DNA of 64,000 nt from Dioscorea cayenensis subsp. rotundata (lineage: Eukaryota > Streptophyta > Magnoliopsida > Dioscoreales > Dioscoreaceae): NCBI RefSeq assembly GCF_009730915.1, contig NC_052489.1:23553916-23617915 (forward strand), given 5' to 3'. The translations under genes were made by a program, and so were the position numbers. This document shows, piece after piece, positions 1 to 64,000 of the stretch. The stretch's first letter is position 1, and every line of letters starts with the position of its first letter. The notes below the pieces were generated by a model, which worked only from the letters and a program-made list of their open reading frames with translations, did not search any database and was not told the DNA's origin.

Positions 1-251
1 ATATAATTACTATTTATAGTCTCAGAAATGTGTTTTCACACGTTATTCAAACTCTTACCATTTGTAAAGAATCCTAACGAGGACCCGGTTATAAATAGAC
101 CACTTGATGGTTATAAATATACCACTTGGTTATTAGTCTAAATTGATATACGTGCTTTTTATTAATTCATGAAAGGATGTATAGATGATTTTAAATGAAA
201 CAGGGGGTCAGAAAGATGTGCCACCGACGCACCAGCAAGAGAAGTTCAATA

Positions 252-825
252 CTCTCTCCGTTCCTAAATACATGTTGTCTTATAAAAAAAATTATTCTAA
301 AATAGTTGTCGTTTCACAATATCAAGGCAATATTTGTTCTTTTTTGATATAATCACCAAAATAGTCCATGTACTTTTCTCTCTCTTCCTTTTTGGTCCCT
401 TTACTCAGAAATGCTCCTGACTAGTCCCTCTACTTTTGAAAATGTGCCCACTTAGTTAAAAATACTCCCAATCAGTCCCCCTATTTTTAAAAATGTGCCC
501 ATTTAGAGGGACTAAGTGGGCACATTTCTAAAAGTAGAGGGACTGGTTTGGAGCATTTTTAAGTAAGTGGGCACATTTTCAACAGTAGAAATTTTTAAGC
601 TAGGGTATTATACCTTCTTTTTTTCCCCAATTTTACCCATCTTCAATTTCTTAAATTATATAAATGAAGAGAGTAATATTTATAGTCCCAAGAAAAATAT
701 ATGGTTTCAAGAGAGGGATAGTTTAGTAATTTGGTTATTTTTTATGTTAAAATTTAGATAATTTAATGATATCCTTAATTGTTGTGAAACATCATTAAAC
801 GACATGTATTTAGAAATGAAGGGAG
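252..825. mobile_element. Stowaway-like MITE with a nested inverted repeat
   Basis: The left end (CTCTCTCCGTTCCTAAATAC) and the reverse complement of the right end (CTCCCTTCATTTCTAAATAC) form terminal inverted repeats directly flanked by TA on both sides (250-251 and 826-827). The CTCCCT-type end plus TA duplication is typical of Stowaway/mariner MITEs. Inside, 423-455 and 511-543 form a second inverted repeat (about 33 bp, AGTCCCTCTACTTTT type), probably an element nested in the first. There is no transposase, so it is non-autonomous. Confidence 0.7.
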
Positions 826-997
826 TAGGATTTTTGGCAAAGGTGCTTATGAATACTTATTAATGCAAGCTCATATTGCAAAGTTTTGGGAAAAACAACT
901 GAAGGGTGTTTTAATCCTTAACTGCTTATTGTGTCCAATATCCATGGTTGTATTCATAGTTTCCTCTTAAGTTCTTGGGTAGAACACCTCTTTGCTA

Positions 998-1313
998 CTC
1001 CCTTCGCTCTTTTTTAGTAGTCATGTTTTGGAGCTCTTCTCTATTCTTTTTTATTTGTCATGTTAGAAATTTTGTGCAACATTAAATAATTATTTCCAAA
1101 TTTACTCTTTAATTTAATATACTTATATAATTTTTAATAAATTACAATCAACTAAATATTAAATTATATACACCAATAGTGGAGTTTTAAATAGGGGTAG
1201 TTTTGGAAAGTAATGAAATTTTTTATAAAATATAGACAATCAACCACTTTTAACCAACTTTTCTTAATAGGTGTGAATTAGTTAAAGTTGACAACTAAAA
1301 AGGAAAGAGGGAG
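998..1313. mobile_element. Second Stowaway-like MITE
   Basis: The ends CTCCCTTCGCTCTTTTTTAG and (reverse complement) CTCCCTCTTTCCTTTTTAG are imperfect terminal inverted repeats. They are flanked by TA at 996-997 and 1314-1315. The element is about 316 bp, AT-rich and without coding capacity. Confidence 0.65.
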
Positions 1314-2300
1314 TATTTACTATATTTTGGAATATATTTTTAGAAAAAAATAAAGTAAATATATTTTAAAGAAATTAAAACACGGATTTATATAAATGTG
1401 CAAAAACAATTCCAATTTTAATAATAATAATAATACGAGACTTTTGGAAATAAATGGATTAAAAAAAAATAAGTTTTAGAAGACGGCAACAAGTTTTTGA
1501 AGAAAGTTTAAAAAAGCCAAAAAAAAAAAAAGGCCCTTTTGAAATAAATAAATAACCAAAAAGCCAAGCCTACTCCCATTTCTAATTTAATATATATATA
1601 TATATATATAATCAATTAGAAAATGATTTTCAATCCGTTTGTATCTTTTTTCAATATATATAGTTTAAAATAATTTTGCATATTTGGAAATTTTATGTCT
1701 ATAAATAATATTTATAATAGTATTCTATGAAAATACAAGTAGATATAAAATTTTAATCTATTTCTAAATTAAATTATCCAAATATCACAATCTTTAAATT
1801 TATTTTAAGATTAATTTAGAATATTTTTTAATTTTCAAACATCTAATTTGATCATTAAAAAAATTAGATAATTGGTCAGTAGTTAATAATTGGAGAATCA
1901 ATAAATATTTTTTTTTAAATTTAAATTAAGTTTGTTGTTTTCAAATATTATTATCAAAATTAAAGGTTCATGAGTTGTAGGTCAAACCACGGTTGACTTT
2001 GCCATTAATATAATATATATTTTTATAATATTAATTATATATAGATATATAAGATGTATTATAAAGGGAAAATGAATTATAACTCCTTGAAAGTTTCAAA
2101 CAGACCCTCTGACATTTGAATTTACCAGACAGTCCCTCTTTTTTTTACAGTTTTCTTTTTAATCCTAATAGTTTACTTTTCAATTAATGCAGCTCACTCC
2201 GTCAGTTTATTATATTTACAAGTACTTCCCGCTTAAAATATATGGGTTTAAAGTTTGACTTAACATATAGCACATTTTCATTTAAAGTTTGACTTTTCCA

Positions 2301-2435
2301 CTTAAAATTATGGGTTTCCGCTTAAATTTTGATGTTTTCGCTTAAAATTATGGATTTTCGCTTAAAATTATGTGTTTCTGCTTAAAATTATGGGTTTTCA
2401 CTTAACATTTGGTGTTTTTGCTTAAAAACTTAGAG
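2301..2435. repeat. 20-bp minisatellite (CTTAAAATTATGGGTTTTCG type)
   Basis: Units start at 2301, 2321, 2341, 2361, 2381 and 2401 in exact 20-bp register, with a partial unit after 2421. Copies differ by a few substitutions and almost no indels. No coding function is visible. Confidence 0.8.
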
Positions 2436-2759
2436 TCAGCCCAGTTAACATCAGTTACCTTTATGTCAACATCAATCACCTTTATGGCAGAAAGGTCTGA
2501 AAAATAACCTGTCAAAACAAAGGACATTTTGGAAATACTCAAAGTCATGGGATTTTTTTTGTGAATACCTTAACTTTAGAGGACTATTTGTTCATTACCA
2601 ATATTATAAATTAATAAAAATTTGAAAAACAATAATATAAAATTTCAACAATCAAATACTTTTTCTCTATATATATTAATTCAAGGGAAAATTACTGTTT
2701 ACCCCTCAAGAATTTCAAAACTTTCCAATTGAGTTTTGAATACCTCAGACAGAACCTAA

Positions 2760-2850
2760 CAGAAACCTCATTTCTTAAACAGAGAACTCCTTTTTTTTAA
2801 ATAGAAACCTCATTTCTTAAACAGAAAACTCATTTCTTAAACAGAAACAC
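2760..2850. repeat. Short ~20-bp tandem repeat (CAGAAACCTCATTTCTTAAA type)
   Basis: About four to five units beginning near 2760, 2780, 2803, 2822 and 2842 repeat the core AGAAACCTCATTTCTTAAAC. One unit is expanded by a T run. It lies 320 bp from the other 20-bp minisatellite but has an unrelated sequence. Confidence 0.65.
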
Positions 2851-3126
2851 CAACCTTTTGACGTTGGAAATGCTTACTAAGGAAACGAAACATATTGATT
2901 AAATTCTAGGTGATCAATCTTAAAATAAAACATTAACAAGGAGGATTAATATGTGTGTGTTTATTTATATATATGTAGATTGCTAGATAGATATATTTAT
3001 AGATATAGAGATCGCTAGATAGATATTTATTTATAGTAATGATAATTTTTGAAATATTTAATATAATTATTTTCAAATTTTAATAATAATTTTAAAAAAT
3101 ATATAATTATTTTAAATTATGATTGA

Positions 3127-3141
3127 CTCTCTCACTCTCTC

Positions 3142-3203
<62 letters not shown>
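3127..3203. repeat. Compound (CT)n-(TA)n microsatellite
   Basis: A CT tract containing interspersed CA steps runs directly into a (TA)n tract. It sits just ahead of the large tandem array. Confidence 0.9.
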
Positions 3204-3483
3204 AGAAGCAGGAATAAATTTGTTCTAATTTTAAAAATAGGATTGAAATCTATTTTTAAATAATCTATTTTTAAATTTAGAAACATAGTCAATTTTGATT
3301 CTAAATTTATATTGGGTAAAACACATATTTTATTTTTAAATTATTTAGGGAATTTAAAAATAATCTAAAACTAGTGTTATGTCCGAGTTATACAAGGGAG
3401 AGATAAACATGTCTAAAAATAATGTTTGCACCCGACATAATTGTTATGATTTTGATAACAATGTTTATTGTTTAGGATAGTAA

Positions 3484-6400
3484 AGTAATAAAAAAATATT
3501 TATTCTTTATAAATTAATAAAAAAACACCATCACAAAATCATATATATATATATATATATAATGAATTCATATTACGTATTATTTAAAAAAAAAATTTTC
3601 AATAAATTATAATTAATTTAGAACTAAATTACAAATATTTTCATATTGTTGCAATACAACCCCTCTAATAATCTACAATTAATTGAAGTTTATATTTTTA
3701 ACGATATTTTATATTAAAGTTTCATTCATTTTTAAAATTATCAATACTTCTTTGAATTATAAATATTTTAAAATTATAATTTTCTTTTAAAGTTTTTGTA
3801 CAAAATTTTAAATAGTTTATGTTTAATTAATATTGGGTAAATAAAAGATTCATCAATTTTTAAAACTATCAATAATTTTTACCAGTGATAGATATTTTTT
3901 AAATTATATATTTAATTTTTCAAATTTAGTATGATATCGGAGATTATGTAAATATTTATTCTTTATAAATTAATAAAAAACATCATCACAAAATCATATA
4001 TAATGAATTCATATTACGTATTATATAATATTTTCTTTTTTCAATAAATTATAATTAATTTAGGACTAAATTGTAATTCATGGTTTAGCAAGACAACACC
4101 TCCAATAATTTATAATTAATTTAGAACTAAATTACAAATATTTTCATATTGTTGCAATACAACCCCTCTAATAATCTACAATTAATTGAAGTTTATATTT
4201 TTAACGATATTTTATATTAAAGTTTTATTCATTTTTAAGATTATCAATACTTTTTTGAATTATAAATATTTTTAAAATTATAATTTGCTTTTAAAGTATT
4301 GGTACGAAATTTTAAATAGTTTTTGTTTAATTAATATTGGGTAAATAAAAGATTCATCAATTTTTAAAACTATCAATAATTTTTCCCAGTGATAGATATT
4401 TTTTAAATTATGTATTTAATTTTTTAAATTTAGTATGATATCAGAGATTATGTAAATATTTATTTTTTATAAATTAATAAAAAAAACACCATCACAAAAT
4501 CATATATAATGAATTCATATTCACGATTATATAAAAATTTTCTTTTTCAATAAATTATAATTAATTAAGGGACTAAATTGTAATTCATGGTTTAGCAAAG
4601 ACACACACCTCAATAATTTTATAATTAATTTTAGAACTAAATTACAAATATTTTCATATTGTTGCAATACAACCCCTCTAATAATCTACAATTAATTGAA
4701 GTTTATATTTTTAACGATATTTTATATTAAAGTTTTATTCATTTTTTAAATTATCAATACTTTTTTGAATTATAAATATTTTTAAAATTATAATTTGGTT
4801 TTAAAGTTTTGGTACGAAATTTTAAATAGTTTTTGTTTAATTAATATTGGGTAAATAAAAGATTCATCAATTTTTAAAACTATCAATAATTTTTCCCAGT
4901 GATAGATATTTTTTAAATTATATATTTAATTTTTCAAGTTTAGTATGATATCGGAGATTATGTAAGTATTTATTCTTTATAAATTAATTAAAAATACACC
5001 ATCACAAAATCATATATAATGAATTCATATTACGTATTATATAAAATTTTCTTTTTTCAATAAATTATAATTAATTTAGGACTAAATTGTAATTCATGGT
5101 TTAGCAAGACAACACCTCCAATAATTTATAATTAATTTAGAACTAAATTACAAATATTTTCATATTGTTGCAATACAACCCATCTAATAATCTACAATTA
5201 ATTGAAGTTTATATTTTTAACGATATTTTTATATTCAGTTTTTATTCATTTTTAAGATTATCAATACTTTTTTGAATTATAAATATTTTTAAAATTATAA
5301 TTTGCTTTTAAAGTTTTGGTACGAAATTTTAAATAGTTTATGTTTTAATTAATATTGGGTAAATAAAAGATTCATCAATTTTTAAAACTATCAATAATTT
5401 CCCAGATGATAGATATTTTTAAATTATATATTTAATTTTTCAAATTTAGTATGATATCGGAGATTACGTAAATATTTAATCTTTATAAATTAATAAAAAA
5501 AACACCATCACAAAATCATATATAATGAATTCATATTACAGTATTATATAAAAATTTTCTTTTTCAATAAATTATAAATTAATTTAGGACTGAAATTGTA
5601 ATTCATGGTTTAGCAAGACAACACCTCAAATAATTTATATTTAATTTAGAACTAAATTACAAATATTTTCATATTGTTGTAATACAACCACTCTAATAAT
5701 CTACAATTAATTGAAGTTTATATTTTTAACGATATTTTATATTAAAGTTTTATTCATTTTTTAAATTATCAATACTTTTTTGAATTATAAATATTTTTAA
5801 AATTATAATTTGGTTTTAAAGTTTTGGTACGAAATTTTAAATAGTTTTTGTTTAATTAATATTGGGTAAATAAAAGATTCATCAATTTTTAAAACTATCA
5901 ATAATTTTTCCCAATGATAGATATTTTTTAAATTATATATTTAATTTTTCAAGTTTAGTATGATATCGGAGATTATGTAAGTATTTATTCTTTATAAATT
6001 AATAAAAATACACCATCACAAAATCATATATAATGAATTCATATTACGTATTATATAAAATTTTCTTTTTTCAATAAATTATAATTAATTTAGGACTAAA
6101 TTGTAATTCATGGTTTAGCAAGACAACACCTCCAATAATTTATAATTAATTTAGAACTAAATTACAAATATTTTCATATTGTTGCAATACAACCCCTCTA
6201 ATAATCTACAATTAATTGAAGTTTATATTTTTAACGATATTTTATATTAAAGTTTTATTCATTTTTAAAATTATAATTTGCTTTTAAAGTTTTGGTACGA
6301 AATCTTAAATAGTTTATGTTTAATTAATATTGGGTAAATAAAACATTCATCAATTTTTAAAACTATCAATAATTTTTACCAGTGATAGATATTTTTTAAA

Positions 6401-7586
6401 TTATATATTTAATTTTTCAAATTTAATATGATATCGGAGATTACGTAAATATTTAATCTTTATAAATTAATACCATCCACAAAAATCATATATAATGAAT
6501 TCATATTACGTATTATATAAAATTTTCTTTTTCAATAAATTATAAATTAATGAGGACTAAATTGTAATTCATGGTTTAGCAAGACAACACCTCAATAATT
6601 TATAATTAATTTAGAACTAAATTACAAAATATTTTCATATTGTTGCAATACAACCCCTCTAATAATCTACAATTAATTGAAGTTTATATTTTTAACGATA
6701 TTTTATATTAAAGTTTTATTCATTTTTAAAATTATCAATACTTTTTGAATTATAAATATTTTTAAAAATTATAATTTTGGTTTTAAAGTTTTTGATCCGA
6801 AATTTTAAATAGTTTTTGTTTAATTAATATTGGGTAAATAAAAGATTCATCAATTTTTAAAAACTATCAATAAATTTTCCGTATGATAGATATAAATTAT
6901 GTATTTAAAATCAAATTTAGTATGATGTCGGGAGATTATGTAAATATTTATTCTTTATAAATTAATAATATACACCATCACAAAATCATATATAATGAAT
7001 TCATAATACGTATTATATAAAATTTTTCTTTTTCAATAAATTATAATTAATTTAGGACTAAATTGTAATTCATGGTTTAGCAAGACAACACCTCAATAAT
7101 TTATAATTAATTTAGAACTAAATTACAAATATTTTCATATTGTTGCAATACAACCCCTCTAATAATCTACAATTAGTTGAAGTTTATATTTTTAACGCAT
7201 ATTTTATATTAAGTTTTATTCATTTCTTAAAAATTATCATTACTTTTTGAATTATAAATATTTTTAAATTATAATTTTCTTTTAAAGTTTGATGCGAAAT
7301 CTTAAAGAGATATGTTTAATTAATATTGGAGTAAATAAAACATTCATCAATTTTTAAAAACTATCGATAATTTTTACAGTTGATAGATATTTTTAAATTA
7401 TATATTTAATTTTCAAATTTAGTATGATATCGAGATTACGTAAATATTTAATCTTTATAAATTAATACACCATCACAAAATCATATATAATGAATTCATA
7501 TTACGTATTATATAAAAATTTTCTCAATAAATTATAATTAATTTAGGACTAAATTGTAATTCATGGTTTAGGCAAGACAACACCTC
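3484..7586. repeat. Satellite-like tandem array, ~500-bp monomer, at least 8 copies
   Basis: The same AT-rich unit recurs head to tail. Its GAATTC anchor lies at 3564, 4005, 4511, 5021, 5527, 6035, 6498, 6998 and 7492, giving spacings of 441, 506, 510, 506, 508, 463, 500 and 494 bp. Every unit holds the recognisable blocks TTGTTGCAATACAACCC, GATATCGGAGATTA and TAATATTGGGTAAATAAA. Within a unit, two segments related to ATAATTTATAATTAATTTAG look like an older half-unit duplication. Differences are mostly short indels. The array is cut by the assembly gap, so its true length is unknown. No ORF is conserved among units. Confidence 0.9.
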
Positions 7587-8586
7587 NNNNNNNNNNNNNN
7601 NNNNNNNNNNNNNNNNNNNNNNNNNNNNNNNNNNNNNNNNNNNNNNNNNNNNNNNNNNNNNNNNNNNNNNNNNNNNNNNNNNNNNNNNNNNNNNNNNNNN
7701 NNNNNNNNNNNNNNNNNNNNNNNNNNNNNNNNNNNNNNNNNNNNNNNNNNNNNNNNNNNNNNNNNNNNNNNNNNNNNNNNNNNNNNNNNNNNNNNNNNNN
7801 NNNNNNNNNNNNNNNNNNNNNNNNNNNNNNNNNNNNNNNNNNNNNNNNNNNNNNNNNNNNNNNNNNNNNNNNNNNNNNNNNNNNNNNNNNNNNNNNNNNN
7901 NNNNNNNNNNNNNNNNNNNNNNNNNNNNNNNNNNNNNNNNNNNNNNNNNNNNNNNNNNNNNNNNNNNNNNNNNNNNNNNNNNNNNNNNNNNNNNNNNNNN
8001 NNNNNNNNNNNNNNNNNNNNNNNNNNNNNNNNNNNNNNNNNNNNNNNNNNNNNNNNNNNNNNNNNNNNNNNNNNNNNNNNNNNNNNNNNNNNNNNNNNNN
8101 NNNNNNNNNNNNNNNNNNNNNNNNNNNNNNNNNNNNNNNNNNNNNNNNNNNNNNNNNNNNNNNNNNNNNNNNNNNNNNNNNNNNNNNNNNNNNNNNNNNN
8201 NNNNNNNNNNNNNNNNNNNNNNNNNNNNNNNNNNNNNNNNNNNNNNNNNNNNNNNNNNNNNNNNNNNNNNNNNNNNNNNNNNNNNNNNNNNNNNNNNNNN
8301 NNNNNNNNNNNNNNNNNNNNNNNNNNNNNNNNNNNNNNNNNNNNNNNNNNNNNNNNNNNNNNNNNNNNNNNNNNNNNNNNNNNNNNNNNNNNNNNNNNNN
8401 NNNNNNNNNNNNNNNNNNNNNNNNNNNNNNNNNNNNNNNNNNNNNNNNNNNNNNNNNNNNNNNNNNNNNNNNNNNNNNNNNNNNNNNNNNNNNNNNNNNN
8501 NNNNNNNNNNNNNNNNNNNNNNNNNNNNNNNNNNNNNNNNNNNNNNNNNNNNNNNNNNNNNNNNNNNNNNNNNNNNNNNNNNNNNN
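7587..8586. other. Assembly gap of 1000 N
   Basis: Exactly 1000 N follow the last, incomplete satellite monomer. The round size suggests a placeholder and not a measured length. The sequence after the gap is unlike the sequence before it. Confidence 0.99.
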
Positions 8587-9780
8587 ATCGATATATATAT
8601 GAACATCAAAAACCAGCACAGGCTCAATTATTCGTCATTCCAGCATTCAGTTCCCCATATACACATACAGTTCAGCGTTCACTGATTGCGGGCTGCGAAT
8701 GCCTGTCTCCCTTCACCTCACATATTTACAGGAACGCGATCAACCCGAGTCACCGACGAGTCTCCGACACCGATTTGACACAGTTTTATCATTGCCCGCA
8801 CAAAAAGCGACACACCATAACCCAAACAAGACATGACTGAGCTGGTCACATCCATCAGATCTGAACGAACCCTGGGAGTTACAGCCCAGACAATCACAGG
8901 TCCAGACGGCCTGATTGCGAACCCCGCGAAAAACACAGCACCATAATTCCATTCCCCACTGCTCATAACAGTCTCCAACCCAAAAGCACAACTGTCAACG
9001 TTCAAACAGACGAACAACTCATGTAACAAAGCAAAAATGGACACCGAACGATACGCCCTCGCGATCACAACGCGGTCACACAGCAGAAATTGCCAACGAC
9101 AAATGATAACCTGTAACGCCCGCCCACACACCTGGTCAAACAATTACCTGTCATTAACGACATCCACCCTTCGTTTACCGCATGGTTCAGCACCAACGGA
9201 TGTACGAAGGGCCCACCAGTCACGTACGCCTGACCGAATCGATCAGCGTCAACGGACGGCTCACCAGGACCGACCATTCCCCACACCACGACCACCCTCA
9301 CCTGAACCATTCTCAAAACAGCACCACCATGTCAGTAACAGCCTGGTAACACAACGTGAAATTGTCCACACACAGTTCACTCTTGCTTGAGACGAGTATC
9401 TATTATCATTCTCCAGTTCTGTGTTTACATAATAGGGGTCGAAAATAGCGATTATTTGAGTAATCTCTGACAAACAAACGCACCCCGTTTTAATACAGCC
9501 AAGCCTATTTTATTTATTTCAGAGAACAGATAATGGTGTTTGTTACACCTTTATGTTTACAGTATAAACAAACAAATGTTGAAGACAAGACAGGCCAGAA
9601 CATCATTAACCTGTACCATAAAATTCTCTTTCATAAAACAACAATGGTACTATCGAACGAGCAGTGCATCACCGTTCATGCCTTGCCGATCAATTAGATT
9701 TATCAACCGTCGAACACATTAACATCATCGGTATCCAAACAACAATAACACAATAACAATAATAATAATAAGCCTGGGGT
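8587..9780. other. GC-richer, C-skewed unassigned segment after the gap
   Basis: From the gap edge to about 9400 the base composition is near balanced and the + strand is rich in C and A and poor in G, in sharp contrast to the strongly AT-rich flanks. The longest open frames (8718-9143 minus, 9037-9390 plus) have no motif I recognise and look like by-products of composition. The string TGTAACGCCCGCCC at 9111 resembles some plant LTR starts, but I see no matching end. It could be transposon DNA, or a join to a different sequence across the gap. Confidence 0.5.
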
Positions 9781-10222
9781 CAGGGAAATAGCATGCCATA
9801 TCAATATCAAAATTAGTCTGACAAGGCAGGTTGTCTAAGAGGCATAGTTAACATGAATACAATGGGAGGTCTCCGGGGACTGTAGCAATCCTTTCATTAC
9901 AGCTTTAGTACCAATACATCTGATAGTGGCTCACGAAGTCAGCTCTAAATTTGCTGTTGCCTCCATTTAAGGCTAGCTAGATATAATCTTATTTTCAAGA
10001 ATTTAGAGCCCAACTTTCATTGAATTTTTCTCCAAGGTCTTTGTTTAGACACTAAAGTATATAATGAAGGATTGCTTGCAACTCAGGAGTCCCCTAATCA
10101 GGTTTACTCCCCATTCTATTTTTATTCATGTTAATATGCCTCTTGGGTTGGCCATGCATGTTGACCTTGTGGACTAGGTTTTGATATTATTACTGATATG
10201 AAGCATGCTATTTTTTTATTTA

Positions 10223-10223
<1 letters not shown>

Positions 10224-10261
<38 letters not shown>
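10224..10261. repeat. (TTA)n microsatellite
   Basis: Uninterrupted trinucleotide repeat of about 12 units. Confidence 0.9.
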
Positions 10262-13031
10262 TTGGAGATATTGCATTGTGATATTAAAATATTATTAAAT
10301 TATTGGTTGAGTGTCATCCCTAAATTGATCAACAAAGAGCATAATTTGATTGTTAATTGTCTTTTCTCATTCAGTAAAAAAAAAAATTGCAGTTTATATT
10401 TATTTTATAAGAAAAGAGAATTTTTATAGAATTTTTTAAGAGTTAAAAATTGAATTTCTGTTTCTGGTATATCTTCTTGTCTTAGCTTGCTATTTTATTT
10501 ATTTATTTATTTATATATAAACATAAAATTGTAACAAACCTTTATTATGTATTCTCATATTTAAAAAATAAATAAATAAACGTAAAAGACACTATTAAAA
10601 ATCCATAAGGATTTGCACCTCATTTGGCAGCTTCTCAAGGACCTCCAAATAATTACACTATTTTATTTCATATACCAAACACAAGTCATACAACAAGAAT
10701 ATTAAATAAGATACTCGTCTCCAAGCAAAATTTAATTTAATGTGTGGTTTTAATTTCACGTTGTAATTTGCATTTCACTATTAAAAAAAACTATTACAAC
10801 TATAAATAAATGGTACTGATTTGTTTTGAAATAAGATTCAAATGCTCTCTTATTCATACAAAGGGAATTAATTAAAGTAGTTGTAATGAGGAATAAGGTG
10901 TTTGATTTTCAATCCACAAAGAACAAATTAAACCCATCCATTATTGACACTAATCGGTTTAATTAGAGCATGCATGGCCTTTGCTAGTTGGGCCCTTCAT
11001 ACATCCATTGGGCCTTGTTTAAAAAGACCATACAATGAATAAATGAAGGAATTGAAAACAAGTTGTCGATTAAATGACTTTTGGAATGAAATTTGTTTAT
11101 TGGAATTTTACCAAATTAGTGCAAATGATATTCTTTTATTTAATAAATATAGAACTTTTTATTCATCTTATTTTAGGTTATCATTTTATGTATCATTTTA
11201 TAACAATTTCTATATAACTATATTTTAATATGCAACCATATAATTTTGTAATCTCAATATCTTGAAGGCTATATTATTTTGTATCATTCAATTAATCCAT
11301 TTTTTTTTTTACTTTTATTACATCTTAAAGTTGTATTCATCTATTTAAGGTATTATTTTCATCTTAATTTGTACTTTAGGTTGGAGATTTATATTGCAAA
11401 CAATGAAATTAAATTATAATGGAGGTATATATCTTTCTTGTATTTTCTCATAAACCATTTGAGTTTACTAATCAAAAACCACAATATATAGACTATATAG
11501 TTATCTAAACATAACTCCAAAGTTCATTCAAAATCTTGATAAGATCTTATGTTTAATAGCTCAATCATAATACTTATTTAAATGATTATAATTATGTCCT
11601 TTTTTAATGCAAACAGACAATAAAAAAAAACATATCAAATCAGTGTAAACTTATTTTTCATAAATTTCTTGTCAAGTATCAGTTGATCATGTTCATATAT
11701 AAATGTATATATTAAAAAAATGAAGAACAAACATTGCTAGCCCACCAATCAATGAGCATAATTTTATATATATATATATATATATAAAGAACTAGATTAT
11801 GATTAACTTGAATAATTAATTTCTTGTTATCCATGTATAAAATAGTTTTGAGTGTTCATGTTCATATATATATATATATATATTAAAAAAAAACAGTGAA
11901 GAACAAACATTGCTAGCCTACCAATCAAAAGAACATAAAATTAATGTTTTTTTATTAAGAATAAGATTATGATTAAGTTGAATAATATCTTGTTATTCCC
12001 ACTTTTGAGAAAGACATCTCAACAATACTATATATAATGCTTTGCATTCTCTTCTACACCTACAAAGAATATTAAAAAAGCCATTTCCTTCCCAATGATT
12101 TTTAGTCATTAAAAAAAAATATGGATATTACGAAGTTGAAGTTGATTAAGTGAAAAGCACATAGTTTTAAGTGTTTAACACTATTATATTATTATATATT
12201 AATATATAAAACCCTAATCAACAACACAGTTGAAGTTAATTTGAAAATGAAACTCATAGAAATCATTATCAAAGTAGCTACTGCTGTATGGTCCCATGCA
12301 CATTCCTAATATAGTGGTATTTAACATGGTCTTTTCTTGATGACATGAATTATTAAAACTTAGATAAATATATACATCAACAATGCAATAAGTATGAACA
12401 AGTAATTAGTGTAATGAGTGCATTAGCAAGGGACAAGCCAGCCTTATTCACATCTTCATTTGTCCTTTCTATATCAACCCTAACCACCATCTTTAATACC
12501 CTCTTCCAATTAACTTTGACTCAGGGAATTAATGATATGATACACCTCTCTCTTAATTCTAACCACATTATCTGCTTTAGTAGTTGCCATCATTAATTAA
12601 AACCATCATTTCCATCCTTCTTAGTTACAAAGGGAGGGAGATTAATTAATTAGTTACTCAATCCAAAGCCATGTCTATAAGTAGAAACTTTGAATGAATG
12701 CATATCTCGAGGCGATCGACATATCATGCTTTATGTAAGGCAGTTGCAACTACTCATTCTTTTGGTTGGATTGAAGTATTAATTCCTTGTAGAATTCTAA
12801 AATCTTATAATCATGCAATGCATGGCTCAATGCTCGCCTATTATTATCTATGATCCTTAATTTAACCGATATAACCGATGATCATCGATGAAGCTATATA
12901 TATTTATCCTTTTGATGTAATTAGGAATGCCTGAATGGCCCCATGATCTGAAATTGGAATCCTAGGAAAAGATAGGGGAAGCATATTTAGTTTGATATCA
13001 TTGATAACCATTGATGGTTCTTGTCCAAGTA

Positions 13032-13062
<31 letters not shown>

Positions 13063-14264
13063 AACACACACACATGAAAGGATGGTTGGGCCACCACCCT
13101 CTTCTAATTATTTGAAGGATGAATGGTGAAGAGAGGAAGGTGAAAGAAGGGTATATTGATCTACAACTTGGTGCTTATTTGTCTTAGTTCATGGCATGAT
13201 TGGACTATCTGATAGGACATGTTAAGCTTCAATTAAATGATTCTAAAAGCACTAGTCACTGAATTTTGGAAAAGCTAAAGATTTTCCTTTTGGATTCTTT
13301 CTCTATCTTGCAAACATGATGTATCTTCAATGTTTATCATTTTTTTTTTCTAATTTATATAACTTTGAAAGTAGTTAGTTAAGTGAAAGAAAGGAAAAAG
13401 AAAGATAAAAGGGAGCACTAGGTCTCTAAAGGTGTAATGTGAATGATAAGGGGTGTTGAATGTGACATACCAAAAATGAGTTAAAAGAATGGGGGCTTGA
13501 ACTTGGGACAATGGGACATGAAAGAAAGAAAGCGAGAGAGAGGTTGTTTCATGGGATTATCTATTTTCATAAGATTTAATGTTTTTTTTAATTTTGATTT
13601 TAATTTTTTATTGTTTGTTTGTTGTTTTATTTTCAAAAGGGAGATGGAGGAGCAAGAGGAAGTAATAAATCAAGTGATCCATGAGGTGTGAGGCACTTTG
13701 ACTAGTTAGTGCCCTTATTTTGAGTGCCATGAGATCCATGACTCCCCTTAGTTTCAAGCTTTGCATTGTCCTTTCAATCATTGAACTCTTATTGGCAAAT
13801 CTTCCTTTTCTTTTTCTATTTAAATAAAAAAAAAATCTTCACACACATGAAATTCCAATTTAATTAATTGAATTATATATAATTCTAATGCATAAAAAAA
13901 AACAGTAGTGCCATATGTGTGTGTATATATATGAAATTTTGAAATTATATCTTTGTTGATTTTGTAGTTACTGATCTATTATGCTCGTATTATCATGTAT
14001 AATAACAACTTAATTTACATGAAATCATGATAAAATTGATATGAAATGTAAAAAAAATAAATATAAGTATATATATATATATATATTTATTGATAAAATT
14101 AAAATTCTAAAAAGGTAATAATAAAAGTGGTAAATTAAAACGATAAAAAAAAGCATAATTTTTTTAAATCTGGGAACTCCTCCATTTCTTTCTATTATTT
14201 ATTAAAATTAAAAATAAATAATAAATATTTTTAATAAATATAACATCATATAATAACTATCCAC

Positions 14265-14308
14265 TACGTGGCATGCAAAGCCACGTGATCTTGCCACGTG
14301 GCAAGATC
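14265..14308. promoter_or_regulatory. Cluster of ACGT/G-box elements with a 22-bp palindrome
   Basis: Three ACGT cores fall within 44 bp: TACGTGGC (14265-14272), CCACGTG (14281-14287) and CCACGTGG (14294-14301). The last is the centre of a perfect 22-bp palindrome at 14287-14308 (half-site GATCTTGCCAC). CACGTG is the established core bound by plant bZIP and bHLH factors. The cluster stands out in AT-rich DNA, but no gene lies within 4 kb, so its target is unknown. The nearest candidate is the trihelix gene at 19411. Confidence 0.45.
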
Positions 14309-16553
14309 AGTCACTGTCAACGAGGGGTCAACCTCAAGCTCTTGCTCTTCCTGCTTTCCCGGAGGAGTTGACATCCTTGAGATTCCAAATTCCCTAGTTA
14401 GTCTCACATATACATATGCACAAACACACACACACACACACACAAATTTTAAAAAATAATAATAGCAATATTTTTAAATTTAAATTTATCAAAACCAAAT
14501 TTCCAACAAAAATTTATATATTGTCAAATTATTAAAAAAAATTAATATTTATTATAACTATAATATATAACAAATAAAGTTTCCCCTCTTGAAGTTCCAG
14601 GACCACCAAAAATGTGTTGATATTTATATATATCATTTTCTTATAGACAAGCAACGTGGACACCTATCATCAAATAAGACCAACACTTAAGTACAAATTA
14701 ATTTATTAATTTTGAAGTTATTAATTAGAAAAATATATATATATATTGAATAAATTAAAATATATGTAATTCTATATTTCAACTCTAATTTTTGAATTTA
14801 GTATGGTAGGGAGCCTACAATGGTAGACTACTTGACATGGCATGTTAGATTGAACAAGTTGAGAGGGACCCAAACCTTGAAGCAAGACAAGGAAAGAGAT
14901 GGGCAAGCAACTCTTTCAAGCTCAACCATGTTTCTCTCCCAAGTTTAATTGCTTTTCTCTTCACATTCAATCAATGCATAGAATTTTAGGTCCATATGTA
15001 AACAAATATCTCCTTATCATTAAATCTTGCTTTACATGTATACCATACATATATAAATATTAGTTTGTGACCATTAATATATTGGGAGATTAAGATACCT
15101 CCGCCAGTGGATTTTTTTTGTTTTACCTAAACAAAGAATCAAACTCAAAATCACTTACTTGAAGAATTCAAATCCATATCATTTGAACTAATTTTTGTTA
15201 GTACATGAATATCTTATTTTATTTTATTATATTTATTTAGTCTTTCATTTTAAAATAAAAAATGTACTGAGAGTCTTATAAAGAAAAAAACTAGCATTGC
15301 AGATCTTTATTAGTTGTACAAACTCTTTGGTACATACATATCATATTTTATTGAGGTATATATAACAACTTTTCAACACGTCATGTAATGGCATTTATCA
15401 TTATAAATTAGAAATTTTATGATTTAATATGAGTTTTTAACCCAAAAAAAAGAAAAAGAAATTAACATTGGAAACCAAATAATTTAGGGTGAGAAACATG
15501 AATGATTGAAAAGAGAGAAATGAAGGAGAAGAGGAAGAATGGGATGATGTGTGGGTGTAGATTGTTGGGGTTATTCACATGGAGGTTAGGCCAATTGGGG
15601 GCAACAAAGGGACCTCAAAGGAATCCACTGCCAACCCTTATGCTATCCCTAACATGTGATCTTTAGATGCCCCAAATAGTGGGGCAATTATCATTGTTTT
15701 TTTGAACTCATATATATAAACTTACACACACAATATATATATATATATATATTATATATAATTTTCTAAATTATTCTTTCAATTATACTAAGTTTGAGTT
15801 TATTTTTCCTCTATTTAAAACTTAATCATGGTAAAAAAATAAAAATAGATTAATACTATTAGAATTTATTCAATATTTACATATATTTCATGTATCCATA
15901 TTTAGTAAATTATTTATTATTATTAATATAAAATCTTATGTTTAATAATAGATGAATCTATGTATATATATGAGATTGATGAATACTAGTTTTTTTTTTA
16001 AATATAAAAAATATTTATAAATTAAAAACCAGAACACGAAGAGGAAGACGTAAAAAAGGGTAGAATTAAAAAATAAAAATATATGAAAAAAAGAAAGGAA
16101 TTGAAGAACTCTAAACTACTTTTTGTTGATATCCTTGTTTGAGTAGACAAAGAACTAGTTATGAGTTAGTAGCATGAGAGGGAGGACCACTATTCTAAAT
16201 CCAAACAACAATCATCTTCATCAAATGTGCCACCCACTTGCATTAGCTCAAATTGGCTAGACAAACTCCATTTGGGAATTAGGAATCCAATGGAAGCCTT
16301 TTCCAAACTTTTTTTTTATATATAAAAAAAAAATTCTTAATATATAATTGTTTCTAAAATCTCTCTTTTTCTTTTTTATTAATTAATGGATATTAACTTT
16401 TTTTTATCCCAACATAATTAGTGGTTCAATCCATCTTAAAGAGGTAAACAAACATATGATTCCTTCTTAATCTCAAATATTCATTACTTTGTATGTGTAA
16501 ATTCAACAATGGCAAAAACATAACACATCTTTCTTGAAAATTATCATACATTG

Positions 16554-16608
16554 ATAATAATAATAATAATAATAATAATGATAATAATAATAATAATAAT
16601 AATAATAA
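16554..16608. repeat. (TAA)n microsatellite, one interruption
   Basis: About 18 TAA units with a single TGA interruption near 16580. Confidence 0.9.
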
Positions 16609-18548
16609 GCAAGTATTGGAAAAGGGTAAACATGTAATTACAAACTAAATATGGAGAAAGACAAAAAGGAAGAGAATTATAAAATTTTACTCCTCATTAG
16701 TCATTACTAATGTTTTCACTATTTGAACAAATTTTAGGAGCAATTAATTGCTCTCAATAATTCCATTTGGGAGGCACACATGTCTAAGCATGAGCCCATC
16801 TTGCACAGATGGGACACAGGCAAAAGAGAACAAGAGGACCACCATGCCATCCACCTATTTTTCAATAAAATTTAATTATTATTATTATTATTAAGGTATG
16901 CATATATACCCTTACATAAATTTGTAACTATAAATTTTGAAGAATTTAAAGGCATATTTATGTTATTATTATAAGGTATGAGGACTAAAAAGTTAATTAG
17001 AAAGAGATAAAGAAAGATGCTTGTGCACATTAGTGATCCTTATTAGATGTACTATGTCCACCACTTCAATCAAAAGCATTGTACGGCCATGATTGCAAGT
17101 GAGATCCTCGTGATGCACAAGCAGCCGTTCATCTTCATCAAATTCCCCGGTTCCCCCTTTCTTTTTTTTTAATTCTCTCTCTATATTTATATAATATATA
17201 TATATATATATAATATTCCTTATCTCAATAATTAGAGAGTAGTTAATGAAAATTATGTCCCAACAAAGAGGAAATAAAGCAATAACATGATAGAGATTAA
17301 AAGAGAGTGAAAGAAGGCTTATATATTTAATTTTTATTAAATTAATTAATGTTAAAGTATTTTATTAGTAGAACATCAAGATGATGTCTATCAATGGGGG
17401 GTGTTAAGAACTTAAGAGTAATATAGTACTTTTATAAGAATAATTAAACAATTTAATAAGGGTGTATTTGAGAAAATGTTTATAATAGAAAAGAATAAGT
17501 TGGGGTGATGTGGGGATGAGGCTCTATTATTACTCAAAATAGGTGGGTCCCTTTGTAATAACTCTATCCCCATCACTTCCACCCCCCTCTTTTCTAATTT
17601 TTATTATTATTAATTATTTTTTAAATCACCATGAGAGAAAGAGAAAAACTTAAAAAAATATAAAAAATAGTTTTTAAAATTAAAAAATCATAGATTATTA
17701 TACTCACAATCTACATCACATTCATGATATTATACACAACTTAATAGCAAATTACAGCTCTCATCTTCAATCATTCATTCATATGGGTCCAATCAGTTTA
17801 AAATTCAAATTTAAATTCAAATTCAAGTTTGGGTTAGAAATTTTATATTTTAATAAATCCCAATCCAATTTATTTATTTACTTATTTATGTTTTTCCTTT
17901 ATATGGTTGGAGATCACATTCACATGTTGATTTAGACTGTGTATCAGCTTAAAACTCATTATTTTACCATTTTGCAAAAAAATTATGTTTACAAATAATA
18001 ATAATAATAATAATATTTTACTAAAATACCCTTATCTAAGCCAACACACCAAATCATTCCATGAGGACATAATCGTCATAAAAGAAGCGCCACAAAAGGC
18101 CAAAAAACAGAGCTGAAAAAAGAAAGAGATAGACCAATAGACATAACCATGCAATGACGAAAACACCCTCGTCACACAAACAACCCTTCAAACGTAACTC
18201 TTATCCCAAAGGACATTTCCGGTATTTCAAACTAAAAAACAAAACAAAACCAAAGATGATAAACCTCATAGCCAAAAAGAAAAACTAGAAAAGGAAAAAG
18301 ATAAACCCATGAGACCATCCAGTATCCCTCATCTAAACACCGCACATAAAATGACAAAAACACCCTTTGGATAGGTCTTGCGTGAAAGGAAAACCTTCAT
18401 CAAAATAAATCCCACATAAAAAATATATATAAACCCTAAATAGATAAATAAATAAATAAATAAATATTGTAGAGAGAGAAAGAAGAGAAAGAAGAGAAAG
18501 GGCAGGGTCTCACATGCAAGCCACGGTGTGTTGTTTATTTTATTTTTG

Positions 18549-18549
<1 letters not shown>

Positions 18550-18588
<39 letters not shown>
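18550..18588. repeat. (GA)n microsatellite upstream of the trihelix gene
   Basis: About 19 GA units, 820 bp before the start codon of the trihelix gene. Further CT/GA-rich runs follow to 19225. GAGA-type tracts are common in plant promoters and 5' leaders; a regulatory role here is only inferred. Confidence 0.85.
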
Positions 18589-18592
<4 letters not shown>

Positions 18593-18840
18593 TGGCGGTT
18601 GAGCTCTCTCTCTGTGGGATCCGCGATAAGCGCCCGGCACGTTCCACCCCACCCCCACAACCTTCTCTCACTACCTCTACATCTTTCTTCTTCTCTAAAT
18701 TCATCCATATTGGGCCCACACTACAGCTGTTGGAGTGTGTGCTTGTCTCCCTCTCTTCTCTTTCTAACTTTTCCTTCTCTTCATCACCCAGTTTTATTAT
18801 TAATTCTCATACCATTCTATATTTCATTTATTTATTTATC

Positions 18841-18854
18841 ATATATATATAAAT
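18841..18854 (+). promoter_or_regulatory. Possible TATA box of the trihelix gene
   Basis: A TATATATATAAATG stretch lies about 560 bp ahead of the ATG at 19411. It is followed by a CT-rich, leader-like segment (18960-19160). TA strings are frequent in this window, so the assignment is weak. Confidence 0.25.
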
Positions 18855-19330
18855 GTGAAATTTAGTTTATTTTTTATTTTTAACTTGTTAAGTAATGTTA
18901 GGCTTGCAAGAAAGCAAAGTAAGCACTCGTGACAACGCAGCAGCGGTAGCAGCATCTCGTTTGTTTTTTCATTCATTCCCCCTCATCTCTCTTCTCTATC
19001 ATCATCATCTCTCTCTCTCTCTCTTCTGTAGTCCTTTATCTCTACTTCTCCTCATCTTAATTCCATGTATATAAGTTTGTAACCGGTATTCCTTTGTATT
19101 TTTTAAGCTCTTTTCTTTCTTCTCTTCTCTCTCTCTCTCTCTCTTTCCAGTTGTCCATGCTTCCATCTTTTTCACCACTTCATAGATATAGAAAGAGAGA
19201 GATAGAAAGAGAAAGAGAGAGAGAGGGACTGTGTGGGAGTAGCAGTAGCAGTAGTAGCAGTGAGAATTATTCCTTAAGGGAAGAGGGACTTTGTGAGTTG
19301 TTGTTGTAGTAGTAGTAGTAGTAGTAATAG

Positions 19331-19360
19331 AGATAGATAGATAGATAGATAGATAGATAG
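19331..19360. repeat. (GATA)n microsatellite in the probable 5' leader
   Basis: About seven GATA units lie 50 bp before the start codon of the trihelix gene, preceded by a TAG/GTA run (19306-19326). The tract would be transcribed as leader sequence if transcription starts where the leader-like DNA begins. Confidence 0.85.
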
Positions 19361-19410
19361 TTAGTTAGTTAGAAAGCCAAGTGCCTGCCTGTCTGGTTTG
19401 AGTTTGAATT

Positions 19411-22153
19411 ATGCAGCAAGGAGGAGGAGGAGGAGGGTCCCAGTATGGGGCACCTCCGCCGCCGGAAATGCCTCCATTCGGTATCTCCACCACTGACCAG
19501 CCTGAGGCTGCTTCACCGATCAGCAGCCGTCCACCACCCAACTTTGATGAATTGGCCCCTGCTGTGCCTGGTCCTCCTTTTCAAGATGATGACTCCCTTG
19601 CCGCTGCTGCTGCCGTAGATGACACTGACCGTGGTGGTCTCCCTGGCAACCGCTGGCCTAGACAAGAAACCTTAGCCCTTCTCAAGATCCGTTCTGAGAT
19701 GGACTCCGTTTTTAGGGATGCCACCCTTAAAGGCCCTCTCTGGGAAGAGGTCTCAAGGTAGATTACTGTTTCTATTTGCTATTCCTATTGATCTGTTTGT
19801 TTTGTAATTCAGATTTCATTTGTACTATGCACTGGTGCTGGTGTTGGTGCTGCTGGTGCTGGTATCGCTGTTTCTTTCTTTCTTTTCCTTTCCATTTAGG
19901 TTTCATTTTTTTTGGGAAAGAAGATGAAAAGGCATTAAGACTGAAGCATCTTTATTATTTTAAGTGTATTTATATATATATATATATATTTTATTTTTAT
20001 TTTTAATCTTTGCCACTGAATTCCATAAGAGATCCGCTGCATCAATCCCAACCAATCACCCCCGGATCAAGATTTCTATCTCTTTTAATGCATGCATATG
20101 CATATGCATATCAACATATAAGTTCATACCTTTCACTCTTTTCTCTCTTTTAGCGTGTGAATTATGAGAAGCATTTCTCCCTTTCTTTTTATTTATCTTT
20201 GAGCTGTTTTCTTTGTTTAGTTATCTATGATCTGATGTTGTTGATGTTGTTGTTGATAATGAAGATGATGATGATGATGATGTTAATGGTGGTGAAACAG
20301 GAAGTTGGCGGAGTTGGGGTACATGAGGAGTGCTAAGAAGTGCAAAGAAAAATTTGAGAACGTACATAAATACTACAAGAGGACTAAAGAAGGTCGAGCT
20401 GGCCGGCAAGACGGCAAAAGTTACCGGTTTTTCAGCCAACTTGAAGCACTCCATAGCAGCAGCGGCGCAGCCAGTTCCGCCGCCAACCCCAACCCTTCTC
20501 CACCACCATCCATCGGAGTACTCCCTGGCTTGTCAGGTACCTCTTCAAGATTACACACAACTCCTATCTCCGCTTCACCGATAACCACAGCAGCACCGGC
20601 CTCCGGCGTTGCTGGCATTGCTGGCATTAGTCTCTCCTCCAACACTTCCTCAGAGGACTCGGACGACGAAGACACTGAGGAGATGGTTACTGGAGAAGGA
20701 AGGAAGAGGAAACACCCTCACATTGGCCAAGGTGATAGCTCCGGTGGTAGCAGCAGCACTAGCCGGAAAATGATGGCTTTTTTTGAGGGATTAATGAAGC
20801 AAGTGATGGAAAGACAAGAGGCAATGCAGCAAAAGTTTTTGGAAACAATAGAGAAGAGAGAACAAGACAGGATGATCAGAGAAGAAGCTTGGAAGAGACA
20901 AGAGATGGCGAGGTTGAACCGAGAGCACGAGCTAATGGCACAAGAGCGAGCAATGGCGGCGTCGAGAGACGCTGCTGTGATTTCTTTCTTGCAAAAGATC
21001 ACTGGCCAAACAATTTCCATCCCCACCCCTACCACTACGACGACTATCCCAGCTGCATCGGCACCACAGATGATAGTCACACCGGTATCGGTTTCAGTAT
21101 CAACTCCAACTCCGCAGCCGACTACTACGAAGCCAGCGCAGCAGCCACTGGTGCAGAATAGTATGGAGATTGTTAGGCATCAGGTGTCAGTCTCGTCGGA
21201 GCTCGGCATTGTTCCGGTACAACAAGAGAGTCATGAGGCTATGGGGTCATCTTCGTCGTCGAGGTGGCCGAAGGCTGAGGTGCATGCATTGATTCAACTA
21301 CGTAGTGGGCTTGAGTATAGATATCAAGAAGCTGGACCTAAAGGACCTTTATGGGAGGAGATCTCATCGGAGATGACGAAGCTTGGGTTTAATCGGAGCT
21401 CGAAGAGATGCAAAGAGAAGTGGGAGAACATTAACAAGTACTTCAAGAAGGTGAAGGAGAGCAACAAGAAGAGGCCTGAGGATGCTAAGACCTGCCCTTA
21501 TTTCCACCAGCTTGATGCACTTTACCGTAGGAAGCTCGCAGCCGGCGGCGGCGGCGGTAGCAGTAGCGTTGTCTCCAGCCAAGCTCTTCAAACAGAAACC
21601 ACCAGTTCTAATCCAGTTCGACAAGACAATACAATGCAATCTCCTCAGCAGGTGCCACCAGCAATGGTGGTGCCGGAGACCGAAGGTAAGAGTGATGGTG
21701 GTGGTGGTGGTGGTGCTCAAATACCAACAAGCAATGGAGGAACTTCAACGACATTCTTCGAAGAAACAAGCAGTGGCTCAGTGATGAAGAAGGTACCGAA
21801 TTATTCTCCGAGTTAGCTCTGATCATAATCTTCACTTTATTGGATTCATTTTCTTGTTTGAATTGAAGCCAGAAGACATTATGAAGGAGCTGATGGAGCA
21901 ACAGCAACAGCAGCAGCAGCACCCAGTGGTCGCCATGGAAGATTATGACAAGCTCGAAGAACATGAGAGTGATAACATGGATGAGGACGACGAAGACGAC
22001 GAGGATGAAGATGATGGTAAGATGCAGTATGAGATCCAGTTTCAAAGACCCAATGTCAGTGCCAGCGGTGCCTCAGCCAGTTCAGGCAACACAACATCAA
22101 GCACAACCACTGCCACGGCGACCGCCGGTTCTTACATGGCGATGGTTCAGTAG
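19411..22153 (+). CDS. GTL1/GT-2-type trihelix transcription factor
   Basis: Nuclear DNA-binding factor of the GT-2 class, whose members bind GT elements and control traits such as cell growth and trichome ploidy. Exons 19411-19757, 20301-21792 and 21869-22153 have GT-AG borders and join to 707 codons. An N-terminal trihelix (about residues 79-165, starting GNRWPRQETL) is split by intron 1. A central coiled coil (about 272-350, MMAFFEGLMKQVMERQEAMQ) and a second trihelix (about 435-525, SRWPKAEVHALIQLR) follow. The C-terminus has a poly-Gln run and an Asp/Glu tract near residue 650. Two trihelix domains around a coiled coil define the GT-2/GTL1 class. Without the 76-bp second intron, translation would stop at 21816 and lose the acidic tail. 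Low-complexity Gly, Ser, Thr and Pro runs are present. The start is the first ATG ahead of the Gly-rich N-terminus. GTL1, DF1 and GT-2 cannot be told apart here. Confidence 0.93.
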
Positions 22154-22531
22154 ATCATCGAGGAAATTTTATCGGAAATTCCAATCTTGTACCATATGTA
22201 CTTAAGTGTCGTCGTGGTCAGCATCATCATCATCAGCGTAGATTCCGGTGAACACTTCAACGGAGCTGCTCTGGGCATTGATTAATGATTCATTCATCCT
22301 TGCATCTGCTTCTTATTCTTCTTCAACTCCTTCCTTCCAGTCAGTGTTTATCTAGTGATATAGATTTGGATCGTTTTGTTATTTTATTTATTTGTTTGTG
22401 TAATAAGAGGGGATGATGAACATAGGACCCAACAAAGAATGAGAAATAAGAAAGAGAGACATATAGAGAAAGAGGTTCAGAGTCCGGCTTGTACATTGAA
22501 TTGGAGAACAAAATTCTATATCAAAGCCCCA

Positions 22532-22564
<33 letters not shown>

Positions 22565-23500
22565 TGGATCTATATATATCTCTCTCTCTATATACCTCAA
22601 TCTCTTACTATCTTTCTCTTTCTTATTGATCTTTTCATATTAATTGTTTTGATTTCTATTGTTGTTGTTGTTGTTGTTGATCATGATGTTGATTTGTTGG
22701 AAACGTACATTAATTTGGTTACTGTTTCCTTGTTTTACTATTCTTGATATTTTTATTATTTTTTGTGGAATGTGATTAATGGTGGCATATATTGTTGAGG
22801 AGAAAGAAAAAGAGGGAGGAAGGTTTGTAGTGAAAGAGAAGGAGTAGGAACTTGGATGAGTCTGAGTGAGCTGTTGTGAGGATTCCATGAGCTGGATGGG
22901 AGACAAGCATGGTATAAAAAGACAGACAGATGGGGAGCATATTAAAAAGATAGAAAAAAATAAATAAATAAAGTTTGTGTTTGTGTTTTGGAAAAAGAAA
23001 GAGAAAGAGAAAGAGAAAGAGGGATGAAAATGAAAAATTACAAGTGAAGACAGGAGATGCTGCAGCAGCACATCTTGTTGGTGGTGGTGCCTCTGAGAGA
23101 GTGTCCCTCTGGTGGCTGTTTACATACATATACAATATACTCTCTCTCTCTATCTCTCTATGAGAGAAATAGAAAATTATATGTAGCCACTGCTAGTGTT
23201 TCAGTGATGGAATATTTATATATATATATATATGTACATTGGTTTATTTTGGCTTTTAAAAAAATATTTTATTTTATTTTATTTAATAAAATGAATAAAT
23301 CATTTACTTTGACCAATATTGTGTAAGAAATTTATTGATACATAGTTACTATATGTCCTTCTACCATGCAGGTGGTTATTTATTTACTTTTCCAATCATG
23401 TGGATTTATTTTTTTTATTATTTTTATTTTTATCTTTTTATCTTATATGTTTATAATCTGCTCACAAAAAATATATATGTTTATATGGCTTAAGGAGTGT

Positions 23501-23631
23501 GGGGTTAATACTTCAACACATTTGTACTTTCGTCTTGCATGAGCTGAGATTTGAACTCGTTTCCTTAGTAAAGACATGAATACTCTACGTAAAGAACCTG
23601 ATGCCAATAGACTAAAAGACAGTTAACTATA
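23501..23631 (-). mobile_element. Probable tRNA-derived SINE fragment
   Basis: Read on the minus strand, a box-A-like block (TTAGTCTATTGGCATCAGG) is followed about 45 bp later by a box-B-like block (GAGTTCAAATCTC). This is the pol III promoter spacing of tRNA-related SINEs. No cloverleaf can be drawn, so it is not a tRNA gene. I could not fix the tail or a target duplication. Confidence 0.4.
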
Positions 23632-25959
23632 AACAAATGAATTCATGTAATTTAGAGACGAAAATAATTTTTTATTTTTTAAAAATTAAAATTAATTAGT
23701 GACTCTAACCTTAAGTTAATATTGTAAGACAAATAGATAAAAAAAAAAAGCTGGTATTAATTAATTATAATAATATATTTTATTTAGTTATTCTTCTTCC
23801 ACGAGTGAAATAACATGATAAAAGAAAAGTAAAGTAAAAAAAAACAAAGGAATAATCAATTCATGTTATTTGGCAAATCACTAAATTAAATAGAGTGTGG
23901 AATTGTACCAACGAGTTAATTTATATTACTTTATTCTAAACTAAGAACTTTATTCGGGAATAAACTCATATCATCTTTATTGTTGTCAATTTATACCTAC
24001 GACAAAACTTATTAGACTCTAACCACATATTCTAAAACAACATTTGATACCTAATCAAACACTAGAAAAGATGATTAATCCTGCATTCCTAGTTCCTACA
24101 TGTGTAAAACAAAAGCATCACCATTTTAAACACAAATCACTCAATGGAAATCAAAACTTTTAGCAAAAGAAATGGTTGATAAATGGCCAACTTCCCATGT
24201 CAAGCACATGCCTCCATGTATGGAATGTTGGAAAGCTTAAAAGAAAAAAAAAAAAAGTCAAGATAATAAATTATAATAACAATAATAATATAGTCAATAA
24301 TAATTTGATTTATTGATATTTGGTTCTCTGTGTAGGATATTTATTATATTGAGAAGAAGAGTTTGAATCTTGCGCCGTGTAAGTTGAGAACACAAGTGTT
24401 GTAAAGCACATCTCCTCATGTGTTATTTTTATCCTATAACTTATTTGCATTTGTCAAAATAATAATTATAATTATAATAATAATAAGAACATAAGTTAAG
24501 GAATTAGAAGGAGGGTTTGGTATTTTCAGTTGGTTAATGCCAGGGAGGTACAGCCAAGAATGAAATGAAAGCCATGCATTTTGATGCCACTGAGGATTTG
24601 GTTCCATTGTTTAATGTTCCCCACTTCCATCTTTGCACATGCTCCTTCTTCTCACCTTTTTTACTTTTATTCTTATTATCTTTCTCATATTCTTTCTCTC
24701 TAAATATAACCTCACAAATTCTCCCTTTTATTGAATGTTTAAAACTTTTGTTATTTCTAGAAAATAAAATGTTTCTAATTAATGATAATCATGAGCTTGT
24801 GATTTCAAAGCTATGTTGAGCACTCACAAGAATATAGTTCTCACTCTTTTTGACTTTTTGAATAAGCAACTCTTTCATATAATCTTCTCTATCTCTCAGG
24901 GATTTTTATAAAGTATTTTTATTTTCCAGTTAATGATAATTATTCAAGTTTATATATTTGATTAGTGAAAAAAAAGGATTTTTTTTTTTAAAATTATGTG
25001 GAATTGAAAACAAAAAACAAAACAAAAACACTCTGGCTTTACTTTCAATGATGTATAAAAACCAAGGAATGCATGCTTTTGAAGCACTGTTTGGTGGCAT
25101 CTTCTCTCTCTAAATGATAGCTCCCTGACTGACTTTAACACTATGCCCATGAACAACAACAGTATATATATAAATGAAATATAATTAATAATAATAACAG
25201 TAATATTTGATGAAAAACTCTGATGTGAGGATAACTGTAATATGTTACTTTACATTTTCTGACATGATTGCATTTCAGTATTAAAAAAAATAATAATAAA
25301 GGCCTTTCTTTCTTTGGTGGAACTTGTAAAAGATTAGCTCATGACTTCATCTCTTTCTTTTCATGTGTTTGATTTAATCCCTTTGCTCTTATCTCAAGTT
25401 TAGTTTAACTTAATGGTAACATTAATTAGCAATGGAATCTTATGTGGCATCTTGAGCTAATAATCACACTGTTACTCTATATCACAAGATAACATATGTT
25501 TTCATTTCTCTTTAAAAAAAGGGAATTTATCCTAAATTCATCTACAAATAGTTTAATAAAGTTAATAAGTGGAATGGCTTTTGTGTTAAGGTTATTGACC
25601 TAATTTGGCTATCACTAAAGTATTTGCATTTGACTCTAATAATTAATGAGTTATTTTCACAGTGTGGGAAAAAATATATTATCTTCAATTATTATATGGT
25701 CTCATTTGGATCTATATATGTATATATTTTTAATATTTATCTGAACATTTATTAATTGAAATATAACTTGCAGTGGAAGTTGACATGCAGAGTGACAACA
25801 ACATTAATGAATAAAACAAAATAAATAAAAAAGAGGATCTACCAAATTGAACTCTTGGCTTTACATTTGGGTTACCAAATTTGGCAACCATTGAAGTGTA
25901 TTCTAATGAATTTCACACCCATAATTATTGTTGAGTGGCTAACACTAGCATCAATGAAT

Positions 25960-25962
<3 letters not shown>

Positions 25963-26019
<57 letters not shown>
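25963..26019. repeat. (AT)n microsatellite
   Basis: A pure AT dinucleotide repeat of about 57 bp, the longest in the window. Confidence 0.95.
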
Positions 26020-26020
<1 letters not shown>

Positions 26021-26962
26021 CATAATATAATGTTTGTGTTTAAAGAGTATGAACTAAATAGTTGCACAACAAATAAATATAATATTTTAAGGATAATTAA
26101 GCAATTAAATTGACTACACCAACAAGTTATCATTAGTTTTCCACCTTCCTTTTTGGGCATTCAAACCTTATCCCCACCTTAAAGGAAATTAAAAAAAGGG
26201 AAAAAGATGATTAAAAAAAGATTAGGAAAAAGTTTTATTAGGTTGAGAACTCTATGTAAGCTATACCCATTTTCCTCCTTTCTCTATCTTTTTAGGTTTA
26301 ACACTCTTATCCATACTTTTGGACAAAGCAATCCCTATCACTGCCATTTTCACTGGGAATATTAGAGAGAGAGAGAGAGAAAAAAGATAAAAAAATAAAA
26401 ATAACTAATTTATGAGAGGGACAGATAATATATCAAAGTGTTCAGTAATAAATCAACATCTAATGATTTAAGCAGAGTGATTGGAACATACACAGAATTG
26501 CATGGGAGCCACCACCCCATCATGGGGCAAACAATATTATGTGTATATTTACAAGAATTTTCTTTTGTTGATAGATAGCCAGCCTAGCAATGTCAGCTAG
26601 AATCCTTGCATCAATTTGATTGATGTTTGATGTTTCCAATCACTACTCCCAAACAAGATATTACAATCTTACAAGATGACAAGAAATCTCAATTAAACAT
26701 ATCATGAATATGTACTTATATATATTTATGTAGTAAATATAAATAAATCTAAATCAAGACATATATGCTGGGCATACATAGTTGTTGCTCTCAAGGGCTA
26801 TAACACAAGCATCATTCTCTCTCTCTTTTTTTCCTGCATTCTTCTATACTGAATTACTGTGTTATTTAACTAATGACCATTTAACGCGCCGATCAGTGGA
26901 AAGTCTTGCTCCGATTAAGTCGTAGTGCCTTGCATTGTATGGTTGTGGTAGCGAGAAGCATT

Positions 26963-29900
26963 TTATTGATTCTGTACTTTATCAAGGCAGTTCTTGAGAT
27001 CCCTGTATTCATCAGTACCCGAGAAATCGACAGCCTGAAGTAGAAGCATCAATTTAATCAAAGAGTAGAAATAGGATTGACTAATACAATGTCAAATGAT
27101 CTTAGCCAAATGTAGAGCATGCTTCAGATTTCAATTTGAAGTAAACAATACAACAAACTGTGAGGTGTAAACTAAATCATTCATACTATTATGGCATTAA
27201 GAAGAAGAAAAAATTGCAGAAAAACAAGATGATCCACAAAGATTTTGGAGAACATATTACTATGAACATATTGGAAAGAAGCATATTGATGTTCCGAGGA
27301 GAGATATTGACAAGATCAGGTTGACTTTCGACACTTTAAATAAAGCCTGTTATCAAGGTCTTAATTCGCAGATGCTCACCATTCATATTAAACAAGTACT
27401 AAATTCATAATTAAGAGATGCAGTGCAGTTTGATTATTCAATACCAAACAGATAGCTTACAAGTCAACAGCATATATGAAATGTACAAGAGAAGTTCACC
27501 TGTTTTATTGTGTTGCTTAAATGTCTCTCTGCCCAGGCGAGTTCTGAATGGTTTCCAGTTGACAAAGCAATTTCCATGCAAACCTGGCATAGTTGCAAAG
27601 AGGCATGGGCAAATTTTTTAAACCGCTCCACATCATGCCACATATCCGATCCCTGAAAGTTATAGCAATGAGAACTTTTCGAAACTAAATTGGCCAAGCT
27701 TATACACATTTCCAGTGAAGCATACTTGGATTAATGTTATAGCCTGATTGATTCAATTGACCTGATTGTTTAAACATCAGAAAATCTGATAAGGTCTTCT
27801 AACCAGGTAATCACATGATTTATAGTGATAATTTAGAAGGGTCGGTCTGTTATAAAAGCATGCAATAACTTCACGAACCATAAATCCATATAATCATTAA
27901 AACTTAGATCACAATACAGCGTGATAAAAGTTAAAGACTTAATAATGGATTTCCATTTCTCGAAATTACTTTGGAAACTACAGAAGTAATAAATTGGTGT
28001 TGCATCAACTTTGAAAACGTTCTTATGATTAGTTTGCAAGCATGAAACCCATGTCAGACATACACTTTAATTAAATAGTGAAACACTGTTTCATCAGCTC
28101 AATAAGCTTACAGTGAAGACGGAAATCATATACATGTTTTATAGATAAAAATGTTAAAAGGGTAAAAATAGTGGCAGTGCAAATGGGTGACATACAGGGA
28201 CATAGAAATATGAAGGAGACATGCAACATGAAAGTAGATACCTGGTATGACCTAATTTGCTTCAACAGGGCTTCTTTACACATAAGTAGATCACCTTTAA
28301 TTTTGTGCCACCTCGCATATAGGCCCCACAACCCTTCACTCCCACCACCTCGAATGGCCTACAATGAATGAAATAAATAAACTGAATCACAAATCAAAAC
28401 TTTGTTTATCAACAATAATGGTAGGACAATTACTTTCAACAATAAGCAATGACCTGAAAATGCTCATAAAAAATAGCAAATCAGTGCCAGCTAAATTCGT
28501 AACATAAACAAAAGTGGCTCTAAAAGCATCAACCCACCAGCTGCAGAATATTGCCAACCATGCCAACCAAGAAATCTATTTCTCGTGAATTTTCAGGGGT
28601 AGAATCTTCGTCAGAAGTAACCACAGGCTGGGCGGACTTCTCTTCAATCTTCTCCATTATTTTATCCAATAGTTCAACATCAATACCTTTATTTCCATGA
28701 AGCTCTAAGACCTTTTTTATAGCCTCCAAAGCCTGCAATGAATTATAAGCAGTGACCCCAAAGATAGTGCTACTAAATTAGAATTTTCAATTAATTTTCA
28801 AACAACATCATGAATAGTAACCAAAATCAGACAATCTACAAAAAACTAAAGATTACAGTCATCCTCAAAAAATTATAGGCATGTCCTTTGTGAGTCCACC
28901 AGCAGATGAATTGTCTGTAACACAAAATACTGTCGGTTTGGGTAAGAACACAACTATAAGAGGCCAAAGGTGAGATTTCGTCTCCAGAAGGATGAACTAT
29001 ACTTATTTCCCATAAAAGCTTTCTGAACTGAAGGATTTAAAAGATGAACACACTAAAAAAATGACAAGAACAGACTAATATAAATTCATAATAACTAACT
29101 TCCAGCCTCGTAAAATTAAACTACCTTACAAAGTTATTAGTGCTTTAGCATGAATAAACTCAAGTGCCCAGTCTTTCATCCAATCATATAATTTCTATAA
29201 AGATATTCTTTTTTTTTTTTTACCCATTTAATGAATTAAAAGTGACTGATTAACCAACCAACATGCTCACTATTCCCAGGCACATTTCATACACATATTG
29301 CCTTCGTACAGCCTCCAGATCTGAATGTACATAAAAGCTACTGCAGAATTTATCCTTACAACTCCAAAGAGAGCATATGTTCAGAATAGTTTGAACGAGA
29401 AGCACAATCTATTCAAATCAAGGGTGTAACAGATTTAAAAGTGAAATCTTTTACAAAATAACCTAACTGTCAAAAACATTCTTGAAGGTTTCCCCACATA
29501 TGCTTATGGGTTGCGGACAGGAAAACTTATATTAGGATAAGAAAAGAACATGAGAGAAACATCTGAACAAAGCCATGACAAGGAAACATGAAAGGCTCGG
29601 ATTAGCAACAATTAGGACATTAAAAAAAATGCTTGTTGAAGACATAAAACAATTTTGCCAATACAGAAAATATAGTGATACACTACAACACAAGCACAAA
29701 CAATGATGAGAAACTCACATTAAAAACTGGAGATTTATCTGGATGCAAAAAGAGAATAAACAAATGACACCAAGAACATCACACCAATATAAAGAAAATG
29801 TATCTGAAACTCTTCTCAATAAATCAAGGAGCACTTTTGTTGGTCAAGCAAATTGCATCCTCTAAACAATGCAAATTAACCCTCATGTATGGCCTAGTTT

Positions 29901-32900
29901 ATAATTAGTCCACACACCCTTCTACTCAGATAGTAAGCAAAAAATAAAGTAATAAACAGATTATTCATGTGTAATATGCAATGAAAAAAGAAGAAATACC
30001 TGCCCAATGTTACCTATGTCAAAAGCAACCTTGCTATAATTTGCCCAAAGTTCCCAACGGTTCCTCCTGTACAAACATCCATCATCAATTATGCAAGGGT
30101 TGCTATCATCAAAAGATTAAAATAAAATATTAACAGCAAATACTTGAATTTCAGTGCTTCCTTGAAAGCAACGAAAGCTTCTTTTGTCTTCTTCTTCTTC
30201 AAGTGCCTGCCAGTTCATGCCATTCATGAGTTATAACTGAAAAGTTAAAAGAAACAAGAACTCCTAAACATCTAATACACTAAATAAATCCAGCAAAAGA
30301 TTTGTCTAAAGACAGCCACTGAACTGTTACCGGAGAACTGAGCCAACTGTTATACAATCAATATATAAAGCTTCAAAAATATATTCAACGAGCATGATCA
30401 CAAGTTGCAAATAAACCATGCTTTGGGGGGAAAAAGCCTCAAACAAATAAATTAAAAAATAAAATAAAATAAAACATTCTTCCAATTATCACTGAAAGAA
30501 TGAAAAATAACACAACTCCAGAAACTGGAAGCAAATGAGGCTCTTTGCAAATGTCAATATTACATGATGGAGACGAGATTTTAAATATGCACACACACTA
30601 GAAACACCCAAAAAGTCAAATAAGGAGGGGACTTACAAGCAGGCAATATTGTTCCAAGCATCTCCATTTTCAGGATCAAACAGCACTGTTTGAGTAAAAC
30701 CATCTACAGCTTTTTCATAGTCTCCAGCCTGCAAACCAATGGTAACAGATAACTGCACAAAGTGCCCTCAAGAAACTAAAATCTGTTTCTATCATCAAAA
30801 CTATTACCAAATAAAGAAGCTTATGATTCTCAATAGCATTCAATTACATATGGAAAGATTTTAGCTGGGATTCAGAGATTAGAAGAAGCCATATACAAAA
30901 TTGCGTTATTACTCAGAAGATCACCTTTAATGCAGCAAAACCAAGCGCAAACCAACCTTCAGGATAGAAGGAATTCTGGGCCATTGCAGCTTCCCTAGAT
31001 ATCTCAAAATGTGTTAGTATATAAAACCAGTCTACATAGGCATTTTCTACATGTCTGACAAATTCATAAAACCAAGATTAACAAATCATCTGAGCCATAG
31101 AATAACATACCATAGGATTTTGGATGTTTCATAGTCCTTCCTGTTGTATGCACTACGAGCTAGAGATCGCTATCATAAAAGGGAAAGTATCAATGAAAAT
31201 TAACAAACAAAATAATGCCTACCAAATACACCACAATAAAATCATGCAAAGCTTCCACCTTAGCTCGAACCGACTTATTGTCTGAAACTTCCAATGCTTT
31301 CTCATAATAAGCATCATCATTAGTTACATCACCTAGTGAACACCTGAAGAAAGTAAAATGGTGAACAATATGCAAACTGTACTAACTTCCTCAAGGAAAC
31401 CACAAAATGATACCACAAACAGTAGCCCACTGGTCATCCAAAAAGGGGATGTCATAGAAAAGAGAAAGGCCAAACTTCAAGGGCTCTTAGAAAACTATAG
31501 CAACAGCAACAGAAAAACATAATTTTCATATGAAATTTCAACCCTTTATGCCAATAATCCTAACAAACCAAAGCAATTAAGAAAATGAAAGATTAATGTT
31601 GCTGGATTTCAACCTAAAATTTAGGAGCTAAATTTATCTATCCAAATAAATGGGCCACAGAATTTAAGAGATAATCCAGCAAGATCTGCAACCTTATCTT
31701 GTGTGATTAAACTTAGGAACACAACAGATGGAGAAAATTTTCATCCTACTGGATTTAAAGCTATAATTTAAGTTTTAAATCTCAATACCCCTAAAGAAAC
31801 TCAAGATCACTCAACCACAAATGTCTGCCCATAATCCTTGTTGGATGCCCCACCATCTGTAAAGCAAATAACAAGCAATCTATAAGGTTTGTGGCATAGA
31901 ACAAGGCTATGCTTGGATGCTCGAGATCATTCCCTTGAGTTGGAGTTACAGAATAGATAGAAATGATTCACGAATAGGGCATAACCAAGTCCAATTTCTT
32001 AAATATTTATTTAACACCTTACAAATTCAATACAACTCCACCAAACATAATGGTCTACAATGAAATAGGGACCTTAATAGAATTTGACTTCTGATCACTG
32101 AATAGCCTGCAAGGCCTGCCAACAGTATATGGTGATTCTTTTACTCAAAATATTCACCTAAGGTAACCCAAATATTATGACTCTATACAAAAGATCAAGT
32201 CCAGAAATATTTAGGATCTACATGCATGGATACAATGCATGCGATCATTTATTTATCCATGTGCTCAAGACCACACCTCTCTCATCATCATATTTAATCA
32301 CATAAACCAGGCAACCAGTATTTATGCATCTGCCATACAATGAACTCTATACTTATGTATTTCACAATAGATTTCACTGCTCTTCAAAATCACCATAGAC
32401 CACTTAGATCTCAATTTAACATTAATTCAAGCTCAATAATGCACAAGAAGGCATGACAAGTATAGTTAAACTAAAGGAAGATGAGAAGCAAACACAATCC
32501 TACTTAACATGCCACACTGAAAACATGTCAAAAATGGCCTTAGCCACATACCATAGTTTTGGTTCTGTAGGCATCACAAGGAGTCTAGCATTGATGAGGT
32601 CAACAGCTGCTGCCTTTTTGTCTAGTAAACTGTCAAACGAGAATTGGCACATCATAATCCTCGAAGAATGGTTACAAATAATGACATTTAAAAGCGCTAT
32701 GCAATAATGAATACCGGTAACAATAGATCAAGTTATCCCACAATTCCAGATCTTCAAAAATTTTCAGTGCTTCCCCAATCAGGCCACAGCTCACCAAAAT
32801 CTCCCCATACTCTCTGACAATGGGGGAAGACAAAGGACACGTAAACAACAGAACTGAACAACAAATACATCTGATAGTGTTTCCTCTAACGTATGGCATA

Positions 32901-35900
32901 GAACAGTGAATTTAAAAAGATCATTAGACGTGCAAGGACAGGAGTAAATATTGCAACAAAAGAGAAAACCAATGCATACTTTCTCAATGCAGGAATTGCT
33001 GGGAAATAAACCCCGTATGAAAATTGAATCCTTTTCGCAACTACAGGTGAATCTGCTTTTACACCTTCTACCTAGATGAGTAACAAGAAACAATGACCAA
33101 AGTTTAGATAGTGTATGAAAACCTGAATGGTGGAACATGCTGGAGGAGTAAATAGAATTATCAGGTTAGATACATCAGGATGTCCATACACGCATAATAG
33201 ATCAGTTCAATATGACCAGATCACATTCCACTAGGATAAAGTTCATCAGCCTATTGTACAGTGCATTCTCATCGACTTTGAATTTTAGACAAGTCATACA
33301 AATTAAGTCACTATCACTTCATATTGGATAAAATATGATGAATCAAATACCATTCTACATTTACTTTCCCATTAAAAGTAGACTAAGATGCCAAAGAATA
33401 GTGCATTATAAAGAGAATTGTACAATATCAGGAGAAAAAAAAACCTACCACTTTATCCATCATCAACAAGGCACGCTGTTTTGTGCGACTACGGGTGGAC
33501 TCCCAACCAATACGCAATAAATCACAAAAATTTCTGATCTGAAAAGAAGTCCTGTCAGTTATAAGCTACAACAGCATAACATAAGCAACTTAAATCCATT
33601 TGTAGAGTTCAGAGTAGAACAAATAACTCTAACAAACATTTACAATCCTCCCACTTGCTCAGGAGTGCAAATAGAACCATGTGAACAGAATTCAGCAAAT
33701 CCTTATAGCTGATCCATGTAGGGAAACTAGAAACATAACATCAGTGTGGCAACAAAGATCAATTGCAAAAAAATTTCATAAGGACTATCTTTTGACATAT
33801 GAAACTATCAAAAAATCTTATGGATGCCTTTAAAAGATTTCAATTTATAGACATTTTTAGGGCTGATAGCTTCTTTTTAGTACCTTACCAAAACCTAGTC
33901 AAACAGACAAGACTGAACAACCTTGAACATTAGGTTGAACAACAAGAACACACTATGTAAATTTATCCACATGATTTTTACCACGTATCAACCAAATATG
34001 AAGTCAGTTGTCACCAAATGGAGATCATCAAAAAGATATTATCTAACGTTATTGCCATAGGAACCATCAACGTTGTCTAGCGTGGGAGAAATAGTATACA
34101 TATTAATTCATGGAAATAAAAAAAAAGGCTATCAATTAAAAAGTTTTCGAGCACACCATACCTCATGTCTCATACTCATAAAAGTTATATCAGAACTCAT
34201 GCAATAGTTATTCCAACGCCATAAAGTCTTAAGCAGAATCATATGAAACAACCTCATTACACTTATCTTGCACAACTTAACAAGTTTTGTTAGCTGAAGT
34301 ATGATGTCAGAAGGGATGCAACTAATTTACCACGGAGCAGAACACATTAGGTAGCATACATTTACCAGTCACTGAGGTAGATAAGGAGAATAAGCAATGT
34401 ATTCTTCTTAATTAATTTAAGCTAGTAATAAAGAGAGTGGCAATCTAGCAGAAAATGCTTCACAAACTTCATTTAACTAACTAGGTACAGAATTTAGGTC
34501 ATTTGGAGAACTTGAAAACAAGCTTTCTGTTTTTTAATGCAAAACGAGAATAACTACCATTATGAAGGTAAAGGTGAAAATACAAGATAGACAAGAATAA
34601 CAAAAACTTACAGTGAAGCAAGATTGTTGTTGAGCATCTATAGCTTCTATATATGGGGCCATTTCCCACCCTGTAACATGAATGAATCAGGAGAAGAAAT
34701 AAAATCAAGAATAACAGAATACGTTAATGTAAAAGGAAAATAAATGAGGCGCTCATAAGACTGAGAAAATGATGAGGTAGACATATTGTATAAAATATCC
34801 ACAAAAATAACAGCAAAACTGTTGCATACATATCCAATAAAGAGACACTGACTCGATAATTCATCCTCGCGACTTCTTCTCTTGAGATGTAAGCATTGTG
34901 CAAGCACCACAGCTTGTTGCATTGCAGTTAATGCGACATTTCTACTAACATTACTTACTTGACCATCATTATCATTTTCCACCAGTCTTGGCCTCCGCAA
35001 TATATCTGAGCAATCAAGATGCCCATTAGTGTTTGGATCACCATTGTTATCAGAAGCATGGTCATTGTCTTGAGCCTGACTCGAATCTATTGGACTTCCG
35101 TTGCCTTGATTTTGATGATCAGTTTCTGAGATAAGTATCATTTGAGCCTTTGCATCAACCTGTCCCAAAGCAAAAACAAATTCCAATCAATAAATACTTG
35201 GAGCAAAGAAAATATCAACAGCCATTAAATACGACAAAACCTGGTGGGCAGTACGAAAGCCAAGAGCACCAGTAAGAAAAAGATGCAGTCCACATGCTTT
35301 TTCAGCAGAGTCAAGATAGGACCTACAAAAGGAGGCCATCTCATCAAAAGTACGGTTTATACAGACAAAATCTTGAACAACCCAACATGAAAAGATACTT
35401 GGCAACTTAATTCATACTTCAATAAGAGAACATTTGATATGCATCAGGAATGCCAAGGCCATACAAGGAAAAAAAAAATAGTACTTTTAAATTAACGCTA
35501 ACCGATTAAGCTCCACAATAGACCAAAAGCAGTTGTTAAGATATCATGCCACATGTCACATTCATTTTTCATGTTTAAGTAGCTTTTGAACTTGATATCA
35601 GCCAAGGAAACAACTCACAATAACCAATATATGTATATATATAACCAAAGAGAAAACTTGGATTAAGAGCCAGTTTAGCACAATGTGCAAAAATAAAATA
35701 TACAATGTAGTAAAGCACCAACCTTGAATTGTCAACTCGACCAAACTTGTATTCAAGAATCGCTGCTTCTAAATAAGCCATTGATGTAATCATCGAAGCT
35801 TCTTCAATGCATGACATAGAACCCCAATAATCCATAATATTCTCTGACTTGCCAAAATGAAGCAAGGTTTCATCCCTGAATATTTTTAGCAAGCCATACA

Positions 35901-37488
35901 ATGAAGAAGATAGCTCATCTAATATTCTTTGTTGCAGAAGAGTGAGTCGGCAAAGCCACCATGAGGTAGTTCTGCAACCAATTATACCAGTGTCCATCAC
36001 CGCCTTTGACAAGTCCCATAACTTGCTTAATAATACTTTCGCATAAACAATATACTGTGAATAAGCAACTCTATTAGAGCCTCATGAAGCACTAAAAACA
36101 TAATGCAGCAGCAATAAATACCGTACAGAAATAGAAAACATCCCAGAAGAGAGAACATAAATATCAATGTCTCATCAGATCTATGGACATTTATCTTTAC
36201 AGAAAATTGTCATGACCCTACAGGAGTAAATGTAGACTAGATAATACTCACGAACATTCCTCGTACATATTGGTAGTTCCATTCCCCTTAAAAGGAGCAT
36301 GATAAATTAAAGTACCATAGATACTCCTTGTGATATATACCTCAAGCTAAATACCTAAACCATAACTAATATCCATAACTTTTACCTCACTACCCAGGGA
36401 GAAGACACTTCAGAGGATATCAATTTCCTTTACTTTCAAAAAGAAAATTCAAGGCTTGTTTATTTAGGTTGATTATTCCAGAATGCCATTTCACTCAAAA
36501 TGGCACTTTAACCTTTAGCCTTTTATATATATACACCATAAACTCTCACATTAAACAAAAATTACTACTTTGATTTGTATTTTTTAAGAAAGTTCCATCA
36601 CTAGGTCTCCTCTCAAATTCCCATTGTGCTTTCTTGAGTTCCAAATCTAGTCGTAAGTTTTTCAAAATCAGAAATTTTTTTTACAGAGATAGAGTACGCA
36701 TTTTACTTATTCAAAGGAAGATGCAAGCTTTTCTTTATACTATATGCAAACCTTGCAAAATAAAAAAATAATAAAAAAATAATAATAATAATAACTTCCT
36801 TTCAAATGCTGAACTTTCAATGAAGCCATCCCCTACCTGGAGCAGAGAAAATTTCCCAAGCAAACCGCAACCAATGGATGTGATCTGATTCTGCGCCCAA
36901 GCATCCCACTGCGTTTCACCATTAACAGGCCACTCTTTCCCCCGAATCAGGACAGGAAAAGGAGAATAGTTCCCAACAGGGCTAAACAAAAAGGTTTCCA
37001 AACAGAACGATCAACACAAACATTTTAAAAAACAAATAAGTCTCAATTTTAAAATTGGCACATAAAAGAGTAGCGTACCCAGTGACATTCTGCTGGGTGA
37101 AAGCAAGAAGCGCAGCAACACCCAAGCACATTACAAGGGCATATCGGAACTCCACGTCCGAATCATCACCCCCGCCCTCGTCGAGGACCTGGAGCCAAGT
37201 CTCAGAATCCCTCCGCAAAAACCGGTCGATGTTCCTCTCAACTTCGTCGTAGAACTGGGAAGCTCCTTCGGTTGATTCATCGAATTCCCAAGAATCAGCG
37301 AAGCCAAAGAGTAGTTGAGTCGCCTCCGATGAAGAGAGCACATCAGCGTAGCGCCCTTGTTCGATGGAGTCGACGAGGGATTCTATGAGAGGGTGGGCGA
37401 TTGGAGGCGGAGAAGAGAGAGGGTGAAAGAGAGAGCAGCGCAGGAGGCGAAGCTCGACGGCTTTGAGGAAGGAGGCACCTTCCGCCAT
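26963..37488 (-). CDS. TTC27: Tetratricopeptide repeat protein 27 homolog (TTC27/Emw1 family)
   Basis: Essential, conserved eukaryotic TPR protein; yeast Emw1 is needed for cell-wall integrity. Twenty exons, 5' to 3': 37488-37079, 36981-36837, 36054-35723, 35322-35241, 35159-34853, 34670-34612, 33538-33449, 33071-32980, 32813-32715, 32629-32552, 31343-31259, 31169-31111, 30994-30925, 30728-30637, 30206-30144, 30066-30000, 28732-28538, 28358-28242, 27652-27500, 27034-26963. All borders are GT-AG and the phases agree, giving 888 residues, close to the plant family length. The N-terminal half is helical and starts MAEGASFLKAVELRLLRC. TPR units occupy about residues 595-730 (PEGWFALGFAALKAGDYEKA, then DAWNNIACLHLKKKKTKEAF). 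The C-terminus ends YRDLKNCLDKVQNQ. No frameshift or internal stop was seen. Telomere-like motifs lie just upstream. Exon borders were read by eye, so single borders may shift by a few bases. Confidence 0.93.
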
Positions 37489-37510
37489 GGCGCGCGGGAA
37501 ATGGGAATAT

Positions 37511-37545
37511 GGGTTTAGGGTTCGTGTTATTAGGACTAGGGTTTA
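37511..37545 (-). promoter_or_regulatory. Telo-box-like motifs upstream of the TTC27 start
   Basis: On the minus strand, AACCCTAAACCC (37522-37511) and TAAACCCTA (37545-37537) lie 23-57 bp before the start codon. AAACCCTAA-type telo-boxes are known in promoters and leaders of plant housekeeping and translation-related genes. The same motif occurs before the CDI gene. Confidence 0.5.
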
Positions 37546-37884
37546 AAGGCCGATGCCGGGAGAACACTGGATTGTGGGTAGTTTGGACTTTCTCTCCATT
37601 AAATAATATAATATTTTTACTTAAATAGAGCATTTTTAAGATATAATTATATGAACAGTGTCTTTATTTTTTTTTAAACTAATAATTTTAGTCAATTATT
37701 TTAAATCTTTTGGTTTTAATCTTTATACGTTTTTTAAACTCTAAACTCTAGTTTTGAAAAGAACTGTAACATATCTTACTTAAAAATAGAAAATAAATTA
37801 AAATGTTACAATTTGAATTAAAGATTAAAAATGACGATTAAGAGTCATATAGTGCCGAATGTAAAGATGAGACAAAGCAAAAAA

Positions 37885-39469
37885 TCATGAAGATGATGAA
37901 AATGAGGAAACCTGCACATGCTTTGGATTCAACAGTGAAATCATAGAAGAAAGAAACACATTCATTGCTGCAAAATGGGAGCATTTCAGGGCAAGTTAGC
38001 TTCAATGGAGTATACCTGCAGAGATGGTGATTTTGCTGCTATCATGCTTGCTTCCATTTTCAAGCAAAATACGCATTAAAGAATGGCATGCATCCTAACA
38101 TAATAGTAGCAGAGACATGAGTTGACTTCAAGAAATGGAACACTGACAAAAGTAACATAAATTCATACATAGACAAGCTTCCTTCCCTAAGCTCAATGAA
38201 CCAGATACAAAATTTATAATGATTTCTAAATCAAGTTGAATAAACTGAATTGGAATGAACACAGAAAATAAGGAAACATGGCTCCCATTCTGCTAATCAT
38301 GGATTAATTAGAGCCACACATTTTCTTCACTGTTATCCACATGTAAAATGCCCATTAACCACAACATTGGACTTGGTTATCCAAAGCCTTTTCTACATGT
38401 TTCTTTCTTCTGGAATATGCAGGACCCTTGGTGACGTTGTATCACTATCATTTATTAATACAGCATTTAAACTCAACATAGAGCTATAAATATGATTAGC
38501 AAGTTTAGTTTATTCAACGAGAATAAGGTAAACTGTCAAAGAAATAGCTTCAGTAATGTACACAAAATGCAGAGGAAACCACCTTCATTTAAAAACTTCC
38601 CAAAGCAGAGCAATGATATATGTCGTGCCATAGAACTGACAATAGTTTAAAATTTAGAAACTAGCATCAAACGGGTTGCTAGTAATTATAACATTTGCCA
38701 GCAGTTTACGCATGTAAAACCAAATAATGGCCAGTAGTCGTATTATTCCTCTCAAGAACCACAGTAAAGGCCGAACAAGTTGCTTATGGAGATTCATCAT
38801 TTGTACAGTACTCTAACTAATCTTTATTGGGCACTACCAAAATGCTTTCAGTGGTGATGAAGGTGCGAAAACCATGTACAGCAACAATGTGGAATTAGGC
38901 CAACTTTAATAGTATTACGCCCATTAAACGCCCATCTAACGTGTAAAACAACAAGGCAATGGGAACATGACAGTGAAGCATAGAAAAGAAATATACCTTT
39001 TAATTCAATTACATCATATTATCATCCTTGACATGAGAAACACCCAACATAAGAAGAATATAATTTTGTTGTTTGTTTCTAAAGAAAGACCATTGTGAAA
39101 CACACCAGCATGAATGCCAAACAACAATTGTTTACAACAACCACAAACACATCACAGCAATTTGAAGTTCATTGAGTTCCAAAAGGCAGATTACCGAAAA
39201 ATGAGCTTCCACCTCAAAAATTATATCAAACTAACAATGAGTCAACTGTTGGTCTCAACTTGTATGCCAAAGGTACCTTTTCACACACTTCTGTCTCAAA
39301 TAATAGAACCATAAGCAAATTGCATGCCTCCTGCCACCTAACACCTTACCTTTATCTCAGTTTTGTTGAACAAAGCAACCATACACTTCTCCAACCTTAA
39401 GCTGGAAAGTGGTTTTAGCTCATTGCAAAGATGGTATTCAAGACCTCCTGAACCTTCAGCCCAGTAAGG
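37885..39469 (-). CDS. Unrecognised protein, three 3'-terminal exons (partial or relic)
   Basis: I do not recognise this protein. Three segments look like true exons: 39469-39350 (40 codons, PYWAEGSGGLEYHLCNELKP onward, donor AAG|GTAAGG), 38094-38016 (acceptor TTAG, DACHSLMRILLENGSKHDSS onward, donor GCAG|GTATAC) and 37967-37885 (acceptor TGCAG, ends in TGA). The phases fit (0, 0, then 1), giving 93 codons of mostly helical sequence with charged and aromatic residues, unlike the surrounding intron-like DNA. No convincing upstream exon was found between 39470 and 40600, where the CDI 3' region lies. A short open piece at 39573-39650 (SSSNTTDSAISVLNITQRD) may belong. It could be a gene whose 5' part was lost, a gene with exons beyond CDI, or a relic. 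Confidence 0.42.
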
Positions 39470-40603
39470 CTACACATATATACAACACAGCACATTTTGG
39501 CAACCAATTAATACAGCATTACCAATAACAATCATAAAGTTGGTACAAAGCCATATATGTCCTGATAAATTATCATAACAGTATTCTATCCCGTTGTGTA
39601 ATATTCAATACACTAATTGCTGAGTCAGTCGTGTTGCTAGAACTGACATCAATATCACAAGCAAAAAGAATAAAATGTTTACAGGAAAATGAATCACATA
39701 TCCAACTAGAAAAATGATTTCTAGATGATGTGAATGTCTCAAGGGGAAAAAACACATCCTCCAAAACTAGTGATCAGAACACCTATGTTTCTACATTCTC
39801 CAAAACCATGAGAAATACCATTACTTCCATAAACTTAAAAATTTCTTATTACCATCCATACATAAATCTCCTAAACTGCAAAAGCTTAAAACAAAAACAA
39901 CAGACGAAAGGCAAAGTCTGGCAAAGCAGCTGCTTACCACAATGTAGAGCATTAACATAACAAGCACGATTTCAAATTCAATGATAATAATCAACCCAAA
40001 ATATGCAGAAAAAGACAACTGCTTCCATATAGTTACAGATTTGCTAACAAGGGAGTGGATGATGTCTGCATTCCATATCAAATTGAAAAAAGAAAAACCT
40101 TACAAAAAAAAAAAGGGGAAAAAATTCTTAAATTGATGTGCCCCGCCAGCAGCGCACATTCACAAAGATAAGGGGAATGTTAATTAGATTACTATATCAC
40201 CCTCAATGAATTTAAGCTTTCATGTAAAGTCAAGAATAGTGTGCTCCATGGTTAACACCTGAAACAGCTGATAGGATTCAAAAATTCATCAAACAGAACA
40301 CCATAATCACAACAAGTGATAGAACAAAGATTGAAAAAACTCTTTTGAGTTTATGAAGAAACAAAGCCATCAGTATTCCACACCATGAAAAAGCTAAAGC
40401 TGGAATATGAGAGAGATCTCTATTACTAAAGCATAAGAGATTTCAACGTCATACAAACCAAAGAATAGGCAATAGGATGAAATAATCATCAAAACTACAT
40501 ATAACAAACCCACAAAGCAGGTAAATGTAATTCATTGGCAATAAGAGAACTAATATGATTCGAAAATAAAAGAATAGATCTGCAGAATAATACCACTCAA
40601 TGG

Positions 40604-41368
40604 TTAAGCACACACCACCTTCTCCCCCTCCTTCACCTTCTCCTTCTCCTTTTCCTTCTTCTTGCATTCCTCCAGCTCCTTCAGCCACAAATCTGCAAAC
40701 TCGCAATCCTTGTACCTCTCGAACCACGGCCCTCCAGAAGTATAATGCAGGACCTTGGGAAAGGTCTCAGGGTCCTCAGGATCAACCTTGTTATGCCCCA
40801 CAAGGAAATTCCACACAAATGGTACCTCTCCGATCTCATCATCATCCAGCCACATGAAACGATGGAGATAAGCACCGGACTGCGTGCTGACAACCTCGGG
40901 GGTAAGCGCAGCTCGGTTCTTAGGATGTCCGCAGTTGTAAAGCACCATCGACGACCAGTTCTTGCGGGGATACACAGTCTGCACGGCGCCATCCATCTTG
41001 GTCGCCTCCTTCGGCGCGTACTCATGCTTTACACACATAATGGCGAAGCGATCGTCGATGAGGGACAGAAGCGGCGCGATGTCAGAGGTGTAGAGGAAAT
41101 CGCAGTCGATGAAAAGAGCCCATCCGGAGTAGGAGGCGAGGAAGGGGGTGAGGAAGCGGGTGAAGGAGAACTCGGTGCTCTCCGTCGGGCCACGATCGCG
41201 CCAGTAGAGGCCACCAGACCGGAGCTCGGACTGCTTGATTGGGGTGATAGTGAGAGGAATGGAGGAATGCTTCAAGAGTGAGTGCTTGCACACGTCAAAC
41301 GCCACCTCCTCGCGAGGGTCGTAGCCGACGAAGACACGGAACGGAGCAGCATGGCCATTGGATGACAT
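40604..41368 (-). CDS. CDI: CDI-type nucleotide-diphospho-sugar transferase
   Basis: A single uninterrupted exon of 254 residues. It matches the plant CDI family, putative glycosyltransferases of the nucleotide-diphospho-sugar transferase fold. The Arabidopsis member is needed for pollen germination and tube growth. Visible features are an N-terminal beta-strand start (FRVFVGYDPREEVAFDVCKH, about 10-29), the acidic metal-binding motif FIDCDF with DCD at residues 88-90, and a conserved-looking block LHYTSGGPWFERY near 207. There is no signal peptide or membrane segment, so a soluble protein is inferred. The C-terminus ends in an unusual Lys/Glu run (about 235-252). The start is supported by family-like sequence beginning at once and by a telo-box leader 10 bp upstream. 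The sugar substrate is not deducible. Confidence 0.88.
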   Translation of the reverse strand: MSSNGHAAPFRVFVGYDPREEVAFDVCKHSLLKHSSIPLTITPIKQSELRSGGLYWRDRGPTESTEFSFTRFLTPFLASYSGWALFIDCDFLYTSDIAPLLSLIDDRFAIMCVKHEYAPKEATKMDGAVQTVYPRKNWSSMVLYNCGHPKNRAALTPEVVSTQSGAYLHRFMWLDDDEIGEVPFVWNFLVGHNKVDPEDPETFPKVLHYTSGGPWFERYKDCEFADLWLKELEECKKKEKEKEKVKEGEKVVCA

Positions 41369-41377
41369 GGATAAACC

Positions 41378-41397
41378 AAACCCTAACCCTAACCCTA
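41378..41397 (-). promoter_or_regulatory. Tandem telo-box in the CDI leader
   Basis: Three consecutive AACCCT units, the first preceded by an extra A, lie on the + strand 10 bp upstream of the CDI start codon. On the coding strand this reads as TTAGGG-type repeats. Interstitial telomere motifs at this position are known cis-elements of plant housekeeping genes. The copy number is higher than the single motif usual in leaders. Confidence 0.6.
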
Positions 41398-41784
41398 GAG
41401 GAGAAGAGGAGATCTGGGGAAATGGGGATTGCTCTGCGAGAAGGAAGGGAGGAGATGAGAAGGGAAAGAGTGTCGGTGAAGAAGAAGAACATCGAAACGC
41501 GTGTTTCCCGTTTCAAATCTCGGGGAATAAGAATCGGATCGTACGGTCCAGAACGCGGTAATCACGGTCACGGAAGGAGGACCTGAATGTAGGACCGTTC
41601 GAGCATCAGTCAAGGCTTTCCTAAATTTGTCGGTTTGGAAATGCTTTGATTTTTCAAATTTAGAAAATTCTTATTAATAAGGGACTAATTTAAAATATAC
41701 TTTTTAAAAAATCATAGTAGGATCAGAATTATCTCGTAATTTGTACAACATACCATAATTTAATATTTTTTGAGAATTATTCCA

Positions 41785-42353
41785 TATTGACTGTTTTGGG
41801 TGCTTATTTTACTGTATAAAATTATGATATTATGACTAGCATAATATTTTTTCATTATAAAAGATTTCTCTCTTTTTTATCCAGCCATCAGCCACCGTAT
41901 CACTGGTGGCCCGCCCGGCCTCCGACAACCGGCGATTGGTCTGGCTAGCAGTCCGGGCGGCTTATGATGACCAGTACTTGTCCACTGGCAGTCTAGCCAC
42001 CAATCCACCGACCTCTGTTGACATGCCAGTGATCCACCGATAGTCCAGCCGGCGGTCCGACCACTGGTTCATCACCCTGCGGTAACACGCTGGTGACCCA
42101 CCGGTAGTCTGCCCATCGGCCGGCTGGCCTCCGGTGACACGCCGGCGGTCCACTGGTGGTCCAGTCAACCTCCGACAACTGCCCACCGGTCCAAATTAAT
42201 AACACTGGGCGATCTCCATAAATTTTTTATTTTGTTAATCAAACACTCATTCTGTAGAAATAAAATATGCTATAATTTCTGTAATAATCACTTGCACTTC
42301 TTACATAATAAAATTATGTCATATTTTTTTATTTTGCATCCAAACATCCCCTT
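41785..42353. mobile_element. Possible TIR element with a GC-rich CACCGG-repeat core
   Basis: The core at 41880-42195 is a GC-rich, degenerate short repeat of CCACCGG/CCGGCGGTCC type embedded in very AT-rich DNA. Flanking it, left TGTTTTGGGTGC followed by ATAAAATTATGATATTATG and the reverse complement of the right side, TGTTTGGATGC followed by ATGACATAATTTTATTATG, look like imperfect inverted repeats. Open frames through the core are repeat artefacts. Termini and target duplication are not certain, so this could also be an isolated minisatellite. Confidence 0.4.
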
Positions 42354-42499
42354 AAAAATATAAAGATGTGGTTTATCCACATTTATTTCAAAAAAAAAAA
42401 AAAATCAATTACAAATTTACAATGTAATTAAAAATATTTGAATTTTAAAATATAGTGCAGTGAAATCCAATGTTTCGTTAGATGTAACTAAATATGCTA

Positions 42500-42743
42500 C
42501 TCCTCAGTTTCTTTTTATCTGTTATTTTTTAATATCAAGAAACATTTATTATTATTTTTTTCTAAAGTTACCATAACACTCTATTTAATTCTTTTCTTAA
42601 AATTTAATATGAGAGAGAAATGTGAAAATATAAATTAGGGGTGATTTTAGAAAGATAATTAATTTTTTATTAAATTATGTGAAATAACCAACTTTCTTGG
42701 TATGTGAAATTTGGTTATTCACGATTAATAAAAAAGAACCGAG
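42500..42743. mobile_element. Stowaway-like MITE
   Basis: The ends CTCCTCAGTTTCTTTTTATC and (reverse complement) CTCGGTTCTTTTTTATTAATC are imperfect terminal inverted repeats flanked by TA at 498-499 and 744-745 of this kilobase. It is about 244 bp, AT-rich and non-coding. Confidence 0.5.
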
Positions 42744-43980
42744 TATATTATAAGATTTTAGAGGAATATGTAAATTTAGAATTAAAAATCATTTATATAC
42801 TAAATATTTTAATATCATTTTGATAATTTTAAGTATCTTATTAATCAGTTTAATTATCAATTTTTCATACATTTTTACCCTATTATTTAATGATTTTAAT
42901 TATGGTATTGATTATTTTAAATATTAATTTTATTATTAAATTTATTATTAAATTTTATAATTTTTTCTTTCAATAAAGTTATTGACAATATTTGTTTTTC
43001 TTTAATTGGTCATATAGAGGTCATAGGTTATGCATATGAAGAAGTCTAAAAACAATAGAATATTTTTCCCTTATCGTTGTGATATAAATTCTCAATAAAT
43101 TTTAAATCAGCTTTTATGGGGTTTTTATTAATAAATAAACTCGCATTCCCTTCGATTTTTATATTTTTACCTGTTTAATAAATTCAAAAATAAAATATCA
43201 TTGATACATAATACCAACGACAACTTGATCTATTACTATCCAATCATTTCAGGAGGGTGTTCATTTAAAAGAGAATCATAAATCAAATTTCAAATTCAAG
43301 AAAAAAGAAAATGAAGGCACAAATGTTTATTGAACTTATTCTATGTCTGTGTACATATATCCCTAATACTCTCTTTTCGTATTTTATTAAAAAAAAAATT
43401 GGTAGAAATTGGATTCATTTTATCAATGTGCATGTAAATATTTCCAACAAATATTTGGAATTGTAGCTGAAACTTGCCAATTTACATCTATCATTATTAT
43501 TAATTATTATTATTTATCTTTATAAAATCTATTTTATTAAAGGCAGACGAAAAGTTTGACTGAATAAAGCCAACAGTAATATAAATCTGTGTGCTCTTAT
43601 AACTTATTATTTTTATGAATTTCCTGAGAACAGGAGTGAGTACTGTGCTCACTTTTGAATTTTTTAACTCTATTAAGAAACAATAATGTGATTGTTAAAA
43701 CATTAAACATTACTGATTGGGATTAAACAGCATTAATTCTAAACAAATTGAACATTACTAGCTCTGACATGTAGGTAAGTCAGGAAAGACCACTTCCTAT
43801 TCAAAAACATTGCAAGTGACTTTCCAAATTAATAACACCAAGCATTGCCATGGCATGGATTAATAGCAAGTACTGAACTCTACATCCATTTCTCATCAGA
43901 AATATACTCTGGGTTCTTTCACTTCCCATTTTTGAAAATCATATACTGTAACTCATCTCTGCATACCATATAATTAATAA

Positions 43981-45768
43981 TCATCTTCTACTCCTGCAAT
44001 TAATCCACATTGATATAAAAATGTAAATCATATCATATTAACATAAATAAAATAAATAAATATATATATATATATATTGGAAAAACTAAGATGATAAATT
44101 TATCTAAATCACATACCTTTGTTTTTCCTCATGCTCGAAACCTATCTGTTAATTTGGACAAAAGAACACAACTTTAGAAACTCATTAGAGGAAATTAATT
44201 AATTATCACATCAAATAAACAGTTAGCAGAGAAATAAATAATCACCTCAAATACTGCATCATGATCCAAAGTTCTAATCCCACTAAACTCCGTAAACTCA
44301 TCCTCTAATTCACTCATCTCTATCAACTTTGAGTACTCACCAACACCATCACAAACTGAACCAAACTGATCATCAAACTCCAAGTCTTGACATATGGAGT
44401 TATTGATCAGCAGTTCCTGAGATGCAGAAGCAACTGAAAGGATCTCTTTAAACAATCCATCATTTGCAGTCTTAAACTCCATAAGATCAACTTGAGGGAA
44501 GTCCTCCACTTCCAATGGTGGCAATGCAAGCCTGTGTTGCAGCTTTGCACACTCCAGTGCAACATCAACCTTCAATACACACACACACACACACACACAC
44601 ATAATCAGCTTTTGTCTAAATAAAATATAAGAGGAATTATGAGGTATTACCTCAGACGGTAGAAAAGATTCTTGAAAGCGCCATGTGTTGTCATCTTGGA
44701 GAGGATTGCTACTGAATGCCAACTCTTCATCTCTGCTTTTATTAGGAGGTGAAGGATCAAGTGTAATCCACTGTGAGTGTTGTTGATCATGAGAATTATT
44801 AGCTCCATAATGTGTTACAATCTTTGGGCCTAATGCATTCTTCTTAAATATGCGGCATAGTGCATATGCATCCTATAAGAATAATTAATAAACTTCATAT
44901 ATATATATATATAAGGATTGAAGAAGTTTGTGAGTGAAAAAACAGTAAAAGATCAGTTGTGGGTTGATTAATATATACATGTAAAGCTGAGCCGGTTTCA
45001 CATTCTTTCTCATCGAGACGATATTCATGCATGACCCAATCGGTTCGACCACCATGAGGGGCTCGTCCTCGGTAATAAACTAGGGTTTTCTTCACTCCTA
45101 CTGCTTGTTTTTGAGAGCATATTCTTCGGTCTTTTCCGGTGGCCTTCCAATAGCCTGCATGAGTAGCTCGATTTGTTCTTGATCCATTCGGGTATTTTCT
45201 ATCCCGGGGACTGAAGAAATACCATTCTAAGTCCTTGCTTGGCAAGAAGGATTTCTCTGTGAAATCAAGTTCATGTTGATGAATGGGAGATTAAAAAAAT
45301 AATAAAGAAAATTTGAGATAATTAAATTTATTAATTAAAAGTAACTGTATATGTAAAAATAAAGGTAGTTGGAAGATGTGTTGAATCTTATCATAGGGTA
45401 CAAGGATGCAAACCCTAATACAGCCTTTTGCTTTAGGTTCACAGAAGAAGAAGAACATGTCATGGTTTCAAACATGCTTTATATATATATATATATATAT
45501 GTACACTCTCTTTTATATATCTTTAGTTCATGAAGAAGACTTGCATACATATAAACATCTTGAAATTCAAGGTAAATGAAAAGCATTTATATATAAGGTA
45601 TATATATGTACCTGGTAAGTCCCATGGTTCACATTTATAGAGATCAACTTCAGGAATGATCTCCAACTCAATATTAACTCCATTGATCTTCCTTTTCAGG
45701 TAGTATATAATGAGCTCTTCATCAGTGGGGTGGAATCTAAATCCAGGAGGCAAAGTCATTGGTGCCAT
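43981..45768 (-). CDS. NAC transcription factor, NAC045/NAC086-like
   Basis: Plant-specific nuclear transcription factor. Exons 45768-45612, 45256-44979, 44872-44651, 44569-44246, 44145-44117 and 43993-43981 join in phase to 340 codons. The NAC domain (about residues 6-165) shows [19 protein letters not shown], the [20 protein letters not shown] block, [10 protein letters not shown] and the HEYRLDE block, closing with [11 protein letters not shown]. The ALCRIFKK plus GPKIVTHYG continuation matches the NAC045/NAC086 group; the Arabidopsis pair drives sieve-element enucleation below APL. The acidic, Asn/Ser-rich C-terminus would be the activation region and is shorter than usual for that group. 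Intron 3 contains a (CA)n microsatellite (44577-44601). The last coding exon is only 13 bp; reading through its donor instead adds four codons and a stop, so the exact C-terminus is uncertain. Confidence 0.9.
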
Positions 45769-45786
45769 ATATCTATTTAACTAACC

Positions 45787-45813
45787 TTCTTCTTCTTCTT
45801 CTTCTTCTTCTTC
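45787..45813. repeat. (TTC)n microsatellite in the NAC 5' leader region
   Basis: About nine TTC units begin 19 bp upstream of the NAC start codon, reading as GAA on the coding strand. They probably lie in the leader. Confidence 0.9.
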
Positions 45814-46456
45814 AATTCTTCTTCTACGACCTTGTTTTCAATCTAAAACTATATTCCTATTAGAGAGAAACAGAAGCCTTCTTTCCAAATAAAAACAAGG
45901 AATTCAAGCCTTTAACTCTGCAAAGCTAAATAAACAATGGAAGAGACAAAAAGATAGAGAGATCAGAGGGATGCATGCATGCAGTTTGTTTCCAAATGGA
46001 AACAAGGAATTAATTCAGAACTTGAAGATGAGAAAACTGAAGAAAACTAAAAGAAAGAGAAATGAGAAGATGGCAAGGTGTGCAATACTTGAGCTTTATA
46101 GTGTGCCTTCATGTGTTTTCTAAGAGAGATTCTCGTAAACGTTTTCATGAAGCTCTACTTTTTTTTATTTTTTCTTATCTTCTTTGTGACTTTGTTGCCA
46201 GTTTTTGTTCTGAGGTTCATATCTCTAGTTTGTCTTTTCGTATGTAGGGTCCATAGGGTGGTGGGCCTGCTGACCCATGCCTAGTCAGCAAGAGCGGGAA
46301 AAGATGACCAAAGGTTGAGTGGGGCCCTTGTGGATGTTTGGAGACTTTTGACGGTTGACTTCATGTTCACACATGATGACAAAATAAGAGAAATAAGTAC
46401 AAGCTCTATATGCACCAAAACCAAAAGTGTGTGTATATATATATATATATATATAT

Positions 46457-46703
46457 GGGCAAAACATCTTTTATGGACCTCTATAAATAAAAAATCTATA
46501 GATGTTCAATTATCAATCATTGGATCGTGATATAATAGTCGATATTGATAAACAGTAATACTTGCACTGTGCAGTTCTAAACAGTGATTACTATAACTGT
46601 TATAATATTAACTATTGTTTATTAATGTTGATCGTTGGATACAGATGTAATGGTTGATAATGGACGTCTATAGATTTCTTATCTAAAGGCGTCCATACCT
46701 TTT

Positions 46704-46705
<2 letters not shown>
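46457..46705. mobile_element. Fold-back MITE with ~65-bp arms inserted in a TA tract
   Basis: The left arm (ATGGACCTCTATAAATAAAA, AATCTATAGATGTTCAATTA, TCAATCATTGGATC) pairs with the reverse complement of the right arm (ATGGACGCCTTTAGATAAGA, AATCTATAGACGTCCATTAT, TCAACCATTACATC) over most of 65 bp. Both sides abut (TA)n runs, which hides the target duplication. The superfamily is not determined. Confidence 0.6.
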
Positions 46706-46737
<32 letters not shown>

Positions 46738-47644
46738 AAGTTTAAGTTCTACCTAATAATAATAGTAATATTACTAATATATCAATTAAATTAAATTTAT
46801 TTATTACAATCTTGAGATTATTTTGAATTTTTTAAAGGTATTTTTCAAGAGGTGATCAAAGTTAACAATTTTTTTTTTGTTTTATTTGAGTAGCATGAAT
46901 AGCTAAAATCTCATTTTTAATGATTTCAAATTTGTGATTCCGAGCTTAAAGAGGAACAAGCGCAAAACTTCAACGTTTACAATCAATCACAATCTTCGAA
47001 TTTCTTTGCTCAAGTTCTAATTAAAGAGAACATACAAATATAATTTTAGATTCAATAATTACTGCTTGATGTCTGCACTGACTAGTCAGCTCAAAGTTGA
47101 TCTATACCTCTTGTTATATGAACCATCTCACTATATTTTTCACGTTTTTCATAATTGTCTTTCCTATTTCAATGTCTTAATTATTATTAGTGATGATTAA
47201 GACTAATTTATGCATATAATATAATTATTATGATTTATTTATTATTATTTTTAAGTGTATCTGGTTTGCAAATTTTTTAAACTCATCATAATATATTGAA
47301 AATTTTGGATTAGTTTACAAGTTCAAACATAAAATTAAATCACTTTGGAATTCCTAGTATTATCATTTGGCATTGGTTTTATTATGATCTATATAGAAAA
47401 TAGTATTTTAAGCACTGGTTTTACTTGTTAAATTGTTTTAAAAAATAATGTCAACTTCGATTATGAACTCAAAAAAGTAACAAATATAAAAATAAAATTA
47501 ATGTTTAACATACACTCACAAACTAATCTGACTTGGCTAAGTAAACCAAGTTTTAACCAAAAACAGAGTTAGATTTGTAAATATTTTTTTATATTCAATT
47601 TTCTATGTATATATATATATATTCTGAAAAGAAACATGCTTTTG

Positions 47645-47689
47645 GCACGTGCTAACATAGGATCCACGTGTCAGTACAAGATGACGTGG
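47645..47689. promoter_or_regulatory. Cluster of G-box/ABRE-like elements
   Basis: GCACGTGC (47645-47652), CCACGTGTC (47664-47672) and GACGTGG (47683-47689) lie within 45 bp. This spacing is typical of abscisic-acid response modules bound by bZIP factors. The cluster is about 1.9 kb upstream of the NAC start, its nearest downstream gene on the minus strand. Confidence 0.4.
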
Positions 47690-48046
47690 ACTGGACCCAG
47701 GCCTTTTTGACCTGTGTGTATCTATTCCTTTTCCTTTTTATCAATCCATCTTTGGGTTCTTTTCTTTCTCTCCTTTTCTGGTTTATTCCACACCCTCACA
47801 ACAAACCATACTAAATAAGTAAATATATATATATTTATATATATACATACATATTTATGTTATTAGATTAAAACAAAAATTATAAAATGGTCACGTAGTA
47901 AAGATCAAGGTAAAAAAAAAATTTAATGTTGATTTTATAATACAATAATTTGTACACATAATTTCTCCTTTTTTCCACATCTAAAAGAGAGAAATGTTTT
48001 AGATGATCATAAAATATTATTAATTAGAACCAACCATGAAACTTGA

Positions 48047-48081
<35 letters not shown>

Positions 48082-49386
48082 ACATTAATCAGCTCAGAAG
48101 TAGAGGTGCAGGCATGTATCATAAGGACATGAAGAAGACTAACAAGTTGTTCATGTTCACATGGTTCCTGAGAACATAAAGGAAAAGCTAGGTGTCTAGG
48201 CTTCTAGCTAGCCGGATAAAATAAAGGGAGATAAGATAATAAATAAATAAATAAAAGGAATAGTATTAGAACTTGTGTTGGCGTTGGGATCAATCCTTGA
48301 GTCAGTGTGCACACATTGAGGATCATGCATGGCTGGTTGGCATTCCAAAGCAGCAAGCAAAGTTATCAAACTTCTTTATCAGAGAGAAAAAAAATAATAA
48401 TAACAAATTAAAAATGATCTATCAACAAGTGATTGTTTATATATATAATTATATAAAAGAAAAGGTTTGTTAATGGTTTTATATATACAAGCTTTGAGAA
48501 GCCATCATTACCAACCGAAAGCTTGAAAGTTAGCTAACCACTGGAAAAAAAATGTGTAGTAGAAGAAGAAAATAAAACAAGTATGTGGGTGGACTTTTAA
48601 TTGTGTTTTTTGAGAATTAAGCTTGGAAACATTGGTCCAGGATTTAGATTTGTGAATTAATGAAATTTCATGATAGAATGTAAACTTGGATTAATGCTTG
48701 CTTGATAATTTTTTATGTATACATTAAATTTATGGTAAACCAAAAATGACTTGGACTAAATGCACTGATTTTTTTTTTTTTAATAAAATGGATATATAGA
48801 TCATCAATTTAATAAACTAAGAAGACTTGTACAAAAATAAATAAATAAATACAAGTAAAATTGGATCCATTGGGTGTGAAGTTGAAATATAAATTAAAAA
48901 CACATGAGTTAGATCCGATTACAAACATGTAGGCCAAACTTGATTGTTACCCCTAGTAGGAGAACCATTCGATTGCATAGTGATTGATTTATAAAAAATT
49001 TTGCTTGAATTGGTAAAGAAAAAACATATATTATATAAGTGCACTCATTTTTAATTTAGGTGAATTACTATTAAATAAAATAATAATAATAATAATAAAT
49101 TAATAATAATAATAATAATAATAAATACATAGGAAAGGCAATTGAAAAAAAAAAAATCAAGCTTAGGAATATTTTTCTCATTGCACCCTAACCATTATTT
49201 TTCATCATGAAAGTAGCTCATAATTAACACAAGAAAACTTGAGTAAAAAAAAAAAAAAGTTGAATGCTATCATATCATGAGTTCATACTAGAAGCACTTG
49301 AAAGTCCACAAATCAAGCTAAGACTCAAAGATGACAAGGGTGCGCGAAGAACTTGCATGCATTCATGGACTATATATGTATGTATA

Positions 49387-51335
49387 TGTCGTGTCCCAGC
49401 CCCACGGCCGGGCCCGTAGACAGATCGGTCGCATCCAATGGGACTGGTCCCCACTGGGTGCAAGGCCTCAGATTTGATATGGTCAGAGTTAACCCTGACA
49501 AGCAGAATATGAACAGTAATACAGAACCACAAATAGGATAATAGAAACTGAAATAATACAAGTATGGGCTTTAGCAGCCCTACAGGATACTGAGTCATAC
49601 AAACAGTCTAAAGACCCAGAATATGCAATCAGAATACAAGTCTTACTCATACAAAGAAGTTCACTACAAAGATACTATCAGAGCAGGAAATACGACTCCA
49701 AGACACACCCCGATCCTAGACTTGATCTTCTCCTGCGAGAATAGAATTCACAGAGTGCATGAGCTACAAGGAACCAGTAGGATCGCAGAAATAAAAACCG
49801 CCAGAAATACAGAATTTTACGAGTGCGAGAGCCTACCTGGCTCCGAGCTACAAAGTCGGGTTCACCAAGTCTCGCAAACTAAAGCTCGCTACAATAATCT
49901 AACCCAATAAAATAAACTACACTCAGAAATAAATTCTTGGGCCGGGTCTAATCTACAACTAAGCCCCAAAGGAAGAATTAACAATCAATCAAACCACAGC
50001 TTTAATTTAAAAATCACTAAATAAAATAAAAGATTAAGCACCTAAGCCCCAAGTTTAAACAATGAAGATTCACTTAACAAACACAACAAGATTATTAAAA
50101 TTTAGAGCAACTAGGCCAATTAAATCATCAGGACATCTCAATCACCATTTAACAAAACACTTAAAAAAAATAAACTATCATACATGATAAGAGGATGCCA
50201 TATTTTAACAATTAGGCATACAAAGGCTGCAGGATAAACATGCATAATCAAATATATACACACACATATAATTTTACAAATCATCTAAACAAACATGCTT
50301 ACACAGGTGCATGCTTAGACTAAATCCAGATATCATGCTCATATACAAACATAATAGACAGAACTTTAAAAAACATAACAAAGTACTTAAAAACCAGAAA
50401 ATTTTAGAAAATCAAATACTACAAAAAAATAAAATAAAATAAAACCTCATGCAGACTTACAACATCTCAACCTACAACATTTAAATACAAATAAAGATTA
50501 AACTAAGAACATGATTACATGATTAAGCTAAAAATAATCAGAAATCTAACATATCAAGGTTGCAGGAACTCTAGCATAATTAAGTGTACATATATATATA
50601 TACCTCCATAAATGTGTGATTAAATAATTTAACAAATGAACATGCTTTGCAGGAACACCAAGTCTACAAATGTATATACGTAGAGACATATGCATATTGA
50701 TTTCAATCTCAGAGTATGATCACAACAAGATTTAAATTTCCAGTATAAAATCAGGGAAACATGATTCTAAGCAAGCAAAACTCACAAGAAGCATGCATAG
50801 AATCAAAAAGGTAAAGCTAGGCTCCCAAGGAAAAAATATCATGCTTACACCCAGTAACATACAAATCAAATTTGCAAGATCCAAACATAACCCAGATTTT
50901 GGTTTTAAAGATGCCAAGCAAAGGCCAAGACCACCATAAATACATATACATAAAAACAACAAGCTGAACCCCAAGCTCTCTAGAATCAAACCAGCCATTG
51001 CTAGCTCCTCAAGCAAAGTTACAACAATCTAACCTTAAAACGGAGAGATCGCAGACCCACCAAAAAGCTATAGCAGAACCACCAGCACACCCAAGCTTAG
51101 AGCTTCCAACAAGGAGAAGGAGAGAGCTTGAAGAAGAAGAAGAATACTAGAAGAGGGTGTTGCTTTCAAAAAACCCTTCTACCAACCCCGACAAGACCGG
51201 AGTTCACGGGTGAGAAGCCAACTTGTGAGGAAAGCTTGTTAGGAATCCAAGGATTCGGTCAAACGGTCAAAAGTGAAACAAAAAAAAAAATCTTCAGTAA
51301 ACTTGGTCAACAAAACCAAGGTGACAGACATTACA
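49387..51335. mobile_element. Probable solo LTR (1.95 kb)
   Basis: The insert begins TGTCGTGTCCCAGCC and ends GACAGACATTACA, giving the TG...CA termini of LTRs. It is flanked by GTATA on the left and GTATG on the right, a near-match target duplication in a TATG-rich site. Copy B at 62160-62190 shows the uninterrupted site, which defines the insertion. There is no gag, pol, primer-binding site or second LTR. The frame at 50732-51016 (minus, hydrophobic) is not recognised. A single long LTR left by recombination of a retrotransposon is the simplest reading. Confidence 0.6.
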
Positions 51336-51541
51336 GTATGTATGTATGTATAGCATTCAGTCATGGACCAGCTGGGAGCTGATCAGTCTGTGTCTCAAAT
51401 CTTGATGCAAGAATTCTGAAGTATCAAATTAAGGAATAATAGAAAAGCGGGAAGGGGATGGAAAGATATGGTTCTCACTAATGACAATGGAGACATACAT
51501 AAACTTCATTCTTGAACTCAGGGAGGTTGTTATCACACTAA

Positions 51542-52826
51542 GGGTGTGTTTGTTTCCATGGATTTCATTGTCACTGGATTTGTTAATCCCGAGAATTTTT
51601 AAATCCCATGTTTGTTTATAAGGATTTTGACTTTGCTTTGATTTTCAAATCCCATATATGAGGGATTGCAATGTTCGGCAGAAATGACAGTAAAACGAAA
51701 TCTAGGACCTAAAATCCCGTACATGGGCTGTCACGTGAGGGATTCAAGGATTCATGAAAGAGGGGTGAGACGATCTCATCTTGAGCTTGCTTCTTCTCAT
51801 CTTGACCATGTTTCAACTTGAATCCAAGGTGCCTGCTCTGATTTGTTTTAGTTGTAATCTTCTTCTTCACTCTTCTTTGCCTACTGCTTTGATTTACTGT
51901 TAAGCAAAATTCGGGAATGGCTTTTTGAGAAGGTGGTGGTGGTGGTGGTGAATGATGATATCTACATGATAAGGTGAGTAGGAAGAACTTTGAGGTTTTT
52001 AGAGGCCAGTTGCAACCCCACGTTCTTTTGCCATTCCTTCTTTCTTTCTTTTCTTTTTTCTCTGGGACCAAATCTACAGAGAGAGAGAGATATGGTTTCT
52101 TTGAAAAAAAATTTTATCTGCTATTTATTCAGTAATTTATCAAAACCATTCAGATAGCAACAAGAGTGTCCATAATGCACATGGGATGAACAAAAATCAA
52201 TGAATTAATGATCACCAAAGTATCTACCTCAATGGACTAATTGATTAATTATTGTGTTTTAATTATGGACACTCAATCTATTTTTGGGGCTAGTTGATTA
52301 ATTATTGTGTTTTAATTTTTTTAACCTAAATTATATTAATTAAAATTAATAATAATATTAAAAATAGTTTATAAATAACTCACTATTAAATATAATTGGG
52401 AATTTTATAATCAATAAATTAATGATCACCAAAGTGGTATTCTTAATATAATTATTAAAAATAAAAGTTAAATGTAATAAAAACATAATTATATTTTAAA
52501 TTAAGTAATTACATCCATAATTAATTTTATTATTATTAACATTTAATTATGTATTTTTCATTAATTAAAGTTAATGATAACTTAAGGTGGGGTAATCTCA
52601 CCAAAGGTTTTTATATCCTAGAAATACATTCAACCAAATACATATTTTCAAAATCTAGATTAATAAATCCTTCCAAACAAACACAAGATTTTAAGATCCA
52701 ACATTTTCAAATACAGTTAACCAAACACTAAATTTGATTCTCCTGCATTTTTAAATCCAAAGATTTACAAATACACTGTAATTCAAAATCTACTGTATTT
52801 TCAACTACATCTAACCAAACACACCC
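51542..52826. mobile_element. Tourist/PIF-Harbinger-like non-autonomous element
   Basis: Terminal inverted repeats GGGTGTGTTTG...CAAACACACCC are flanked by the 3-bp duplication TAA (51539-51541 and 52827-52829), the hallmark of PIF/Harbinger elements. Sub-terminal blocks such as CCATGGATTT and AAATCC also mirror one another. At 1285 bp it is larger than a typical Tourist MITE but has no transposase. Copy B of the segmental duplication has the empty site near 62380. Confidence 0.7.
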
Positions 52827-53693
52827 TAAGAGCCAGCTAGGTGAGAAGGGTGGTTTGTTTAGTTGTGCAATATCTTTTGGAGTGCTAGATGCTGTCTTTG
52901 CTTAACAACAAATTAGTACTTCTTCTTCTTCTTGTTCTCAGTACTGCTTTTGAGTGATTTTTTTTTTATTTTTTTTATTTTTTTTTATTTTTTTGCGTTT
53001 CCAGCTCCTTTCGCAATCATATATACATCATGCATGTGCCATGCTGATGTTTGTTTTTATAATTAATGGTATACCTATTTGTTGATTTGGAGTATATGTT
53101 GATTAGTTTGGAGTTAGTGGCAGTGTACGTATTTATTTGGGGTTTTAGATATATAATTAATGTCTATCTTTTTTATCAATGCTTGGTTGGAGTAGGATTA
53201 GTGAACTAATTGATCTAGAAACAAAAATCTCAAATTCCTATATAACATTGAAAATTATATATATATATATATATGATAATTTTCCTGACATTAATTGCTC
53301 TAATTTTATAATAAAATTAATAGTTCTAATTTTTTCATACTCATCAGCGCTATGTTATCATCTCAAATGTGTGGCACACTCAAATGGTATTGTAGTCATG
53401 GGAACAATCATTTTATATGAATAGTTGCATTCTATTTAACTCAATAGTGACAGTGCTTCACAACCAAATTTATTGACTATGTTGTCATAGTTAAAAGACA
53501 TTTATTTTATATCTTCTTTGTTTGCACCAACTCTTGGGTTGTGAGAGTTTTTTATTTCAAGAAATTGGAGGAAATTGAGTTATTGATATTCAAGCCCGTC
53601 AAGTAGTAAACTTCAAATTTTGTTTTACAAAAAAGAATTCCTTAAATGGCATTTAAAAAGGAGCGGTAGAACTTGGGAAGTCATTATCTGTAA

Positions 53694-54226
53694 TGGTAGG
53701 CAGCAAGGAGGAGCCAACGACTTTGGATTTAAATGTTCAGCAAGTGAGGGGGAGGATAGATGGCATCTCAACAGCAAAATTAATGAACAACGGAACTAAT
53801 AAAGTGGAAAGAGATAAGGCAACTTGGCTCAATAGCAGAAGAATGAAAAGGAGAAACACATGTCTCGAAGAGTTTGTTACAAACATCAGCATGACCAATG
53901 AGTGAAAAGGAGGAGCTCGATAATGAGCAGGTTATTACACCTACGTGTAAAGGGGCTATGAAGAGGGAGAAAGAGAAAGGACAAGGCAACAAAGATTAAA
54001 GAGAAGCCTTAGTGTTTTGGTGAAGCTCCTCCTAGCATCTCTGGCTACTGGCTTAGGAGGAAAGCTATTTTTCACTTATCTTACTGTTATTTGTAATATT
54101 TTCATTGGATCTACAACTCTATGAGCTTAGTTTGTTGGATTTCTGTTATTCATGTTGGATCTTCTGTTATTTGTTAATTGATACTCAATATATCTGAAAG
54201 AAAACTTGTTTGAAGTGTAATTCTCA
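53694..54226 (+). repeat. 5' LTR of the Ty3/gypsy element
   Basis: The start TGGTAGGCAGCAAGG and shared blocks GGATTTAAATGTTCAGCA, GCAGAAGAATGAAAAGGAGA, CACCTACGTGTAA-like text and GTAATATTTTCATTGGATCT align along the full length with the 3' LTR. Substitutions and small indels are numerous, so insertion is not recent. The ends were set by eye, with an uncertainty of about 10 bp at the right end. Confidence 0.85.
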
Positions 54227-54339
54227 GAGTCTGTAAAATTATCAAACACATAGCCACATTAATAGTGTTGAATTACCAGTATCTCAAGCTATGTTGTTAA
54301 TGGGAGATCAAGATTCCTGTTCCTTAATTGCTACTAAGA

Positions 54340-54698
54340 TGCAAAGCGATTCATTTGGATTTCCCACGTTTTGGTGATATTGATGTTCTTCAATGGATTT
54401 TTCAAGTAGAACAGTTCTTCAATTATTATGACATTACTTATGCTTATTAGTTAAAGATTGCATCTATCCATTTTGATGGTCCAATGGTTCGGTAGTATCA
54501 GATGCTACAGAAGACATGGATTATATCATCTTGGTCTCACTTGGTCAGAGAGGTTGAGACTGTCTATCGACTTTTTGCCTATGAAGATCCGAGTCATACT
54601 CTGTTTAAATTCACACAGGAGGAGTCAGTGATCCACTACTATTCTAATTTCAAAGCATTGGCCAGTAGGGTGGATGGTATCTCTCCTACAACTCTTCT
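54340..54698 (+). pseudogene. Retrotransposon gag, first (truncated) copy
   Basis: The frame reads LDFPRFGDIDVLQWIFQVEQ onward, then [20 protein letters not shown], the gag motif of Ty3/gypsy elements. In-frame stops occur near 54451 and at 54493-54495. The copy breaks off at 54698, directly after SPTTLL, where geminivirus-like sequence begins in the same frame. The remaining gag is found only in the second copy after 56454. Confidence 0.8.
54394..54698. repeat. 305-bp gag direct repeat, copy 1 (left flank of the viral insert)
   Basis: It starts at TGGATTTTTCAAGTAGAACAG and aligns without indels to 56454-56758. The relative position of landmarks is constant; for example TAG at offset 99 in both. 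Substitutions are scattered. This copy immediately precedes the geminivirus-like DNA. Confidence 0.9.
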
Positions 54699-54705
54699 CA
54701 AGCAG

Positions 54706-55155
54706 GACATCGATCGGTCGATCAATCTTGTCCTGGAAGGCCTGAGTCGTATCGGTAAGGCTGCTTGGGCTTGGTCATTGGGTCAACATAATTATATCTG
54801 CGGCCATTTGGACTTTAATCCTGTCACCTTTCGGAATGCTGTAATGTATAATGTCATCGATGACGTAACCCCTAACTATCTCAAATTAAAACACTAAAAA
54901 GAGTTAATTGGCATTCAGTAGGATTGACAATCCGATTGTAATTATGGCAAATTAATTCAAATTAAAAGCGGGATTCCTTCCATTGTTATATGCAATTTGG
55001 GACATGATTCCAGTTATATAGATTTTCTGGATAAGGAAGATAATATTTTTTTAAGAGAGTGGACCATACGCAATGCTCAATTCGAATTCAACATCTCTCT
55101 TATTTTCCAATCAGCGTGGACAACTACCAGTACTGTGGCTGCTACTTCCACTTGA
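54706..55155 (+). pseudogene. Geminiviral Rep (C1/AC1), C-terminal helicase-half fragment
   Basis: The replication-initiator protein of geminiviruses combines an endonuclease and a superfamily 3 helicase; only the helicase half remains. The P-loop position reads GLSRIGKA, with Ala where Ser or Thr is expected. The Walker B-like YNVIDDV (near 54848-54868) and the motif C-like ICNLG (about 54994-55008) are retained. The frame carries stops at 54895-54897, 54919-54921 and 54925-54927, then runs open to TGA at 55153-55155. It is in the same frame as the preceding gag fragment. The endonuclease domain is absent. It is a non-functional relic. Confidence 0.85.
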
Positions 55156-55186
55156 TTGACTTTTTTTAGTTTTGTTTCCCATTTCC

Positions 55187-55310
55187 TGCACTGGCCATGG
55201 ACTTACAGACCGGGGAGCTCATCACCGCTCCTCAGGCAAATAATGTTGTGTTTTTCAGGGAAGTACACAATCCATTGTACTTAAAGGTAATCGAGCATAT
55301 CAGTCGGCCT
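55187..55310 (+). pseudogene. Geminiviral TrAP (C2/AC2) frame remnant
   Basis: In the frame overlapping the REn start there is a Cys/His-rich stretch, CTGHGLTDRGAHHRS, at 55187-55231. It is placed where geminiviruses encode the zinc-binding part of the transcriptional activator. A stop follows at 55241-55243, and the frame reopens with further Cys residues. The N-terminal part is disrupted by stops upstream of 55187. It was identified mainly by position and overlap, so the confidence is moderate. Confidence 0.5.
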
Positions 55311-55550
55311 TTCAACAACAATTATGACGGAATCAACATTGAAATCAGATTCAACCATAACTTGTGGAAATCTTTGAAGTTGCACAAATGCTGGTTATTT
55401 TTCTTAATTTGGACCACATTGGAACCTTTGAGTTCCAACTTTCTTCATTTGTTTAAATTTCATGTAATGTGGTTCTTAAAGACTTTTGGTGTTATTTCAA
55501 TTAATTCTGTAATTTGTGTTGTTGGCCATTTTGAATTGTCATTAATGTAG
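55197..55550 (+). CDS. REn-like (C3/AC3) replication-enhancer ORF of the endogenous geminivirus
   Basis: An uninterrupted 117-codon frame. The start MDLQTGELITAPQANN and the central block IRFNHNLWKSLKLHKCW are clearly of the geminiviral replication-enhancer family, whose members interact with Rep and host PCNA in the nucleus. The C-terminal part (VMWFLKTFGVISINSVI) is also family-like. The ORF then ends earlier than the usual length of about 134 residues. It overlaps the TrAP remnant and is followed by poly(A) signals, as in the viral genome. Its neighbours Rep and TrAP are broken, yet this frame is intact, by chance or by selection. Expression is unknown. Confidence 0.8.
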   Translation: MDLQTGELITAPQANNVVFFREVHNPLYLKVIEHISRPFNNNYDGINIEIRFNHNLWKSLKLHKCWLFFLIWTTLEPLSSNFLHLFKFHVMWFLKTFGVISINSVICVVGHFELSLM

Positions 55551-55568
55551 ACCAATCTTCACATATTA

Positions 55569-55582
55569 AATAAATCTTTATT
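55569..55582. terminator. Bidirectional poly(A)-signal pair
   Basis: AATAAA on the + strand (55569-55574) and on the - strand (55582-55577) face each other 19 bp after the REn-like stop codon. In begomoviruses the two convergent transcripts terminate at this point, so the pair supports a viral origin. Confidence 0.5.
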
Positions 55583-55914
55583 AATTGGTTTTCTGTTCTA
55601 TAATCCTTTTTTATTAGTCATTAAATTTCTTCCTCACATTGGATCCATCTAAAACTGAATGCAAACCATTATTCATGGAATATACTAATACAATATTCCC
55701 TTACATGATGACATCGTACTCAATGATTTATACATAATTTTTGCCATTACAATCCTTACCGTGTACATATTAATTTTTTTTTTTGTTCTTCTGCGCCTCA
55801 TTCACTTGTGATTTAATATTTAGTTTGTAGTGCTCCTTTACACATACCAATGTGACTTATCTCTCGTTTATTTTTCATCTTTACCCCACCACTCTCAATG
55901 AAATTGAAGGCCTA

Positions 55915-56350
55915 GCTCACATCTTTATCCTTTTTACCTGAGCTCGCAGCGTATCGTAGGAAACGAAATACGGCATTTTCCTGCTGCTGTAATGCATTTG
56001 CATAGTTCAACCATACTTGCGAGTCTTCTTCAAGTGTTAGGGCCATGCAGATTCCCTGTATACAATTGAATATTGTATTTGTTCAATATATCTTGAATAA
56101 TATAAACATAGCAAAGATCTCCTCTTTCTCCATTGTGTTTAAATTACTTGGTACGCATCACGTCTTTATATGATACATATTCTTCTCGTTAAGCCACTGC
56201 TTCGTCGAAATCTTCCATCGGACAAAACTTTTATAATTATAGCAAACATAACTGACATGTGGGGTCCATTGCCCATCCATGTGAAGACTTGGGCGGTCAT
56301 CTACTTCGAAGCCAAGATCTATTTTATTAATAAATGGAAAGGTCATCCAC
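55915..56350 (-). pseudogene. Possible decayed virion-sense region of the geminiviral insert
   Basis: In the viral map the coat-protein gene would lie here on the minus strand. I see only scattered weak resemblance in broken frames (for example RDAYQV near 56145-56160) and a short open stretch ending at 55914 (DSQVWLNYANALQQQENAV) that I do not recognise. The spacing from the poly(A) pair is too long for a simple coat-protein end. It may be other DNA captured with the virus. Confidence 0.2.
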
Positions 56351-56453
56351 ATGTGTTAACAGTACCCTTTTCCTATACATATTGCGAGACCTTTAATTTG
56401 AACCATCGAATCATAAATCAACACGTGGCAGTACAGACGAGGGCGGCCATCAG

Positions 56454-56758
56454 TGGATTTTTTAAGTAGAACAGTTGTTCGATTATTATGACATTATTGA
56501 TCCTTATTGACTAAAGATTGCATCTATTTATTTTGATGGTCCAATGGTTCCGTAGTATTAGATGCAACAGAAGACAGGGATTATACAATCTTGGTCTCAA
56601 TTGGTTAGAAAGGTTGAGACTGTCTATGGACTTTTTGTCTATGAAGATCTGAGTTATACTCCATTTAAACTCACTCAGGAGGAGTTAGTGACCCACTACT
56701 ATTCTAATTTCACAGCATTGGCCAATGGGGTGGATGGTATCTCTCCTACAACGCTATT
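56454..56758. repeat. 305-bp gag direct repeat, copy 2 (right flank of the viral insert)
   Basis: It aligns base for base with 54394-54698. It continues into the rest of gag, so this is the copy joined to the body of the element. It carries stops at offset 9 (TAA), at the TGA following DIIDPY, and at 56553-56555 (TAG). The last is shared with copy 1. Confidence 0.9.
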
Positions 56759-57160
56759 GCCCTATTTTATTAGTGGCCTAAAAAAGGAAATTCAAGGAGA
56801 TGTTATTTCATGGAAATCTGACTCGCTAACTACGACTTTTACATTGGCCAAATTATATGAAGAAAGATACTCAAAAACTTCTTGGGGACTTCCTAAGAAG
56901 ACTACTTTTCCTCAATATATTAATTCAATTTTTGGTCTGCAGAAACCTGCTATGGGGCCAATATTCCACCACAAACTTTACCAACTCCAATACTTTCTGC
57001 GGGGTCACCAGTTGCTACAACTCCCGCATCAATGCCTAGTTCTTCCAATGGAACACCATCCTTTCGGAAAATGACTTTCAATGAAATGCAATTGTGTAAA
57101 GCTAAAGGATTATGCTTTAACTATGATAAAAAATATACCCCAGCTCACATATGTAAAAAT
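56454..57160 (+). pseudogene. Retrotransposon gag, second copy, with zinc-knuckle relic
   Basis: The gag core (VETVYGLFVYEDLSYTPFKL, then LPYFISGLKKEIQGDVI) runs to a nucleocapsid-like CFNYDKKYTPAHIC near 57115. There the second Cys of the CCHC knuckle is Tyr. Frame breaks occur in the first 100 bp and near 57070. The order matches the Ty3/gypsy retrotransposon gag family. Confidence 0.8.
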
Positions 57161-57299
57161 AGGAGATTGTTATTATTACAATGGGAGAAGGAAACTTCTG
57201 CTGAGACTGTTGATGAAACTGAATTTTTGGCGGCAATTGATACACCGTCAGATGATAATTCTCCTAAACATTCTTTAAATGTAATGAATAGTGCACCAG

Positions 57300-57620
57300 T
57301 TTCAGGGACAATGGGGTTCATTAGATCTATTAATGGCTATGTAGTTGTTGTTTTATTGGATAGAGGCAGTGATGATAGTTTTATCCAACCCCGGATTGCA
57401 AATTTTTTAAAGCTTGATGTCCCACCAACGAATCCTTTTAAAGTCTTGGTGGGAGATGGTAATTCATTGTAAGTTGAAGGGTTTATTGAAGACTTGCAGA
57501 TAAAAATTCAAGGCCATGTCTTAAAGCTACCTATATATTTGTTGTTAATTGAGGATATTGAGGTGATTCTGGGTGCAGCATGGTTAGCCACTTTGGGCTC
57601 CATATTGTTGATTACAAGGC
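57300..57620 (+). pseudogene. Retrotransposon aspartic protease relic
   Basis: The protease frame shows VVVLLDRGSDDSFIQPRIA. The catalytic triplet D-(S/T)-G is D-R-G, which should inactivate it. The domain continues with LLIEDIEVILGAAWLATLGS after a stop at about 57470. It lies between gag and reverse transcriptase, as expected. Confidence 0.75.
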
Positions 57621-57899
57621 TAGATCATCTCAATTTTTTTAATAATAATAATTTTATTACCTTCCATGGTGACAAGGATGTGGGTCCAAAATTAGCATCA
57701 CGACATCAACTGCATAGACTTTGTATTTCTAAAGCTATTGCTAAATGTTACAATATTTCTGTTCAAGATTCCATCACTAGCACACATCAACAGATGCAAT
57801 CAAAGCCTCCAAATTCCATTACTGACTTCTACTTGGAATTTCCTACTAACATGCCTGAATCCTTAAGGCAATTATCGTTAAAGTATCAAATTGTATTTT

Positions 57900-58480
57900 C
57901 TCTCCCTATTGGACTTCCTCCACCAAGGGATTGTGATCATTGCATCCCATTACGAGTTGATATACCACCAGTCAAAGTTAGCCCCTATAGATATCCCCAC
58001 AGCCAAAAATTAAAATAGAGTCAATGATGAATCAAATGTTGCAGGAAGGCTTAATTGAACCAAGTATCAGTCCTTTTTCTTCACTAGTGTTACTTGTCAA
58101 GAAAAAGTATGGTACATGGTGTTTTTGTACCAATTATAGGGCCTTGAATGCCATTAGGTACCATAAAGATGCATTCTCTATTTCTACAGTGGATGAATTG
58201 TTAGATGAATTGAGTGGAGCTCAAATTTTTTTTCCAAGCTAGACCTCAGATCGAACTGGTTATCATCAAGTTTTGGTGCATAATGAGGACAAACATAGAA
58301 CAGCTTTCAGGATTCACCATGGCCATTTTCAATGGCTTGTTATGCCCTTTGGGTTATAATTAAAATGCTCCAATAACTTTTCAAGCTTTACTAAATTGTA
58401 TTTTCAGTTTTTTAATGCGCAGACATGTTCTCATATTTTTTGATGATATCCTTGTTTACAGTAAAGATTGGGATAGCCAT
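57900..58480 (+). pseudogene. Retrotransposon reverse transcriptase, broken
   Basis: The start block GLPPPRDCDHCIPL and PPVKVSPYRYPHSQ is followed by a frameshift and stop at 58016-58018. Then come NQMLQEGLIEPSISPFSSLV, KKKYGTWCFCTNYRALNAI, a frameshift near 58228, and VMPFGL with a stop. The catalytic box is FFDDILVYS (58435 onward), with the aspartates kept. It is typical of Ty3/gypsy RT but has at least four breaks. Confidence 0.85.
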
Positions 58481-58599
58481 TTATTACACTTGGAGCAAGT
58501 CCTCATCACTCTACAAGAACATAAATTGTATGCTAAATATTCTAAATGTTGTTTTATTCTATTTCAAATTAAATACATGGGTCATGTAGTATCAGCAAC

Positions 58600-59215
58600 G
58601 TGTGTTTATATGGATAAATCTAAGGTGGATGCTATTTTGCAGTGGCCAACACCAACTAATGTCAGATAATTGAGAAGATTTCTGGGACTCAGTGCTTACT
58701 ATAGAAGATTTATTAAAGCATATGAACTAAAAGCTCAATCAATGATTGATCTTTTAAAAAAGGACTCATTTCTGTGGACTGTAGATTCTCTATCAACATT
58801 TCAGACTCTTAAAGACACCATTGCTTCTGCACCTATCTTGAAATTACTTGATTTTTCTCAACCCTTCATTTTGGAACTGATGCATCTAAGATTGGCATAG
58901 GTGTTGCATTAAGCCAAGATCATCATTCTATAGCTTATTTCTCCAAATGACTTTCTTTGAGCATGCAGAAATAGTTAACCTATGTACAGGAAATTATGCA
59001 ATAACTGAATTAGTCAGCAAATTTTGCCATTATCTTTATGGCCATAGATTTATTATAAGAACTTACCAAGAAGTATTGAAGCATTCATGTCAACATACCA
59101 TTTAGACTTCAAAGTAGCAATTGTGGCTTCCTAAGTTACTTGGGTATGATTTTCATATTGAATATAAACCCGACAAGGATAATGTGGTTGTAGATGCTTT
59201 GTCAAAGTGCTTTTC
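58600..59215 (+). pseudogene. Retrotransposon connection/RNase H region, broken
   Basis: VDAILQWPTPTNVR, a stop near 58669, then RRFLGLSAYYRRFIKAYELK, the standard RT-RNase H connection of Ty3/gypsy elements. After 58900 the frame shifts. Remnants such as PLLTYVQ-like text and EYKPDKDNVVVDALSKC (about 59161-59210) mark the RNase H end. Confidence 0.75.
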
Positions 59216-59339
59216 ATTGCAATTGTCTTCACACATTCAATAATCACAGCTGCAAAACCCTTATTGTCTGGCTATTATTCAAAATATTTAGTCAACTGAT
59301 TCTATTAATGACAAGGGTAAGCTACTGATTCTAGATAAT

Positions 59340-60130
59340 CATCAATTGAAACAAACATTACTGCAAGAATTCCATTCTACTCCTATGCTAGGATGGCTCA
59401 TCAATTTTTCCAGAAGGGCATGCTCAAGGACATTGCTGAAATTTGTGAAATCCTGCCTTGTGTGTCAAAAAGCAAAATCTAATCACACTCATCCTAGGAG
59501 TCTTCTACAACCTTTCCCTATTCCACAACAAATATGGGAGGATCTTTCAATGGACTTCATCATGAGGTTACCAGTTTCTATAAGATTCTATAAGATTTAC
59601 TGTTATTTTTGTGGTGGTTAATATGCTATCCAAATTCGGCCACTTCATTCCATTAAAAGCAAATTTTTCTAGCGCTATCTTGGCAGAAGTTTTTATTCAT
59701 CATATTATAAAATTGCATGGAGTTCTAAAAACTATAATTAGTGACAGGGACAGAGCTTTTCTAAGCCGTTTTTTAAGACATTTGTTTCAGGTTATGGGCA
59801 CAACATTGTCAATGTCTTCAGCATGTCATCCACAGACGGATGGTTAAACTGAAGCTTTGAATAAATGCCTTAAATTATATCTGTGTTGTTTTGTTTCAGA
59901 CAATCCAAAAGCTTGGGTTGAATTATTACCTTGGGCATAATTTTGGTATAACACTTCTTACCACTGCAGTGCAGAATTAACCACATCCAAATTAGTGAGT
60001 GGACGTGATCCTCCAACTTTGATTACTTATTATTCTAATGAGAATGATTCGCCAGAGGTTTCCATATTAATGCCGAAACGAGATACAGTTTTATCCCAAT
60101 TGAAACATAATTTGTTGAGGGCCTAGCATC
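59340..60130 (+). pseudogene. Retrotransposon integrase, broken
   Basis: The N-terminal zinc-finger relic ends in SCLVCQKAKSNHTH. The catalytic core shows WEDLSMDFIMRLP (first Asp), ISDRDRAFLSRF (second Asp) and HPQTDG followed by a stop and EALNKC (the Glu region). A frame change lies near 59600, and further stops at about 59845 and 59938 interrupt the core. Confidence 0.85.
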
Positions 60131-60349
60131 GGATGAAGAAGTTTGCTGATAAACATCATACAAAGGTCTCCTTTGAGGAAGAGAACTGGGTATTTGTTAA
60201 GTTACAGCCATATTGTCAACACTCTATTACTTTGCGTAGGAATGAAAAACTGAGTATGAGGTATTTTAAGCCTTTTCCAATTATACAAAAAATTGGTGTT
60301 GTTGCATATAGGTTGCAATTGCCTAAAAGTGTTGGTATCCATCTAGTGT

Positions 60350-60605
60350 TTCATGTCTCTTTTGAAGAAATGTGTGGGCGATCACACTGATTATAAGGCC
60401 ACATCGCCATTAATTACCACAGGACAAGGTCATATCCTTCAACTTGTTGCGGTGCTACAATTTCGCAACATTCTCAAAAATAGCATCTCTGTTTGTCAAG
60501 CGCTTGTGAAATGGGACAGTTATGTTGTGGATGATACTTCCTGGGAAGATTGTGAGCTCTTGCATTCTTATTTCCCTCACTTAGACCTTGGGGACAAGGT
60601 CATTG
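60350..60605 (+). pseudogene. Chromodomain-like integrase tail
   Basis: The segment QALVKWDSYVVDDTSWEDCE followed by FPHLDLGDKVIVKRGGIV is the C-terminal chromodomain-type ending of plant chromoviruses. It lies just before the polypurine tract. Chromodomains guide integration toward particular chromatin. This copy is cut off from the broken polyprotein. Confidence 0.65.
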
Positions 60606-60607
60606 TA

Positions 60608-60618
60608 AAAAGAGGGGG
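60608..60618 (+). other. Polypurine tract
   Basis: AAAAGAGGGGG ends three bases before the TGTTAGG start of the 3' LTR. This is the expected plus-strand priming site and helps fix the LTR border. Confidence 0.75.
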
Positions 60619-60621
60619 TAT

Positions 60622-61176
60622 TGTTAGGGCTAGCAGCAAGGGGGAACCAATGACTTCGGATTTAAATGTTCAGCACATGAGGGGAGGATGGATGATATTC
60701 TAGCAACAAAATTAATGAAAAGCGGAGCTAATGACGTGGAAGGAGATAAGACAGCTTGGCGCAGGAGCAGAAGAATGAAAAGGAGAGGCACACGTCTAGA
60801 AGGGTTTGTTACAAACTCCAGCGTGGCCAACGAGTGAAGAGGTGGAGCTCTGCAATTACGCCTACGTGTAAGGAGGCTATAAAAGGGGGAAGAAAGAGAA
60901 GGGATAAGGTAGCGAAGAGGAAAAAGAAGAAGAAGAAGAAAAAGAAGAAAGAGACGTCTGGTTCTGGTGTTAAGCTCTGGCGAGCATCTCGGCTATCAGC
61001 TCTGGTGGAAAGCTATTTTCTACTTATCTTACTGTTTTTTGTAATATTTTCATTGGATCTATAACTCCATGAGGTTAGTTTGTTGGAATTATGTTATTCA
61101 TATTGGATCTTTTATTATTTAATATTTGATACTCAATATATCTTAGAAGAAACTTGGTTTGGAATGTGACTCTTTA
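60622..61176 (+). repeat. 3' LTR of the Ty3/gypsy element
   Basis: Begins TGTTAGGGCTAGCAGC and aligns along its length with 53694-54226. It contains an extra GAA-rich expansion (60918-60950) that the 5' LTR lacks. A TATAAAAG motif at about 60880 is a candidate LTR promoter TATA box. The right end is approximate. Confidence 0.85.
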
Positions 61177-61204
61177 GGTGGTGATTGAGAATTGAGTTTG
61201 GATT

Positions 61205-63190
61205 AAGCCATTAATCCATAACATTATCACCAATTGAAAGCTTGAAAGTTAGCTAATCATCAAAAAAATAATTTGTAATGGCAAAAGATAAAAAAATCAA
61301 TAAAACAAATTTGGTGGGTGAACTTCAACCGCGTTCTTTGAGAATGTGGAAACATTGGCTTAGAATTTAAATTTTTGAATTAAGTAATGAAACCTTATGA
61401 TAGAATAGAACAATAACTTGGATAAATGCTTGTTTGATGATGTTTTTTTTTTAATCTATATACTAAATTTATGGTAAACTAATATGACTTGAATTTGGTG
61501 TTGTTAATGCAAAATTTACCTTGCGTACCTAAAAAATTAAGAAACTTAAAAACAGAAAAGCAAAAAATAATCATATCATACAAGTGCACCAATATATATA
61601 TATATATATATATTTAATTAAGATGGATTACTAAATGTAGTAAATTAAAAAATAATAAATACATAGTGAAGGCAAATGAAAAAAAATCAAGCTTTGAGAT
61701 TTTTTTTTTTAAAAAAAAATAATAATCCCTCAGCAACTAAATGAAAATTAGGATTAATTATCAACCATTGGATAGCCCAATGGTATGACACCAAAGTATA
61801 AAGGGGAGGTCATGGGTTCAAACCCCTCCCCCGATAGTACTGTTCATCGCAATGTTCATATACTGTTCATCCGGGATTTTTATACTATTTTTATACTGTA
61901 TATCCGGGTTTCAGTACTGTTTGGTACTGTTTATATTCATATAAAAAAGACGTTTGTCACCTATTATTAAAAAAAAAAAAAAATTGTAAAATTGCATCCA
62001 ACCAAAAACTCAGTAGAAAGAAAGAGAGAAAGAACAGCATGAAAGACTTGATAGTTATCATACTATGAGTTCACACATGAAGAAGCACTTGAAAGTTCAC
62101 AAATCCAGATAATTAAACCCAAGAAAGATAACAGTGCATGAAGAACATTCATGCATGAACTATATATATATATATATCATTCAGTCTTGGTCATGGACCT
62201 GGGAGCTGGATTGACTTCAAGTTTGTGTCTCCAATCTTGATACAAGAAGTCCGAAGCATCAAAGGAATAAAAAAAAGCAGGAAGGGGGAGCAAGGGAGAG
62301 ACATGGTTCTCACTGATTATATATGATGGGGACGTAGACTTGACTGTTGATTCTTGAGCTCATGGAGGTTACTGACAAACCAGGAGGTAAAAAGGGGTTG
62401 GTTCAATTATTAGTGCTATCCTCTAGAGTGCTACTGTCTTGGATTATCAACTTTTACTTCTTCTTCTTCTTCTTCTTCTTCTAAGTTCTGCTTTTGAGTG
62501 AAAGAATCAAGAAGGGTCACAATTTGCATTCCTAGCTTTGTGCTTTTATCTGTTCTCATGTTATTCATCATACAAGTAATGTAAATGATGATGGTCAAAT
62601 ATTTTATAGTTGATATTTGTTTTTTTTTTGTTAATTTGGAATATCTGCTCAAAGTGTAATGGCAGAGCATGATATGTTTGTGGTTTTAGTCAGATATATA
62701 ATGTCTATCTTTTCTTAGTGATTAGTTGGTTGGAGACTAATTGGAGTAGTATTAGTGAACTAATTATGGCCAACAAATGGGATTCATCATAAGTTCATTC
62801 TTTTTCCATGAATGGTAATGTGTGGAATATGTGAAAACACACTTAAATAGTATTGTAAAAATAAAAATTCATTTTACATGAATAATTTACATTTTATTTA
62901 ACTTGGTGGTAATAGGGATCCACAATGAATGATGTTTCCTAATATTTATTTTATATTTTCTTTGCTTGCACTGTCTCTTCTTCCTACTGTGCAGTTTATT
63001 ATTTTAAGGAAATTGGAGGAAATTGAATCATTGAAATTTAAGACTGAGCTATAATATTTTTACAAATCCAAATATTTTAGTTCTGAAAATCAATATTCTC
63101 AAATGATAACCTAATAAATAATTTTAAAAATAAAAATCTAACGCAATGTCTTGAATGGAACTTAAAGAGAGACGTAAAGAAATTGACTCT
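61205..63190. repeat. Segmental duplication copy B
   Basis: Direct, diverged counterpart of 48495-53685 without its two big insertions. It begins within about 30 bp of the 3' LTR and ends before the ARF-GAP gene. It carries its own insertion, a SINE (61765-61983). A (TTC)n run at 62457-62482 is shared with copy A (52921). No intact ORF is shared. Confidence 0.8.
61765..61983 (+). mobile_element. tRNA-derived SINE with poly(A) tail
   Basis: The head GGATAGCCCAATGGTATGAC (box A) and GGTCATGGGTTCAAACCCC (box B) are spaced like a pol III promoter. A body with repeated TACTGTTCAT/TACTGTTTATAT phrases and a terminal A-run (61967-61983) follow. It is absent from the matching place in duplication copy A, so it entered after the duplication or was lost there. 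It is not a tRNA gene, because there is no acceptor-stem pairing. Confidence 0.65.
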
Positions 63191-63685
63191 TGAAAAGTGA
63201 AAACGGGAAAATTTTAGTTTTTGTCAAAGAATAAAATGTATCAGATAAAATCTAATGTGATGAGTGGAATAAAAATTAGAACACATAAAGTGACATTGAT
63301 AAATAATAGTAAAGGTTTTACTTAACAATATTTTTATATATTTTTAATTTTAAAATTTTGTTGTGTGTACATACAAAACAGAAATCCGGAAACATCAAAA
63401 GCATAACTATATACGCTAATAAAATATATAATACCTGATAAAAATAATAATGCACACAACTCAAACAATAGACATACAACTCAAAACCAAGGAAAGACAA
63501 TTAGATTAAATAAACACCTATACCTATAAACAGCTCAGATCAAAGCTTGCAATATGATAACTGTCTAAACATAACAAGCTTGATTGGTTGATAGTCTAAT
63601 GGGCAAAGAGCCATTAGCTGCTTGAAGAAAAGAATATCCAGTAAAAACTCCATAATTGATTCTTTAGTGTCCGCCTTTCATCACT
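63191..63685. other. Spacer and 3' region of the ARF-GAP gene
   Basis: AT-rich sequence with no coding exon seen. The minus-strand ARF-GAP transcript must end here; its poly(A) site is not determined. Confidence 0.5.
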
Positions 63686-64000
63686 TTATAGATTGGTATC
63701 CTCTAACAGAACAAGAACCTCTTCATCATGGATGGTTCCGGACTCTATTGCGTGTTGTAACAGAGTTTTGCCATCCATGTCAACAGCATGAGGATCAGCT
63801 CCTCTGAATACATACAACAAATAAAGTCATTACATTATGCCTTTGCTTCCGTTATTTTTCATTCCGTAAAAATGAATATAGATAATGAAATTTACCTGGA
63901 AAGCAGGAGCTTGGTAATCACATGTCTTCCTTTGGCAATGGAATGTTGCAGCGGTGTCCTGCCTTTCAAATCAGTAATATTAACATTGCCACCATACTGC
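63686..64000 (-). CDS. ARF GTPase-activating protein (ACAP/AGD type), C-terminal ankyrin part, partial
   Basis: Two exons of a gene that continues beyond the window: 64000-63896 (donor CCAG|GTAAAT) and 63803-63686 (acceptor TTCAG, stop TAA). The phases agree. The frame encodes two ankyrin repeats, GRTPLQHSIAKGRHVITKLL and then GADPHAVDMDGKTLLQHAIE, ending DEEVLVLLEDTNL. This arrangement and ending match the plant ACAP-type AGD1-AGD4 proteins, which stimulate GTP hydrolysis by ARF GTPases in vesicle traffic (AGD3 acts in leaf vein patterning). The BAR, PH and zinc-finger GAP domains would lie beyond the right edge. Other ankyrin proteins are possible, so the subclass is inferred from the C-terminus alone. 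Confidence 0.7.

Follow-up and report, generated by a model that had tools for sequence, protein, structure and literature searches.

Geminivirus-derived DNA between two copies of a gag segment in a decayed Ty3/gypsy element of Dioscorea: probable capture during break repair

Structure of the locus

The window, meaning the whole stretch of 64,000 nucleotides that was analysed, corresponds to C19:23553916-23617915 of the 584-Mb assembly (2249 contigs) of Dioscorea cayenensis subsp. rotundata. It is plant DNA, as a CDI-type gene (40604-41512, minus strand) has its best named match, at 86%, in Dioscorea zingiberensis; with this neighbour gene and its position on C19, the endogenous geminivirus (EGV) insert described here is integrated in the Dioscorea nuclear genome. 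Rfam (gathering threshold) and tRNA scans of the window returned no matches, and no function is indicated for the locus. The features are as follows.

53690-54230, plus strand: 5' LTR of a decayed Ty3/gypsy element, aligning (BLAST) to 60622-61180
54231-54695, plus strand: 5' leader and N-terminal gag (Retrotrans_gag, 1.5e-6), the last 306 bases being repeat copy 1
54696-56449, plus strand: EGV insert of 1.75 kb with its complementary-sense genes on this strand, recognised by tblastx and blastn against EGV loci of the same genome
54697-55128, plus strand: C-terminal part of Rep with in-frame stops, by alignment to loci that bear Rep, for example L016 and L021
55197-55550, plus strand: REn (AL3) reading frame with an altered C-terminus (Gemini_AL3, 6e-31)
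55861-56142, minus strand: broken remnant of a conserved virion-sense ORF, by tblastx, alignment and open frames elsewhere
56391-56449, plus strand: geminiviral intergenic region whose last part is the origin hairpin's left arm, by alignment to L020, L029 and L061, where the hairpin is complete
56450-56755, plus strand: gag repeat copy 2, running on into downstream gag
56756-60620, plus strand: remaining gag and pol (protease, RT, RNase H, integrase and chromodomain traces) in several broken frames
60622-61180, plus strand: 3' LTR by LTR alignment, with a purine tract just before it

The whole decayed element spans 53690-61180. Its gag-PR-RT-RH-IN order, chromodomain and LTRs are those of a Ty3/gypsy chromovirus, with RVT_1 (6.9e-11) and SH3_Tf2-1 (2e-19) above the Pfam cut-off and RT_RNaseH_2, Integrase_H2C2, Chromo (0.003) and RVP_2 (0.012) below it. 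The original prediction of geminivirus-type DNA inside a Ty3 gag gene, framed by a gap-free gag repeat, was borne out, and its end of the upstream gag at 54698 agrees with the limit found here (about 54695-54698).

REn is begomovirus-like, being 55% identical to the REn of tomato leaf curl Mayotte virus (P0002) and 96% identical to P0001, from a contig of 1446 bases; on these protein matches its identity is certain. Rep, predicted together with REn, could be followed for its C-terminal part, which is known as begomovirus-like by alignment to Rep-bearing yam EGV loci; of the 29 other REn loci, between 17 and 26 match it, depending on the stretch. The Rep piece alone gave no Pfam match, and its two PDB matches (E 0.8) are not credible. 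Rep begins in frame with gag, which creates a 133-codon gag-Rep ORF (54496-54897) that was also found as P0125. A predicted TrAP was not recognised: the single open frame that was scanned for it, 54928-55155, had no Pfam match.

The viral block had been predicted to reach about 55550, but it continues to about 56449, as 55850-56150 matches up to 20 of the 29 other REn loci by tblastx and 56391-56449 also matches other EGV loci. The first of these regions holds the virion-sense ORF, which is open for 90-107 codons in five other EGV copies. Four of the five proteins have no match in Pfam and the fifth has Rod_C at 0.11, while four PDB matches (E 0.075-0.96) are not credible. Nine minus-strand pieces of 55540-56455 searched for a coat protein had no geminivirus match, the Chibby match (0.051) being at chance level. 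The insert ends in the origin-hairpin arm GGGCGGCCATC, part of a hairpin that is complete in L020 and L029; the left arm is there, and the loop and right arm are absent. The two bases after the arm (56450-56451) fit both virus and gag and thus form a 2-bp overlap at the right junction. The content is made up of gene remnants of both directions and the intergenic region up to the hairpin arm.

Judged by matches to EGV loci of the same genome, which cover most of its length, the insert is geminiviral except for about 10 doubtful bases at the left end (54696-54705), which may be diverged virus or filler, and two regions, near 55550-55850 and near 56150-56390, for which few EGV loci or just the nearer relatives give a match. 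The assembly holds at least 141 REn matches (best 150 of 165 candidates scored). Those nearest to the insert lie on C3, C7, C18, C20 and C853; their identity to it is 72-78% where the match is long and reaches 86-88% in two short pieces. The other best REn loci have a nucleotide match in 28 of 29 cases (none in L030), the longest per locus at 64-72% and short ones at up to 79%. Against L064, the differences at first, second and third codon positions number 25/14/40 in Rep and 29/15/40 in REn, so much of the divergence from relatives arose while the genes were under selection. The donor lineage was accordingly either a virus or an expressed EGV. Close relatives were also sought in IMG/VR, where none of 12 pattern stretches was confirmed.

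The gag repeat and the order of events

The segments 54390-54695 and 56450-56755 align over 306 bases, gap-free, with 35 mismatches (88.6%, E 7.6e-110). Copy 1 continues the upstream gag and copy 2 the downstream gag, and a gag relative of about 70% identity, L065, has the segment once and unbroken. The insert thus sits exactly between two target copies, with the empty segment read from this 70% relative, not from an orthologue.

An assembly artefact has very little probability. Plant repeats are often misassembled, and the right junction is read from this assembly. The left-junction reading frame, however, recurs at 99% identity in a cluster of four sequences (8 contigs, possibly not independent samples) from another source, the two copies differ by 11%, and the window's only run of N lies far off, at 7587-8586. 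At the left junction, this recurrence speaks against a chimera of the assembly.

Recombination between two copies of the element, one of them carrying the virus, had been listed among the possible origins and would likewise place diverged gag text on both sides. The repeat copies, however, are 89% identical, whereas the longest gag matches elsewhere in the assembly have an identity of 69% and short pieces reach 77-80%, with 77% inside the repeated segment (best 40 of 91 candidates scored). In the comparison with L065, moreover, both copies carry the same change at 74 sites, and 30 sites are changed in one copy alone. Such recombination is thus highly improbable, and with the next long matches at 69% the copies most likely arose in place.

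Differences between the two copies are spread over first, second and third codon positions as 14/12/9, whereas the sites at which both agree against the outgroup gag of L065 are spread as 24/11/39 (Fisher p=0.013 for the third-position contrast). An excess at third positions of the same kind is seen in three gag/pol controls compared with L065, which have 40/76, 78/165 and 34/72 of their mismatches there, the first control overlapping copy 2. Changes unique to one copy number 13 and 17, and the pattern is that of neutral drift of both copies after the insertion. Because the differences ignore codon position, unlike the older gag divergence, the copies arose after gag had lost its constraint.

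The LTR pair differs at 105 of 528 ungapped columns (K2P 0.2375, bootstrap 0.192-0.292) and the gag repeat at 35 of 306 (K2P 0.1255, bootstrap 0.084-0.171). The contrast is significant (Fisher p=0.0015, or 0.0048 away from gaps; bootstrap ratio 0.34-0.78). If substitutions accumulate at 6.5e-9 to 1.3e-8 per site and year, the age of the repeat would be 9.7-4.8 My and that of the LTRs 18.3-9.1 My. The mutation rate may, however, not be the same in LTR and gag, and a repeat with its copies 2 kb apart could look young through gene conversion. The two LTRs are presumed to be a pair; a short target-site duplication of the element was not recognised when its ends were read by eye.

By divergence, the gag repeat looks younger than the LTR pair. 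The comparison, which had been called for with the original prediction, suggests by its two clocks that the virus came after the insertion of the Ty3 element, and it supports, among the origins listed there, an event after the element's integration.

This order bears on the proposal that template switching during reverse transcription took up viral RNA, so that the chimera integrated as a unit and the retrotransposon served as a carrier. The insert does lie inside the gag of an LTR element, and retrotransposon-mediated routes have been discussed for caulimovirids and other viruses in the available part of one paper (PMC10377300). The repeat should then be at least as old as the LTRs, yet it looks younger (K2P 0.126 vs. 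0.238), its differences show no codon constraint, and the insert spans both gene directions and the origin region. A carrier should also have left several copies, but a search with 54300-56850 found no second copy of the gag-virus arrangement, nor any further Ty3 copy with the predicted junctions (best 40 of 141 candidates scored), and LTR or gag sequence lies within about 1.5 kb of REn only at the window's own locus among the 30 best REn loci. Template switching is therefore the least probable origin considered, and the Ty3 element was probably not a carrier.

Origin of the insertion

The origin that we consider probable is the repair of a staggered break in an element that had already died, in the course of which linear viral DNA was captured and the target was duplicated. 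A Ty3 chromovirus would have inserted in a yam chromosome and then died; later, breaks on the two gag strands, about 306 bp apart, would have been filled in and joined to a linear geminivirus fragment, duplicating the 306-bp target. The viral piece, running from the Rep C-terminus to the origin hairpin, would thereby have been placed exactly between the target copies, with one donor end at the hairpin and the other ragged, inside Rep. Staggered breaks with fill-in are linked to tandem target duplication, and Rep opens the viral strand at the origin hairpin.

Support comes from the repeat being younger than the LTR pair, from its lack of coding constraint, from the intergenic DNA inside the insert and from the position of the insert between the copies. 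The exact placement, the two-base overlap, the doubtful left bases and the content of two gene directions with an origin argue for linear viral DNA captured in a filled-in break; the fill-in of a staggered break as repair step and a Rep-nicked molecule as donor are the parts that we infer. The original prediction had set aside a target duplication of a few bases. That holds for the transposase type but not for the repair of widely staggered breaks. A stagger of 306 bp is long.

Plant insertions forming tandem duplications have reportedly been described by Vaughn and Bennetzen in 2014, and plant repair of adjacent strand breaks is said to give tandem duplications in work by Schiml et al. of 2016. 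Likened to these by their titles, the present duplication differs in that the filler is viral DNA.

Two steps, with a 306-bp gag tandem formed first and the virus arriving later at its junction, or else an unequal exchange after insertion, would likewise yield a repeat younger than the LTRs with unconstrained differences. The virus would then have had to hit the very junction of the copies, and to do so again on C11, and a gag tandem without virus is not evident from the list of gag matches taken as a whole. We regard this sequence of events as unlikely, though less so than the other alternatives.

A comparable arrangement occurs on C11. Two direct copies of a non-viral sequence of about 495 bp (L066:952-1446 and L006:1846-2353), which differ by 11 mismatches and a few gaps and were found as BLAST pieces of 456 and 40 columns, immediately flank a viral Rep-REn stretch (L006, about 300-1850). 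The repeat had no match in other loci of the set, the parts inside L006 being the query. As a target duplication, it would be much younger than that of the window, and long target duplications at yam EGVs may then recur; it could instead be an older duplication or belong to a repeat family.

Most yam EGVs do not show long repeats at their flanks. When 63 loci, L025 and L031 being the window itself, were scanned with flanks cut at about 1.5 kb, there were matches besides the window in L006, L007, L010, L021, L029, L041 and L051. A long flanking repeat was recognised in the window and L006 only, five further matches (L007, L010, L021, L041 and L051) staying outside this tally. The L029 repeat was rejected as a target duplication, since it holds the origin region and is viral.

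Ends of yam EGV loci and comparison with known systems

After nicking, Rep is covalently bound to the 5' end of the virion strand. In virion orientation the insert begins, at its right end, a few bases past the site nicked by Rep, and other EGV copies also end there. Among 34 left arms of the origin, 18 break off no more than about 10 bases past the arm, 12 continue through the loop and 4 fold back; these 34 were chosen by eye from 73 pattern matches (39 dropped), with one palindrome counted from both strands and with L031 and L065 excluded beforehand. Flanks are clearly their own in nine of the 18 stopping arms, comprising eight whose flanks occur in no other locus of the set and the window, whose flank matches gag loci only. 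The other nine have shared flanks: L005 is among them as a viral fold-back, one arm of L014 continues into viral Rep sequence, and L052, L054 and L056 have one common flank. L023 stops about 10 bases before the arm, and L005, L023 and the L014 arm are not clean origin ends.

By locus, homology ends at the arm, as judged by eye, in 10 of 30 (L005, L008, L010, L011, L014, L018, L019, L022, L024 and L025, with fold-back in L005, L011 and L019). The loop is there in five (L004, L007, L009, L020 and L030), L023 ends just short of the arm, and in 14 homology ends earlier or is unclear at the arm. On the Rep side, where 13 of the 30 loci were inspected base by base, 15 end inside Rep, 220-1000 bases above REn (L007 by contig end), three pass through the origin and one (L002) ends at the arm.

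Taken together, these ends hint at Rep-nicked linear donor DNA that kept its Rep-linked end. It is conceivable, if rather doubtful, that the integration of yam EGV DNA is polar in the manner of Agrobacterium T-DNA, a Rep-linked linear strand being integrated with its nicked end kept within about 10 bases of the origin and its other end ragged. L006 is a counter-example, with neither end at the origin arm on the virion-gene side. The loci are partly related and some stand in tandem arrays, the arms were chosen by eye, and a hairpin may also break without Rep.

Yam EGV1 and EGV2 have been known since 2015 (Filloux et al. 2015, PMC5014472). According to the available passages of that paper they resemble the insert in their Dioscorea host, begomovirus-like Rep and REn and old copies, and in that coat protein and TrAP were not recognised. 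Some of their copies have an origin hairpin, of which the insert holds the left arm. Unlike them, the present insert is a broken copy that lies within the gag of a retrotransposon, with a long direct repeat on its two sides; in the part of the paper available, word counts were 0 for gypsy, junction and retro- and 3 for transpos-. The authors proposed that yam EGVs spread in a Helitron-like way driven by Rep, and the available passages hold no junction evidence for it.

As far as its available text goes, a survey of plant EGVs (Sharma et al. 2020, PMC7758297) reported hotspots and found plant-typical Pfam domains, TEs included, in 882 of 2,165 extended loci; the window is likewise an EGV locus beside plant domains with a TE among them. 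LTR and gypsy both had word counts of 0 in that text, which dates no insertion by a flanking duplication. LTRs were used to date an endogenous banana streak virus that has a Ty3/gypsy element at its flank (Gayral et al., as related in the available part of PMC10377300), and it shares with the window the combination of non-retroviral plant virus DNA, a Ty3 element and an LTR date. Simultaneous integration was assumed in that case, which the same part of PMC10377300 names as a possible flaw, whereas the two clocks here point to a later arrival of the virus. Filler capture of viral DNA at breaks is also discussed there for caulimovirids, next to retrotransposon-mediated routes.

No publication describing a gag-nested geminivirus with a long repeat was recognised in the literature searches. 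Three features seem to be new: the clock provided by the target duplication (about 5-10 My at the rates given above), the one-sided excess of EGV ends at the origin and the conserved third ORF.

To our knowledge, viral fossils of non-retroviral origin normally come without a clock of their own. The locus is of interest for its double clock, the possible second case on C11 and the end polarity. A target duplication made at capture provides one clock and nesting between LTRs a second, older one, and together they order the events and bracket the arrival of the virus, while the large number of REn matches in one genome would allow a test of whether Rep shapes integration.

Sequence around the retrotransposon

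The Ty3 retrotransposon is positioned at the junction of an old tandem duplication: the segments flanking it on the left (48503-53594) and right (61222-63042) are collinear copies of one another (70-74%), the left one having two additional segments at about 49387-51337 and 51528-52839. Farther away, a satellite array with a period of approximately 470-510 bp (3494-7586) runs up to an assembly gap of 1000 N (7587-8586). A single open frame of 133 codons (54496-54897) fuses gag with Rep, and recurs at 99% in eight contigs from another source.

Other EGV arrangements in the genome

On contig C11, a second endogenous geminivirus (EGV) insertion was flanked on both sides by a long non-viral direct repeat of about 495 bases, with 11 mismatches between its copies:

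L066:952-1446 = C11:2747151-2747645, copy in locus L066
L006:1846-2353 = C11:2749196-2749703, copy in locus L006

Locus L061 (contig C18:18302000-18311999) is an EGV cluster of tandem units of about 1.2 kb with pieces in either orientation, matching the window's insert at 74-77% within 55545-56277. At loci L005, L011, and L019, EGV copies were fused head to head near the origin hairpin, its loop missing, and those at L032 and L023 are perhaps joined in this way too. The joins were palindromic across the ~40 bases inspected.

A third virion-sense ORF in yam EGVs

Yam EGV copies keep a third ORF of approximately 90-107 codons, virion-sense and located on the side expected for V2/CP, for which no credible match was found in Pfam or PDB.

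Copies of the virion-sense ORF (window's insert and EGV loci)
55861-56142, minus, window
L026:2129-2398, minus
L022:901-1176, plus
L005:948-1220, plus
L023:2121-2387, minus
L011:2097-2369, minus

Deep-lineage comparisons gave codon-position mismatches of 11/7/36 and 28/14/52, and close pairs were unbiased (3/4/5, 3/6/5, and 5/7/8). Bias in deep lineages together with none in close pairs is the pattern expected if this ORF encoded a protein under selection before integration.
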